DNA of 64,000 nt. It comes from Gracilaria domingensis. Taxonomy: Eukaryota > Rhodophyta > Florideophyceae > Gracilariales > Gracilariaceae. Of this stretch, positions 1-64,000 are shown one piece after another (positions within the stretch are counted from its first letter, which is position 1; each line of letters opens with the position of its first letter). Both the position numbers and the translations under genes were made by a program. Where the stretch lies: assembly GCA_022539475.1 (NCBI GenBank), contig VCMS01000057.1, positions 244,811-308,810 on the forward strand, written 5' to 3'. The notes beneath the pieces are model-generated. The model worked only from the letters and a program-made list of their open reading frames with translations, did no database searches and was not told the origin of the DNA.

Positions 1-1900
1 CAGTAGTGCGGGCACAACTGACGGGAGAATCTGTGGAGGACTGCAGCGCGCGCGTGCGCTCTTTGGCACAAAGAAGAGCAGTTGCTCGCATGCGAACAAT
101 CGCCAAGAAAAGAGCAATGCATCGAAACTGAGGTGCCGTACCATTGATGCAAATTTGCAGCATCGTTTTGTCCAATAAATGATAACTAGTTGGGCCAATT
201 GCGGTGTCTGTATGATCTTTAGCGACTGGGCGTGGTAGAGAGCCCACCATGGGACTGGCTACTGTTTCAAATCTGCGAAAATTATGAGAAGCCCCTTTTC
301 TCTCATATGTTAAGAGGTTCCTGGAGAAAGCCCCAGCTTTCAAAGGAGCCGAAAACGGAAAGATTCGGGCGAAAATAACCTTATATCTATCCGTTGATCT
401 GGAATTGTCCAGTAATTACCACTCCCCCCCCCCTTTTGAGATCCGGACAGGCTCATCTGGAGAGCGAACGAACCTGCAACGAGGCCGTTGCACGCGAGCA
501 GCCTAATCACGACAGGTGAGCTACAGACAGAGCTGCTCGGCAGTTCTGTCCCCTTTAAGTCGGAAACGCTGCTCAGCAAGCGCGGCCGCGCCGACAACTG
601 GAGCCACCGCGCTCAACAAGCGGGAAGTGAGGACGAGGTAGATGCGTTCTTTTCGCCCCTGGAAGTAGCAGGTTGTGCTTTCAATTTAGATGATGGGCGA
701 GAAAAGTAGTTGTGAGAGTGATGCTCGGATCGAAGCAGATCTTGTGAGTGCATGCTTCTGAATGTCTTGGCAATTTCCTTAAGTAGACGTCTCCCGCGGT
801 CACATTGCACTTTTGTAGCAAATGGGTAGCTGACGGGCTGCGCTCTGTCCGAGTGCAAACAGCTGCGAGGCAATGAGCAGCATCATTATTAAACCTGTCG
901 TGTACAAAGATATACATTACTCTTGGAGACGTGCAGTCGCGTAATGGGTCCTAAAATGCGCGAGCGATTCTGGCTCAGCCTTGCTGGGTATCAATAGCTG
1001 GGAACGATGTGGACAGCTAACATGAACTCGAGAACGAAGTGGATGCCACTTTTAAGCGTGTTGAGCGGCCTGAAATTGAAGAACCGGAGACATACTCGTA
1101 CAAACGGAGACTACCTACGCATTTACTTGAGTACGCAGTACGTGCACACCTGCTGGACAACAAAATTCATCGGAAACGTACAACTCGATATACTCGATCC
1201 GATAGGAGAGAGCACAGCCGCCACCATAGCAGATAGCGGCATTGGCCTCAACCTCGATGACGCGCATGCTCTGAATCTTCTCCATGGCGCCGGAGCCCCA
1301 TTTCGATCGGAAGCTCTGCATGCCGATCTCCTCGGGAACCACGGCAAGAGGAAGATGCATGTACGCACGAAGCACCGGTGTGGACAGCTAGCGGGAGGCG
1401 AGCGGCTGTAGCGGGATGATGGAGCGAAGGAGCACTGCGGAGCCGAAATGTTAGGCTAGATGTTCGACTCAAAGGCCCCCACGGCGGTTGGAGCGGGTGT
1501 AGAGGAAGATAAAGAGAGACTGGGCCTCGAACGATGGCGAGAGAGGCCAAGACTTGCGGTTGGCGCTGTGCTGAGCGTAGGGTCTCATTACGGGCAAGAA
1601 ACCGCAAAATACGGCGACACGGAGCAGCTGAGGCGTTCGCCGAACGCCATTCGGGCAGCCCGCAGCGCAGCATGGCCATGTGTCGGCACCGTTCTCTTGT
1701 ACTGAGTTAGTACTACTGACCGCCACTCCCTGACGCTCTTTTGACCATCCTCTTACAAGGCGCCCACACAGTCTACCGACTTATCGCGCTGCTGGGCCCC
1801 CCAACACGTTGTCCGTGTTCACCAGCGCACTCCTCGCCGCGGCATCCCAGCCCGCGGCACGTCTTTCCCCTCGTTCTTCCTCCCTTTCTGTGGCGTCGCA
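1..1900. other. Unassigned DNA upstream of kinase relic
   Basis: No convincing gene is visible. Short open frames exist on both strands, for instance 1115-1375 on the minus strand. None shows a recognisable domain or a consistent start, and they overlap each other in several frames. A run of ten C lies at 424-433. The stretch may hold the promoter and 5' region of the degraded kinase gene that follows. Confidence 0.4.
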
Positions 1901-4900
1901 AAATGTGCACCGCCTCCTTTCAGAAGCTGACAACGGCCACAAGCTCCGCGATCAGATCAGCCAGGGAGCTTGCGACCATGACTACCGTGCCTGGTGTGAA
2001 AAATCGATGAAGAGATCGCGATCGAGTTCATCGAGCTCGAGTGGCTGCAGTCCTCGCTTGACAAAATCATTCGCGAGATTCAAGTCATGAACCTTTCCAG
2101 CCATCTCAACGTGGTTCCTTTCTCCACCGCTTTTGTTCATAATAGCGACCTCTGAATTGCCATGCTCCCTCTTGCATACGGTTCACTCTGTGCCCTCATG
2201 TCCTTTCTGAACACCGATGGGGTTAGCGAACCTCTTGCCGTGTACGTTATGTACTGTTTACTCCAGGCACTCCAGTACTTTCACAGCAACGGCCAAATAC
2301 ACTGCGATGTCAAAGCCGCCATTTTGCTTCTTGATTCTCAAGGAAACATAATGCTTTGAGATTATGGTGTGATGGGATCGATGGCTGAAAGCGGCTGGAA
2401 CAGAAAGCAGCGCCAGACTCGTGTTTGAACGCCCTGCTAGATGGCCCCGGAGGTCATAGGAGAAGCCCTTAGGCTATGATTACAAAGAAGACATCTGATA
2501 TCTAGGCATCGCTGCCATTGAGGTCGCTCAAGGACGTTTGCCATACCACAGCAACCCGCCCATGAAAGTATTGGTCTTTATCTTGCAGAATCGACCGCCT
2601 ACTCTGACTGGCCCAGCAGTGAACATATTTTCGCGAGCATGCCACGATTTCAGTGCCGATTGTCTGCGGAAGTATCCCAAGATTTGCCCTTCTGCGAATC
2701 AGCTTCTAAAGCATAATTGGTTTGCAAATGGAGTTCAAGAACCACTGCATGTGCCGGAAACCATCGCTAAGCTACCACCTATAGGTTCAAGACGATGCTC
2801 ACAACGGCAGCGCATACGTCAATTTGCGAATGAGAGCCACACCGGTTTGGAATCTATGAGCTTACTGCTAAGGGTATGATTTGGGACGTTTATGACGACT
2901 TGGATCGTTCGAAGCCACATGACACTCGTGCGAATCAGTATGATACAGGTCCTGGAGCGCAGCAGACCACAAGCGATGCGACTCCATCAGAAAGCGTTCC
3001 ACTCGATCAACCCGTTACTGATGATTCATACGATGCACATGCGCGAAATGACAGCAGCTCCGCTCTTAGTGAAGAAGGTGCCTCAGAAAATTCATTGACA
3101 TCGGCTTCCATGCTGCCATATGGCAACAAACTGGGTTGTGTGAGAACGGCTAAATCTGCGCAGACTAACTCCACGATTCAAGCTGCACTGAATGCAATGG
3201 GCTTCGGGCAGAATACGGCCCCGATCTTGCCGGCAAAGACTGTTGGCTGAAGAAGAGATGTTATACAGTTTCGGAAGTGGGAAATATAGAGAAGATTGAG
3301 GGCAAGGTTGAAAGCTTTTTAGATTATTCTAATGACATTCCTTCTTTGATTCCGACTTGAACGACAGAAGATAGTATGTTATCTGTATCTCCAACGCCTG
3401 TTACCCCACTATCTCCGGCTGCCCATCCACAAGGGTCCCGGTCGTACATCCAGAGCAAGCCTGTATAGCCAACACTTGCATTGTCACAATCGCAACCTAT
3501 TTCAAGCGCGCCTCACCCTGTTCTCAGTACTAAACAGGCATCGTATGAACAAAGTGTTGCTTCCAGACAGGATAGTGCCATTTCGCGGGGGGTAGCACCC
3601 GTAGTTATCAACTTCGGCTCTAAGAAACCACGTTATTCTTTGTTGCAACCCAATGATGCGACACGGGCGTCAAATTCATCACAGTCATCGCCGCTCATAC
3701 CAACCCATTCCATGTCCTCTAAGGGTGCATTGCCATCTGCTACCTCGGCTAGCATTATTCAGGTTCCAAGGAAGTCCTAAGCTTCAGCGAAACCTACTGC
3801 TGGTGTGCAACCTGCTCAACCCGTGACAACAGACCACCCGGTCTGTGATCAAGCGGTTCAACCTGTGGGTACTCTTCAAACAATTTCACACGCCGGTGCC
3901 GGTGGATCCCCATTATTATCAACTCTCACCGCATCCACTGTGACTCAGGAAGCCACAACGTCTAACCCTCCATCAAATATTTTGAATGCTCATGTAGCAA
4001 GTACTTCGGCGACAGGTGGTGGCCCCTCCACTAGCGCAAGCAAAAGGACGTACCAGCAAAGAGAGGCAGTCGATTTCAGGTCGAAGAAATCCAAAAGGCT
4101 CTTGCAAAGACCTTCGCGGCGCCTGGATCCGTTGCGCAGCCTACCAATGTGTCTGCGAGCGTCCCTCTCCCGTCGTCGAGCAGTAGTTCGGCAACGACAA
4201 AAAGCGAAAAGCAGATTTGAAGTGAAGGACAGTGATCAGCCACAAACTTATAGCACCGCTCCGAATATTGTCCCGGCTGTTGCAAATGTACCTTCAACCG
4301 TTGGTACGCCGGTATTGAATTCAAGGCAGAGTACACCACTTGTTTCGCTGCTACCTGACATTTCATCATTCCCTGGACAGAGTCTTGCGAAACAATCGTT
4401 TTCTCTGCTCTCTGAGTTTTGCAGTATGATTCATGCTTTAGCTCTAGAGAATGAAGTTCTGCGAAAGGAGCTGGTGCTTCTGAAGGGAAAAGCTCAGGCT
4501 GGGTTGCAGCCCCGGCCCTCTGTAGGGACCCGCAGTCTCTCTATCCTCGACGTAGTTTCCAAAGCTACTACTCCTATGGCAAATGGTACGGCTTTTCTTC
4601 CCCACTCACAAATCACATCAGCTGTGTCATCGACAGTAACCCAAAGTCATCAAAATCAGGGTCAGCATGGCCAGATTTCTCATATTGGAATTAACACTGT
4701 TCAGAGTGTGCCCAAACAGTATGAACAAGGGAAGTCGTCTGCTCAGTCGTCAAAAAGAGTTTCTCCGCGCGTTACAGCAATCCTACACTCTCAGCCTCAT
4801 TGCAGTATGGTGGTACAGAACCCAGTGTTGAGCTCAGGTGCGTTGCACCTTCCGTTAACCCGTTCTACCCGACACCACATTCGACTCTAGCTGTTATAGC

Positions 4901-5192
4901 TCACATGATTTGCAGTTTCTCTGAGTATGGGAGTGGTGCACAGGAACAAAAGGTTTCCTATCCCACTTTGCCTGGAAATGGCGAACGGACTTTGCCTATC
5001 ATGAACGCTCAAATGTTAACCTCAGAACTTCCAGGAAGTGAGAATTCTCACAGCAACATTCGGATCGATCAAGAGCTTAAACCTGATCTTCAACAAGACA
5101 GCCCATCATGCTATAGTTTTCATGGAGCTTCTCTGGAGTCCATGAGAAGCATTGGATACCACAAGGTGCTGCCTGGAGATGCCGAAAGATGA
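1901..5192 (+). pseudogene. STE20-family protein kinase, degraded
   Basis: Remnant of a serine/threonine kinase of the STE20 (OSR1/MST-like) group. The N-lobe reads KLRDQISQG then loses the glycine loop. A frameshift near 2008 is followed by a frame reading through AIEFIELEW and EIQVMNLSSHLNVV. The catalytic loop is IHCDVKAAILLL, where HxDxKxxN has lost its Asn, and the DFG position reads stop-DYG. A GT-PC-MAPEVIGEAL activation-segment match carries two stops, and EDI-YLGIAAIEVAQGRLPYHSNPPMKVL follows with a Trp codon turned into TGA. The long Ser/Thr/Pro/Gln-rich tail (2876-5192) has further stops (3250, 3780) and frame changes near 4070 and 4215. A short coiled-coil-like stretch (LALENEVLRKELVLLKGKA) lies around 4436-4495. 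It is certainly non-functional as written. The family call is firm; the subgroup is tentative. Confidence 0.8.
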
Positions 5193-6180
5193 GCAAAGTG
5201 GTTACTCTACCGCAAAATAGGCAGGTTTCCTTCGCACATACTCAAACACGTCTGTGAGAGAACTGCTTTAGCAAATAGATGAAGCACAATTCTTGAAGCC
5301 TCAAACAGTATAGATGGAGCTACTGAAGCACGCTCAGGAGACAATTGGTGCAATTTGCACAGCGCTGGAGCTGTCCTAAGTGATGTCGGAGGAGTTAGCA
5401 AGGACGTTCATTGCAGAACTGCATTTCTCAATAGAATGCTTATTTATTCTGATCGTGCTGTGGCGCTGGAAGGCAGTGGACGAGACTGGCACCTTTTCGG
5501 CGTACTTAAGATTTTATGAGAGCAATAAAGAGGTGAAGCGGTACAAAGCAAAGCTGGCGAAGAAGGGCGAGAAAAACGAAGAAAGCGACCAGTGAACGGG
5601 AATTGCATCACAGGGAAGCTTTGCATGCCATGCGCGTCTATGGTCAGAGAGACAAGGAAGTGGGTATGCAGTTACGGCATAGATCCCCGCTGACTCTCGA
5701 AGGTCAGCGAGAACGAATTTGTTGTACATGCACAAATATGGCGCTGTGGTGGCAAAATACGCATTAACGGGTCCAGAAGTTGTGGTGTAACGCGACGGAC
5801 AGCAGTAGAAGAATGGAGACATAGAGGCGATATAGAGTGATAGCAAGGAGACTCTGTACAAAAACCGGTATCTGCGAAGGAGATTATCTGTATTATGACC
5901 GTAGTGCTGAGAGCACAGTGGTTAAATGTCTGCCGGGGACGACCTCCAGGTAACAACAATAAAAATGAATGCATGTGGAGGGTGATCTTCATCGTGCTGG
6001 TATCATTTCATTTCTGGTATCTCAGGGGTGTCCATTTGAAAGCTGCTCTGAATGTGATATGATGGCAACTGGAGTGTCAGGGAGGCAATTTGAACTCAGA
6101 CTGCCCTCCAACTTTTGAAATAAAACTTTATTCTCAGACTGCTAATTTCAAACAATCAATTGTCTGAAATTTCACTCCAA
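5193..6180. other. Intergenic, nothing assigned
   Basis: No supported gene. A 71-codon plus-strand frame at 5380-5595 ends in a charged Lys/Glu tail and could be a last piece of the kinase relic, but nothing proves it. The right end (6120-6180) is AT-rich and abuts the broken end of the Ty3/gypsy element. No LTR is visible there. Confidence 0.4.
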
Positions 6181-9152
6181 TTACCTTCCAAAATTTGCAA
6201 AACTTCTTGTAGGGTCTTCGAATGCTGACTTCACTTCCTTGGTGAAATCTAACTTCTTATTTCCAGAGGTAGCGAAATGGAGAACAGCAGAAGACTCAGC
6301 GAAGTTCCTGATGAATCGGCGATAGTATCCAGCCAAGCCAAGAAAACTGCGAAGCTCGGTTGTCGTAGTGGGAACTGGAGCTTCTTGGATCTTCTTGATT
6401 TTCTTAATGTCCACAGACACACCATCTGAGTATAAGACATGACCCAGAAGGCTTATCTTCGGCTGGGCAAAGAAACACTTAGATATCTTTAACTTCAGTC
6501 CGTGAGACGAAATCTTCTCCAGAACAGCTCTGAGGTGTTCAACGTGTTCCGCCAGAGTCTTCGAAAGGATCACCACGTCGTTAATGTAGAGTCTCGCGAA
6601 AGGGATTTGACGGAGGATGGAGTCCATCATTCTCTGGAATGTGGCAGGCGCGTTCATGAGACCGAATGGCATAACTTCAAACTGAAATGAGCCTTGGCGA
6701 CAGACAGAGGTGGTTATTTCCTTGCATTTCTCAGAGATGCGGATCTGCCAATATCCGGAGAATAAGTCAATAGTGGTGAAGTACTTGGCTCCGCGGAGAT
6801 CGTCGAAGATCTGTTCCATGTATGGCAAAGGCCAACGATCTGGCGTCATCACGCGATTCAACGCACGATAATCCACGCAAAAGCGAGGCTTTCCATCTTT
6901 CTTCGTAGCAATGACAACTGGAAAAGCCCAAGGAGAGTTGCTCGGCCGGATGATCCCTGCGGAAAGCATCTTGCCCAATTCCTTATTGACAACGTCCTCA
7001 TGTTTAGGTGGGAGACGCCGAACTCGGGAATGAATCGGAACATCTGTTTCCAACGAGAATTCATGCATAATTGGAACATCTGAAGGACGGAGGTCATACA
7101 GAGACCAGGCAAGAACTTCAAAATCAGTTGACGAATCCAACAGAGCTTTCTGGACATCTTCAGGGAGGTGAGATAGACGTTCCAGAATGATACGATTATG
7201 CTATTGCTCAACCTCATCTTCTTTTGACTGCAATGAAGCAGGGTCATCCAAAACTCAAACGAAGTTCTCCATCTGCTGATACTCATCCGGAGAATCCAAG
7301 TCAAACTGGTTGTCATCGGCAGGTGCAACGATTGGCACAGTTGGATTGGCATCATCGGAATCATCCATAACTAATTCAGGGAGTTCTTCATTCTCTTCCG
7401 GTGGACGATCCTGATCATGACTGTCCGACGGTGCATCACTAGGACCGGGGCGAGAAAGCTACTGCTCTTGACCTTCGGGGTCAAGGAAAAGATACGGTTG
7501 CAAATCATTGTCGATGTCGAGTGTGAATCGCGCACCGACTGGTAACTCTGACGCCTCCCGGGGTAATGGGTCTCCGGGGCGCAACGGTGGAAAACGACGA
7601 TGAACTCGAAGATTAAGCGTCCCTGCTGGCAGGTCGGGTCCACTACTGTCGAGAAGTACGACATCATCTCTAATCGGAATTGTCAATATCGGATCGACAG
7701 GCTCCGAATAAGCTGAATCTCCAGAAGAAGTATCGTCTTTCTCTGCATCTTTGAATCGTCGATTCTCATCTGTGACAGCATCATCTTCTTCCCCAGCTTC
7801 AGAATTAATTTGAAGCTGGGATGCCAACTGGGCTAATTCCTCGGACGGCACTTCTGTCTCAACTGATCCGTGGGCGTGCACGTCATTCGTGAATGCGTCG
7901 GGAAAGACAATCTCTTCTGCTCGTCTCTCGGAACGGGCATAACCTGGGACTTCTGAGGCAGGAGCGGGAGGGACGACAGGTCCATTCTGAGGGGTTTCTT
8001 CTTCTCCTTCTGAATCAGGCTGGTCTTCTTCAGAATCAGACTCAGTGGGCTGTTCTGGGGAATTAGTGATCATCACAAGGTTCTCCGTACGACTGAAATC
8101 CAAAGTGTAATCTTCTGGGAAATAGTCACTCTTCATGTGGGTTAAGACCAATTCATCCTCGTCATCGGATTCGGAATCAGACGAGAGTGGAACTGCACTG
8201 CAGTCAGAAGTGAATTCTTCACTGTCAGTACCAGAAAGTGGGTTGTACTGCTCGAGACCTGTTCTGTCGTAGTCAAGTCCAAGAGTGATGGACTTTCCAT
8301 CAGGTTTCATCTTCACTTGCTGAGTTCCAAGATCCAAACAAGCTTGAAGCATTTCCAAAGGGGGACAACCAATGATAACTTCAAATGGAGTTCCTTTCAC
8401 GACAAGGAAGTTCAGGGTAACTACGACTGAAGCAAACTTACTGGGACTTCTTTGAGAATACCCAAACATTCGGAAGTACTTCCATCAGCCACGGTGATTT
8501 TCTTCTCTGTCACCGCTGGTTTCACAGAAAGCTTTTCTGCAACACTGGCAGACATAATGTTAGGAACCGCCCCTGAGTCGAGCAACGCCTGTGTATCCAA
8601 GCCGTATATCTTAACTTGAACGACTTTCAGACGACGGGTCTTCACATCTGTATCTGCGAAGGCCGTGGTTCTAGTAGATCTTAGAGCAGAAATGAGACGG
8701 CGAATACTCTTCTTCGCTTCGTCAGCATCTCCTCGAAGTAACTGTCCAAAGGTCAAACCAGAGGGGGCAATGGCCAATTCTTCGTAGACATTGTACTTGC
8801 CCACGTGTTCCTGAAGCTTAACTTTGCTCGAGGAACTCTTTCGGACTCCAGACCTACGTGTCTTGATCTTCTTGGTTTGTGCGGAACGGACACGTCTACT
8901 ACCGTCCTCTTGAGACTGGGCAGTGTTCGCGAACATGATCGGCGAAATTCTACTGAGCTCTCCCGTACGAGCTTGCTTCGGAAGTGGGGTTCCATCTGCA
9001 GCTCTCTTAGCTGTGTTCACAAAGTCATCGTCATGCTTTTGCTTCGTGATGACAGTGACATGGTTCTCTTTCTCATGTTGTTCTGAAAGTGAAGGAGAAT
9101 CTTGTACCCTAAGCTTTTCTTCAGATTCAATCCTCGCGTTCTCAAACTTCAC
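6181..9152 (-). pseudogene. Ty3/gypsy protease-reverse transcriptase, truncated
   Basis: Pol part of the same element. A retropepsin motif (ALLDSGAVPNIMS) lies near 8600-8560. A frameshift near 8450 moves into the frame that carries a long acidic linker, with stops at 7459, about 7258 and 7201. That frame then carries a Ty3-type reverse transcriptase: KDGKPRFCVDYRALN, FTTIDLFSGYWQI, and MPFGLMNAPATFQRMMD. The catalytic YxDD box reads YINDV, so one of the two essential Asp residues is Asn. ELRSFLGLAGYYRRFI marks the thumb. The frame then ends at 6181 before RNase H. Non-functional. Confidence 0.85.
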
Positions 9153-9179
9153 TTCACGCGAGTTGTCATTGGATGGTCT

Positions 9180-10035
9180 CTTCCATCATGTATTCACTGA
9201 ATGGCCGAATTTACCGCACTGGACACAACGAACTGTCACGATGAGGGTTCAACTCACATCTGATGGAAGTATGTCCTGGCTGTCAGCAATACGAACAGAT
9301 ACGATCGCCACCTTGGCGGTTACTCGACTGAGAGAACTGACTCTTCTTCATCATCAGAGACAACTGCCTAAGCTGGTCAGATAATTCATTCACCTTGTCC
9401 TCAAGGACTTCAGACGAAGACTGCGCCTGTTTCTTTGGCTTCTGTAGAACGTGCTTGGCCGGGGGAAGAGCATTAAGGGCTCCGTATAAAACTAGGGTCT
9501 TCTTCCCGGAGAAAAATGATTTCACAACTTCTCGTAGAGAATTGTAGTCCTCAGCACCACGAAACATTACAAACTGCGCTAAGTCCGCAAATTCCATGAC
9601 CGCTTGACGAAGAAGGCCGAACTTGGCCTCAGAGTTGAATCCAGCTTTCTCAAAACAGCTGTCCATCTCTTTCATCGACCCGAGCAGATCTGTATAATCT
9701 AAACGTGAAGAAACTGCACGGCGAAGTTTCTCTTCAGGTCCTTCACTTGGACCAAAGCGATCAATTAGCGACGACTTAACTGCATTGTAATCTCTTACTT
9801 CTGCAGCCAGAGAACCATCTTCAGCATCTGTCTCATAATAGAAATCGAATGCCTCGCCTTCCAGAAAACCAAGAAGACCAAGAGCCCGTTCTTCTTCGGT
9901 CTTGCCAGACATTGCAACATTCTCATAAAAGAAGAAGAACTTTCTCACATCGACGGAAGAACCATCGAAATTGACTGAAGAGAAGGATGCTTTATTCGGT
10001 TGATTCCCTCCCCGAGATTACCATCTGGACGTCAT
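9180..10035 (-). pseudogene. Ty3/gypsy gag with two zinc knuckles
   Basis: Gag-like protein of the truncated gypsy element. The likely ATG is at 10035-10033, and an in-frame TAA follows five codons later (10020-10018). The open part reads VRKFFFFYENVAMSGKTEEE, a retrotransposon gag-type capsid segment, for about 220 residues. It then reaches the first CCHC knuckle (CSYC, GH, C) with a TGA immediately after the second Cys, at 9283. In another frame a second knuckle CVQCGKFGHSVNT has TGA in place of its last Cys. Two tandem knuckles are normal for gag nucleocapsid domains; both are broken here. Confidence 0.7.
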
Positions 10036-10792
10036 TTTGGTGGCAAACGACGCGGGTGTCTACAGACCCTTACACTAGCCTCTCGTAGCAGAAAGAGAGT
10101 CAGGGTAGAACAACCAGCCACTCAAAAAGACCAACGTGGGTCCAGAATCCACCAACGAAATAAACGTAGTATGCCGAGGGAAAGATCCCAGGGCAAAGAA
10201 GGAAAGAGGACAAACTCGTGGTTGGACAAGCACCAGTCAAAAGAAAACGAGCAACGGACAACAACAAACTGCACGCGAATTCTGCAGCCAAACTTATCTC
10301 TGCGCATCCAGAGACAATCGTATAGACTTCCTACGAGACGTCCCAAGGAGAGTTACTAACTGAAGATAAGTCTTCACTCTATGCCCAAGCTAGTCTCTCG
10401 CAGAAGACGTTACGCGGCACTGAACGAAAACCCAACGGAGAGCTTCCCGTCCAGCGCCAAAGTCCGTGTAGCACCAGGTCTCTCGACCGACACCGTTATC
10501 CGATTCGAAGCTCCGGTGGGGCTCACTGCCGACAAAAGCGCCTTTGGTTCACACCACCCGATTCTCATCCACGCCTATGGCGCTTCGATTAGTACTGGGT
10601 TATCTGATGAGTAGAGCAGTGCTTGCACAAAACGCGCAAACACAAAAGATGTTACAAAGGCACAGAGGCCTAGACGCACTAATTACTTACTTAGCTGCAC
10701 TGCCCAAGGTATTGGGTAAGGTAGATAAAATAATAAAGTTGATGAACGCAATGTTGTGTTGGGTAGAGAAACCGTCTGGCGTCTTGATGACC

Positions 10793-10801
10793 CTTTATAT
10801 A
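10793..10801 (-). promoter_or_regulatory. TATA box of the gypsy 5' LTR
   Basis: TATATAAAG on the minus strand, about 760 bases upstream of the gag start and inside the region expected to be the LTR. It fits an LTR promoter for the element. The second LTR that would confirm the boundaries is missing. Confidence 0.4.
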
Positions 10802-11109
10802 GAGTTCTGAACCCTCTAGAAGGGACTAGAAATGCAATGACGCACTATAGTTACAAACTAGATGCAGTAGTACTCCTATTTGTAGAGTAGTGGGGCCGAA
10901 CCCAGTACAGTGTGACATCATTGGCCAGTTTAGCACACGTGGCATTGCCTTCGTGCAATGCACGCATGCCAAGTCACGATGTCCTTCTGACTGTACTTAC
11001 AGCAGTGCACCGCACCCACATTATGTAGTATAGGATATCAAATAGATGCAATAACAATCATAAACTGTAGAGTTCCCACTTCACTCTTTCGTTTCCTCAA
11101 AACGTCACG

Positions 11110-11391
11110 ATGCCGACCACAGCCTTGCCAAATAACACGAATGATTCCAGTCAGAGCCAATCCACCAGCCAAGCAGCACCCAACCCGATGGCTGTTTCCG
11201 CGACAGTAGTGAATTCTTATTCGGGCGTCCCCGCTGTTGTTCCCGAGTCCCATGCAGACGGTACTCAAGAACTGCCTCAAAGCGAAACGGAGGAATCCAA
11301 GCAAGAAGTTCAGTTAGAAAAGGTGCTAAGCGCAATCGCAAACGAGATTGACATATCTGATCATGCTATCTTCAATGTTTCCGAATGGTGA
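11110..11391 (+). CDS. Putative first exon of a split host gene
   Basis: A clean ATG at 11110 opens a 93-codon frame rich in Ser, Thr, Gln, Pro and Glu with no recognised domain. It ends at GAATG followed by GTGAGC, a good splice-donor sequence at 11388, eighteen bases before a hAT target duplication. I infer that the hAT segment landed in the first intron of this gene, and that its later exons lie at about 30252-31110 and 43658-43806. The reading phase from the GTGAGC donor does not match the candidate acceptors near 30243-30265. An alternative donor at 11377 (AAT/GTTTCC) would match. The link is therefore plausible but not secure. Confidence 0.4.
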   Translation: MPTTALPNNTNDSSQSQSTSQAAPNPMAVSATVVNSYSGVPAVVPESHADGTQELPQSETEESKQEVQLEKVLSAIANEIDISDHAIFNVSEW

Positions 11392-11408
11392 GCAGGGTTT
11401 TGCAGACA

Positions 11409-11416
11409 GTTATAAG
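11409..11416. repeat. hAT target site duplication, left
   Basis: GTTATAAG immediately outside the left hAT terminus. It is identical to 30164-30171 outside the right terminus. Eight bases is the diagnostic duplication length of the hAT superfamily. Confidence 0.85.
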
Positions 11417-11440
11417 CAGGGGCGTACATATGACTAACTA
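11417..11440 (+). repeat. hAT terminal inverted repeat, left
   Basis: Begins CAGGGGCGTACATATGACTAACTA. It matches the right terminus at CAGG, CGTAC, ATG and ACTAACTA, with a 4-base insertion in the right copy. The adjacent bases (to about 11510) repeat a TTAGTCA core on both strands, as expected for transposase-binding subterminal sites. Confidence 0.75.
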
Positions 11441-11499
11441 AACCAGGTTTCCACAAGTCATTAGTCACCGTCTTTTTCCGCAAGTTAGTCATTCTTTAG

Positions 11500-13823
11500 T
11501 CATTCTTCAGCTTCATTCAGCTCCGGCCACACAAGCGATGATACCTTGCGCACAAGCCGAGAAAACACCTCACCCTTCGCATGAAGGAGACCAGATTGAA
11601 CTATAGAGCCCGCCTTCATCTCGTCACGCACAAAAAAGCGAATCAACTCGCACATTTCTAAGGTGCTTGATAGCAATGACTGCGACGTACACCCTTCACT
11701 TCTACCGAGATCACTGAAAAGCCGTTCCGCCGCAGCGGATGACGCTTGAGATGCTGGAAAAGCTTTGGCAACCATATTAAAAGGCAAAAGACTAACCAAA
11801 CCAATATGTTCGTTGCAGTGTTTCCAGTACTTCAACGCCTCATTGGGCTCCGTTCTACCGTTCTTTTTAAGAGAATCGCGCATCTATTTGTGGAATAATT
11901 CGAACAAAACTTCTAATGAAGAACCAGGAAGTGTAAGTGTATCATCCAATGCCCTGATTTTGCCAGCCAGTGAATCATACAGCAGCGAAAGTAGGATGCT
12001 CGTGATTCGATTCCGTCCTCCAAAAACTCCAGCTCACACTCGTTCACATCAAGTAGCACAGCTAAATGGAACAAAAGAGTTCTACGATCTCTGTTAATCA
12101 AGGTCTGGGACTGTTCCGTTGGAACTGAAGGCATATCGGTATGCCAAGCACAGGAAGACGACGGAACCGGTCGCCAGAGATTACCTAACCGCAACGACAA
12201 AGCATCACACAAGCGGCGGCAGAGGTCCTGCGCAGCGGGTTTCACGAGGCGAATCTTCTGAGTTTTGTCTCTGGCAGCGTCATGCGACGCCGTACTTTTG
12301 ATCGGCGGCCTTGCCGTTGCTTCTTGAATAGACATAGAAGCTCCAGGAGAAACGTTCGTGTCTTCGTGAAAAAAGGAAGCGCTTGGAACCATATCACCGC
12401 TCATAATTTGGAGCGTTTCATACAATTCACATAGAAGCCGAGGTGCACGTGACATTGTTACCACCTGATCAGCCTCCAGTTGACGCGCCACACGTCTCAC
12501 CTCCGTAAGCACAGCAACGATTTCCGTAAGACAATTCATCTGTTCTTCTGTTAGCTGTGGCAGGTCCGAAGATTGTATGGGTAGTTCAGCTGCAACGGTA
12601 GCAATGTTTTGTGACCTAGTCAAGTAGGTTGTTATTGCTCCCAGCCGAGAATGGCAGCGTGTAGGCACATCATGCTTTAAACGCTGTATTCTATCCAGCG
12701 TTACACCGTCAGATACTTGCATCTCTTCGAGTCTCATGCTCGCCTTCGGGTGGTAATTAAAGTACGAAGTCAGGTGATTTATACGATCCATATAACTTTG
12801 CCATGCTGTTCCTTCCGTAAAATCATCATTTACTACCAACGCAAGGGTGTGAACAACACATCTCACTGAGCCTTCATTGTCAGTATAACGATCCGCTGCG
12901 CATGTTGTTGCTGGTTCACTGTCTGTGGTAACCGTTGACACAACAATATCCTCTGAGCCAACGATTAAATTCGTGCTCACAATTTCTTTCAGCTCCGCAC
13001 ACATTTGTTCTCCGTTTTTAAGTAGCGTTCCAAGACTTAGAGTGGCAACGGGTATTGAGCACAGCTTCCAATTCGAATCAATGAAATGCCACGTTACGCC
13101 CATAATTGGTGCACCCAAAGCAGCACTCCAACCATCGAAGGTTAAGGATCCCTTTTTTGCTGTAGAGACTCTACTCTTAAGCAAGTTAAATATTGCTTTG
13201 TATGTAGATACCAAATGTGAATCAAGCAATCGCTTACTAGAGAACATACCACGACCTCCAAGAAGATCTACCAAGCCCTGAAAGCTTGGAGTTCCAATAG
13301 TTGAAAGACTTATTTCACTACTGCATGCAAGCAAGATAAGACCAACGATTTGCAGTGTTTTGGGAAGAACATAGTTGGATGTATTGCGTGGAGATTTTTG
13401 CGTGGTATATGCGTTAGAAAAGAACACTTGCTGAGCTTGCAATGCATACTTCCTTTTCGCAGATACTTCCTGGGAAATAATGTTTCGTAGTTGTGTTTCG
13501 TTTTCATTTTGCCCAAGAGCGGCTTTCAGTTTTGTGTAGCACGAGGCATGATAGGTCTTGTAGTGTAAAACAATATTATTGTTGAAATAGGAATTGTTGA
13601 TACTGCGAACTGTTCGGCAAACAGTGCATTGAAACTTCGGTTGATTACCATTTTTTATGATAGATGCAGCTATTGTACTCCAAGGAGAAAATTTTGTACT
13701 AGATCCTTTTCCTTTTACTGGGCCTCTACGCTTCTGTTGTTGCTTTTGCTGCTTAAAAATTGCAGCAGAGGCTCTGAGTTCAACGATCTGTGGTCTGTTT
13801 TTCTCTTGTGTAGCATGATCAAA
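11500..13823 (-). pseudogene. hAT transposase, frameshifted
   Basis: Near the start (13650-13520, minus) is a BED-type zinc finger: FQCTVC with a downstream HxxxxH (LHYKTYH). The catalytic core follows. The first Asp lies in GSLTFDGWS and the second in TVTTDSEPATT, with RCVVHTLALVVNDDF after it. The C-terminal dimerisation region ASSAAAERLFSDLG and LLSSTLEMCELIRFFV (about 11720-11630) carries the Glu-containing segment. The core and C-terminus lie in different frames, with the shift near 11985. No ATG is found in frame after the upstream TAA at 13826, so the start may be lost or lie in another exon. Family assignment is firm; activity is unlikely. Confidence 0.8.
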
Positions 13824-14247
13824 TTACGAACGTGCTGCTTGTGATAGGTTTCATTGAGAAGATGATGATAAGAAGTACCGACGGTACGGATCAAATGTCT
13901 AAAGAGTACTTCATGCTAAAGGGCAGTCTACGCGTGGTTCGAGAAATTTACGGGGATTTACAATAGGCTAACAAACTTAGCGAAAACTTGCAAAGCTTTC
14001 GCTATTCACTAGAATCTAGCGATACAGGCACTATGGATCAGCGTTACGCTGCACACGCTGAGCCAAAAGGTCTCAGATGTCGCCGAGACAGCGAGATCGT
14101 AGGCGTCACGCACAGAAAACAAATGCGGTCGAATTGAGATCTGACGTTATACGTCAATCCGTATGCGACGTTAATCGCTTGTGGTAGATACGAACCGACG
14201 GCGCACAGCATTGCTCGTAAACATCTAGTAGCCTAGAAGGCTACGCT
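13824..14247. other. Gap between hAT and Harbinger transposases
   Basis: No gene seen. It should contain the 5' flank of the Harbinger-type gene and possibly its terminus, but I could not recognise a terminal inverted repeat. Confidence 0.3.
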
Positions 14248-15543
14248 ATGACAAGGATTCACAAACGAACTCGCAAACTCACCAATCGCCTCCTCGCAAT
14301 ATGTGGAGCACTCACGGCTCTCATGGCAACAACCAGGAGCCCTCCCACACGAGTGGAACGCGAAAGGCGGTGCTTTGCACAGGTTAGTCAGAGGCTGAGC
14401 GATTCGGAGTTTCGCTCTTGCTACCGTCTTTGTCGCCATACATTTTTCCTGCTTTTGGCGCAATTGCGTCCGTTTCTCTCACAGCATAATAAAGAGGAGT
14501 ATGAAGCCGAAATACAAGCGCAACACAGTGGTTCGGCAATTGAGGCCGCAACAAAACTAGTAATCGTTCTCAGATTCATGGCTGGCGCGAGCTACTGGGA
14601 TCTTATGCTAACATATGTAATCGGAAGGTCAACATGTTATTCTATCTTTCGCGAAGTTTTGACTATTTGCGACTCGTACCTCACGTTTGAAGGTCTGCCT
14701 CCGAAAGCCGATATTGCGGCCTACCAACGAAGAGCAATAGATTTTGCCATCTCGCGACGAAACTTGAACTTACTTCCTGGCTGTGTTGGTGCCTTGGATG
14801 GCACTTTAATTTTCTTGCAAAAGCCTTCAAAAGAGCTTATCAACCAACAGTTCTACACGAGAAAGGGTGGTTTCGGGGTGCCTGTGCAGGCTCTGGTGGA
14901 TGCTAAGTACCGTTTTATTGCTTCTTCGGCTGTCTGTGTTGGTTCTACCGTTGATGCTGTTGCGTTCGATCATTCTAATATTGGTAGGTTTCTTCAAGAA
15001 GAAGGTCTACCAGCAGGGTTTTGGATTGCCAGTGATGAGGCCGATAGATGCACAATGTTCATTGTGACGCCAATACCAAGGAGTATGGCCCATCGTTATC
15101 AAGATGGTTTTAATTTCTGTTTGTCATCGCATCGGGTGCATGTTGAGCAAGCGTTTGGACGCTTGAAAAACCGCTGGGGAATACTGTGGAGACCACTGAA
15201 GTTTGAACTGCAGACTTCTTTGATCATTGTTAATATAGCAATGAGGCTGGAAAACTTGTGCATTAACTCTGGTGATGCAGCGCAAATGAATGCCTCAGCT
15301 GGTGTAGAATTCGAACATGAAGCTCTTCAATGGCTTCATATCTGGCTGGCGTGGTGGGAGAACGGTTTTGATTACTCATTCGATCCGCCGAATGCGTTTG
15401 CGGGGTTTGAATCAGATGAAAGTACTATCTTTAGTTCAACAACAACTTGTTCTATTGGTTTCGATGATAATTACTCGCTTACGCGTATACGGTTATGTAT
15501 GATAACCGAGAAGTACCGGTTTAAGCGACTAATGTTCAATTAG
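14248..15543 (+). CDS. PIF/Harbinger-type DDE transposase
   Basis: An intact 431-codon frame matching the DDE_Tnp_4 group. The first catalytic Asp lies in GCVGALDGTLIFL (about residue 182), the second in GFWIASDEADRC (about 260), and the Glu in HRVHVEQAFGRLKNRWGIL (about 300). A predicted helix-turn-helix-like N-terminal half contains FRSCYRLCRHTFFLLL and LRFMAGASYWDL. A second Met at 14323 (MATTRSPP) is an equally plausible start. The frame has no stops, so this is one of the younger insertions here. Its partner Myb/SANT gene and its termini were not found nearby. It sits inside the hAT-bounded segment. Confidence 0.85.
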   Translation: MTRIHKRTRKLTNRLLAICGALTALMATTRSPPTRVERERRCFAQVSQRLSDSEFRSCYRLCRHTFFLLLAQLRPFLSQHNKEEYEAEIQAQHSGSAIEAATKLVIVLRFMAGASYWDLMLTYVIGRSTCYSIFREVLTICDSYLTFEGLPPKADIAAYQRRAIDFAISRRNLNLLPGCVGALDGTLIFLQKPSKELINQQFYTRKGGFGVPVQALVDAKYRFIASSAVCVGSTVDAVAFDHSNIGRFLQEEGLPAGFWIASDEADRCTMFIVTPIPRSMAHRYQDGFNFCLSSHRVHVEQAFGRLKNRWGILWRPLKFELQTSLIIVNIAMRLENLCINSGDAAQMNASAGVEFEHEALQWLHIWLAWWENGFDYSFDPPNAFAGFESDESTIFSSTTTCSIGFDDNYSLTRIRLCMITEKYRFKRLMFN

Positions 15544-15783
15544 CAGAGGTCATGAGTACAACTCTGGTCTCAAGAGCCGCGAGACCTACGTCTGTAAACA
15601 GAGAAGTAAAACAAATATCGCCTTCAGCATCCAATAGGAGAAAGCTGCTTCCGCTCTGCGGATTTGTGGTGACTACCTTGTCGGAAAGCGTTGCAGCGTT
15701 CCGGAGTCTTCCCCTCGGTATAGCGATTTTCATTCTGCGTGTTTGTCAACATGGGGGTTTTCCGCCGCAGAAAGTCACGCTAG
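15544..15783. other. Short spacer before IST1 relic
   Basis: Both strands are partly open but show no domain. The Harbinger element may end here, next to the truncated start of the IST1-like relic. Confidence 0.3.
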
Positions 15784-17067
15784 GTTACCAACGAGCCTCT
15801 TTCGGAATGGGACGACAAACGCTGGCGTTCTCATCTTCGAGCTTGCGCTCTTGGTGTTGAACACCACTGCAACTTGTACGTTGAAGTGATCCATAACGAA
15901 AGAAGGGAAGCTGCCACATATTTCATAGACAACGATGAGGCGCGAGCAAGAAGTCACGCGGAGTCCTCTTTTAAGAACAAATGCATCATTTCCGCTCTTG
16001 GCGCATTTGCCCCGATTACGAACGCACTTCATCAAAGACCAGAGCCGCTGGCTGGTTATACTTCTATTGCGATAATCCCGGACCCTGCTCGTTCCGACAT
16101 CATAACCATCATCTACGCTTCTAGCCGCTTGCAAAAGTCCTACCTTACGGACATGGTCGAGTTTCTTCGTGAACAGTTCGGGTCCTACCATATTGAGCAA
16201 ATTCAGCAAGGCATTGGTGATTTATTCCTGCATATCAATCCAACCGTTCGTGACTCGCTCTCCACCATGAAGCCATCTCGTGAGGACGCAAGTACTGAGA
16301 TAGCCTCGGCAGTGAAGGAATATTGTGGTGTTTCCGTAATTCCAGTCCCCGTTCATCCCATTACACAAAACTCAATCTCAGTTTCAAGCAGGGTCCCACC
16401 CCCACCATTTTCAGATTCGACGCAGAGCAATGTATCCAACGTGACACTGCCGCCGCCAATGCGAACGTCGAAAGATGCAATGCGCAAATCTCACACGACA
16501 CCGTTATCTGGTCATTCTTCTGAAATTGGGCCAACGTCACCCGAGCTTCATAACCCACACGGTGTACCGTGACATGAGCATAATCTTAAAACCCCGTCTC
16601 CCCCGCGTCCAGAACGGAATAGAATGTTCGCCGCTCGTACGGAAACGCCACAACAGAATACGGAGCATACGCTTCAGAATCAGGAACAAATGGAAAAGCC
16701 GTTTACTTCTGCTGCTGACGATATCGGAATAGCGACGGGACGTTCTTGGTTCACGGACCAGGTTGAAGCACCCAAGAACGAGGAACAGGGCGCAGTGTTG
16801 ATATCGCAACCAAGGGAACTAGTTCAAATGAACAATACTCCTGCATCAGTGAAAAAGACTCAGGATGTTTCGTCGCAGAAGTCCTGTTCTTTGCGCGAAG
16901 ACAATTTGAAGCCAGATCGAAGTACACCGGATCACTTGAAGAATTTTCAGGATTCAGATGAGATGCTGTTCAGGAGATATGAACAACTGAAGGAAGTTCG
17001 GGAACTCGTTGCAGTTTCACAAGCAAGTGATACACAGCCACGGCAAGTTCTGTGGACTTCAACTTGA
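15784..17067 (+). pseudogene. IST1-like ESCRT-III regulator, broken
   Basis: IST1 proteins (Ist1/DUF292 fold) bind ESCRT-III and the VPS4 ATPase in membrane scission. The frame reads WDDKRWRSHLRACALGVEHH, NERREAATYFIDNDEARAR, HAESSFKNKCIISAL, then IIYASSRLQKSYLTDMVEF and REQFGSYHIEQIQQGIGDL. This is the expected order of the IST1 helices. A Pro/Ser-rich tail follows. There is no start codon: a TAG at 15781 immediately precedes the first homologous codon. The tail is cut by TGA at 16570-16572, after which the same frame stays open to 17067. An exon start at 15784 is possible, but with the internal stop a pseudogene is more likely. Confidence 0.7.
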
Positions 17068-17403
17068 GATGGACATTTTGACGGACTTTCCAATAAATGC
17101 AATTGGTTATCATGTATTAATGATGCTTGACTTACGGAATACGTGGTTGATATGTTGATATCACTTGCAATTGCGATAGCCAGGCACATGTACCATGCGG
17201 TAGGATAGAGTGATCAGCAGTTGACGATAGAAACGTGGAGCCTTATCGCTTGTGTGTGCCGGATAAGAATCTTTGTTCACTGCGTTCAACTAAGCGCCAA
17301 AAGAACCAATCATGAAATCTAAGCGACAAATGCCCACTCGTCCAGAGGGAACAATCACCTCTTCCAAAACGTGGTCTTCAGATATGCGAGCAAGAGACAC
17401 ACA

Positions 17404-17798
17404 TCAAAATGTGAAATGAATAACTGCTTCGAACAGAAGTATGATGAGAAGTACAAGTGACCATAGTACGATACAAAAGGAGCGAATGTTGTACGGCGAA
17501 GCTGAAAGTCCTTCAGTTCCACGATCTGTTCTGACGACATGATCAGACGCTCTTTCCATGCCATGAGAAATTTCGTCGAGCATGACATTCTGTGAATCAA
17601 CTTCGTTGTACATCAGCCCAGCTATTCGTTTTACGGACTCCACGCCTGTGGCAAGTCCTTGGAGGTCTTTATCTTGTGTGACAAGAGCAAGCCGTTGTTG
17701 TTCCAGCACTTGCTCTGCAGAAAGCGCTGCTTCATTTAAACTGCCATAAGCGGATGCACTGGATGCAGGCTTTCGGTCACCAAGGAGTTCTTCGCGTG
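17404..17798 (-). CDS. Qc-SNARE (syntaxin 6/8/10-like), C-terminal exon
   Basis: SNAREs drive membrane fusion by forming a four-helix bundle; Qc types act in Golgi/endosome traffic. The SNARE helix runs over EQVLEQQRLALVTQDKDL, then GVESVKRIAGLMYNEVDSQN. The zero-layer Gln lies in VDSQNVMLDEI. A C-terminal membrane anchor (SFCIVLWSLVLLIILLFEAV) ends the protein, as in tail-anchored SNAREs. There is no Met at the N-terminal side of this frame. A pyrimidine-rich CTCGTCCTTCTCAG (minus strand) ends at 17799 and looks like a splice acceptor, so the first exon should lie in 17800-18180 on the minus strand and was not identified. It is divergent to the uL18 gene. Confidence 0.75.
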
Positions 17799-18186
17799 CT
17801 GAGAAGGACGAGGGCGCGGAACAGACGTGGACGACGCAGCGGCGACGGACGGGCGGCTCTGCGTAGGCGAGAGAGACGGGCAGACGAATTGTAGGTGTGT
17901 ATCGGAAGGGGGGCGACGAAGGCTTGAACGCGAGCCATGACGGACAGCGGGACTGAGCGCGACTGAACACGACGGGGTGTGCCCGTGAAGAGCAGACGGA
18001 CGGGAAGACCGAACGGAAGCGCACAAGATCAAACGCTCGCTCGGCAAAAGATGCAAAAATGAAAAGGTACCGACGGTACCCAAAAGTACACAGAGCGAAG
18101 CGTTTTGATTTCGGGGCGGGCGGCGCGCAGCGGGGCGCGACGGCGAGACGGCGGCGGCGCGCGCGCGAGCGAGCGAAACGTGAAGC
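17799..18186. promoter_or_regulatory. Shared divergent promoter region, SNARE/uL18
   Basis: GC-rich interval between the SNARE acceptor and the uL18 start. It must hold the first SNARE exon and both promoters. No TATA box is obvious. The long minus-strand open frame through this DNA (to 18483) has no methionine and runs antisense through uL18, so I treat it as GC-driven. Confidence 0.45.
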
Positions 18187-18588
18187 ATGGCGCGCGTGAG
18201 GGTGCGGCGGCCAGACGCCGACACGCTGCGACTGCTGCTGCGACTGACCAGCCGGCACCTGCACGCGCAGCTGGTGGACAAGCATGCCGGACGCGTCGTC
18301 GTCGCCGCGGACACTACGGAGCCGGTGGTGCGCGACATGATTGACGCGGCCGCGCCGCGCGGCAGCTACGTCACTACGTCCTTGCCGGCGGCCGGCGTGG
18401 TCGGCAGGGTCTTTGCGCAGCGTGCCGTGCGCATGGGTATCTCGGACTTCGAAGTGTACTGGCAGCGGTCTGGCCGATATCACGGCAAGATCAAGGCATT
18501 CATCGACGCCGTGCGTGACGAGCGTATCGGCCCCTTGCGCGCGCCCTCGTACGAGATGCCGCCCCTTCTGCCACTGAAGAGCAGTTGA
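18187..18588 (+). CDS. Large ribosomal subunit protein uL18, bacterial/organellar type
   Basis: 133 residues, close to the 115-125 of bacterial uL18, which binds 5S rRNA in the large subunit. The N-terminal half has LRLTSRHLHAQLVDKHAGRV, matching the family pattern of short strands preceding IYAQVID. The signature end ISDFEVYWQRSGRYHGKIKA corresponds to the conserved RGGxxYHGRVKA segment. The start ATG at 18187 is followed by a basic MARVRVRR leader. A mitochondrial or plastid location is likely from the bacterial-type pattern; no long targeting peptide is evident. It is transcribed away from the SNARE gene. Confidence 0.75.
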   Translation: MARVRVRRPDADTLRLLLRLTSRHLHAQLVDKHAGRVVVAADTTEPVVRDMIDAAAPRGSYVTTSLPAAGVVGRVFAQRAVRMGISDFEVYWQRSGRYHGKIKAFIDAVRDERIGPLRAPSYEMPPLLPLKSS

Positions 18589-18835
18589 CCGGTGCGCTTG
18601 TGTGGGGGGTGAGCGCTACGCCTGTCAACAGCACCGAAATGCAGTCGTATCCGCAGCAGCGCTTCCGCGCGCGCACGCGCAACACAGTCGGCTGTATCTC
18701 GCGCCACCTTCGCGACGGCCTCCGCCGCCCCGCTGTCTCCGCCATAGCGCGCTTCCCGAGTTACACCTCCCCCCCACCCCACCCCCTCTGCCACCGCTGG
18801 CCGCCCACGCCGTTCGTTGCTTGCGCGCGCCTGTC

Positions 18836-18964
18836 ATGCTTTCTACGTCTCTTTCGTGCGCGGAATTCAGCGCTGACGCGCAGATGCAGATAGCGTCGGA
18901 GCTCTCTCCGCATGATCGCTTTGCGCTCGCGCAGACCAGTCACGTCGTTTTCCGTACCATTTGA
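18836..18964 (+). CDS. F-box-like segment in frame upstream of FIST
   Basis: An ATG at 18836 opens 42 codons reading SADAQMQIASELSPHDRFAL then AQTSHVVFRTI. The I-S-L-S-x-x-D-R-F-A-L-A-x-T-S-x-x-F-R pattern fits an F-box helix set, the SKP1-binding part of SCF ubiquitin ligases. A TGA at 18962-18964 ends it, but the same frame is open again to the FIST start at 19013. Eukaryotic FBXO22-type proteins have an F-box followed by FIST domains, so this is probably the N-terminus of the next gene. The two are separated by a nonsense codon or by stop-codon readthrough. Confidence 0.5.
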   Translation: MLSTSLSCAEFSADAQMQIASELSPHDRFALAQTSHVVFRTI

Positions 18965-19012
18965 CCGTCCGTCGTTCACCACCTGCTCACCGCCCGATTC
19001 CCGTTTGAAACC

Positions 19013-20599
19013 ATGTCTGCAGCTTTCGTTCCACATACGCCCACCCTCACTCGAGTGAAATGCACGCCGCCCTTCTTGCGCTGCCGTCTCCCGCGGCGAG
19101 TGGCCCGTGCCCCCCGCCGTCAGCGTCCGCTCTTTACAGCGCAGCAGAACCCGGTCCCGCCCAAGGACGAGGTAGCACCGCAGCTTGCGTTCTCCACAGC
19201 GGCGTCGTCCGCCCCCACGTTGAGCTCCGCCTTAACTGAAGCTGCTTCACGTGCCCTTTCAAAGCTTGGCCCCGGAGGACCTCCTCATGTGGCCTTTGTC
19301 TTCGTTTTGGTGCGCTACAGCCTATCGAACATCGGTCCGTCCGGTCGCGACTCGCTCGACTTGGTGGTGCCCCGCCTTCGCGCCTTGGTGCCAGAGCTGA
19401 AGGCAGGTCTTGGATGCACTTCTGACGGCGTTATCGGCAGTAGCCCCTTGAGCGATGTTGTTGAGTTGCAGGACGTACCTTCGGTTTCAATTACACTGGC
19501 CCGCCTTCCCAAAATGAAGATAACTTCATTCCACGTGATGCCGGATGATTTGCCGAATCCGGACGCCAGACAGAGCGAGTGGAGGCGCCTTGTATCTAAT
19601 CCAGACGACACGAACCATCCCCCAGCGTTTATAGTGCTCTCAGATCCGAGCTTCGCTGAAAGGGGAGAGCTCGATACTTTTCTTTCTGGCGTAGAATTTG
19701 CGTATCCTGGCAGCTGCGTAGTTGGTTCCTTAGCTTCTGCTGCTGCGGCTTTTGCCCAGGGACACATGTTTTGCACATTGCCCACAGATGTGCTTTCGCC
19801 ACACTCTTCGTCCTTGAGAGACTCGGGTTTGGTAGGAATCGCATTAACGGGTGATATTGAGGTAGACTGCCTTGTTTCATCTGGCTATCGTTCCATTGGA
19901 CCTACGTATGAAGTGCGCAAAGTTTCCAATGGCATTGTTCGCGAGATGGAGTTGGTTGGACGCTCATCCACCCTCATGTCAGCAATGTCGCATTTGAAGA
20001 GCATCATATCCTACGCAACACCACAAGAAAAGGTTCTCATGCAAGATCAGCTGCATGTGGGAATTGCCATCGAATCTGTTGCCAACTCAGATTCCGACTC
20101 CGAAGCTTACCTTATTCGACACGTGAGAGGAGTTGATATGGATGGTGGGGGTATTTCTGTCGCCCACAACATCGGTCCTGGTCAACGCATTCGTTTCGTT
20201 TTGCAAGAAGCGGAAGCCGCGGAAAAAGCGCTGGACGCCAACTTACAAAGGTATAAGCGTGCAGAACTGGCCAATTCTTTAGTCGGGTATAGCAATCCGC
20301 CTTTTGGAGCGATGGTGTTCGTTGACAATGGTCGTGGCCGAGCTCTCTTCCGTGAGCCACGCATGGAAACGAAGAACCTAACAGAGTTTGCGACAGGGGT
20401 ACCTATAACTGGATGCTTCGCTGGGGGACAGATTGGTCCCTGCAAATCCGGTGCAGGTAACAAGAATATGCCCTCTGTAGTTCATCATGTAGCAAACCTT
20501 ATCGCCTTTGTTCGAAGAAGAAGTGGTATCTCACCGGCGAAACCTGTTGATAGTCCTTCCACCTCAGGCGCTGATCTCGATGAAACCCCGGAGAAGTAA
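19013..20599 (+). CDS. FIST domain protein (FIST_N plus FIST_C)
   Basis: 528 residues. FIST domains are thought to sense small ligands; they occur in bacterial signalling proteins and in eukaryotic FBXO22. FIST_N spans roughly residues 75-280 (VAFVFVLVRYSL, LGCTSDGVIGSS, PAFIVLSDPSF, GSCVVGSLASAAA). FIST_C spans about 300-500 (LHVGIAIESVAN, GPGQRIRFVLQEAEAA, GAMVFVDNGRGRALF). The motif VPITGCFAGGQIGP near residue 465 is the typical C-terminal FIST_C loop. The first 50 residues are rich in Arg, Pro and Thr with no acids, resembling a plastid transit peptide. If the upstream F-box is translated together with it, that stretch would instead be an internal linker. Intact and intronless. Confidence 0.85.
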   Translation: MSAAFVPHTPTLTRVKCTPPFLRCRLPRRVARAPRRQRPLFTAQQNPVPPKDEVAPQLAFSTAASSAPTLSSALTEAASRALSKLGPGGPPHVAFVFVLVRYSLSNIGPSGRDSLDLVVPRLRALVPELKAGLGCTSDGVIGSSPLSDVVELQDVPSVSITLARLPKMKITSFHVMPDDLPNPDARQSEWRRLVSNPDDTNHPPAFIVLSDPSFAERGELDTFLSGVEFAYPGSCVVGSLASAAAAFAQGHMFCTLPTDVLSPHSSSLRDSGLVGIALTGDIEVDCLVSSGYRSIGPTYEVRKVSNGIVREMELVGRSSTLMSAMSHLKSIISYATPQEKVLMQDQLHVGIAIESVANSDSDSEAYLIRHVRGVDMDGGGISVAHNIGPGQRIRFVLQEAEAAEKALDANLQRYKRAELANSLVGYSNPPFGAMVFVDNGRGRALFREPRMETKNLTEFATGVPITGCFAGGQIGPCKSGAGNKNMPSVVHHVANLIAFVRRRSGISPAKPVDSPSTSGADLDETPEK

Positions 20600-21231
20600 T
20601 CTGCCTGTCAAGCAAGGAAAGGCATGCTTGCTTCGTCGTCGAATAGGGTTAGATTGCATGGGTTTTCGAAGGAATCCCTTTTCTTGGTTACCCGCTACCA
20701 AACATGAACCCGTATCGTAGTCGTACCTTACTATCAGAACTAACAGTCTATTAAACTTCATGCAGGCCAATTCTTCTGGTTATGTGTTTTGATGAGAATC
20801 ACTGAGCTTCGCTCGTGTTCAAGAAAGTCAGTCAGTAAGCGAAACAATAGCATTCTCTACTAGGGATATTACCGTTTCGTCAGTCTATGCTCAGTTTTTG
20901 AATTCTCTCTAGTGCTGTCGCGTTCTGGTAGACCCAAAGCAGTTTGGTGCTCAATGCGTTTTTTACTCTGCTCGAAATATGTGGGTCTATCAGAGTCCCG
21001 ATGTTACCCTTAAGGACCAAGTCAAGAAAAGACGCCAAGCACGAACCACTATCTATTCGCCGTTCAAGACGTTCTGACAAGCCCTCCCTCACTCGACCCC
21101 CATTCGTTTGGCAGACCAAGCGAAAAAGAAGCTCGTCGCTTTTCACCTGCTCAGACCATCAAGCACAATCCTTCAGCGCCTGTTTGATCAGAACTACCTG
21201 CTGCTCCCACTCCTCTTTCTCGACTCCTTCT
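20600..21231. other. Intergenic between FIST and hypothetical gene
   Basis: No gene recognised. It contains the 3' flanks of two convergent genes. Confidence 0.35.
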
Positions 21232-22593
21232 TCAACTTTTGCCTTCGCTACAGCAGGCTCGTCCAGCAATTTTCTTCTGTTTCCAATTCGAGTCAACTTC
21301 GAAGACGCTCTCGCATTCTTCCACGTTCTGTTCCTCAGTCTCGTCGTCCTTTCCCCTGTCTTTTTCCTCTGCCACGAAGTAGCTGCTTGCCGACTCAAAG
21401 ACCTTCATCCCAGCCTCCTGAAAATCCTCTGAAGAGCGCTTTTTCGACCTGGACTTCGTAACAGATATTCCTCCTTGCGACTCCATATCAAACCTTCCAG
21501 CTCCACCTTCATGCCCAAAGTTTCCACTGTAATCAATCGTCCTCGCTGCGGCATTAAGAATCGCTACATCCTCGTTATCAGTACCCAGCCCAAAAACAAC
21601 CGCCCCTACAATAACTTTCTTTCTGTCACGCTCCGAAAGAGTGTAGCATTTCTTGCTCTTATCCGTCTCCATAAACTCCTTAAAATTAAGATTCTTCTGG
21701 CCACTTCGTCGGAAATTAGCAAACGATAAGGACGAAAGTGTGCGAAAACCATTACTAACCGAACGCAAGTACGCACCAGGTCGATATTGGATAGGAGAAT
21801 CTTCCGGAGTGTTCGGTTCATCGAACAAATATTCTAAATCCTGATGTAAACGCAACGTTGCATCGTTATACCTTTTCTCAATTACATTCACCCATTCATC
21901 AACCGTCTTCTTTTTTTTGTCTAGATCAGACCGCCTCGAAATTGTCTGTGACGCTCGGAGATACGCAGGACGGCATTCCAGATCATCACGAATCAGGAGT
22001 ATCAATCTCATAAACTCAGAAAGAGAGAAAGGCTTCTGCTTTGCTTGTTTCTTTTTTGACGTCAATTCTTGTACTCCGGTCAAGTCCAAAGCCGTCGATT
22101 TCGAAAGGCGATTTTTTTTCGTGGGAGTGTCTCTGCTCTTTGCAGGGCTTTCAGCCTTTCTTTTAGAACGAGCACAAGAGCTCTTCCCGCGGGCAACAAG
22201 TTCAGGAAACCGCTTGATCTTCACAGCCGTTTCGGAAGGCGCGCAAGTCGCAATATCGCGCAATGCTGGTATCACTAGCAGTGGTGGATTTCGATACACG
22301 AGTGCCCACTTTTTTTTGAAAGTAGGATAGTTCCAGGCTTTCCCTTCCAGTACAGCTTCGATCGTCGATAGTTTTTTCACAACGCAACTGTCGTAAACAA
22401 ATATCATTAGTTGCGCAATAAGAACAGCTTTTCCAGACGCCGTGTGCTTAAAATGCTGGGATACATCCCAAAACTTGTGCATTTCTCGCAACTTTTCGAC
22501 ACATTGAGAGCACAAAAACACGTAGGCCCTATGCAAGTCAGTGTCTCTTGCGACGGACGCAATGTTTGTGAGTGTAGACGGAGAGGACGTCAT
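21232..22593 (-). CDS. Hypothetical protein, family A member 1
   Basis: A 453-codon intact frame from ATG at 22593 (MTSSPSTLT). I do not recognise it. Visible features: a basic Lys/Ser-rich stretch in the middle (KRKAESPAKSRDTPTKKNR), then FSLSEFMRLILLIRDDLECR, then ISRRSDLDKKKKTVDEWVN, and an acidic C-terminus. The order E-(F/Y)-x-R-L, DD, T-(I/L)-(S/T)-R-x-x-L-D, T-V-D-x-W, followed by an F/Y-N pair, recurs in the protein encoded at 28598-29919. The two therefore look homologous. A mobile-element accessory role is possible because both lie within the hAT-bounded segment. No catalytic motif is evident. Confidence 0.55.
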   Translation of the reverse strand: MTSSPSTLTNIASVARDTDLHRAYVFLCSQCVEKLREMHKFWDVSQHFKHTASGKAVLIAQLMIFVYDSCVVKKLSTIEAVLEGKAWNYPTFKKKWALVYRNPPLLVIPALRDIATCAPSETAVKIKRFPELVARGKSSCARSKRKAESPAKSRDTPTKKNRLSKSTALDLTGVQELTSKKKQAKQKPFSLSEFMRLILLIRDDLECRPAYLRASQTISRRSDLDKKKKTVDEWVNVIEKRYNDATLRLHQDLEYLFDEPNTPEDSPIQYRPGAYLRSVSNGFRTLSSLSFANFRRSGQKNLNFKEFMETDKSKKCYTLSERDRKKVIVGAVVFGLGTDNEDVAILNAAARTIDYSGNFGHEGGAGRFDMESQGGISVTKSRSKKRSSEDFQEAGMKVFESASSYFVAEEKDRGKDDETEEQNVEECESVFEVDSNWKQKKIAGRACCSEGKS

Positions 22594-22887
22594 TGGTCTC
22601 AAAATGTGATTGACGTCACAACTTGCGGAAATGCTGCCTTATTCTGCTACCGAGGAAGCAGTACTCAATTGTGAGAAAGGCGTAAAGGGAAGAGTGTTGC
22701 GTCGTGTCGAAAGAGGTGGTGGGAAGAGCCACGACGAAAGGAAAGAGTAGAAGGAGGAGAGTTGAACCCTTGCCCACCCTGAGTGCGCTCCCTTGGAGCG
22801 CAGAAGCAAACGCAACAATGTGCGCCGGGAGAATAAAACTGCATTTTGGTGAGCTGGACACCAAGTGCTGGAGTCAGTAGATGTCAC
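22594..22887. other. 5' flank of hypothetical gene
   Basis: No gene seen. Presumed promoter of the minus-strand gene at 22593. Confidence 0.3.
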
Positions 22888-22922
22888 GCAGAAAGAATCA
22901 CTACACTAGTGATTTTTTCTGC
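22888..22922. repeat. Strong 16-bp stem hairpin
   Basis: GCAGAAAGAATCACTA, loop CAC, then TAGTGATTTTTTCTGC. The sixteen pairs are complete apart from one G-T wobble. It sits at the left edge of a long run of smaller hairpins and may mark its boundary. Confidence 0.7.
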
Positions 22923-23020
22923 TTGACACACTTTGGTTCCACTGTTTGGGATTGAATCAACGAAATGTGGTGCAAACTCGGTGACGGGAAAACAACAGCC
23001 GCGTCGCGGAAGAGCACCGA

Positions 23021-23796
23021 CAGGGGTGTTCGAACCCTGCTCCCTGCAGGAGTAGGCGCGGTGACAGAACCCTCCGATGAGGTCAACACGAGCCGGGTGT
23101 AAATCCGGGTGACCCCGATCTGGGCGTGCAGTTGGAGGTAAAGGGGGTAGAATTGGCGTAGGTATCCGGATGGGTCCGGCGAGCCACAGCGAGTGGGGGT
23201 ATCCAGCCCAACGGTATGGGACGACAAAAGATTAGCCAGCGAGCCGCACTGCGGAGCACTGACTCGAGATAACGGGAATAAGTCCCGAGACTAATAGGCC
23301 AAACCTGTATGACAGGTCAGAGTATCGAAGAGCCGTAAGACGGAAGTAAAAACAATAGAATAGATAGTAAAGGTGCCGTGACGACGGATTAGTACTCCTC
23401 AGAGATGGAGGTTGGTTGATCAGCCCGGAATTGGGGCGGTATTCCCCAGGATGGGGCTTGTGACCGTGCGCAAGCGGCAAGAAGATCAGAGCCAAAGGCC
23501 TCGTTGAGGTTTACTTCCCATACATTGGCGGCAAGTGCCGCCACTTATATACGGCACTTGAAAATATCAATTAAAATATCTAACTATCCGGCGCAGCCGG
23601 CCAATACACTACAGGTGTGCCCCCGTGGCAGGCTTGCCACGGCGCCCGCGCGATCGGGCCAACTTGGCACACGTGTGCAGAAATACTACCCTTCCTAGGC
23701 ATACCCCAAAATAGGGGCACTAACCCAGTAGCCTCTCATAACCTGAGGTGTCGAAGCCGGTAACGGATCAACAAACTATGAAAAGCACCTCGGTGC
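23021..23796. repeat. Chain of about twenty short GC-rich hairpins
   Basis: No gene fits here, yet almost every 30-40 bases holds a perfect small inverted repeat with a 0-9 base loop. Positions: 23021-23039, 23040-23052, 23071-23082, 23093-23108, 23166-23179 (CCGGA/TCCGG), 23244-23254 (CCGC/GCGG), 23273-23287 (CGGGA/TCCCG), 23303-23317 (ACCTGT/ACAGGT), 23333-23343 and 23376-23387 (both CCGT/ACGG), 23397-23411 and 23499-23509 (both CCTC/GAGG), 23432-23448 (TGGGG/CCCCA), 23527-23542 (GGCGGCA/TGCCGCC), 23588-23600 (CCGGC/GCCGG), 23623-23642 (8-bp stem CCGTGGCA/TGCCACGG), 23644-23659 (GCCCG/CGGGC), 23667-23678, 23704-23717, 23732-23748, 23785-23796 (GCACC/GGTGC). The density suggests a folded RNA, a palindrome-rich organellar or plasmid insertion, or an unclassified mobile sequence. 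Confidence 0.7.
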
Positions 23797-23854
23797 ATCC
23801 CCACAAAGGGCGTTTTGCTCTACACGAAAGAAGCTCCTTTTTGTAAATAGCATC

Positions 23855-23909
23855 AGCTTTTCACAAAATAGTTTCTAAATAGCTTTAGCTTTTCACAAAA
23901 TAGTTTCTA
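23855..23909. repeat. Two 23-bp direct repeats
   Basis: AGCTTTTCACAAAATAGTTT plus CTA occurs at 23855-23877 and again at 23887-23909, a 32-base period. It immediately follows the hairpin chain and could be its right boundary. Confidence 0.7.
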
Positions 23910-24010
23910 TTCTCGCAATTGCGACGAATTCGTAAACACTTCTTTTGCAGTTTCTTGGTGAGAGGTGAGACAGGAGAGGCGGGAGAGTCGGGAGAGGAGC
24001 GTTGCTATAG

Positions 24011-25339
24011 TTGTGCACCACCTCGATGGACAGCCCCGCGCCATGTTCCTGTGCGAAATGCAATCTTGCAACTATCTACGAACCCGATTACATCATCAAC
24101 GCTCAGAGTTTCAACGCTTGCGGGAATGCATTGCAAATCGCTGCATGTCGGAAACGTACAGGAACGGAGCGGCGCAGCACCATGATGATCATGAAATGCA
24201 ATAAGACTCAGAAGGGCTCTTCCCCATTCCCGGATTTCAGCGCGAATCAGCATGCTCCCAGTTGCCGCCAGGAAAACGAGTCGCACCAAAGCAGCTGCTG
24301 CCTTCTTTCAGAACATCGCCATCGAACGCCAACAAAAGCTCAATCCTCGTCTCCCGACCATCCGCCATTCCTCCGCCCCCGTCGTTCGCGCAGCGCAATG
24401 ACCGAAGTCGACCTGCACGCTAACGCCGATTTCCGCCAGTTCTTCATCCCCCCAGCGCATGAAAAGGCCGCACCGTCCACTTCAACAGAACCCCATGCCA
24501 AACAACCAGCCACAGAGAGCAACGACGTGCAGTTCGACACCAAACTCTCAAATCTCTTTGACGGCCTCGTGCCAAATAAGTCACCTTCATCTCCTCCTTC
24601 TGCATGTCAAATTGAACCGGTTCTCGCAAACGACTCTGACGTTGAGTTGGATGCCGAGCTCTCATAGGTCTTCGACAAACCGGCTGTGACGGAGGTATCG
24701 CCCTCCCCGCCACCGTCCGTCGCGCCGCAGCAAAACCACTCTCTAGCACATGCGCATCGAGCCAACTCGAAGCGACTTTCGCTCTCCGCTGCGTACAAGA
24801 AGAAGGGCGCTGGCGACCTGCTTTTCGCTTCGTCAGTAGCGCCCGTGACGACGAAGGCGAAGCCCAAGCCGATCAATGCCGAAGAAACGGAGCCTGCCAC
24901 CGAGGATTCCACCAACGCAACGAGCGAGGGTGATAAAGAGGTTCGAAAGCCGCTCAATGACGGACACAAGTCAGAAGACGTCGCGCCTGCGTCTGCGAGG
25001 GAGCTGATGAAGAGGCGCCTGGCGGCGAGGAATGGCGCGTCCAGGAAACGGCATGCTCCATCAAACTCCTCGTTGATGAACGCATCAAATAACGTGTCGC
25101 TCCCAAAGCCTTCAGAAGGACAATTCCCGTATCATGACAAACACAGGACCAGCAGTTCGCTGAAAGATGCACAATTCGGCACCGCACAGGCGCGCCGACG
25201 CACAGTACACGCCAAAGAGTATCAGCGCGGAAGGGCAACAAGTATAAACAGAAGGGTGAGAAGCGGCTGCGCCGCCTCAGGGGCAGTGGAAAAGCCCGTT
25301 TGGTACAGCCAGCACAGAGTGAACACCCGCACCAAGTGA
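24011..25339 (+). pseudogene. Hypothetical protein with in-frame TAG
   Basis: One frame stays open for 443 codons except for TAG at 24665-24667. Local repeats on both sides of the stop belong together: FDTKLSNLFDG before it, and LDAELS-stop-VFDKP across it. The stop is therefore inside one coding unit, not between genes. The protein is rich in Ser, Pro, Ala and charged residues and carries a basic segment ARELMKRRLAARNGASRKRH. I do not recognise it. It could be a pseudogene with one nonsense codon or a readthrough case. The following DNA continues a similar coding style in shifted frames. Confidence 0.45.
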
Positions 25340-25743
25340 CAATCGTGCGTAGAACGCAGTATAAGAACGCAGTGCGCACACTTGAGCACCTGGGCTTCAC
25401 CTTGGATGAGCAATGTTCCTTCTGGCTCCGCGCGACGAGGTGCAGACCGTCGGGTACGGCCCACTGCTGAAGCGGGCGCTCATGCACGTGGCCGCCGAAG
25501 AACGCACTGCGGCGCAAAGCGCGGCTGCAGACGAGGCGCGCACGGCGCTGATGGAACTGTCCAACGAATACGAGAGCGAAGGCGGCGGATAAAAGAGCGG
25601 TACGCGAACGTGCAAAAAACGTACAACACGTGCTGCATACAGCCGTAAAGGCGCTCGATACCGAAGGTATATCAACGCAGCTGTACATCGATGCACAACA
25701 AACCGATGTAGTTGCAACCACGACGGCGCCTCCGCGGCGATGA
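25340..25743 (+). pseudogene. Frameshifted coiled-coil-like coding remnant
   Basis: Protein-like stretches appear in changing frames: NAVRTLEHLGFTLDEQCSFW, then LLKRALMHVAAEERTAAQ and ARTALMELSNEYESEGGG, then NVQHVLHTAVKALDTEGIS, ending at a TGA at 25741. They look like one alpha-helical protein broken by several indels, possibly the 3' end of the preceding relic. The family is not recognised. Confidence 0.35.
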
Positions 25744-25851
25744 GCAAAGGACGCGGGCTCAGCGCGACACGACCTGCGGCTGCCCGAATGGCGCCTTCCA
25801 TGACCTGAAGCGCCGCCACTAAAAGCGCGGTGTCAGTCCCGACCCGCGTAG

Positions 25852-26250
25852 CTAGCCGTTCCACGCCTCGTTCACGCTGGTGAACCGGCCTGCGTCCAGC
25901 AGCTCCTCGCCGCCCTCCGCGTTCATCGTCGCTGCGCTGTTGGTGGCAGCCGCAGACGTCCTCTTGACCGAGATGTGCGAGCAACTCTGTCTGTTGGCCC
26001 CGCACGTCATAACCACCGCCTGCACGCGAAACCCTTCCAAGACCATCATCCCGTTCTCCGCATCGGCGCCCGACTCTTGCAGTCGGCGACAGGCCGCGGC
26101 GGCTGTGAGCGCAATCTCCGCGGGCGTGGTGCGCTGAAAGCGCACAATATAACGATTCTGGTCGAACAAATGGTGGTGTGAAACGCCTTGCAACTGCTCT
26201 GTATGCGTACAGCACGCCGCTGCCCGTGCTTCAACTCGGCGGCGCTCCAT
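25852..26250 (-). CDS. Hypothetical 132-residue frame
   Basis: ATG at 26250. It contains LFDQNRYIVRFQRTTPAEIAL followed by an Ala-rich helix-like segment and VMTCGANRQSCSHISVKR. No family recognised. GC-rich DNA makes chance frames common here, but the FxxNRYIVRFQRTTPAE string looks like real protein. It may be a fragment of a larger relic that includes 26490-26780. Confidence 0.3.
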   Translation of the reverse strand: MERRRVEARAAACCTHTEQLQGVSHHHLFDQNRYIVRFQRTTPAEIALTAAAACRRLQESGADAENGMMVLEGFRVQAVVMTCGANRQSCSHISVKRTSAAATNSAATMNAEGGEELLDAGRFTSVNEAWNG

Positions 26251-27277
26251 TCGTCAACCCTCGATTGAAGCACGCTTTACTTGTGAACAGTAACGTGTGT
26301 GTTTTCGACATGCAAGGAATCCAGCCCAAGGTTGTTGACAAACGGCGTCAACGAGCGCTTTCAATCAGGTAACGTTAACAGATTCGTTTCGTTGCCCGGT
26401 GTCAGAAGAGAGGGCGACTGTGTGAGTCCGTCGCTGATCAAGTCGTGCGCGCGGAGATCTCGGCCGATGAATAGACCGGAGGCGGCCGATCAGCCGCAGC
26501 TCTTGTTGAGGGTAATCAAGATCGCTTTCCAAGCGCCCATGTCGATGGTCACATGCGTCGCAGCGCTTCCCGAACGGTGACAGGTATAGAGCAGCCGCAA
26601 CTTTTTGTCGCCCTGCACGAAGGTGCCGTTTGATGACAGGCCGCTCGTGCTGATGGACAGCACTCTGTCGGAGCTCTTCACGCTTGGATTGGCGTATTGA
26701 AGGGCTGTGGCCTTCTGCTTGACGCGCACGATCAGCGTGGTCACCGCAGATGATGCGGACACGAGCATTGCGTACCGCATGTCACCAGGTGAACGAAAAA
26801 AGGCGGTACGTCACTGGCGCATCGCTTTATCACTGTGGTGTGTATCTAGTACTGATCCGTAGGACGTACAGAAACATGATAAACCTGGTTTCATTCTCGC
26901 GCTTTATCGCGCGCACATCGAAATAACAACGTGAACCAAACGCGCCCATGTGGGTGTGCAAACGCGCTGAAGACGGCATGCGCTTGCGGCGAGCCTGTAG
27001 AAAGCGTCTGAGACTTCAGTCGATACTCTGCCTGGCGCGCACAGTCAAACAGGTGGAGGAAGGACACTCGATCGTGGTGGGTTGGCAACATGGTGAACAT
27101 TGGGGCGAGGCGGCAAACACACACGCGACTGTGGTCACGGCGGCGGTGCTGGCGATCGGATGGCGGGCGCAAGGCACGGGAATGAAGGGAGATATTTTTA
27201 CGACATGGTGAGCAGGATGTAGCGCGCGCCCAATGGGCGACGCCCATGTTGTTTTTGTGAATACAGAACTGCACAGG
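26251..27277. other. Unassigned DNA with one short minus-strand frame
   Basis: A minus-strand frame at 26490-26780 (SSAVTTLIVRVKQKATALQY to a stop) looks protein-like but is not recognised. It may be the upstream part of the frame at 25852-26250. Nothing else is supported. Confidence 0.3.
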
Positions 27278-27315
27278 TGTCACACGCCCAGCCACTAGTG
27301 GCTCAGCGTGTGACA
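27278..27315. repeat. 38-bp near-perfect palindrome
   Basis: Arms TGTCACACGC and GCGTGTGACA surround a perfect inner palindrome AGCCACTAGTGGCT, with one two-base mismatch on each side. It lies about 100 bases upstream of the lipoyl synthase relic. It could be a dimeric regulator site or a cruciform-forming sequence. Confidence 0.6.
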
Positions 27316-27421
27316 GTGCACTGCAATGAAGAGCTGAAAAGGCCGCCGGCGCCGATCCGCGGACGCCCACGCTCAGCGCTTCTTCGACATACCGCTCGAC
27401 GGATCCTCCGCGCTCATTTCA

Positions 27422-28230
27422 TTGCTTGGGAGTTGCAGCGTGGTGAGCTACGTTGCCGCTTTTCTCCCTGCGCCGCAGATTTTCCACAAGGCGCCAGCCG
27501 CAAGGCGACGAACACGGATTGAGCCAAGCTCCAGCACGGCGCCTCGCACGCCGTCCGTCGACACGCCACAGCCCACTCTGCGCCCAAGGTGGTTCCGCGT
27601 GCCCGCGCCAGACACGTACGCGCCGCACTCTCAGCACGAAGAGCTGAAGAGTTCGCTTCGATCGCGAGGCGTGTACACAGTGTGTGAGGAGGCGGCTTGC
27701 CCCAACATTGGGGAGTGCTGAAACGGTGGCACGGTAACTATCATGGTGCTGGGCGACACCTGCACGCGCGTGTGCCGGTTTTGCGCGCTGAACACGGGGG
27801 CACAGCCGGCGCCTCTGGATGAAGATGAGCTTCTTAATGTGGCGGCAGAGATTGCGCAATGGGGAATCAGGTACGTGGTGCTGACTAGGGTGGAGCGCGA
27901 CGATGGCCGATGGGATTGCGGCTCATTTCGCAAAGACTGTGCAATACATCATGCTAGCCCAACCAGAGGTTCTGGTGGAGTGTCTGGTGGGCGACTTTCA
28001 TGGCGACGAAACCGCGGTGCGTTCGCCGGCGGAGTGCGGCTTAGACGTTTTCGCGCACAATGTGGAGAGGGTGCGACGGCTGCAGCGGCACGTGAGGGAC
28101 AGGCGGGCCAAGTAGGAGCAGAGCCCGATCTCATTACTGTCGCCGCCGAACTCGCATTAGATGCACGCCGGCGCAACCGCAGGCGATTCGTCTTTCGGCG
28201 ACGCCCGCATCGCCGCATCGCGTTGCTTGA
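27422..28230 (+). pseudogene. Lipoyl synthase, broken
   Basis: Lipoyl synthase is a radical-SAM enzyme that inserts sulfur into protein-bound octanoate. Both cluster motifs are visible. The auxiliary CX4CX5C motif is TVCEEAACPNIGEC, followed by TGA where the conserved Trp of ECWNGG should be (27719-27721). The radical-SAM CX3CX2C motif is CTRVCRFC at 27770-27795. Downstream, [15 protein letters not shown] runs into a frameshift near 27905. [31 protein letters not shown] and RVRDRRAK follow in the new frame. That frame stops at TAG where Tyr of the RAxYEQS motif is expected, and only PDLIT remains after it. No in-frame ATG and multiple lesions: a pseudogene. Confidence 0.85.
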
Positions 28231-28597
28231 AACTTTGAAACAGTACGCATTCTGGGCCTCCACCACCGCCCTCCAGCCGCATGTCCTCATCGCCTTCGTT
28301 GAATCCTTCCACCTGCGCCTATCACATCTCTCTGCGCATCGCACCGGCGAGCTTTCTGCTCATGTCACCTTTAATTGCTCCCCGCTCGCATTCACACCAA
28401 CTGCTGCGTCCACCACTGCCGCCGATGTCGCGAACGTCGTCGCTGCCTCGCGCAGACGCTGCATAAGGGAGAGAAAAGCCACATCCTAGCGCTCAACGCC
28501 GAGAAACTGGATACTTTACTCATATGAGCGATGATCGAGGTCCCTCGACAAGACTGTTAATAGAGCGCTGAAGCGTTATACGAATTGCATCCTTCTC
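28231..28597. other. Spacer downstream of lipoyl synthase relic
   Basis: Open frames exist but show no lipoyl synthase C-terminus. Nothing assigned. Confidence 0.3.
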
Positions 28598-29919
28598 CTA
28601 CTCGTCTGTTCCCTTCTCCATTAAAGACTTTGCCTTCTCAATAACGCTCATCGCCTCATTGTTCCAACGCTCCCTAGCATGTAGCGCTTCGTACACCATC
28701 TTGGCTCGCTCTACCGCCTCCAATTCCCTCGCGACAAGCTTGTTCTGCGGCTGCAGAGCCGAAACAATATCTTCAATTCCTGCTGAGTGCTCCGCAGACG
28801 CAGTTCTTCTTTTTTTACGCATGCGCTCATGAAGTAGAGTCGATGTAGAGAGCTGCGGACGCAGACCTTCTCCGATACCCTCTTCTCTCTGTGCCTCTAC
28901 GCTTAGAGCTCTCGTTACAAGAGGTTCCAATACTGGATGTTGCTTTAAAAAGCAGTGGGCGTACATTATATATGTTCGACCTGCTGCGTAATACACAAAT
29001 CGTTCTGGATCTCCCTGTCTGGAGCTCTCAAACTTAGCTTGGCATTTACCATAAAAGCTTTTAAACTCGCCGAACTTTCTCTTTAGCACACCTCCGTCTC
29101 GATGATTCAACTTCACTGAAGGATTGATTGACTCAATGTCACTCAACGTCACTCCTCCACAAAACGTTCTAATTGGTTGCGGTTTAAACTCAACGTTATT
29201 GAATAGAGGTGCAATATGTTCGCTCCAAAGATCTACTGTTTCTGCATCTAACTCTTCTCTTGTTAGAGTTCGCTTCAGCTTCTGAGTGGTAGACGTCATT
29301 CGTGTATCATCGAGCACGTGCAAAAGGCGACAATACTCATTGGCTTCGATCACCGGCCGCCTCCCGTCAATTAGATGTTCATTGCTAGATCGGGTCTCCG
29401 GTTGACCAACTTCTACTTCTCCATCCCTGAAAACGGGCTTATCGCCACTAACCCAATTCACAATCTCCGTCCGTGCGGCATTCCTACTGACTCGGACAGT
29501 AGTAGAATTCAGGTGCACCAATCTGTAGTATTTTGGATTACTACCGTCGTATGAACCATCAACAAGATTGCAGAGAGAAGCCAGCCTATTTTTCTCTGAA
29601 CCATTTTTGTACCAATAACGACACGCTTCGTTGATAGCTTGGCATTTTGCGCTCCGATTACATGGAGCTCTTTTAGCGCCTGCTTGCAATTGGCGGTGTG
29701 AAACTTGTGGGTTTGTAGAAGCTCAATGGCTTGTCTCAGAGTGTTTGGCACTGTATCAGAGAGATTTGATGGCGTTACGAGAAATGGCTCGGAGCGTTGC
29801 AACGTTGGGCTCGTTTCTTGGCTGCCCTGGGCACTAGATGCGCTATTTATCTCGACCTGAGATGTGCTCATGTTGCTCGGTTCTGGAACTTGAACTTCTG
29901 CACCAGCGGAAGAAGACAA
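28598..29919 (-). pseudogene. Hypothetical protein, family A member 2, one frameshift
   Basis: ATG at 29919 (MSSSAGAEVQ) opens one frame, and the main body continues in a second frame that overlaps it between 29689 and 29509. The second frame runs to 28598 (about 350 codons). Motifs: EANEYCRLLHVLDD, LTREELDAETVDLWSE, APLFNN, YAAGRTYIMYAHCFLKQHP, and a helical Lys/Glu-rich C-terminus. The order of motifs matches the protein at 21232-22593. It is transcribed leftward from just inside the right hAT terminus, the position expected for a gene belonging to the hAT element. Whether the shift is an indel, an intron or programmed cannot be decided. Confidence 0.5.
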
Positions 29920-30135
29920 ATGTTTTCAGTTGCAGAGAGAATGCTTGGGTGTTGTTGTTGTCCGTTTTCGTCTGGAGAAAAGCGGAAACTCCAGACGGAA
30001 ACGAACAAACTTTATTTGTTGAACAGCATGACCACAACGTGTTAAGATATGATTGGTTTTCGGTTGGTTTCGCTTTTTTTTACGACAATCTCATCAACTC
30101 GTAGAACGCCCCTTAGTTTGTAACCTATTTGAAGG

Positions 30136-30163
30136 TAGTTAGTCATTCATTGGTACGGGCCTG
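30136..30163 (-). repeat. hAT terminal inverted repeat, right
   Basis: Read inward it starts CAGGCCCGTACCAATG and reaches ACTAACTA after a 4-base insertion relative to the left end. The subterminal TTAGTCATTC is present. Confidence 0.75.
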
Positions 30164-30171
30164 GTTATAAG
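30164..30171. repeat. hAT target site duplication, right
   Basis: GTTATAAG, identical to 11409-11416. Confidence 0.85.
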
Positions 30172-30251
30172 TTGAGGCTTCTGTGTAGAACAACTGCACG
30201 TCTTTGTATATGCTGCGAGACCATTTTCCTCACAATCAATGAGATTCTGAG

Positions 30252-30716
30252 TTACAAATTACAGACGCTGTCTGTGCCATTAACCTTCCGGATAAAGTAA
30301 CTTCGTTGCTTTTCTCTCCATTTCAATCATTCCAAACTACATTAGAGCCAGCCGCAGATCATGGAAAACCGAATAGGCACATGACTCACTCTATGCCTCT
30401 TGCTCAAGTGAGCGTCTTCATCAGTACATATGATCGCGCAGAGAGCAACACCCAACAAGTATATGGAACATCGCAGGATCCTAGAGGCTCAGCGCTCCTT
30501 TCTTCCGTACAAGCTGACTATCTAGGCGGAAATTCTCATAGCTGCACTACTTCAATACCGTTAATAAATTCGACTGATGTTCATACATTATCCGTCCGGA
30601 GAGAAGCAGACCCTGTGAGAGCGTTCAGTAATCGAACTTACTCATTGCTCACTGCTTTTCAATTGAGCATTCCTGTTGAAACAAACGTCGTTGACAAAAT
30701 AACTGACACTCAAGAT
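30252..30716 (+). CDS. Internal exon of the split host gene
   Basis: Open frame beginning after a TGA at 30240 and running through DAVCAINLPDKVTSLLFSPF to ITDTQD. The protein is Ser/Thr-rich with no known domain. The 5' boundary is uncertain (AG at 30242, 30250 or 30263). The 3' end is a consensus donor GAT/GTAAGA at 30717 with phase 0, which fits the acceptor of the next exon. The hAT right end lies only about 80 bases upstream. Without splicing the frame would run on to a TGA at 30729-30731. Confidence 0.5.
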
Positions 30717-30885
30717 GTAAGAATGGAATGAAAATGGGCAAAACAGCGTCAACGGCATGCAAACAGGTTCCGCACCCGTTCGCATTTGTCCGCGCCATTG
30801 CCGGCCGCCTCCCACTTTCTATTTCCGCGTTAGCTTTTCGCCTCCACGTATCCGCATCCGCCCCCGACCTAACCTTTCGTCTCAG
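30717..30885 (+). other. Predicted GT-AG intron
   Basis: Donor GTAAGA at 30717, branch-like CTAAC at 30870-30874, pyrimidine-rich acceptor CTTTCGTCTCAG ending at 30885. Splicing preserves the reading phase into the next exon. At 169 bases it is a plausible small intron. Confidence 0.55.
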
Positions 30886-31110
30886 CCCTCTGCTACGATT
30901 CTACTACCCGCGCCCAGCGTTCTCGCCCTGCGCACACCCCCCTGTTGTCTCTCAAAACCCCTGCCTCCGCCACCCTACACAGCACCACCCCCCTCCTCAC
31001 CCCGCCCCCCCAACGTTCATGACAGTGCCGTCTTGGCTATCAGCCTCTTTGACAAGAACCTCTTCAAGAAAGACGTGCCGATTGGCACCGCCCTCGTGGG
31101 CCCTGACAAT
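30886..31110 (+). pseudogene. Host exon, left part, cut by Harbinger insertion
   Basis: The frame reads a Pro-rich stretch, then VHDSAVLAISLFDKNLFKKD and PIGTALVGPDN. SLFDKNLFKKD with the following IGTA loosely recalls a C2-domain strand, but the match is too short to call. At codon AAT (31108-31110) a PIF/Harbinger element begins. The same codon is duplicated at 43655-43657, and the frame resumes at 43658. Confidence 0.6.
31108..31110. repeat. Harbinger 3-bp target duplication, left
   Basis: AAT, matched at 43655-43657. Three-base duplications are characteristic of PIF/Harbinger. Confidence 0.65.
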
Positions 31111-31127
31111 AGGCCTCTTTAACTAAG
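31111..31127 (+). repeat. Harbinger terminal inverted repeat, left
   Basis: AGGCCTCTTTAACTAAG, paired with 43638-43654. Confidence 0.7.
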
Positions 31128-31260
31128 GAATTCCTCCTTAGATTCTTAACCCTCGGAATCAGGCCGTTTCTTATTTTCAAAATAAGAGCGACCTCTTATT
31201 ACCTGTCACACGTTCACCATGTGAACCACAGTTCCATCTCGATCACAGCCGATGTAGAAG

Positions 31261-32489
31261 ATGGACCTCGACGAGGACGCGCTTCTTCCTCTGCTCTTTG
31301 CAGAACAAATGAGGCAAACAGAGATACATACCCAAACTCTTGTTCATCAGGGTGCGCTCTTAAACGCTTCGTTGTCTTCTGTAGACCCAGAGTCACCTGA
31401 CACCCCCTTTGTACTCCATCCTGGACGTGGACATTCACCCACCGGCTCCAAAGCCATATATGCGCAACGCATATCTCCGAACGTGTATGAAAACATTCGA
31501 TACAAAGACACTGACATAAATATGTTTGAAAAAACTGTACATATGAGTAGAACAGACTTTGATTCGTTGCATGACTTAGTGCAAACGGCCTTGGAGGCTC
31601 CAATTGACGTCAGGAACGAACACACGGGAGAGCAGCGTATGCCACGACGAAGACGCCTCAAAACTGTTGAGATGTTGTTCATGTTTTTAGATCTTTATGA
31701 TGGTTCAAACGAAGGAGGAATTGGCGTAGAAAGAATTGGACACAGGTACGGTATATCCCCAGGCACTGTATCTAACTACTTTAGGCACGTTCTGTATGCT
31801 CTTTTTAAATGTCTAGAAGCTCAAACGCCGAAGCTTATCGACTGGCCTACGGCAGAGGAAAGAGAGGACATGGAAGGATTGATTATCGGTTTCCCTCGAT
31901 GTGTGTTTTTCATAGATGGCAACAAAAATCGCCGCTGGCGCCCGGACGACAATTCGGAGCAAGAACGCGCGTACGATGGCTACAAGAAGGCCCATTCTTG
32001 GTCCATTCTAGTGTCCTGTGATCTTTTCGGGCGCTTCATCAGAGTAGAGATCTCCAATAATGGTGGAGAGAGCGATCGAAATATGTGTACTTCCTCTGAT
32101 GTGTTTAAAATCCAGATGAGTATCTTACTCCTGGTCAGCACGGCATGGCCGACATGGGTTTCTCGGGAAGCGGAGCACTGGTTCTCCCGTACAAGCGCAA
32201 CGAGAGCACAAGTTGGATGTATAGAACGTTGCACAACAGGTACATCAGGATGCAAAGGATGGTGAATGAGTGGGGTATCGGATTTATAAACAACAGGTAT
32301 CGTTTATTCCTTGCGAAGTGGCCGTTCGAGAAGAATCTCTTTCCGCTAGCATACACTACTGCTGCTATGCTTTGCAACTGGGTGTTGAGACGCAGAGGTT
32401 ATGCGCTACAACCTCGAAGTAGGTACGAGGAAAAGCTAAACAATCATGCCTCTCTCGAAGGAGATGAGCTCGAATTATGTATACCTTAA
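31261..32489 (+). pseudogene. PIF/Harbinger transposase, frameshifted
   Basis: ATG at 31261. DDE_Tnp_4-type core: first Asp in CVFFIDGNKNRRWRP (about residue 220); GYKKAHSWSILVSCDLFGRF follows, and the second Asp lies in the NNGGESDRN/SSDVF region. A frameshift between about 32115 and 32145 moves to the frame containing GFSGSGALVLPYKR, and the third acidic residue lies in RMVNEWGIGFINNRYRLF. The helix-turn-helix RYGISPGTVSNYFRHVLYAL is intact. Because the frame breaks, the copy should be inactive. Confidence 0.8.
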
Positions 32490-32504
32490 AGTAAATCCGT
32501 GGCT

Positions 32505-32590
32505 CGCGAAGCGGCGAGCGCAAAGTCCGCAGCGAAGCGAGCCGAGCCAACCGAGCGAAGCGAGGGAGGCGAGGCGAGCGTAGCGAAGGA
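32505..32590. repeat. GC-rich degenerate repeat between convergent genes
   Basis: Repeated variants of GCGAAGCGAGC fill the gap between the two Harbinger genes. It is strongly purine-skewed on the plus strand. Possible simple-sequence expansion or 3'-end signal region. Confidence 0.5.
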
Positions 32591-32610
32591 CCTAGAGCCG
32601 GGGGAGCCAA

Positions 32611-33717
32611 CTATATGTCGTTCACAGAACCTGGTGCGCTCTCGCCCTGGTTCGATGCAGATAGACCATTTTCTCCATCGCCTCCAGTTACCGCAGCGTT
32701 AAGCATATCACTCTCAGAAAGCCTGACGAGTTCAGGATCGAGCATGAGTGGCTCGGAAGGGAGCGCGGGAGACAGTGGTGTTGCTGGCTCTGTTACAGAG
32801 AGGTTTCTGCTTTTAGCATATAGGTTGACGAGCATGCCAAACTGTTCGCTCTGCCTTCGCTGCAACGCAGCACTCGCGCTAGCGGCGTTAGCAATGCAGG
32901 TTTGTGCACGAAGGTTTTGAAGTTCAGCTGCCATTCGTCGACGTTCCTTTGCACGACGTACCTCCTCATGCCGCTTCTTATTCTTCTCGAACGTCTCCTT
33001 CTGTTCGGGGTTGCGCTTCTGTTTGTCAGCTCTTGACTCGTGATTCCGCGCCAGAGCGCGCGCTGCATTGTTGTCTGTTGTTAAGGTCTTCTTCGATGCT
33101 TCGTGGCGGTATTCAAGAAAAGCCTGGTCAAGGACATGAGTTGCGTCATTCTCCGGGATCCTTGCTTCTGCCACCGGTCCATCATTTTCCGTTCCGTCAG
33201 CGGTTGTCACAAAAACCTTCTTATACAAATCTTCTACAGACCCGACAGTGTGGCGCACATTTTCAGCTGTTATATGAACCATGTAGTCTCTCCGCCAACA
33301 CATACCATAACGGTTGTGTTCATCCAAGATTTCGCGGTGTGTAACATGACGCATGCGGGCACTTGCCGCAACACGAGAACATGTATTCTCTACAGTTTTC
33401 TGCTTTTGGACGGGTGCGTTGTTTGCAAGCAAAGAACGAAGGATCCAAGCCTTTTCTATCTTGTTCATCACAAAACGTGATGGTGGGCAGGTTGAAGCGC
33501 CGGTTTGGGATTGACGGTTGGTGCTGGTTGGTACTGATGGGTTAGATATGGGTATCGCTACTGAGATTGTTGAAGTAGTTGCTGTATTACCCGTTGTGGC
33601 GGTTAAAGGAGCTTTTGTAGCCGGCGCAGGGCTTGGGGGTTTGGATGTGCTTCCTACATCGCCGGACGTGGATCCCGTTCGTGGTGCTGGTGACAAATCG
33701 TTGGTGGTGGAAGCCAT
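32611..33717 (-). CDS. Harbinger Myb/SANT-like accessory protein
   Basis: ATG at 33717 (MASTTNDLSP). After an 80-residue Ser/Thr/Pro tail come VMNKIEKAWILRSLLANNA and TVENTCSRVAASARMRHVTH, resembling the divergent Myb/SANT fold of Harbinger accessory proteins. A long basic coiled coil follows (RADKQKRNPEQKETFEKNKK, then RRAKERRRMAAELQNLRAQ). These proteins carry the transposase to the nucleus and bind the termini. The frame is intact. The copia element lies only about 75 bases upstream of the ATG and probably removed its promoter. Confidence 0.65.
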   Translation of the reverse strand: MASTTNDLSPAPRTGSTSGDVGSTSKPPSPAPATKAPLTATTGNTATTSTISVAIPISNPSVPTSTNRQSQTGASTCPPSRFVMNKIEKAWILRSLLANNAPVQKQKTVENTCSRVAASARMRHVTHREILDEHNRYGMCWRRDYMVHITAENVRHTVGSVEDLYKKVFVTTADGTENDGPVAEARIPENDATHVLDQAFLEYRHEASKKTLTTDNNAARALARNHESRADKQKRNPEQKETFEKNKKRHEEVRRAKERRRMAAELQNLRAQTCIANAASASAALQRRQSEQFGMLVNLYAKSRNLSVTEPATPLSPALPSEPLMLDPELVRLSESDMLNAAVTGGDGENGLSASNQGESAPGSVNDI

Positions 33718-33787
33718 GTTTGCAGCCAAATCTGGTTTTCCACAGGAGAGTGGAACGTCGGTGATCTAAGCTAAGGGATAAGCTGGG

Positions 33788-33792
33788 GCACC
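33788..33792. repeat. Copia target site duplication, left
   Basis: GCACC, identical to 43509-43513. Five bases is the normal duplication for Ty1/copia integrase. Confidence 0.85.
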
Positions 33793-33931
33793 TGTAGAAG
33801 ATGGAGAGACCTGGCTCTCGTTTACTGCTCTGAACTCGTTCGGCTCTTCTGTCTTAAGTGATGTAGCCTACTGTAAGGCTGATTGGCGCCTGGAAAAATG
33901 CTAATCAGCAGTGTTGGTTGGCTGATTGACA
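33793..33931 (-). repeat. Copia 3' LTR (intact, empty site preserved)
   Basis: Plus-strand limits TGTAGAAG and GATTGACA. It contains the uninterrupted CTCGTTTACTGCTC, showing what the other LTR looked like before the DNA transposon arrived. It is 43 bp longer than the other LTR; the extra DNA is bounded by direct repeats GGCTGATT. The end of the reverse transcriptase frame (33905) overlaps it. Confidence 0.8.
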
Positions 33932-36900
33932 GTCCCCGGTTGATGATTGGCATTTTGACAAGGGGCTCGGGACCATGTTAAGTTGGGTGCAAAGGGTGGT
34001 GAATCGGTTGCGCTGGAGTGGCTTGGTGAGCAGGTCTGCTAGCATTTGGGTGGTGGGGATGCGACAGATTGGGATGAGCTTCGAGGACACATGATGATCG
34101 AGATAATGATGGCGGATATCTATATACTTTTTGCGCTTTGTGGGAGCTTGGTTTGATGCAATGAGAACGGTTGATTGGTTGTGGATGAAGTGCGGCGTAG
34201 GCTCTTGTTGGGTTGCAAAGCAGGATTCGAGAAGGTTGCGGATCCAATTGGTATGTCGAGTAGCATTCGTTGCTGCTATGTACTCAGCTTCAGTGGTTGA
34301 AAGGGCTACTACTGTTTGTTTGCTGGATTCCCAGGAGATTGGAGTGGCGTCGAGCAGGTGGACATTGCCGGTTATTGACTTGCGGGATTTGGAGTTCGCA
34401 AAATCGGCATCGCTATACGCCTTCATTTTCGTCTGTTTTTGCTGAGTATTGTGTGATCGATAGAGAAGTCCGTGGGTTCGTGTCCCCTTGAGGTACCGGA
34501 GTAGCGTTTTGAGTGCCGTCCAATGGTGTTGTTGTGGGTTGTTCATGTATTGAGCGAGGCTGTTGGTGGCGTACATTAGATCCGGGCGGGTGCTTTCTGT
34601 TATGTAGCGGATCTCACCTAAGGTACTGCGATACTGCGTTGCTTTCTCTGGCGTAAGTGTTTTCGATTCTTCTTGTTGATCTAGCGGTTTAACGTTGTTG
34701 TATGGTGTGGTGGTTGGATTGCAGTGCTGCATTCCCGTTTGGACTAATAGTGCGTCTATTGTATCGGGTTGCGATATATGTAGTCCTTGTGCGCTACGTT
34801 GGATGGTCCAATTAAGGAATCGAGTTGGAGGTCCCAATCTTTTGACTTTGTATTTCTGGAGCAGCTGGTTGTGTAGTTCTTCGATCAACTCTTGGGAGGT
34901 TGCAAGTACGAAGAAGTCGTCTATTGTGGTGCTAATAATTGTGTAGCCGTTTGGCTCCGCTTTTGTGTATAGGCATGGATCATGTTCGGTTGCTTGGAAG
35001 TTGAGTTGTGATAGATACTTTTTGAGACCGTGGTTATAATAATAAGCTGCCGGTGGCGAGCCATAAAGGTTGCCTTTCAGGAGTCCGTACTTGCTGTTGT
35101 GAGTGTAAGTTCCATCGAACTTCGGCATTTGCCGTACGTAGACCGGTCTTGTGTGTTGATAGGGTTCATGCAAATATGCGGATTTGATGTCGAAGTGTTC
35201 CAATGGTAGGTTGTGCTGGGCATAAAGGGATAATAGTATGCGTTGAGTCGTTCGGTCTGCCGTGTATGTTGTGGTATGTGTGGGGTCGTAATGTAAGCCC
35301 GGCTTCATTAGATCCCCTCTGAGGTTACAGCGCGCTTTTCTTTGGATGATTGTGCCTTCTGCTGAGCGCTTATATCTATAAAGCATCATCAGGGGTATGA
35401 TGCTCTCCGGCGGCGGTTGAAAGTCGAGGGGGAGCCATTGGATGCTCTGATGTTGGTCTATGTTGTGGAGTTCGGCATCGTGTGCTTGTTGCCAGTGTGT
35501 AGCATCTGGATATTTCCTGGCTTGCTTCAGATTGTTGTGTGGGGGTGTGTCAATTTGTATGGTGGATGGTGGCAATTGCAGCGCTATTGCGCGGGCTTTG
35601 TAGGCATGAGTGAGAGCGACGGAGGGGTCCGTAGTTGTATGATATGGTTTGAAGTCCTTGTCTCTGATACTTTGATATTTGCCTGTCGCTAGGTTCATCG
35701 CTGTGATGTGCGTGAGTGAATTAGCATACATATACCGAGCCGGTGGTGCTCTGGTTTGGAGTTTGCTTTTGGGTGCATATGCTGGAATACTGCGGAGCTC
35801 TCCGAATGTGAATACACGTTGTAGGTTTGGCCGCGTACCGTACCAGAGGTGATATGGGGTGTTCCTACACTGCTGTGGTAGAGGAGGTTGTATTTGAACA
35901 CCGTGTCTCTGGCTGCGTCTTCCCAATATGTGTTGGGGAGTTGGGCGGCCGCTAGGAGCGAGCGTGTTGATTCCATGATGGTGCGGTTGAATCGTTCTGC
36001 TATGGCATTTTCTTCTGGCTGATGAGGCGTTCTTAGATGGTGTTGTACTTGATGGTTGGAATATATTGTTTGCATTCTGCTGGAGGTATATTCCTTTGCG
36101 TTGTCGCTGCGAAAGTCTGTGAGGGGGTGTTTCATTCTGTGGGTGATGTGGTGGAGGGTTTGTTCTATGCATGATGGTATATCCTTGCGGTGTTGGAGGA
36201 AGTGCGCGAATGCGAATCTGCTGGTGGCGCAGATTAACGTGAGGATGTGGCTGTTTCCGTGCGTTGATGGGGGCTTGATGGAGCCGCAGGTATCGGAGCT
36301 GATGTATGCTCCTACCTGGTAGCCATGTGTTTTCGGTTTGTGTGGTTGTGGTGTTGTTTTTGCGTGCGCGCAGGCTGAGCACGTTAGAATGGTGTCATAT
36401 GGTAGTCCTCTTGGGAGTGTGGGTATAAGTCTGTGCCTTGCGGTGAGTGCCAGTTTTTGTGGGTGGGCGTGGTTGAGTTATACATGCCATTGGTGGGCGG
36501 CGGCATGTATTCTTGACAGTGGCGGTTGTTGTGCCGCGTTGTGTATGTTGCGGAGATTAGCGAGTGTATACCTTGTCTTTAGTGTTTGTGTCTTGGGCGG
36601 TGGGGCAGCTGTGGTTGAGTGTTTTTGAGATCGTTTGACTTGTTTGGTTTGTTTTGGAAGTACTGCTTTACGTGGTAATGTGCGTGTGGCCATATTGGCC
36701 ATTGCAATTCCTATTACTCCCTTGAGCACATATTGTGTTCCTGACCACGTTGCTGTGGCAATTGGTGTGGGCACAGTCTTGGTCGTGTGGATGATGGTGG
36801 CGCAATTGTTGGTAAACGTGACAAGTCTGTAACGAGTAGCTAAGTCGTGTACGGACAGGAGATTGTGTTTCACTTTTCGGTTTGCTACTGCATATGTGTG

Positions 36901-38215
36901 TATAAGGGTCTTACTCTTGGCTGGCTTGATTTTGATTATTCCATGGTGCGTGCATTTGCTCGGCTGGTTTGTAGCCGTTTGGGTGTAGACCGGAAAGTGG
37001 AGGGGATTCATGTTAGGGGCAGGTTGCGTGACGTGCGTGGGTGTTGCTCCGCTGTCGAAGTAAAACGTACTCGTTCTTTCCGTGTCTGCCTCCGACGTTA
37101 TGTCAACTTGGGGGGGTGGGGGAGCGTACTGAGATGTAAGGAAGCCTGGAGGGTGGTGCGGAGGCGGCGGCAATTGGGGATAGCTCCACTGAGCGTAGTT
37201 CGCCTATGTTTGTTTGGTTTTGGGATGGGCTGGGTCTCTGCATTGTTCGTCGGTGTGTTGTGGGCGTATGTCCTTGCTAGCATGGTATTTGCAAGGCGTA
37301 CCTCGGAAAGGCTGTCTGTTTCTCGGAGTGTAATTGTAATAAGGGTTGTATGGTCGCGGAGGTCCTGAATGGCCGTAGTCCTCGGTGATTTGCGGCTGTG
37401 CTGGTGCGGGTTGTGTGATTCGTTGCAGGCGTTTCGTGTAGTTGTAGAGCTCTTTGAAGCATCTTGTGAATTTTTGTATGGTATTGGGTTTTTGGCCAAG
37501 GAATTGGGGGACTACTGTTGTGAGTGCCGGGTTCGTCTTCAAGCCTTCGATGAGAAAAGAGACCGTGGTTTGTTCGTTCTCTATTTTGGGATAATGAGTG
37601 GCTAGCATTCTTTCTCGGACTTGACGATGTGTTTTGACGTATTCGTCTATGTTGGTGTCGTCGTCAAAAGTTATACTTTCCGCCTCTGTCTTTAAGAACT
37701 GATGGTATTCCTCGGTATTTCTGTTGACTTGTTCGAGCACTTTATTGTAGAGTTCGTGTGGTGTGGGGTCGTCTCCGGGTTGGAATATCTGTCCAAAAAT
37801 TGCTGGTGGTACGCTGCACATAATGGCGTTCGCCAGATTAGACTGCTTTGTGTAGAACGTGGTCGCTTCTGCTGGGTCTACTGGTAGTGGCGGGTTGGTC
37901 CTGAGATGTTCGAGGGTTTGGATGCGTTTGGCATGGTTTCGAATGGATTACTCCCAATACGAGTAATTCTCGGGGTTGATAGGGAGCAGATGTGGTGTAT
38001 TGTTGGGCTGCATGTTTGGCTGGGCTTGTGTTGTGTCGGCTGGGTTATGTGTGTCATGTGCTGTTGTGACAGCGTTAAGATAGAGCTCGTCGGTGATATT
38101 GGCAATGTCGCGTGTGTCCTGTCGTCGCAGGCGACGATTGAGTCTGTTGTAGGCGTCCGTTGTGTTGTTTGTATGGGGAGGGGAGGTTGTGGTATGGTTT
38201 GGAGTCTTGTTTTTG
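33905..38215 (-). pseudogene. Copia Gag-Pol polyprotein, nonsense codons and frameshift
   Basis: One frame runs from about 38215 to 35850 with stops at 37948 (TAA), 37204 (TAG) and 36478 (TAA). Each is explained by a Gln codon changed to a stop. Gag includes PPAIFGQIFQPGDDPTPHEL and a Cys/His cluster (CKYHASKD to DEQC). Protease has FYFDSGATPTHVT; integrase has SDNAKEYTSSRMQ and LRTPHQPEENAIAERFNRTI with the terminal Glu. Near 35860 a one-base shift enters the frame of the reverse transcriptase: HFDIKSAYLHEPY, the IDDF box in STTIDDFFVLA, then RNase H with AYSDADFANSKSRKSITGN and ALSTTEAEYIAA. Integrase before reverse transcriptase is the copia order. Confidence 0.85.
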
Positions 38216-38218
38216 CGT

Positions 38219-38231
38219 GTGCTCCATAACC
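38219..38231 (-). promoter_or_regulatory. Copia primer-binding site, half-tRNA type
   Basis: Directly after the 5' LTR end the minus strand reads GGTTATGGAGCAC. GGTTATGG is complementary to the CCATAACC of the initiator-Met tRNA anticodon loop. Drosophila copia uses an initiator tRNA fragment cleaved in that loop. Only eight bases match the plant/animal tRNA, so the mechanism is inferred. Confidence 0.5.
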
Positions 38232-38264
38232 TGTGGAAGATGGAGAGACCTGGCTCTCGTTTAC
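38232..38264 (-). repeat. Copia 5' LTR, left fragment
   Basis: First 33 plus-strand bases of the LTR, ending in the TTAC that the DNA transposon duplicated. Continues at 43446-43508. Confidence 0.85.
38261..38264. repeat. TTAC target duplication, left copy
   Basis: TTAC here and at 43442-43445 flank the DNA transposon. The empty site in the copia 3' LTR has a single TTAC, which proves the duplication. Confidence 0.9.
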
Positions 38265-38458
38265 CCCCGTTATGCCAAGGTGAGGATTTTTCCTCACCAT
38301 TTATTTGGGTGAGGAGGGGGTGAAGAGGTCCCACGTCACCCACGGAGGGTGACGTGGTCCCACTGTCGGGTGACATCACCCTACGAAAGGGTGAAGTCAC
38401 CCGATGAACTCACCAAACGGGACGACGCACTCACCCAGCGGGACTGCCGACTCACCCG
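38265..38458 (+). repeat. 194-bp terminal inverted repeat, left
   Basis: Matches 43248-43441 inverted with few differences. It contains about thirteen GGTGA/TCACC pentamers in both orientations with 5-20 base spacing, likely transposase-binding sites. Confidence 0.9.
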
Positions 38459-39114
38459 GACTGGAGGAACGAATGCACTCGTACCGTCGTTCACAGATCA
38501 GGCATAAAGCTTGTGGGATGTTTAGCTTGATGCGCGAGCGCATCCGACCATTCTTTTCGATGGCACCGCGCTTTACAGCAACCTGACGCTTGACATCTGA
38601 AAAGTAACAGCAGCAGGAAGCAGGATGCTCCATGGTGGTGAAGCAGGCCGTTTCGAAGAGCGCGGACAACGGTCACGAGAATGCGCAAAGTTTGCTGGAA
38701 GACATTAGCGAACTGTCACCGATGAACTGGGTGTCATCGTCGGCGAACTTGGGGACGGAAAAGATTGGAGATGGGATCGTTTCAGAACAGGCAGGCGCGA
38801 TGCGTCATTCTAAATTGTTTCATATGTGAGTGTGGCACTGAGCGGTGGTGAGCGCATTGCTGGGAAGTGAAGGCGTTGATGTGAAGTAGGAATGTTTCGG
38901 GAGATTGCAAACAGAAACAACGACTCGTAGGCACAGAGGTGTTGTGAAGCACGCAATTTTTCGCTCCGACCAGCTGCAAAATGCCTGTAATGTTTTAATG
39001 CTCATTGCTTTGACGCCAGATGTCTAATACACTGAAATGACGGCTTCGATCCAAACAAGGATAGCTTCTTCTATAAGCCTTCTGTACTATCGTTACGAGA
39101 AGAACGATTGTGAG
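38459..39114. other. 3' noncoding part of the piggyBac-like element
   Basis: Between the left inverted repeat and the end of ORF2. No gene seen. Confidence 0.5.
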
Positions 39115-40794
39115 CTATCCAATCTTATCTTGCAGTTTTTGAAGTTCTTCATAAGATATTTTCGCCTTCTGCAATACTTGCTTCTTGTGCCATGTCTCCC
39201 AGCATCCCGAACAAATTGCTTGACGACAGACAGAGCACCACTGCTTTTGTCTGGCCCCTTCTTTCTTACGAACTTTTACCCCATTCTTCGAAATCGTGTG
39301 ACTATACGAGCACAATGCACAGTAAAGGTCTTTGCCTTTCACTTTGATATGTGCTCTCCTTCTCGTGAGTCTTTGTTTCCTGTCCTCAGGACGATTGTAC
39401 ATTTCGACAATGTTTCGACGGTAAAGCGGTTCTTCCACTGTTTCAGTGCTTCCAGGAATGCCGTCAGACACGTGATTGTTATTATTACTTATACAGGTTG
39501 CGGATCGTGACCGCGCTGAAGATATATCAACATACTCCATTGCCAATCGTCTTGCATAATATGCAAAAGATGTGCACTGAGAAACGCCTTTCCTTATTTC
39601 TCTATATCCTTTCCCACCATGTTCTTGATAGTTATCCGGTAGTTTTCCCTTCCTTTTTGCCAGCGAGAGACGATAGACGACGGCCGCATTATTAACTTGG
39701 GCACATATCAGCCTACCAATGATACTAACGATTGGATTTTCACCAGTGTTCGTGTATGCACGACTGAACTCATCCACCCCACCCTTTAAGTAGTTCCAGT
39801 AGACGAGTGCAGTAGGCCGTATCATTTTAGCGGGCGGCAGCGTTCCAGTAGTTCTCACTAGAGTCCGATAAGCTTCGCTCAGACTGTAATAAGAGGCGTA
39901 AGAGTGCAAGTCTGTAGCGTGAGACTGCTGCAGTAAAGTGTCGTATGCGCACGGTATATTCTCTGCACTCTTCCCAATCCATTCGAAACCAGTTGCAACT
40001 AGTGCAGCAAGTACGTAGCTGTAGGCAGACATTAAGCTTGAATGAAATTCAATGATGAAAACATAAAGTATCTCACCAATCCCACAGTTGCTTCCTTTTG
40101 ATTCTACATACATAACGTACTTCAGCTGTGAGGTAACGGCGTGATGAATACACTGCGTCCGGTATTCAGATGAAGGGACCAGAGATTGGAATTGCTGAGT
40201 TGATATTTCGTTCCGTCCGACATCATTAAACAAAGTAATAGAAGTAAACGAAGCCCGTCTCTGACGCGCTGCTTCAATTGTAGACAGCGACGTCATTGTC
40301 TTCACTTCGACAGCGCAGACATGATTTTGGCCATTGCAATCTGAGAAACATAATATTGCGTCCGGAGAATCAGCAATCAACTTCTCTGTTCGTGATGATA
40401 ATAATCCAACTGTGCGAATAAACTCTACAGTGTACTTCTGGTCAGCAAGGTTCACATTATTTGAGCTGAAGAAAGATCCATTCGTAACTTTGTTACTCTC
40501 AAAAAAGGAAGGCAACGCCTTCAGTACCTGGGTTTCGTTGAAACTTCCCTCTCGCATTCCAGACGTACTTATCAAAGGCTTCATGACCCAGGAGGTCAAA
40601 GAGGCTCTATAAAGACGCTGCAAAAACGTGTTTGTCTTCTGGGCTTGTCGCTCTTCTTCAGTCAGCTCTTGAGAAGAAGCAACGGGGAGATTGATACTTC
40701 CATCATTGACCGGCTGTTGTAAGTGAAGCACTCGTTCAATCAGCTGCGGTTTGCGCTGCGATGTCGACTGGCGATGCCCAATTGTGAGCATCAT
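39115..40794 (-). CDS. Transposon ORF2: nuclease-like and transposase C-terminal part
   Basis: 559 residues from overlapping ATGATG at 40794. A PD-(D/E)XK-like motif lies at about residues 138-165: LIADSPDAILCF, then AVEVKTMTS. This arrangement occurs in restriction-like nucleases. Next, about residues 330-380, comes PTALVYWNYLKGGVDEFSRA followed by NNAAVVYRL, close to the piggyBac segment YN-KGGVD-D that holds the third catalytic Asp. The C-terminus is Cys/His-rich: LYCALCSYSH, then WCSVCRQAICSGCWETWH, a zinc-binding end like that of piggyBac transposases. It probably works with ORF1, as a fusion by frameshift or as a separate subunit. Confidence 0.6.
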   Translation of the reverse strand: MMLTIGHRQSTSQRKPQLIERVLHLQQPVNDGSINLPVASSQELTEEERQAQKTNTFLQRLYRASLTSWVMKPLISTSGMREGSFNETQVLKALPSFFESNKVTNGSFFSSNNVNLADQKYTVEFIRTVGLLSSRTEKLIADSPDAILCFSDCNGQNHVCAVEVKTMTSLSTIEAARQRRASFTSITLFNDVGRNEISTQQFQSLVPSSEYRTQCIHHAVTSQLKYVMYVESKGSNCGIGEILYVFIIEFHSSLMSAYSYVLAALVATGFEWIGKSAENIPCAYDTLLQQSHATDLHSYASYYSLSEAYRTLVRTTGTLPPAKMIRPTALVYWNYLKGGVDEFSRAYTNTGENPIVSIIGRLICAQVNNAAVVYRLSLAKRKGKLPDNYQEHGGKGYREIRKGVSQCTSFAYYARRLAMEYVDISSARSRSATCISNNNNHVSDGIPGSTETVEEPLYRRNIVEMYNRPEDRKQRLTRRRAHIKVKGKDLYCALCSYSHTISKNGVKVRKKEGARQKQWCSVCRQAICSGCWETWHKKQVLQKAKISYEELQKLQDKIG

Positions 40795-42823
40795 CGAATG
40801 AATAATCTCTTACTGTCATCGACTGAAGAGATGCAGCTGTAGCGGTCATGAATTGTGCCAGAGCGAGCTCTTTCTCATTATTGCTAGGCGCTGTGGTTGT
40901 AATCATCTTCGTAGCGTGGCAAACGCTACCCATTTTTGACAGCAAGCGTTGTGATGTCTCCTCAATTGAGCTTGGGAACGTGACAGATGTCAATCTGTTA
41001 ATCGATTTGCCGGCTACAAGAGGTGAAAGTGTGTCCATGTTATCTACCAAACCGTCTGCGATTGCTTTCAAAAACGATTGTGACGTTCTTGACGTGAACC
41101 GAAATGCACGTGAAAGGAACCATCCTGGGTCCTCAGATTGTAGTAGGGTTATTTCATCAACTCGCAATAAAACTTGGCCAACCATCAATCTTGCTGCAGA
41201 TACTGTAGTTTCTCCAGCTTCATTTGCCTGGAAATCGTCAAAAACAGATCTATCGAAGACGATGTGAAACAATTCACGGTCCCTTGCGGACCTCAGGCGC
41301 TCATGTCTAAACTTCGGAATCAAAGTAAACTTCGTTGCGGAGAACAGTCGACTATTGTTGTGATAAATGGCTGCATTGCGACCGCTGAAACTTTCGCGAT
41401 ATACCGCGGCTTCTACAAATCTCCCAGAGGTTGTTTTAGGCTTCCTAGTAGCATAGTAAACAGCCCGACACCCACGTTCGCTGATAACTCGTCCTTTGTG
41501 CTTTTTACGGATTGCTCCAACACCCCATACAAACGGGTAGTCTTCATTTCGCCTATGTGTTCCTAGTCCTGTAGCCCCAATTCGGTCATTGATATAGTCA
41601 ATGGTAGAAGTCGTGTTGTACCCACGATCGGAGGCAAATATTGCGTCCACCATTGGACGCACTGGGCCTGCCGTTGGAACGCCCTGCAGTAACCGAACAA
41701 GGCGCTCCCATACATCAATATGCTTTTCACCTGGCCTGGAATAGTGGCTTGCCAAAAAGACCGGATTCAGCGCAGAGCAAAGCGCATTGTTCACAGGCCC
41801 CAAAGCTTTTTTGGGATTGTTCACATGTGACAATGCTGTCAGCTGAGCAACAGCTCGCGATCGAAGGCGCTGGTGGTCATCGTCAAGGCTAAAAATAGTT
41901 GAACCTGGAATGTAAAGAAACAACCGATTGACAGCGGCAAGCTCATCTTCTAATTCGGTGATCATAGCGTTAGCTCTCTGTGGAAAGTTAAACCATCCCT
42001 CAGCAAACGTTTCGACTCGCTGCCTTTTGTGAACAGTACAAGAAAGCGCAGACCATATCTCCAAATACCGCTCTCCTGTTATATTCATTTGAGAGAAGAA
42101 ACTGCTGTTTTCCTTCGCATTAATTGTGCTCACTGAACAGGAATAAGACGCTGCCAAAACGTGCAAGATAAGAACGCCTTTAAATTCAAAAGAAGTAGTA
42201 AGTTTTCTTCCCTGAGAACCAAGAACCCGATTAATACTAGCAGAAAGTTTGCTCAGAATATGATCCGGTAGAAAAACGTCAAAAATAGCCATTCTACTCA
42301 GGTTAGTCTTCGTAAAAACTTCGTGTTCTTTTTGCCGTTGCTGTATATCCAAGTTCACTCTATCGAGAACTTCATTGCATTCCGCCAGAAAACGTTTGGC
42401 CAAAACCTGGTTGATTTCATCCACATCAATTTGAAATGGCGATGAGTACTTCCACCCATCTAATCCGCCAACAACATCCGTATCCCGATTGTCCACAATT
42501 GCATTGCTTGCACCACCTTCTTGTGAACTTGAACCTTCTGTTTCCTCACTGATATTCATAATTTCATCTGCCTCGTTGTAAAAGGGAGAAGACCAAATGT
42601 CTGAAACAATAGATTCCGTTGCGTCCGTTATATTGTTTCTCTGCATACTGCTCCTACTACCAACACGAGACTGTATGTTCTCTGCTTTTAAATCTTGAAG
42701 TTCAGATTTTGAAACATGCATTAAATCTACTTCGGGTTCGATATTGCCGTGATCGGTCGTTTGTGTTGAATTGTTTGATGGTACGTATAAGGAATTTGCT
42801 TGATCCTGTGTGTTTCTAACCAT
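40736..42823 (-). CDS. Transposon ORF1: piggyBac-like transposase, N-terminal part
   Basis: 695 residues from ATG at 42823. The first 150 residues are acidic and disordered-looking. A helical region follows (FEFKGVLILHVLAASYSCSV, MNITGERYLEIWSALSC). Candidate first catalytic Asp: STIFSLDDDHQRLRSRA. Candidate second: VDAIFASDRGYNTTSTIDYI followed by IGATGLGTHRRN, matching the piggyBac pattern D-N-F-T-S, L, GT-R. Then WGVGAIRKKHKGRV and a mixed region to TAAD at the C-terminus. The third catalytic Asp is not in this protein but in ORF2, which begins 59 bases before this one ends. Confidence 0.6.
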   Translation of the reverse strand: MVRNTQDQANSLYVPSNNSTQTTDHGNIEPEVDLMHVSKSELQDLKAENIQSRVGSRSSMQRNNITDATESIVSDIWSSPFYNEADEIMNISEETEGSSSQEGGASNAIVDNRDTDVVGGLDGWKYSSPFQIDVDEINQVLAKRFLAECNEVLDRVNLDIQQRQKEHEVFTKTNLSRMAIFDVFLPDHILSKLSASINRVLGSQGRKLTTSFEFKGVLILHVLAASYSCSVSTINAKENSSFFSQMNITGERYLEIWSALSCTVHKRQRVETFAEGWFNFPQRANAMITELEDELAAVNRLFLYIPGSTIFSLDDDHQRLRSRAVAQLTALSHVNNPKKALGPVNNALCSALNPVFLASHYSRPGEKHIDVWERLVRLLQGVPTAGPVRPMVDAIFASDRGYNTTSTIDYINDRIGATGLGTHRRNEDYPFVWGVGAIRKKHKGRVISERGCRAVYYATRKPKTTSGRFVEAAVYRESFSGRNAAIYHNNSRLFSATKFTLIPKFRHERLRSARDRELFHIVFDRSVFDDFQANEAGETTVSAARLMVGQVLLRVDEITLLQSEDPGWFLSRAFRFTSRTSQSFLKAIADGLVDNMDTLSPLVAGKSINRLTSVTFPSSIEETSQRLLSKMGSVCHATKMITTTAPSNNEKELALAQFMTATAASLQSMTVRDYSFDDAHNWASPVDIAAQTAAD

Positions 42824-43247
42824 AGTTGTCGCAGAGTCTTCAATGACCTCTAAGATGTCTGCGGTGAATATCGAAATACTTTCTTCAATATTGTGGTTAA
42901 TATTAGGACAAACTGTTTAGAGGTTAATTTTGGAAGCATTTATGTCTGCATTTGGTTTTTCAAACGGCGTTTGGCTTTAGGAAGGTTTTGAGTCTTCAAA
43001 GAGCGTTAAAAGATTTCGTTGAGGATCATTAGCTGCGGATTGTTGTGTTGGACCTGTTTCTGTTTCAGGTTGTTTCTTTGGTTCCTGATAGAAATCATTG
43101 GCTTTGTCAGGACTTGGTTCAAAGGTATTAACCTGCCAGGGAACGGACTGTGTCGATCGGGGTGTAACAAAACGTAGTGATCTCATATCTCGAGTTCAGA
43201 AACGATCTTCTTGGGCATATGTGTTAACAGGCAAGCAGGGCAATGCG
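42824..43247. other. 5' region of the piggyBac-like element
   Basis: Between the ORF1 start and the right inverted repeat. No gene; should hold the promoter. A minus-strand frame at 42977-43186 is short and unsupported. Confidence 0.45.
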
Positions 43248-43441
43248 CGAGTGAGTCGGCAGTCCCGCTGGTTGAGTGCGTCGTCCCGTTTGGTAAGTTG
43301 ACCGGGTGACTTCACCCTTTCGTAGGGTGATATCACCCCAAAGTGGGACCACGTCACCCTCCGTGGGTGACGTGGGACCTCTTCACCCCCTTCTCACCCA
43401 AAAAAATGGTGAGGAAAAATCCTCACCTTGGCATAACGGGG
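43248..43441 (-). repeat. 194-bp terminal inverted repeat, right
   Basis: Inverted partner of 38265-38458, ending CATAACGGGG directly before the second TTAC. Confidence 0.9.
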
Positions 43442-43445
43442 TTAC
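43442..43445. repeat. TTAC target duplication, right copy
   Basis: Second copy of TTAC; the copia LTR resumes with TGCTCTGAACTC. Confidence 0.9.
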
Positions 43446-43508
43446 TGCTCTGAACTCGTTCGGCTCTTCTGTCTTAAGTGGTGTAGCCTACTGTAAGGCT
43501 GATTGACA
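43446..43508 (-). repeat. Copia 5' LTR, right fragment
   Basis: Remaining 63 bases of the LTR, ending GATTGACA. It lacks the 43-bp segment present in the other LTR. Confidence 0.85.
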
Positions 43509-43513
43509 GCACC
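43509..43513. repeat. Copia target site duplication, right
   Basis: GCACC, matching 33788-33792. The Harbinger sequence resumes after it. Confidence 0.85.
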
Positions 43514-43637
43514 TGCAGCTCTCGCTTATTTCTTTCACTATTTTGAAATAAGCCCTGTATTGAGGAGTACACGGTTTGATAATTAAACAGAGATATTCCA
43601 CCAAGCACGGCTTATTTCAAAAATAGGCCTTTTTTTG

Positions 43638-43654
43638 CTTAGTTAAAAAGGGCT
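43638..43654 (-). repeat. Harbinger terminal inverted repeat, right
   Basis: CTTAGTTAAAAAGGGCT; inverted match of the left end at 31111. Confidence 0.7.
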
Positions 43655-43657
43655 AAT
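43655..43657. repeat. Harbinger 3-bp target duplication, right
   Basis: AAT, matching 31108-31110. Confidence 0.65.
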
Positions 43658-43810
43658 AGGACACGCGATCTAGCACGCTTCCGCAGTCGTCTCGCAGGTT
43701 TTTTGAGTGAGCTGCGGCAGCGAGGCACTGCGCAGCTGCTCAAGATTGCCAGCATCATCGACCCTTTAGAGATGAACCAGGAAACAGAAGTGGAAATAAG
43801 TAACACGTAA
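43658..43810 (+). pseudogene. Host exon, right part after Harbinger insertion
   Basis: The frame broken at 31110 resumes here: RTRDLARFRSRLAGFLSELR, then RGTAQLLKIASIIDP, for about 50 codons to TAA at 43808. The helical, charged composition is unlike the flanking DNA and supports real coding. The stop overlaps ACGTAAGT, a consensus splice donor at 43807, so the gene may instead continue in a further exon. No domain is recognised. Confidence 0.55.
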
Positions 43811-44632
43811 GTAACGTACCCAGATAAATAACGTGTAAAGAACGTTATATAACGTTAGTTATTTACGTTCCATAATATAAGATTATTTGACCATTTAACC
43901 CCTATACAAGGGGTCTCTCTCTTGTCAGCTGACATGTATCGCAGTCGTCGCGAGTGACAACCCGTGACGATTTCAAAGCCACGGAGGCTACAAATGGGGC
44001 TATTTCATAGTGACTTATAGGTTACCACCTGAGAAAATGCAGTACAAATTACGAAACATTTTCAAATCTTTATTTTCTAGACACATCACGCACTGATGTC
44101 ATCGCTGTGTTGTGATGAACATTATCATGAGAAACATCAATCACTCATGACCAAACGCACACAGTATATCTATAAAACAGGGGTCAGAGCTTATGTTACA
44201 CAAACGGTGTCTGATTCGAGGGTCATTGCCAGACTCTTTCCTTCCCGAATAGCTAATCTACGTAGACGATCGACATGTAACCAGTAGGGATCATTTTATG
44301 CAATAATGAAAACTAAACTCATTATAAACAAGAATGATCCTTACATGGCAAAACTATTGCCACCTAATATTGTAGATGATATTAACTCAGTTCTCGTTAT
44401 CCTTATAACAAAAGAGAACCAGTAACAATTAGAACGACAGTTTACCTTTGCAAAAAATGAAACATATCTCTAGGCACCACATCTTCAATGTACCTTATGA
44501 AAAAGTGATGTAGAAGAACGGTTTAAGTTTAAACTTGGTTTAATTTGTTAACAAACGCAGACACAAATGCTTGAAATCAGCCAGCTCACTACTTTCTACG
44601 ATGTGAACACTATTTGCATTACCTCTACGAAC
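43811..44632. other. AT-rich intergenic DNA with nested palindrome
   Basis: No gene. At 43826-43864 a 16-base perfect palindrome AACGTTATATAACGTT is enclosed by AAATAAC and GTTATTT. TAACGT variants recur around it. At 44551-44560 AACAAACGCAG could be a splice acceptor for the preceding gene. Confidence 0.5.
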
Positions 44633-44965
44633 ATGGATTCTACTCGGGCTAGCAATGCAAGAGTAACCAAAGCGTTCATTCTTGTCGTTTTCCTTGGCAC
44701 GGTCGTTGTGGTACTGTTAATTTCTTTCATCGACAGGATTCGAGATAGCCCCTTTCCTGTGGGTTTATCTGGGATAACTGATTACATCGTCGGGGCCCCT
44801 TTTGCTGCTCTGTATGTTTATCTTCCTGATGAACGTCCCGTTATGTGCCCATCGAGCAAGGTGTCTGCCGTCTTGTTTCCGTTTGTAGGTCCTTTTGCTC
44901 TGTTGTGGTACGTTGCGCACCTGATTTACAGGTCGAGGGACGTCACCTTGGGTTTGCTACCTTAA
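44633..44965 (+). CDS. Small membrane protein, unknown
   Basis: 110 residues from ATG at 44633 (MDSTRASNARVTKAF); an upstream in-frame ATG at 44567 is less likely. Hydrophobic segments: FILVVFLGTVVVVLLISFI (residues 14-33), a weaker one near ITDYIVGAPFAALYVYL, and VSAVLFPFVGPFALLWYVAHLI near the C-terminus. That makes two or three membrane spans. No family recognised. Confidence 0.45.
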   Translation: MDSTRASNARVTKAFILVVFLGTVVVVLLISFIDRIRDSPFPVGLSGITDYIVGAPFAALYVYLPDERPVMCPSSKVSAVLFPFVGPFALLWYVAHLIYRSRDVTLGLLP

Positions 44966-45588
44966 AACACAGATGGCGTGACCAGCCCTCTAAACATGCG
45001 TTCAGAAGGCACATCCAGACAAAACAAGATTGTTTAGGTCGTGATATTCGCTTTGCTGATGGGATTTGCCTCTGTTTGCCTTTAAGCTTCGAGGTTTGAA
45101 AGCCTGCAAGAGGGATATTCAGTTCTCAAGTCGGTGCAATGGGCGGCGTTCCTTTTCTTCGGCAATTTGACCGGCATTCTGTTCAAAATGGTGTTCGTCA
45201 CTGTTCGCGAATGTGAACTAAAACTGCGTGACGACGTTATGAATCATTTTGTTTGTCTTGTTTGGGAATGCTCCCACACGTCTATACGTAACTAACATGG
45301 CACAACGAGCCATAGCACGAGACGCACCGTTCTCAAGAGTTTTATTGGCGAGGAAAAAGTCAGTGTTTGTACACAGGCAAGAGAACTTGATCTGGAGAGA
45401 GCCTACATCCAACACAGGACACAGAGGCCTAAAAAGAGAACGCAAAATGCGAAGCAAGAACAACTATGGAGAAGAACTGCGCAACAAGATGTTTCTTTAC
45501 TTGAATATACACATGATGAAACGGTCCGAAATCTGCTGCAGGCAAGCAGTTCTATCATTCGTCTGTACATATGACTAGAACGGCATCT
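44966..45588. other. Intergenic
   Basis: Short frames on both strands (for example 45249-45578 plus) lack any domain and overlap each other. Nothing assigned. Confidence 0.35.
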
Positions 45589-47148
45589 TCAGTTCACGGA
45601 GATCTTCTGTGTTTCCATTTGCATCGCATCGGAACTGCTGATGAGCTCCTTGGTTTGCATGCACATGCACCATGAGCTCGTCTTGTGACATTCCGATTTT
45701 AGATCTGGAGAATCTCCCGTCTCGCTTTTCAGCCGAAGCGTTGTGATCCGTCTTGGGCGGAGCTTGTAGATTTTGGAACGGTTGGCCAAAACAACATCAT
45801 CAGTACGGGCACTCAGCTCGAACACAGCGCCAGCTTGCACCCCAATCGAATCTGTTGGGAACTGCATCTCCATACTAAAATCGCGATAGGCATTCCGCAA
45901 GGAGCTTGCAAAAAAGTCGACGCTCATCTCACGCACGAGCTCGTCATCAATACGCTCCTGTGAGCCAATTCGCCTCGCAGACAGTAAATCCATGGAACTA
46001 TCTCTCCGAATCATATCCATCGACACATCCCTTTTACCACCAAACTCGCCTCTTCTGAAATTCATAGAGTTCTCCCTCGAAGCAAACGGCGCATTCTTGA
46101 ATAGAAAACTAAACGAACGACTTACCGACGTCGCATTCTTGCCATTGTTAAAGCGAGAAGCATCGAATATCTGGTTCGTAGTGGTAGCGGATATGTTACA
46201 ATGATTGGCTAGTCCAACCGAAGTGCCAGCACTATTGAGCACCTTGTCAATATCATCCGCACGCTGTGTCCTAGCGTCCTTTGCAGCGGCGTCTGACGAA
46301 AGGTGCGTCGCATGTAAATCAAGCCCCTGTGAAACAGACTCAGACAGTTTCATATTCGACGGCATCATCTCCTGTGACGGCGACGCAACCAACGCAACAT
46401 CAAGCGGTGCCGCACCCGGATAATTACCCGCACTATGCGTCGATTCCGATTCATCAATTCTAGTACCGGCAAGTTGGAAAGTAGCAGCATCCACGTCGAA
46501 CGCAGTAAGCGACGAATGCTGAGAAGCGCCGTACGGTTGCGACGTAGCCAATGGCGCTTGCGCGGACGACTGCGCCACAGAGTGCGTCATGCGTTGCCCA
46601 GGACGCGCCATGTGATGGTGCATGGAGGCGTGGTGGGAAACTTGCTGCATCGGGTTGGACACGACTGGCAGCTCATGCGCAGACGGCATGGACGGCGAGC
46701 TCTTCTTCGCATGACTCGGCAGCACATTTTGAGAACGCGACGATTGCTCCGCCTTCTTCTGCATCATCACCTTCATGTCCTTGAAAAACTGCGTGGGTGA
46801 AAGTTGCACCGCGTGCTTATCCTTGCCGTTTCTCGGGCCAGCGGCAGCGGCGGCAGCAGCGGCGGCGGCAGCGGCGGCGGCGGCGGCAGCAGCAGTAGCG
46901 GAATTCGGGACAACTGCGGAAGCGGCACGATGCGCATGTGCCGCATTTTGATCCGGAGGGAAGGAGGCGTTGGGTTCACCCTTGACATGGCCCCTCATCT
47001 GCGCGTTAGCCTTCGCAAGCGCATTGGCGACAGTAGACTCGGCTGTCTGGCGCGCGAGCTTGGAATCAAGCGGAGCATGCTCATTCACGAGGGGGAAGGT
47101 ATGATGCGGGAACAACGGCGGCTGTTGCAAGGACTTGTGCTTGTGCAG
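45589..47148 (-). CDS. Ala/Ser/His-rich protein, 5' truncated by retrotransposon
   Basis: The frame is open from the retrotransposon boundary (47148) to a stop at 45589, about 519 codons, with no in-frame ATG near its start. The first residues, HKHKSLQQPPLFPHHTFPLV, continue directly from the LTR edge. The N-terminal part of the gene has therefore been separated by the chromovirus. It contains a 20-residue poly-Ala tract (about 46837-46905), His/Met-rich and Gln-rich segments, and a regular RRDSSMDLLSARRIGSQERI region near 45990. It could be a transcriptional regulator that lost its DNA-binding part. No domain is recognised. Confidence 0.6.
   Translation of the reverse strand: MHKHKSLQQPPLFPHHTFPLVNEHAPLDSKLARQTAESTVANALAKANAQMRGHVKGEPNASFPPDQNAAHAHRAASAVVPNSATAAAAAAAAAAAAAAAAAAGPRNGKDKHAVQLSPTQFFKDMKVMMQKKAEQSSRSQNVLPSHAKKSSPSMPSAHELPVVSNPMQQVSHHASMHHHMARPGQRMTHSVAQSSAQAPLATSQPYGASQHSSLTAFDVDAATFQLAGTRIDESESTHSAGNYPGAAPLDVALVASPSQEMMPSNMKLSESVSQGLDLHATHLSSDAAAKDARTQRADDIDKVLNSAGTSVGLANHCNISATTTNQIFDASRFNNGKNATSVSRSFSFLFKNAPFASRENSMNFRRGEFGGKRDVSMDMIRRDSSMDLLSARRIGSQERIDDELVREMSVDFFASSLRNAYRDFSMEMQFPTDSIGVQAGAVFELSARTDDVVLANRSKIYKLRPRRITTLRLKSETGDSPDLKSECHKTSSWCMCMQTKELISSSDAMQMETQKISVN
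46837..46905. repeat. GCN trinucleotide repeat (poly-Ala)
   Basis: Imperfect GCG/GCA run coding for poly-alanine in the minus-strand gene. A likely length-variable microsatellite. Confidence 0.7.
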
Positions 47149-47911
47149 TGTAGAGCCACGCTTTATGCGGTATTTGCTCGCTTTTGGTGTGAAATCGCTG
47201 CCCCTGCAGTGCAGTGGAGGTCAAGGACTCTGGTGAGGTTGGCACATCATTGCTGGATGGCTACACACGTGTATGGACGGTTGGCAGCCAACTTTGGGAT
47301 ATTCTAGATATTTATTATTTATTTTAGTTAGCCCGGTTGCACACTTGACAGTGGCACTCTACACTACTTAGTAGGTTGAGCTGCACCCATTGTCGGGGAA
47401 GTAAACGGACTAACCGAGTGTTCGGCTCTGATGTTTCACCCTTGGTGACCGATATCCTCCTCCCGGAGAGTCGGCACCTTGTGCAGGGCTCATCATCCGC
47501 CTCGCGGCATCATTAACACCACTACCGCTTTCGCGTGTTTACTTTGTGTGTGTTTTCTTTATTTCTGTCCCTGTTATACAGGTAGCACTACTTGGTGTAC
47601 CGGTGCATACCGTTCGTGGCTCGACACACTCGCGTGGGCTATTACCGCTCTCGCGTGTCATCGCCACACTCGTGGGTACCGCGTGCTACGCACGTGACGC
47701 TACTGCCGACTTGTGTCGTGTGTTCTCTACCGCTGGACGCTTCTTCTTCGCCGCTTCGCTCCCTCCATTACTTGGGAAGGGTCGACCCCGGTCTTACACC
47801 CGGCATTGCCGTGTCGTACCTGTGGGAGCGCTCTACTGCTGTGCTCGCCTCTTGAGAGAGGGTCTGAACCGCCTTTGCGTGTCTTTCCCCATCGCTGGGT
47901 TTTGCACAACA
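47149..47911 (+). repeat. Chromovirus 5' LTR
   Basis: 763 bp, TGTAGAGCCACG to GCACAACA. It aligns along its whole length with 58382-59260 and, inverted, with 59326-60287. It contains TTTATTATTTATTTTAG near 47309-47325, an AT-rich patch that may relate to the promoter or poly(A) signal. Confidence 0.8.
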
Positions 47912-47913
47912 AT

Positions 47914-47927
47914 TGGTCTCCCGACCT
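47914..47927 (+). promoter_or_regulatory. Candidate primer-binding site
   Basis: TGGTCTCCCGACCT begins two bases after the LTR and starts with TGG, complementary to a tRNA CCA end. The tRNA could not be named. Confidence 0.5.
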
Positions 47928-48351
47928 AGAAGTCGCGTTGATCCAGCAAGTTGGTTTTCTGATCAATTTCCGGTTTGCCGGTTCGTATCTGGTCGTGGAG
48001 ATACACTACACAGTTTGTACTGGAAGGCTTTGCCGACAGACGTCGTGTTGGTACTGCTTTCCTCATCTTGGGTTGTTGTTTGGACACGGTTTACTACCGG
48101 TGGCACTACCTATTTCCGTAGTGTGTGATTCCCGTCGGTACGGTTGTTGTCACCCCGTTTGGGTTGTCTACTGTTCCCAGCAATCTGGTCGAATCAGCCC
48201 TAATTCCGTATACGGCTGTTCCCGTTGGTACGGTTGGTTCGTCCGATTTGTCGGTTATCGTCACTCGTGTGAGGACGCTACACTCATTCGAGGTTAATTT
48301 GTTGTTTTGCTTTCCTGTTCCCAGTTTTCTGGTGGTATCTCGTCGTGGACG

Positions 48352-50436
48352 ATGGCGTCGGGCAAGCGCTCGAGCCCTACGAAGTCTCGCTCCGTTGGCT
48401 CTGGCTTGCCCCCACGTCTGCGGTCTGTTCCTGAACCCCTACAGGGTGATGGAAAGAAACCCGGAAACCGGAAACAGCCTCACAAGTCGTCTGACGCCCC
48501 AGTGGCTGGGCCCTCATCTGCTCCTTTGGAGGGTCTTATACCCGCTGTCGCGGCGAAGGATGCGCTCGTAAACGAGTTGGAGACTCAAGTTCGTGTGCTT
48601 GAGGCTCAGACTGCTGTCATGAGGAGTTCTCATGAAGCACTCGTTTCCGAGGTCGACACACTTCGTTTGAAGGTTGACGCAGCCCTCAACGGAGGTGTAT
48701 CAGATGATCTACGTATTTTACGGAAGGATGTTAATGCCCTCTTGGAGGTTCTTCAAGGATATCCCAGTTTCACCGAGGAGGTTAACACGAAGTTCATTCG
48801 GATCCTTGGCCGTCTTGAGACGTTAGAGGCCACCATCCGTGAGGATGACGGCCCTGCTGCCGCCTCTGCGGGAGTGTCTCGTGGTACACGTGACCGGAAG
48901 TCCGGGAAGAGTCGCTCTAAGAAGAGGAATGTCGACGAGTATGACTCGGATTCGTCACAGTCTTCTGGTATTTCAAACCGCTCGGCGGGTTCCTTATCAT
49001 CGAGCTCGTCAAGTGACGGTGAACGTCGCGCTCGTTCTACGCGTTCGCGGAGTTCTACGTCCACCTATGGTGTTGTTGGTACCCGGAAACGGGGGCGAAA
49101 GCACTCAGGTTTGAGGGAACTGGAGCCGACGAATCCCTTGTTCAAAAGGTTGTTATCTTACCGGTATTACCGTTTGGAAGATTCAAGTCTGAACCGGACG
49201 CCCCGTGGCACGGGTAAGGTGAAGGACTGCATCAAACGCATGTCCTTAACCTTTCGCAACCAGTTGTTCACTGGGGAGGATCCCATTCTGGTGCTTGACT
49301 TTCTTTCACGCTTTGTAGCGGAAGCTGACATCCTCGGCATGAGTGAGGGGCAAGCTTATGTTGCCTTACCGTATTTTCTACGGGGACTCGCTGAAGATCA
49401 GTATAACTCTGTAAGAGGTTCATCTCGCGCCTCTGAAGGAGGGGTCACCTGCTGGCCCGAAGCAGTGCAGTATTTGTTGCGCTCGTATGCGACAAATACC
49501 TCTATCGAGGAAGCAATCACCGCGTTGCGGGAGACGAAACAACGCCCGAAGGAGTCGGAAACCGAGTACTCGGTACGCCTGAATAAGGCATTCCACCGTT
49601 GTGGCAATGTTTACTCCTCAAACGAGCGCTGTACGCTGTTTATCAACGGATTGAATCCGGCTATTCGCACTCTGGTTGCCCAGCGACGGGAAGACCGGAA
49701 GAAGACTACCTATCTGGAGTTAGTGCAGTACGCGAAGGCGGAGGGAGACGCCTTGCGCGCACGCACCGGATACCGGGTTTCAACCAAAGCGTTGCACCTC
49801 GAAGGAGGGTCGTCATCGGCTTCACTGCTACCGCAGGACTTTTCTGGCCACGATGTGGATAACTTACATCTCGCACAGGTGGACCTGGATTCTATTCCGA
49901 CTACGGAGTTGCCTTCTACTTCAGAAGCCTCGTCGAAGACGGAAGATGCGCTGCTTTACGCAGACCGTCCACGCGTTCGCGGTCCTCAAGTACCCTATTC
50001 AGGGAGTCGTTACCAGCGACCTGGTTGGGTAGACCCGCGAACGGTGAAGTTCCAAGACCCACGGAGTTCCGGAAGACCACCCCTGATCTGTTTCACGTGT
50101 TACAACCACGGTCATGCAGCTCCGAACTGCAACCTCTCGATGAGGGAAATGCCCACGGTTGTGGCGAATTTTGAAGCGCTGACCCCCGCCGAACAGGCGT
50201 CAGTGCCGGTAACCGCATATCTGCGTGCGAAGGCTGAGTACCCCCGTAGGGTGTCTGCTGCAGAATTGGCTGCGTTACTGCACTCTGGTTCGACCCAGGT
50301 CAATGTTTCACCGGCTCAAGCCGTGGCGGCAACCGCTGTTGCGGGTAGTTCTGTCGCTGTTCCACAGGAATCTGTGAAGATGCCTGCTGCACAGGACGCC
50401 GTTCCCGTTAGAACGGATGGAACTCAGTTAAACTGA
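48352..50436 (+). CDS. gag: Chromovirus Gag
   Basis: 694 residues from ATG at 48352 (MASGKRSSPTKS). A basic Pro/Ser N-terminus is followed by a predicted coiled coil (VNELETQVRVLEAQ, EVDTLRLKVDAAL) and a Ser/Arg-rich linker. The capsid-type retrotransposon gag domain lies around residues 300-480 (LVLDFLSRFVAEADI, YALPYFL-type segments, ETEYSVRLNKAFHRCG, LFINGLNPAIRTLV). One CCHC zinc knuckle, CFTCYNHGHAAPNC, lies near residue 583. It ends at TGA 50434-50436, immediately after the heptamer G TTA AAC. It has no internal stops and packages the element RNA. Confidence 0.85.
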   Translation: MASGKRSSPTKSRSVGSGLPPRLRSVPEPLQGDGKKPGNRKQPHKSSDAPVAGPSSAPLEGLIPAVAAKDALVNELETQVRVLEAQTAVMRSSHEALVSEVDTLRLKVDAALNGGVSDDLRILRKDVNALLEVLQGYPSFTEEVNTKFIRILGRLETLEATIREDDGPAAASAGVSRGTRDRKSGKSRSKKRNVDEYDSDSSQSSGISNRSAGSLSSSSSSDGERRARSTRSRSSTSTYGVVGTRKRGRKHSGLRELEPTNPLFKRLLSYRYYRLEDSSLNRTPRGTGKVKDCIKRMSLTFRNQLFTGEDPILVLDFLSRFVAEADILGMSEGQAYVALPYFLRGLAEDQYNSVRGSSRASEGGVTCWPEAVQYLLRSYATNTSIEEAITALRETKQRPKESETEYSVRLNKAFHRCGNVYSSNERCTLFINGLNPAIRTLVAQRREDRKKTTYLELVQYAKAEGDALRARTGYRVSTKALHLEGGSSSASLLPQDFSGHDVDNLHLAQVDLDSIPTTELPSTSEASSKTEDALLYADRPRVRGPQVPYSGSRYQRPGWVDPRTVKFQDPRSSGRPPLICFTCYNHGHAAPNCNLSMREMPTVVANFEALTPAEQASVPVTAYLRAKAEYPRRVSAAELAALLHSGSTQVNVSPAQAVAATAVAGSSVAVPQESVKMPAAQDAVPVRTDGTQLN

Positions 50437-53400
50437 GTACGGGAGTCTCCAATGGAGAGGCGCCCGAGTCGAGGTCTACGGCGCCCGAGGCGTCACCGCC
50501 TCGCTCCCAGGTCAAAATCCTTTCGAGGAAACAGACCGTCTTAGACGTGGACTCTACCACCATCGGTGTGTTACGTCGCCCGTGGATACGGTTCAGGAAC
50601 AACCGGATCCCGGATCGAGTCATGGTAATGGCCAAGCGAAACTACAAGATATTTGCTGACCTTGGCCTATCCACCCAGTATATGGTGCGTCATCTCTCTG
50701 TCTTGGATACAGGTGCTGGCCCCAACTTCATTGTTGAGTCATTACTACCGCCGGAACTCCGTTGTCGAGTCCGCTCTGGACCCGTCATGGACGTGGCAGA
50801 TGCTAACAATAACCCGTTACAAACGGCTGGAATGGTTTCACTGATTGTCAGGATTGGTAACTGCATCGAGCAGGTAGAATTCATCGTCTGCAAGACGCTC
50901 GCTGCCCCTGTCATTCTAGGGTGTGACTTCTGCGACAGATATGTCGAAGCCATACGACCGCGTGCGCGTGAAGTGGAAATGGAAGATGGTTCGGTTGTAC
51001 CGATTGTTCGTCGCTCATTACGCCGAGCGTCAGCTAAGCTGGTACCACTACCCGCTCCTCTACAGGATTCCTCACCTCCGAAGGAGTCGCCGAAGCTCCG
51101 CGTAGCGCGTGCAATTTCTATTCCGCCAGAATCCCAGGTTTGGGTTGATGTTACTGCCGCACCGCGTGGTTTGCGGGTTGTTCAACCATTGAACTCGTTA
51201 TACGAGAAGTATCAGGTCGCGTTGGCGAACGGAGTTGTTCAAATCAACAGCGAACACCCCTTTCGGGTTATGTTGGCCAACTTTGGCAAGAAGCCCCAGT
51301 ATCTGGTGAAGAACCAAGTAATTGGTACTGTCTTACCGCACCCTACGGCGCTTATCCCTACAAAGGTGACTGTCGCCGAGATGCTCGGGCTTGCTGAAGA
51401 ACGCACTGGTTTGCTTCACCCTAAGGAGGGGGAGGGAGAATCGTCGCGCTCGTCTGCGTCACACCCGTCCCAGACGGTTGAACACCCGTCCCAGACGGTT
51501 GAACACACGAATGACTCGGAAGCTAGGACCGTTCCTACGAGTTATGACAAGATTGACCCTATCAAGGAGTTAGAAGAATTGAATCTCGGTCATGTACCGG
51601 TTTCACACCGTGAGAAGTTGCGCAACATGTTGCGAGAGTTTACACCAATGTGGGATGGTTCCCTCGGAGAGGTTTCAACTACGGAACACCGGATTGACCT
51701 CCTGCCGGAGACCAAGCCGATTGCTCAGCACCCTTACAGGGCAGGCCCGAAAGCACGGGAAGAGGAAGAGTTTCAGATCAACAAAATGCTCCGCGCTGGC
51801 GTGATAGAACCGGCTCAGTCGCCGTGGGCATCTCCAGTTGTACTGGCTCCGAAACCCGACGGGTCCTGGCGCTTTTGTATCGACTATCGTCGCTTGAACG
51901 ATGTCACCGTCAAAGACGTGTACCCCATACCTCGTATGGACGAGTATATCGACTCGCTTGGCGATGCTACTGTTTTCTCCACTTTGGATGCAAACTGGGG
52001 TTACTGGCAAGTACCAGTTAGACCGGAAGACCGTGACAAGACCGCGTTTACCTGTCATTCAGGACTATACCGCTTTAAGCGTATGCCGTTCGGGTTAACG
52101 AACGCCCCCGCTACGTTTCAGCGTGCTCTGGACATTTTGTTAGCTCGCTTCAAATGGCGGAGTTGCTTGGTATACCTCGATGACATCATCGTGTTTTCCA
52201 ACAGTTTGGACGATCACCTCGAACATGTTCGGGAGATAATGACCGCTTTGCGGGATGCTGGAATTACTCTCAAATTGAGGAAGTGTGAGTTTTTCACTCA
52301 CTCAGTGAAGTATCTGGGCCATGTCATACGTCCAGGACGGTTACTGATCGAGGAAGCTCGCGTGAAGTCCCTCAAAGAGGCGAAGCACCCCACTACACAG
52401 ACAGAGCTACGCTCCTTTCTAGGGCTATGCAACGTTTATAGACGGTTCATTTCTCGCTTCGCGAAGATCGCGGGACCGCTCAACGAACTCCTGAAGAAGG
52501 GACAACCGCCCAAATTGGGACCACTTACCCCCACGCAAGTGGAGGCCTTCAACTCTCTTAAAGAGGCTGTTACCACGGCACCCGTGTTAGCGTTACCAAA
52601 GAACGGGTTGCCGTACACCGTGGATACGGATTCGAGCGATTACCAAATTGGCTGCGCTCTCTTTCAGACTACACCCGAAGGGGAACGCAAACCAATTGGC
52701 TATTGGTCTCGTACACTCAACGTGCACGAGCGCAATTACTCGGTATCCGAGAAGGAGTGTCTCGCCATGGTATGGGCTTTGCAGACTCTACGACCATATC
52801 TTATGGGTGTGCACTTTACCGTCAATACGGATCATTCCGCCTTGCGTTGGTTAATGTCAGTCACGGAGCCTTCCGGACGCTTAATGCGTTGGCGTCTTCG
52901 GCTTGCCGAGTTTGACTACGAGGTCACCTATAAGAAGGGTTGTTTAAACGCGCAAGCGGATGCTCTTTCACGTCTAGGAACTGAAGGTGAAGCTTTACCC
53001 CTCGATGACGAGGATGAAGATATCCCCTGTTTCCTCATGGAGGAGGGTGATGAAGACTACGACATCGTGTCGGACGACATCTGTGATGATTTGCTCGTCG
53101 CAGACGGTGAAGACCCGGAATCCGGTACATTCGTCCCCATTACTCCAGAAGAGCTGGTGCGGGAACAGCAATCTGACCCGTTCTGTACGAGGATACGCTC
53201 CCAAATTAATGGTGGTGCTAACATCCCGTTCGGGGTCAACACACAAGGTTACCTCGTCAGAGTGGTTCGTTCTGCCCCACAGATTGTGGTTCCTCACTCC
53301 TTACAAACAAGGGTATTGCATCTCTCGCATCACTCGCGGATGGCTTCCCATCCGGGTGCTAAGCGGTTATACACGACACTGCGTCGGGATTTCTACTGGC

Positions 53401-55802
53401 CCGCGTTAGCGTTGGACTGCTACACCACCGTGAAGGCGTGTACACATTGTGCTCGAGAGCGAGTTAAACAGCGTCGCCATGCGAAGAAACTAACACTTTT
53501 CCCCGCAAGGGCGCCGTTGGAGTTTATTGCCATCGATATACTCGGCGAGTTCTTGCGTACTTCCCGAGGAAATCGGTTCTTACTCGTTATTACGGATAGA
53601 TTCAGTAAGCTAGTCCGAACAGTTCCGTTGAAGTCGATTACAGCACGCAGTGTTGCGGAGGCATTCGTTCGCCATTGGGTTATGGTCTACGGTCCCCCGG
53701 TCAATCTCCTCTCAGATAATGGTCCGCAGTTTACTGCACGTTTCTTCCAGGATGTCTGTCGGATACTCGACGTGAAGAATCTCTTCACGACGACGTATCA
53801 TCCCCAATGCAATGGGCAAGTCGAACGGTTTAACCGGACGATGCTCTCCGCGTTGCGGGCTTATACTGTTGAACACCCGAAAACTTGGGATCTCTACACG
53901 GATACCGTGACGTATGCGTATAATACGCAAGTTCACAGAGTAACTGGTTTATCGCCCTTTGAGCTCGTGCTCTCACGGACACCACCGCCAGTTGCGGTTG
54001 AACCATCAGCAAAGCTGGATACGTCACCGTCAATACGGGATCACTACTTGCAATGGAAGCAGTGGTTATCCGCAATGGTACCTGTCGCCAGGTCGTCAAT
54101 GGCGAAAGCACAACACGCTTACAAGCGGAACTTTGATGCCCGGGTACGGAGACCACTACCGCCACTGAAAGTGGGAAACCTCGCCTTTGTCAGGAAGGAG
54201 TACTACAACCCTGAAAAGGAGCGGCGCCACAAGCTTTCACCCATCGCTGATGGTCCATACCGCGTTATTAGCGTGAATACGGACACAGTCGTACTGGAAG
54301 TTGGGGACGCTCATGAGCGTTTCTCCCGCGATCGCGTGGTAAGAGGTCCAACCGTTCACACGGAAGTACTTTCGGACACACAGCAGGAAGCTGGACAGAC
54401 AGAGAACCGAGGAACCTCGTCGCAGAACACTACACCCACTGTGGGGCTCCGTCACCCAACACGGGGTCTCGCAGATGTACCGATTATATCGTCGCAAGCC
54501 GAGGTATCGGAACATACACCGCTGGTGAAATCGCGTTTCACAGCGTCTGTTACACCGTCAACTGACGTGATGACTGCTCCCCGTAACGCTCCACCTAAGG
54601 AGGGGGAGGGGAATTCACGCGTTGTCGCGGAGAGTGAGTCACCGGTGTCGCTACCGTCGCAGCACCGTGATTCACGGGAAAGTAATGAAGAAGCAGAGGC
54701 AGAGTCGCCTCAGGACACCGTCGAAGACGTAGTTGCTACGGACACCACTGTCAGTGGGAAGGATCACCCGCTGTCGCGTGTTGAAGTCGCGAAGGACGCG
54801 CCGCAGTCGGCCGCTGTCGCGCAGAACTCTGCGGAGGATACACAACCTTCCACGAAGGATCGCGACCTTCAGGAAGGACACCGCACGCAACGAACGGACT
54901 CAAGGTTGTCCCAGGATACTGGTATTGCCCACCCATCTGGGGAATTGTCACAGGAACACGCGCCCATCGTCGCACGGACGCAGGACGCGGAGCATGCTCT
55001 CGTTCGCGAAGTTTCCACGGCAAGGCCGGAAGTTGATCAAGAACACCCGACTTCTCGGCAGAGCAAGGCTACAGCGAAGCTGGATACTGTATCACGGAGT
55101 ATTTCGGACGCGCAGTCGCCGCATTCCGCCGCTGACGACCGCCGCAAACCGCCTTCGCAGGCGCGCTGTAGGGTAGTCACGGCAGATCCCGGTATCGTTG
55201 ACACTGCAGAGCAGGAAGAAGAGAAGACGCTCGCTGAAGCGAAGATCACACACCCCGGTTCGGGTAATGGTAGTGCACCGTTGCACCCAGCCGTGGGGAA
55301 GTCGCAAGTCGCACGTCATGACGTTTCGCTAAGTCATGACGGCGCACCGCTCTTTGGAGATACGGATTACAGCCCTGATTTAGGGAAAACGCACACTGCA
55401 GCTGCAGGAGCGCTTGCGCACCACAAATCTTGGGGCGCGCAGCGCGCCCCACACAATGGGCCAGTCACAGCTCGTGGCAGTGCCACCACCGCGAACCGTC
55501 GCGTGTCTTCACGTGAACCGGCACGTGCCGTGGTGAACAATCCGCCTCCGCGTCCGCCTTCACCGTTAAGACGGGAACTATCGCGTGAACTAGCCGTTCG
55601 CGGACCCGCCGAAGCGGCGAAGCTGCTTGAAGAAGCCCGGAAACGGGAAACGAACACTCAGCAGAGGGCAAATCCACCGCCGAAGGCGTCAGGAGAAACT
55701 CACAGCACCGCTGGTCACGAAGTTACGGCACCGCCGCAGCGCGCTGACGACCCTTCGCAGGAAGAGCTCGAGCGGGCGTATACTCGAAAGAGTTCGTCGT
55801 AG
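50412..55802 (+). CDS. pol: Chromovirus Pol polyprotein
   Basis: Made as a Gag-Pol fusion by -1 frameshifting; the frame has no early ATG and is open from 50412. Retropepsin: LSVLDTGAGPNFI (about 50706). Reverse transcriptase: GSWRFCIDYRRLND, FSTLDANWGYWQV, MPFGLTNAPATFQRA and catalytic VYLDDIIVF (about 52170). RNase H: PYTVDTDSSDYQIG (about 52625). Integrase: HHCC zinc finger (HHSRMASHPG to CTHCARE, 53320-53450) and the DDE triad in IAIDILG, LLSDNGPQF and NGQVERFNRT. A GPY/F-type module DGPYRVISVN follows at 54250. About 480 residues of low-complexity hydrophilic linker complete the frame. Catalytic residues are all present. The frame ends just before a chromodomain that lies in the -1 frame. 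Confidence 0.9.
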   Translation, partial: NGWNSVKLSTGVSNGEAPESRSTAPEASPPRSQVKILSRKQTVLDVDSTTIGVLRRPWIRFRNNRIPDRVMVMAKRNYKIFADLGLSTQYMVRHLSVLDTGAGPNFIVESLLPPELRCRVRSGPVMDVADANNNPLQTAGMVSLIVRIGNCIEQVEFIVCKTLAAPVILGCDFCDRYVEAIRPRAREVEMEDGSVVPIVRRSLRRASAKLVPLPAPLQDSSPPKESPKLRVARAISIPPESQVWVDVTAAPRGLRVVQPLNSLYEKYQVALANGVVQINSEHPFRVMLANFGKKPQYLVKNQVIGTVLPHPTALIPTKVTVAEMLGLAEERTGLLHPKEGEGESSRSSASHPSQTVEHPSQTVEHTNDSEARTVPTSYDKIDPIKELEELNLGHVPVSHREKLRNMLREFTPMWDGSLGEVSTTEHRIDLLPETKPIAQHPYRAGPKAREEEEFQINKMLRAGVIEPAQSPWASPVVLAPKPDGSWRFCIDYRRLNDVTVKDVYPIPRMDEYIDSLGDATVFSTLDANWGYWQVPVRPEDRDKTAFTCHSGLYRFKRMPFGLTNAPATFQRALDILLARFKWRSCLVYLDDIIVFSNSLDDHLEHVREIMTALRDAGITLKLRKCEFFTHSVKYLGHVIRPGRLLIEEARVKSLKEAKHPTTQTELRSFLGLCNVYRRFISRFAKIAGPLNELLKKGQPPKLGPLTPTQVEAFNSLKEAVTTAPVLALPKNGLPYTVDTDSSDYQIGCALFQTTPEGERKPIGYWSRTLNVHERNYSVSEKECLAMVWALQTLRPYLMGVHFTVNTDHSALRWLMSVTEPSGRLMRWRLRLAEFDYEVTYKKGCLNAQADALSRLGTEGEALPLDDEDEDIPCFLMEEGDEDYDIVSDDICDDLLVADGEDPESGTFVPITPEELVREQQSDPFCTRIRSQINGGANIPFGVNTQGYLVRVVRSAPQIVVPHSLQTRVLHLSHHSRMASHPGAKRLYTTLRRDFYWPALALDCYTTVKACTHCARERVKQRRHAKKLTLFPARAPLEFIAIDILGEFLRTSRGNRFLLVITDRFSKLVRTVPLKSITARSVAEAFVRHWVMVYGPPVNLLSDNGPQFTARFFQDVCRILDVKNLFTTTYHPQCNGQVERFNRTMLSALRAYTVEHPKTWDLYTDTVTYAYNTQVHRVTGLSPFELVLSRTPPPVAVEPSAKLDTSPSIRDHYLQWKQWLSAMVPVARSSMAKAQHAYKRNFDARVRRPLPPLKVGNLAFVRKEYYNPEKERRHKLSPIADGPYRVISVNTDTVVLEVGDAHERFSRDRVVRGPTVHTEVLSDTQQEAGQTENRGTSSQNTTPTVGLRHPTRGLADVPIISSQAEVSEHTPLVKSRFTASVTPSTDVMTAPRNAPPKEGEGNSRVVAESESPVSLPSQHRDSRESNEEAEAESPQDTVEDVVATDTTVSGKDHPLSRVEVAKDAPQSAAVAQNSAEDTQPSTKDRDLQEGHRTQRTDSRLSQDTGIAHPSGELSQEHAPIVARTQDAEHALVREVSTARPEVDQEHPTSRQSKATAKLDTVSRSISDAQSPHSAADDRRKPPSQARCRVVTADPGIVDTAEQEEEKTLAEAKITHPGSGNGSAPLHPAVGKSQVARHDVSLSHDGAPLFGDTDYSPDLGKTHTAAAGALAHHKSWGAQRAPHNGPVTARGSATTANRRVSSREPARAVVNNPPPRPPSPLRRELSRELAVRGPAEAAKLLEEARKRETNTQQRANPPPKASGETHSTAGHEVTAPPQRADDPSQEELERAYTRKSSS
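50427..50433 (+). promoter_or_regulatory. Predicted -1 frameshift site, G TTA AAC
   Basis: The last sense codons of gag are CAG TTA AAC TGA. GTTAAAC is a known -1 slippery heptamer (used, for example, by equine arteritis virus). The pol frame is exactly -1 relative to gag and open from 50412. Twelve bases downstream a hairpin TCTCC-AAT-GGAGA (50446-50458) could be part of the stimulatory structure. Confidence 0.7.
51421..51436 (+). repeat. Internal polypurine 16-mer, copy 1
   Basis: CTAAGGAGGGGGAGGG inside pol, identical to 54595-54610. Encodes PKEGEG at both places. Possible internal plus-strand priming tract. Confidence 0.45.
51463..51506 (+). repeat. 21-bp tandem duplication in pol
   Basis: CACCCGTCCCAGACGGTTGA is repeated twice in register, giving HPSQTVEHPSQTVEH between protease and reverse transcriptase. 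Confidence 0.7.
54595..54610 (+). repeat. Internal polypurine 16-mer, copy 2
   Basis: CTAAGGAGGGGGAGGG in the linker after integrase; identical to 51421-51436. Confidence 0.45.
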
Positions 55803-56170
55803 ACCACATCGTGGGACACAGTTGGAACCCGAAGGGGTCTGTTCAGTACCAGGTACGCTGGTATGGCTATCCGCCGTCGCGGGATTCGGACGAACCCGTG
55901 GAGCACTTACCCCGATCGAAGATCGTGCAGTACCATCGTCGAACAAACACGGCGTTGCCGCTAACCTACATCAAGCGATGGTCGGATAACACACGTCGTT
56001 GGAGACGGAGGCTTATCGCGTACCGCGCACGAACGGTTCTACGAACGACAACACTCAATCAAGGAACACTGCGACAACCTCCAGAGGAGTACTGTACCGC
56101 TACTCGCGTGGTGAGGAGACACTCTAGGAAGAAGAGAGTTGAGTTCAAGATCAGTTATGCCCTCAGGTGA
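55748..56170 (+). CDS. Chromodomain, -1 frame relative to Pol
   Basis: The frame reads EFVVDHIVGHSWNPKGSVQY, QVRWYGYPPSRDSDEPVEHL, PRSKIVQYHRR. This is the classical chromodomain pattern: VxxIL, YxVKWxGYP, W/D-EPxxxL, iixYh. Chromodomains at the integrase C-terminus target chromoviruses to heterochromatin marks. The aromatic cage position usually Trp before EP is Asp here. A basic tail follows to TGA at 56168. Pol stops at 55802, 55 bases into the overlap; no slippery heptamer is visible, so an indel or sequencing error is the simplest explanation. Confidence 0.75.
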   Translation, partial: RPFAGRARAGVYSKEFVVDHIVGHSWNPKGSVQYQVRWYGYPPSRDSDEPVEHLPRSKIVQYHRRTNTALPLTYIKRWSDNTRRWRRRLIAYRARTVLRTTTLNQGTLRQPPEEYCTATRVVRRHSRKKRVEFKISYALR

Positions 56171-58371
56171 GGAGAAGTTTAGTTGTACTCTGAAGAGGAT
56201 GAAGTACACTCGGAAGAAGAATGAAGACTCTATGGAGAGGAATTGTCATTCAGATGCGAAGTTATGAAGAAGGAGTTTCACATGTGACTCTCACCCATGT
56301 GGGGTCACTTGGTTGCTCGCATTTTGCGGTTGGAATCCGACTCATGTCGTGTCTAATCGCTATTCAATCGTTTTCGATGTTGTTTACCTGTTAGGTTTTT
56401 TGTCCAGCTTGCGGGTTCGCTACTACCATAGTGGACCGCAATCACGGTTTTTCCCTAGCAGAAGGGTGTACAATTTCCGTGTACATCATGTGTATCTACC
56501 GGTTTGATCACCGTTTGCCATTTTCGAGGAGCACCGCTCGTTCGTTTGGCTTTCACGTTGAACAGGGTTCGTTCTCGTCAGTGACGGTCTTTGCACGTTT
56601 CACGGTTCTCACTGCACGCCACATGCGGCCGAGGTTCGAAACCGTCACGCATATTGCGGAAGAACCCCGATCTCATCGGTTATCATCACCTTGTAAGGGT
56701 TCGTCACTCTCGTGGTCGAGGATAGTTTCTGGTAAACCGATATCTCTGGAGCTTCGTTTGCGCCCGCACTGCGGCCTATCATTCCATCTCACCGTTTGCA
56801 CGGGTTTTCGAAAGCTTACCGAGACGTTCTCGTGAGTTCTGCACGGTACGGGACCGGAAGATACACATCTTGTTGAAGGATCATTGTTGTTTTGCGACCC
56901 ATTTTTATGGTGTCATTTGTTGTCTCAGCCTTGCTGGTGTGTTTGATTTTGGGTTTCACGAACCCTCTGTGAGGTCTAGTGACTGCCCTCGGTAGAGGTT
57001 GAACCTTGATTAAGGTCTAGTACGCCGTCATCCGGTTGAAAGTTTTCACGGATTACCGGTTTAATTGCTGCTGTCAACGACTTTCGACCACGTCTACTAC
57101 TGTTCACTCCGTTGTGGAGGCCGTCTTTTACGCTTCTGCGGTCTCTGGTACAGCCGCACAAGGCGTTGGTATCGATTACCAGTCGTTTCTGGTCTTTTTC
57201 GCGTTCTCCGATGTCGGGTGTATCACCTCTACAGTACCTTGCGAGGGTCATCTGCAAAAGACCCGTAACTCGGTGAATACTGGCTCGTTTCTTCAACGGT
57301 TTTGTACCAGTAGTCACTGGATGTATACAACACTTTGGCGGAAACCGAACGCAATTGGTCTTGAAGAACTTTGGAGCTACGGCACCGTTTCGGTTCAACA
57401 ATCTATTTTTAGACCGCATTTTTGTCAACTGAAATGGGTCGGGCTTTCCCCACTTAGTGGTGTTAATCCCAACAGTTTTGTTGTCAAATGAAAGCTCTGA
57501 TTCTCAGGAGTTCTCCGATGTATCGGGTTTGGTTCAGAGCGTAGCTGGTTCAAAAGTTATGGCGACTACAATTTTTCGGGTATGTCAAATTCCCAATTTC
57601 TTTGTGTGAAGTTTCCGAAACGTCGTCGCAGCGTTGATTCGACAATGTCGTAACTTCTGAACCCATCTAGAGACTACGTGCCGCATGATTGCGTGATGTG
57701 AGCGACCGTATAACGGGACGGTGGACCTCGGAGAGGAAGGAATTGGGCAGGAAAAGGTCGCTACTGTACTGGGTGACCTTGGATCGCGCTTGTCGATTCC
57801 ACAGTGTGGCAACCGCCCCTGAAAGGGAAAATAGGCGCCTCAGAGAGGAGTGGCTAGTGTAGCACTTTCACCGGCAACCCCGCCGGACAGTGAAACGCAA
57901 GTTCAGGAGACTCGCTCCCGTTCGGTGTGTCGAGCGTTGCTGCAGCACTGCTGGCACCGAAGTCGGCTCGCCGCTACCTGCGAGTGCGCAAGGCCACCGT
58001 CAAGACGCTCCTGGTTGCGACACCCCACTAGATATGAAGCGCGAAGACGATAGTTGCGCCTACTGCAGGACCGTTACTCTGGGCGTGAATGAAACGCAGC
58101 GCAACCCATCTGCGGCTCGCCTCGAGCAACCATTTTCCACGACGAGTGAGCTCGGGAACGTTATGCCACGTCGACGTAAGACCTCGATCGCAAACTCCAA
58201 AAATAGAGCAGGTACATTGGACGACGCATATAGACCCAGAAAACGGGTACAGATGGCGCGATTCAGTCACGATCGCTCGCAGATACCGGCTCTATGCTTT
58301 GGATGCACAACGCTTGTTGGCTCTTGCCGGGCTTCAACCTCATTGATACGACGCTGAGTGTTCGCCACCTC
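56171..58371. other. Long noncoding 3' region of the chromovirus
   Basis: About 2.2 kb between the chromodomain and the polypurine tract without a supported gene. The longest frame, 57036-57491, is not preserved in the inverted copy. The region is clearly part of the element because the inverted copy (60350-62700) matches it throughout. Confidence 0.5.
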
Positions 58372-58381
58372 AGAAGGGATA
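58372..58381 (+). promoter_or_regulatory. Polypurine tract at 3' LTR
   Basis: AGAAGGGATA immediately before the 3' LTR. It is also present (GGCGGGATA) beside the inverted LTR. Primer for plus-strand synthesis. Confidence 0.6.
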
Positions 58382-59260
58382 TGTAAGCCACGCTTTATGC
58401 GGTATTTGGCTCGCTTTTTGTTGTGAAAATCACTGCCCCTGCCAAGTGCAGTGGAGGTCAACGACTCTTCAGGTGGCACATCATTGCTGCAATGCGGCAC
58501 ACACCGTGTACTGCGGACTGGGTATGAGAGGGCCAATGCCAACTTTGGGATATTCTAGATATTTATTATTTATTTAGTTAGCTCCGGGGCTTGCACACTT
58601 GAGCAGTGCGCACTCTGACACTACTTAGTAGGCTTGCGAGCGTGCACCCCATAGTCGGGAAGTACAAGGCGCGAACATATGTCTGTCTACTCGGTCGGCC
58701 TCTGATGTTTTTACACGCCCTAGCAAGTGGACGATATCCCTTTCCTCACGGGAGAGTCGGGCCAACCTGTGTGCACGCGGGTTCTCATAACTAACCCCTA
58801 CCGGGCGATCCATTAACACCACTACCGCTTTCGCGTTGTTACTTTGTGTGTGTTTTCTGTAAATTTCTGTCCCTGTCTATACTATGGTAGCACTACGCTT
58901 GAGCTACCCGGTACCGTACCAGCATTCAGTGGCCCGATTCTACACCTCGCCGCGGCTATTACCGCTTCTCGCGATGTCATGTCGCCACTATTCTCGTGAG
59001 GTACCCGCGTGCTACGCACGTGACGCTACTGCCGACTTGTGTTCGTTGTTGTCTTCTAACGCTGGACGCCTTCTTCTTGCGCCGCTCGCTCCCTCCGATT
59101 ACTTGGGAAGGCGTCGACCCCGTCTTACAGCCCAGGGACCATTGCCGTGCGTACGCTGTCTGGGGAGCGCTCTACTGCTGCTGCTCACGCCATCTTGAGA
59201 GGAGGTCCTGGAACCGCCTTGCTGTCTTTCCCCTGAATCGCTGAGAGTTTTGCACGAACA
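58382..59260 (+). repeat. Chromovirus 3' LTR, indel-rich
   Basis: Begins TGTAAGCCACG, ends GCACGAACA. It matches the 5' LTR throughout but is 116 bp longer, through many single-base and short insertions. This error pattern looks like raw long-read noise more than evolutionary divergence. Confidence 0.75.
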
Positions 59261-59325
59261 CACCGCCCGCCTTGACCGCTGCGCACGCCGGCTTGCCTGT
59301 TTCCGGACTTGACAGCCCCTGCATT
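59261..59325. other. Centre of the large palindrome
   Basis: A 65-base GC-rich spacer between the two facing LTR copies. No recognisable gene; no match to any sequencing adapter I can recall. Confidence 0.5.
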
Positions 59326-60287
59326 TCGTGCACAACACCCCAGCCGGCATGCGCGGCAAGACAGCGCAAAGGCGCGGTGCAGGACCCTCTCTCCAAGAGC
59401 GAACCCCAGCCAGCCCAGTATCTATCTCGGCTCCCACAGTACCGCACACACTCTTGGGCCATCCGGGTAAACGGGTCGACCCATTTCCAACCCAAATAAT
59501 GCGTATTTCAAAGGGTCGCAAGAGCGAAAAGCACGGCGAAGAAGCAAGGCGTCAGCCGTAGAGAACACACGACCACAAGTCGGCAGTAGCGTCACAGTGC
59601 GAAATCGTTATGCACGCTCATGGTGGTACCCACGACCCATCCCCGTAGACGGCGCGAGAGCGAGGGTAATAGCCAGACGCCGAGCTGTGGTGTCGAGCCC
59701 ACGCAGACGTATTGACCGGAATAAACATCGCATTTAGTAGTGCTACCTGGTATAACGAGGGACAGAAATAGAAGAAAACACACGACCAAAGTAAACCACG
59801 AGCACGAATAAGAAGACGGTGCATGGCGTGTTAATGATTGCCAGGCCCAGAGCTGACGAAACCAGAAATTGATGAACCACATGCACAAGGTGCCGACTCC
59901 TCCGCGGAGGAGGATGATCGCGTCCACCAACCGACCGTGAAACATCAGAGCCGAACACTCGGCTTAGGTCCGTTTACTGCCCCGACAATGGGTGGAGTTC
60001 TGCAATACCTAACATAGAGCTAGATGTAGAGGGCGGCCACTGCTCACTGTGCAAACCGGGAGCTTAACAAAATAAAATGAATTTAAGATATCATATGAAA
60101 CTTATGCCTCCAACAGTTGCGGCTGGCAAACCGTCCCATACACGTGCTCCTCACCCAATCCAGCAATGATGTGCCAAACCTCACCGAGTCCTTGACCTCA
60201 CTTGACACACTGCCCGAGCGGCAGCGCCACTTTCAACACCATCAAAGCGAGCAAAATCACCGCATACAAGGCGGCTGGCTCTTCACA
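59326..60287 (-). repeat. Inverted chromovirus LTR copy
   Basis: Reverse complement of the LTR with many small indels. Its outer edge (CTTCACA at 60281-60287) corresponds to the TGTGAAG start of the LTR on the minus strand. Confidence 0.75.
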
Positions 60288-63200
60288 TATCCCGCCTTCT
60301 GAGTGCGACACTACGCTCTTCATGACGGTTGAAGCACGGCGACAAAACCAACAACGTTTCTCATCCCAACACGCAAGACTCTGGTAGTCTGCGAGCGATT
60401 CGTGATGAATTGTCTGCGCATCTACTCCTTTCTGGGTCTCACTAATGCGGTGCGCTTCCTGTACCTCGCTTATGAAAGTGGCGATCACTCGTTCCTCACT
60501 CGACCTGTGCACATAACGTCCGACATTCGTTCGTGAAAATGCGTTGCCATGCCACGCCCAGATTGGGGATTCACTGCGTTTCATTCCCACGCCCAATAAC
60601 GCGTCCTGAGCCCCCGCGCAATGACGCGTTTCGGGCTTCTCTAGCTGGGGTGCGCCAACCAACGTCCTGACGGTGCCATCTGTGCCCCGCAGTCTACGGC
60701 GAGCCGACTTCCTAGCACCAAGCAGTGCGTGCTAGCAACGCCGACCACGAGCCCGAACGGAAGCGGTCCTCCTGAACGTCTCGTTCACTGTTTCCCGCGG
60801 GTCCCGCGTCTATACCTCTCTGCACGGCGCTTATTTTTCCCTTCAGGGGCGGTTGCTCACACTGTGGAATCGACAAGCGCGATCCAATTCACCCAGTACA
60901 GTTAGCGACCTTTTCTGCCCAATTCCTTCCTCTCCGCAGTCCACCGTCACCAATGTATACCGCGTCGCTACACATCACCGCAAATCAAGCGGGCCACCCA
61001 TAGTCTCCTAGATGGGTTCAGAAAGTACGACATGGTCGAAGCAACACTGCCGACGACGTTTCGGAAAACTTCACACAAAGAAATTGGTAATTTGACATAC
61101 CCGAAAAAATTGTAGTCGCCATAACTTGTTGAACAGAAGCTACGCTCTGAACAAAACCGATACATCGGAGACCACTCTTTGAGAATCAGAGCTTTCATAC
61201 CTGACAACAAAACTGTTGGGAGAGAACCACCACTAAGTGGAGAAAAGCCCCCGACCCATTTTCAGTTGACAAAAAATTGCGTCTAAAAACTTAGATTGTT
61301 GAACCGAAGACGGTGGCCCGTAGCTCCAAAGTTCTTCAAGACAATTGCGTGTCGGTTTCCGCCAAAAGTGTTCTGTATACATCCCAGTGACTAATCCGGT
61401 ACAAAACGTTGAAAGAAACGAAGCCAGTATGCAAACCCGGAGCGTTACGGTCTTTTTGCAGATGACCCTCGCAAGTACTGTAGAGGGTGATGACACCCGA
61501 CATCGGAGAACGCGAAAGACCAGAAACGACTGGTAATCGATACCAACGCCTTGGTGCGGCGTACCAGAGACCGCAGGAAGGCGTAATAGACGCGCCTCCA
61601 CAACGGACGTGAACAGTAGTAAGACGTGGTCGAAAGTCGTTGTACAAGCAGCAATTTTCAACCCACCAGGGCTAATCCGCTGAAAACTTTCAACGGATGA
61701 CCGGCGCCCTACTAGACTTAATCAAGATTTCAACCTCTGAACCGAGGCCAGTCCACTAGACCTCACAGAGGGTTCGCTGAAACCCCAAAAATCACACACC
61801 ACCAAGCAAGGCTGAGACACACCAAATGACACCATAAAAATGGTCGCAAAACGAACAATGATACTCTCCTTATACAAGAATATGAATCTTCTCGGTCCCG
61901 TTAGCCAGTGAGCAAGAACTCACCTCGAGAGCGTCTCGGGAAAGCTTCTAAAACCCGTGCAAACGGTGAGATGGGAATTGAATAGGCCGCAGTGCGGGCG
62001 CAAACGAAGCTCCAGAGAGATCCTGGTGTAAGCCAGAAACTCACTCCTGCCAACCACGAGAGGACGAACCTTACAAAGGGATGATAAGGACTCGATGCGG
62101 AAGATCGGCGCTGGTTCTTCCGCATATGGCGTGACGCGTTTCGAACCTCGGCCGCATGCTGCGCGTCAGTGAAGATAAACCGTAAACGTGCCAAAGACCC
62201 GTCACTTGACGACGAAACGAGCACACCCTGTTCAACGTTGAAAGCCAAACGAACGAGCGGTGCTCCTCGAAAATGGCAAAGGTGATCAAACCGGGTAGAT
62301 ACACGCGAAATGTACACGCGAAATGATTACACCCTCTGCTAGGAAAAAAACTCGCGTGATTTAGCGGTCCCATATGCGTAGTAGCGAACCCGCAAGGCAT
62401 GTGACCCAAAAACCTAACAGGTAAACAACATGAAAACGAATTGAATAGCTGATTAGACACGACATGGAGTCGGATTCCAACCGCAAATGCGAGCAACCAA
62501 TACCCCACATGGGTGAGGAGTCACATGTCGCAAACTCCTTCTTCGAGTAACTTCGCAATTCTGAATGCAATTCCTCTCCACAGAGTCTTCATTCTTCTTC
62601 CGCGAGGTACTTCATCCTTCTTCAGATGGCTGCAACTAAAACCTTCTCTCATGCCTCAGGGCCATAACTGATCTTTTGAACTCATACTCTCCTGTCATCC
62701 CCAGAGTGCTCCTCACGCACGCGTAGTACGGGTAGCAGGTACTACCTCCTCGTAGGTTGTGTCGCCAGTGTTCCTTGATTGATGTGTCGTGTTCTAGAAC
62801 CTTCGTGCGCGGTACTCGAGTGACGAACCTCCGTCTCCAACGTACGTGTGTTTATCGACCATCGCTTGATGTAGGTTAGCCTGCAAGCGGCCTGCCTCGG
62901 CTCGTGTCTAGTGTGCGACATATGGTCACTGCAACGATCTTCGACCTCGCGGTAGTGCTCCACGGGAGTTACAGTCCTCTCAATCCACGCGAACGCGGAT
63001 AGCCATACCAGCCGTACCTGGGTACTGAACATACCCCTTCGGATGTCCAAATATTCTGTGTCCACGATGTGGTCCACGGACCGAACTCTTTGCGAGGTAT
63101 ACGCCCCGCTCGAGGCTCTTCCTGCGAAGGGTCGTTCACAAGCACGTCAGCGCGCTCGCGCGGGGTGCCGTAACTTCGTGGACCAGCGGTGCTGTGAGGT

Positions 63201-64000
63201 TTCTCCCTGACGCCTTACGGCGGTGAGTTTGCCTCTCTCTGACTTGCCAAACAGTGTTTGCGGTTCCCGCTTTCGCGATCCGCTCTTCAAGACAGACTTA
63301 TCGCCTCCGCTTCGGCGGCGTCCGGCGAACGCTAGTTCACGGCGTAGTTTCCCGTCTGACGGTAGAAGGCAGACGCGGAAGGCGGTTGTTCACCACGGCA
63401 CGTGCGGTCTCCGTGACGGACACGCGCCGTTCACCCAACTGCTAGGTGCACGGTAGGCCCTGCACCACGAGCTGTTGATTGGGGCCCATTGTGTGTGCGC
63501 ATCGCCAGCGCCACTCCAAGATTTGTGGCGTGCACGCAAGCGCTCCTGCAGCTGCAGTGTGCGTTTTCCCTTAAATCAGGGCCTGTAATCCGTATCTCCA
63601 AGCGAGCGCGTGCGCCGTCATGACTTATCGACGTCATTGACGTGCGACTGCACTTCCCCACGTCTGGGTGCAACGGTGCACTACTCACCGAACGGCGGCG
63701 GTGTGATCTTCGCTCCACGCGAGCGTCTCCTTCTTCTTCCTGCTCTGCAGTGTCTAAGGTACCGGACTGCCGTGACTTCCTTAGTGCGCGCCACGCGTAA
63801 GGCGGTACTCCGGTGCCTCAGCGACGGTTTGCGGCGACTCTCCTGGAATACGTCCGTTGATACTACTATTCAGCTTCGCTGTTACCTCACTCCGGCGAGA
63901 AGTCGAGTGTTTCTTGATCACACTTCCGGCCTGCTGCCGTGGTAACGTCCGCGAACGAGAGCATGCTCGCGTTCCTAGCGCCGACGAGGCGATGGGCGCC
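60288..64000 (-). mobile_element. Inverted partial chromovirus copy, runs off window
   Basis: Reverse complement of about 54960-58381: the 3' noncoding region, the chromodomain region and the pol linker, in that order moving right. Matching landmarks include 60850-60940 against 57710-57830 and 63060-63140 against 55740-55810. All reading frames are broken by small indels, so no protein can be called. The right end of the window cuts it. Confidence 0.75.

Follow-up and report, generated by a model that had tools for sequence, protein, structure and literature searches.

The closest described relatives of the elements analysed here are the Ty3/gypsy chromoviruses (Metaviridae), with which they share LTRs with TG..CA ends, a 5-bp target-site duplication (TSD), a primer-binding site (PBS) TGGTCTCCC, a polypurine tract (PPT), the order RT-RNase H-integrase and, in the family termed a, a chromodomain. 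Unlike those elements, the algal ones carry an element-wide array of CC-clamped micro-hairpins, and we know of no description of such an array in Ty3/gypsy chromoviruses. The RNA dimerisation hairpins of Ty1 also lie in LTR/leader RNA, but they are few and not element-wide. GORS of RNA viruses resembles the algal array in being coding-region structure kept by synonymous choice, whereas the algal array differs in its uniform micro-hairpins with a preferred base, in a small energy effect that is equal on the two strands, and in making no overall use of G·U pairs.

Long retroviral R regions (PMC3601003) likewise place stem-loops in LTR/5' leader RNA, but these are a few specific hairpins as opposed to hundreds over an algal element. 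In single-stranded RNA viruses, dispersed packaging signals are many short, degenerate stem-loops found genome-wide with a shared recognisable part (Twarock/Stockley model, PMC6281560). The algal hairpins are similar in being many stem-loops with a shared motif over a genome; they differ in that the shared part is the stem base and not the loop, that pairing is almost only Watson-Crick, that one family is orientation-symmetric and that the carrier is a retrotransposon. Packaging signals are also bound by coat protein and lie on one strand; in the algal elements the evidence on orientation is mixed. No description of such an array in retrotransposons was found in the open-licence literature searched, including PMC3601003, PMC12502185 and PMC6281560.

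The solo LTR and its hairpin chain

The window is a stretch of 64,000 nucleotides from Gracilaria domingensis (contig VCMS01000057.1), in which the original prediction had described a chain of small hairpins, suggesting a structured long RNA, an organellar or plasmid insertion, or a mobile sequence of hairpin modules. We found that the chain lies within a solo LTR belonging to family a of Ty3/gypsy chromoviruses, with the following features:

22961..22965, no strand: left TSD CGAAA, supported by the empty-site paralog
22966..23824, minus strand (element sense): solo LTR of family a, 859 bp, from repeat copies, TG/CA ends and TSD
23021..23796, no strand: the hairpin chain within the LTR, 26 small perfect stems
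23532..23560, minus strand: 9-bp hairpin CAAGTGCCG/CGGCACTTG with an 11-nt loop holding a TATA-like box, seen by eye
23825..23829, no strand: right TSD CGAAA, supported by the empty-site paralog

Scoring of 40 candidates out of 640 candidate places in the genome gave 40 near full-length matches to the 859-bp unit, namely the window copy and 39 others at 92-97% identity, and two more copies were partial (83% and 77% identity). A 17-nt LTR end that families a and b share with most of family c has 348 occurrences, compared with 0 for its backwards control. TG..CA ends were present in 36 of the 39 other copies, a perfect 5-bp TSD at six of them as well as at the window copy, a PBS of the sense AACTGGTCTC type after the LTR in 13 (two with a one-letter variant) and a PPT of the AAGGGGGAGA type before the LTR in 18, while in two copies none of these four signals fitted exactly. 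Same-strand LTR pairs are spaced by 10.9-11.0 kb in seven cases and by 8.6, 11.4 and 14.6 kb in the others. Between one family a pair lie RT, RNase H, an integrase zinc-binding domain and a chromodomain, with RVT_1, RNase H and Integrase_H2C2 matched by Pfam in separate frames and the chromodomain (PF00385) scoring 32 bits (cut-off 25.1). An empty-site paralog, C106:152998-153382, lacks the LTR; its part 152998-153263 matches the left flank at 94% and its part 153259-153382 the right flank at 96%, the two matches overlapping by exactly 5 bp. Taken together, the dispersed copies, the LTR ends, the pol domains between paired copies and the empty site show that 22966-23824 is a solo LTR, which presumably arose by recombination of two LTRs. 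As a chromovirus LTR the object is ordinary. Dispersal, LTR ends, TSDs and pol domains between paired copies do not support an organellar or plasmid insertion, and the idea of a mobile sequence of hairpin modules was essentially right, as the internal part of the element has the same property as its LTR. Rfam gave no match above a gathering score over the window and, in 22500-24500, four weak sub-threshold matches that all fall outside the LTR; ARAGORN found no tRNA. A reading by eye as a group I or II intron was dropped for want of Rfam support.

The chain itself is real. A greedy count of perfect stems without overlap (4 bp or longer, loop 3-10 nt) found 26 in 23021-23796 as opposed to 13.6±2.6 in dinucleotide shuffles, and none of 1000 shuffled sequences gave as many (maximum 22). 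The whole 859-bp unit contains 29 stems against 15.1±2.9, again reached by none of 1000 shuffles, or 29 against 12.7±2.7 when loops are restricted to 3-8 nt (300 shuffles). The excess consists of stems of 4-5 bp; stems of at least 6 bp in the 859-bp unit numbered 3 against 1.6, a level reached by 199 of 1000 shuffles. All four stems that had been quoted as examples are present in the LTR: CCGTGGCA/TGCCACGG at 23623-23642, (T)GGCGGC/GCCGCC(A) at 23526-23543, ACCTGT/ACAGGT at 23303-23317 and CGGGA/TCCCG at 23273-23287. Among the stems said to recur, CCGT/ACGG appears twice in the greedy list as described, and CCTC/GAGG, described as occurring four times, appears there three times with a fourth visible with a 9-nt loop. 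The two structures that had been placed at the ends of the chain exist but belong to host flank outside the repeated unit: the 16-bp stem at 22888-22922 is paired at only 15 of 16 positions, and the direct repeats after the chain have a 32-bp period in 23840-23909. The host flank carrying both is found elsewhere, on C106, without the insertion. The imperfect palindrome is some 40 bp away from where the LTR inserted, in a locus of which C106 has a duplicate without the LTR.

Extent and type of the hairpins

The window also contains a related chromovirus, family d:

47149..47911, plus strand: 5' LTR of family d, 763 bp, TG..CA ends, followed by PBS TTGGTCTCCCGACC
47912..58381, plus strand: internal region with 112 CC-clamped hairpins, 10.7 per kb
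48307..50436, plus strand: gag ORF, 709 aa, hairpin-rich
50547..55802, plus strand: pol ORF, 1751 aa (RT, RNase H, integrase), hairpin-rich
58382..59260, plus strand: right-hand LTR-like copy, 78% identical to the left one, hairpins at z 0.8

The window was scanned in 79 bins of 800 bp. Fourteen consecutive bins (47201-58400), corresponding to family d, gave z 3.6-7.1, the two bins of the LTR 2.4 and 4.6, and the other 63 values from -2.6 to 3.1. The earlier statement that ordinary DNA does not form such chains is therefore accurate for most of the window, but a second element does form them. In the family a element (L048), 11 of the 12 internal pieces gave z 2.7-5.9, the short last piece giving 0.6. 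LTR sequences showed the excess in nine of 11 cases (z 3.8-6.9), with b_L068 at 1.7 and the right-hand copy of family d (d_3) at 0.8. Thirty RT loci fell into six clusters, making eight gypsy clusters with families a and d; these clusters are 66-73% identical to a or d, those of L094 and L116 are 87% identical to each other, and all eight gypsy clusters have the excess (z 4.9-15.4, 1.5-2.2 times expectation). Statistically, the results show that the hairpin array is a property of LTRs, gag, pol and non-coding parts in related chromoviruses of this genome. A copia control, limited to a single 735-bp piece that does not suffice to establish absence from copia, gave 8 stems against 10.7.

Synonymous codons were then permuted within each protein as a codon-preserving control. 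The pol frame of family d has 258 stems with loops of 3-6 nt against 99.7 in such shuffles (z 15.7), its gag frame 103 against 42.1, and three frames of family a gave z 5.1-6.3. By contrast, loops of 12-24 nt gave no excess under the same shuffles (z -3.3 to 1.7), nor did two host frames (z -0.4 and -2.7). Given that the excess persists with protein and codon use fixed, the array is not a result of codon use. In the window's host DNA, stems slightly outnumber those of dinucleotide shuffles (821 against 678, 1.21 times), by a factor that is flat over loop length. This count and the host counts of stem letters and interior mismatches set aside 33001-38500, a stretch of strong strand skew, and everything after 46800, these bins being included in the 800-bp scan.

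The letters, loops and inner pairs of the hairpins were counted in eleven pieces of about 41 kb in total (two internal regions, five 3.5-kb RT loci and four LTRs), from which family c internal DNA and the L116 cluster are absent, the latter being scored in the base-letter count by family. The core type, CCNN-loop(3-6)-N'N'GG, was observed 405 times with 50.8 expected (about eightfold), while GGNN stems stayed near chance (76 against 51.5). Among other outer letters of the 5' arm, CT, AC, CG and TC were enriched 3.0-3.7 times and AA and AG were near 1. Host DNA had 31 CC stems against 25.1 in 40 kb. The CCNN excess survived codon-preserving shuffles in all five frames (57 against 10.4±3.1 in family d pol), with GGNN within 2 standard deviations. 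By loop length, CCNN enrichment was 6.8, 11.5, 10.3 and 4.2 times at 3, 4, 5 and 6 nt and 0.9 times at 10 nt, and this dependence, with enrichment gone by about 10 nt, indicates a hairpin formed by a single strand. The inner two pairs are free in their letters but complementary, with Watson-Crick pairs enriched 7.9 times compared with 1.4-1.5 times for G·U and 1.7-2.5 times for A·C. Loops are A/T-rich and show no clear tetraloop excess except in small counts (GCAA, 5 against 1.0). In family d, neither codon phase nor spacing of the CC hairpins followed a clear rule beyond fewer very close neighbours.

The preferred base differs by family. CC is the most enriched base in family a (12.0 times), family d (10.7), L109 (5.4) and the LTRs of families a-c (11.3), AC in L110 (8.4) and L091 (6.3), and TC in L113, L116 and L103 (5.6-7.0), the values for L110, L091, L113, L116 and L103 resting on 20-36 stems each. 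Flanking letters vary as well. Stems of family a are flanked by G...A in 75 cases against 28.0 and by the reverse complement T...C in 26 against 25.1, with 35 of 63 C-first G...A cases located within L048 6105-9104. Stems of family d are flanked by A...G in 72 cases against 31.2 and by its reverse complement C...T in 69 against 36.7, so that family d is symmetric in orientation and family a is not. Flanks in L103 and L113 were enriched about twofold on 15-22 stems, and those of L110, L091 and L109, three of seven families, showed nothing clear.

Strand evidence, change over time and possible roles

Single changes in stem pairs between five families produced 502 G·U and 528 A·C mismatches, indicating no overall wobble tolerance on the sense strand. 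Mismatches were also counted in five-bp stems with one interior mismatch. By this count, the internal region of family d leans to sense G·U (80 against 65.3, with A·C at 51 against 60.7), as do the LTRs of families c and d (G·U 9 against 4.8 and 9 against 4.4; A·C 1 against 2.7 and 1 against 2.5), whereas family a has no G·U lean (G·U 74 against 58.1; A·C 79 against 63.1). RNA folding energy is modestly low and equal for both strands, the mean z per 150 nt on the two strands being -0.81/-0.84 in family d, -0.70/-0.65 in family a and -0.17/-0.02 in host DNA. Folding of the whole solo LTR gave a lower z for the antisense strand (-4.5 compared with -2.7, 20 shuffles each). For the 38 non-redundant sequences among 56 family a and b LTRs, RNAalifold returned energies of -176 (sense) and -156 (antisense) with an unhelpful covariation term (+2.8 and +3.9), supporting no single global fold. 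The structured long RNA originally proposed may still apply, but a classical RNA fold is not favoured, since the strands fold equally well and G·U is not preferred overall, although two LTRs (c and d) lean towards G·U.

Change in the stems was compared with that in composition-matched control stems with loops of 12-24 and 30-42 nt. Among close pol copies, short-loop stems change at 0.051 per site as opposed to 0.069 and 0.073 in the respective controls, and LTR stems are slower too, for example 0.113 against 0.172 and 0.157 from a to b. Between pol families at 63-71% identity, 85% of stems are broken, and 4.6% have changed while keeping every pair, compared with 1.6% and 1.0% of the control stems. 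Compensation, which the original prediction had made a point of, therefore reaches 2.9-4.6 times the controls between pol families, but in LTR comparisons the share of stems changed yet paired does not clearly exceed the controls. Stems picked out by eye as compensatory between LTR families are anecdotal, and the LTR count does not show them above control. Watson-Crick pairs were kept more often than in codon-shuffled partners in all 20 ordered family comparisons (z 1.5-8.8), while two-sided changes that keep pairing were not consistently above codon-shuffled sequence (e.g., 20 against 26.4). Pairs with two changes are Watson-Crick in 324 of 732 cases, naive chance being about a third.

Polarised substitutions (six branches and 622 substitutions, the sums leaving out two second-outgroup rows) caused 134 hairpin losses with 174 expected and 73 gains with 76.5 expected, compared with 181 against 180 and 202 against 178 for the control loops. 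The 357 variants shared between copies in four families break 64 stems with 92.5 expected (0.53-0.85 by set; 109 against 92.5 for the loop 12-24 control), whereas stem losses through the 579 singleton variants match expectation (161 against 164.1), so that stems do change without compensation, less so by shared variants. Hairpin gains were 48 against 42.3 for shared variants (15 against 9.0 in LTR a) and 76 against 67.6 for singletons. The strength of these comparisons is approximate, as some variants are not independent of one another and the expectation was matched for base only. Singletons presumably arose mostly after insertion, and shared variants while the element was replicating. The deficit of losses in shared variants suggests purifying selection while the element was active, which predicts it better than does a mutational bias that writes hairpins.

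We reasoned that, as the most economical account, the array could consist of redundant binding sites for Gag on the single-stranded genome of the element, a prediction that we hold tentatively and place slightly below an even chance. The micro-hairpins would form in genomic RNA and/or cDNA and would offer many weak, redundant sites to the element's own Gag, which has a zinc-knuckle-like motif (CX2CX4HX4C, seen by eye in both families a and d; the Pfam zinc knuckle scores 13.8 bits in family a, below the cut-off of 20.8, and has no match in family d). Hairpins bound in this way might mark the genome for packaging, condensation or orderly reverse transcription, and family-specific base letters would make the label cognate. 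Redundancy of sites would let individual hairpins turn over while density stays constant, letters particular to each family would explain how an element recognises itself among its rivals, and relaxation after insertion would account for singletons breaking stems at the expected rate. However, tolerance of G·U does not exceed that of A·C overall, and both strands fold equally; flank orientations are equal in family d, the G...A cases of family a come mostly from one region and no flank stands out in three of seven families; the majority of hairpins do not persist from one family to another, and two-sided changes with pairing kept are not consistently above codon-shuffled sequence; two of 11 LTRs (b_L068 and d_3) have little excess; the zinc knuckle is below the Pfam cut-off; and variants are not independent, the deficit of losses varies by set and shared gains in LTR a are 15 against 9.0. 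A farther-reaching claim, unlikely in our estimate, is that CC/GG micro-hairpins in synonymous positions make up a family-specific structural address code with which an element could distinguish its own nucleic acid from a competitor's. Hundreds of redundant hairpins would then be recognised by the family's own proteins on the single-stranded genome or, in the boldest version, on single-stranded cDNA. Almost exclusive Watson-Crick pairing without overall G·U preference, the strand symmetry of family d, equal folding energy on the strands and a loop optimum of 4-5 nt falling by 8-9 nt would also fit hairpins that work in single-stranded DNA, the loop optimum being closer to DNA than to RNA loop energies. 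The minus-strand cDNA, or both strands, would then fold during reverse transcription and protect against nucleases or deaminases, pace the reverse transcriptase or aid plus-strand starts. The strand-biased flanks of family a (75 against 26) and the sense G·U lean in LTRs c and d and in the family d internal region speak against this role, for which we know of no precedent and which we consider rather improbable.

An excess that spans coding and non-coding parts by way of synonymous choice, local folding energy below that of shuffles (z -0.81 and -0.70 per 150 nt, host -0.17) and the G·U lean of LTRs c and d would fit generic GORS-like structuring that hides genomic RNA from RNA silencing without a specific protein. 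This has a low probability in our view, given that the energy effect is small and equal on the strands, that there is no overall G·U preference, that base and flank letters differ by family and that CC/GG stems are strongly preferred over GG/CC stems, the two being presumably of like stability. It is also quite improbable that the hairpins were written neutrally by fold-back template switching of reverse transcriptase (quasipalindrome correction), with CC/GG as microhomology. Such a process would give Watson-Crick arms, short loops, hairpins in all parts of the element and restriction to elements, and the Watson-Crick share of two-change pairs (324 of 732 against a naive third) is in line with it; yet gains are near expectation (73/76.5, 48/42.3 and 76/67.6, though 15/9.0 in one set), and a gain process does not predict that shared variants alone cause fewer losses than expected. 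Solo LTRs are frequent, stems of at least 6 bp are not in excess in the LTR and the host has a slight, flat excess of 1.21 times, so that one could imagine an unremarkable solo LTR with meaningless hairpins owing to base composition, codon use or a chance cluster. The codon-preserving, loop-length and host controls and the recurrence in eight clusters make this hardly credible.

Should the Gag-site reading or the address code be real, a group of nuclear retrotransposons would be under a second, structural code on top of gag-pol, and it would become testable how an LTR element among rival families knows its own RNA or cDNA. The signal (eightfold overall, 10-12 times at loops of 4-5 nt, core motif) would flag elements and solo LTRs without similarity search, and stem excess as a function of loop length combined with codon-preserving shuffles would be a simple screen for retroelements of other lineages.

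Further features of the elements and the window

The PBS-type sequence TGGTCTCCCGAC is common to families a, b, c and d (L049, L062, L057 and window 47912-47925) and starts two or three bases from the 5' LTR end. In the pol ORF of family d, Pfam matched RVT_1, RNase H, Integrase_H2C2 and rve in that order above cut-offs, with weaker extra matches to rve_3 and zf-H2C2 below cut-off; no chromodomain was found there by Pfam, and the ORF may end before it. Gag relatives named Agarophyton chilense reach 63% identity over 48% of the query, and no relatives in IMG/VR were confirmed by tblastn. Near the 3' end of the family a element, L048:8291-9580 (minus strand) holds two open frames of 321 and 104 aa that are antisense to gag-pol and have no Pfam match.

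The right-hand LTR copy of family d differs from the left one (47149-47911) by many small indels, and the sequence just past 59260 is like that flanking another copy (C485), with indels of the same kind; the divergence of the right-hand copy possibly reflects a poorly polished stretch of the assembly and not true divergence. An inverted LTR-like piece at 59534-59997 matches the LTR of family d at 73% identity. Counts of CC hairpins along the window reach 14 per kb in the LTR bin, 7-14 in the family d bins (47-58 kb), 10 at 61-62 kb and 6 at 63-64 kb, three other host bins reaching 3. The inverted piece and these raised counts between 61 and 64 kb (61-62 and 63-64) point to another family d-like element, oriented towards the first.

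Within the solo LTR, a TATA-like box (sense GTATATAAG, 23544-23552) was seen by eye in the loop of the only 9-bp perfect hairpin, which may be a separate promoter matter; a similar arrangement was seen by eye in the family c LTR. The minus strand at 23021-23040, GCAGGGTTCGAACACCCCTG, inside the LTR, is like a tRNA T arm, with no tRNA found by ARAGORN or Rfam. At L041 (C391:37080-39464), a family a LTR with a 5-bp duplication is nested in the end of a family b-like LTR piece, and the nested LTRs adjoin an LTR of family c (842-845 bp). A FIST protein encoded near the solo LTR is 84% identical to a protein named Agarophyton chilense.
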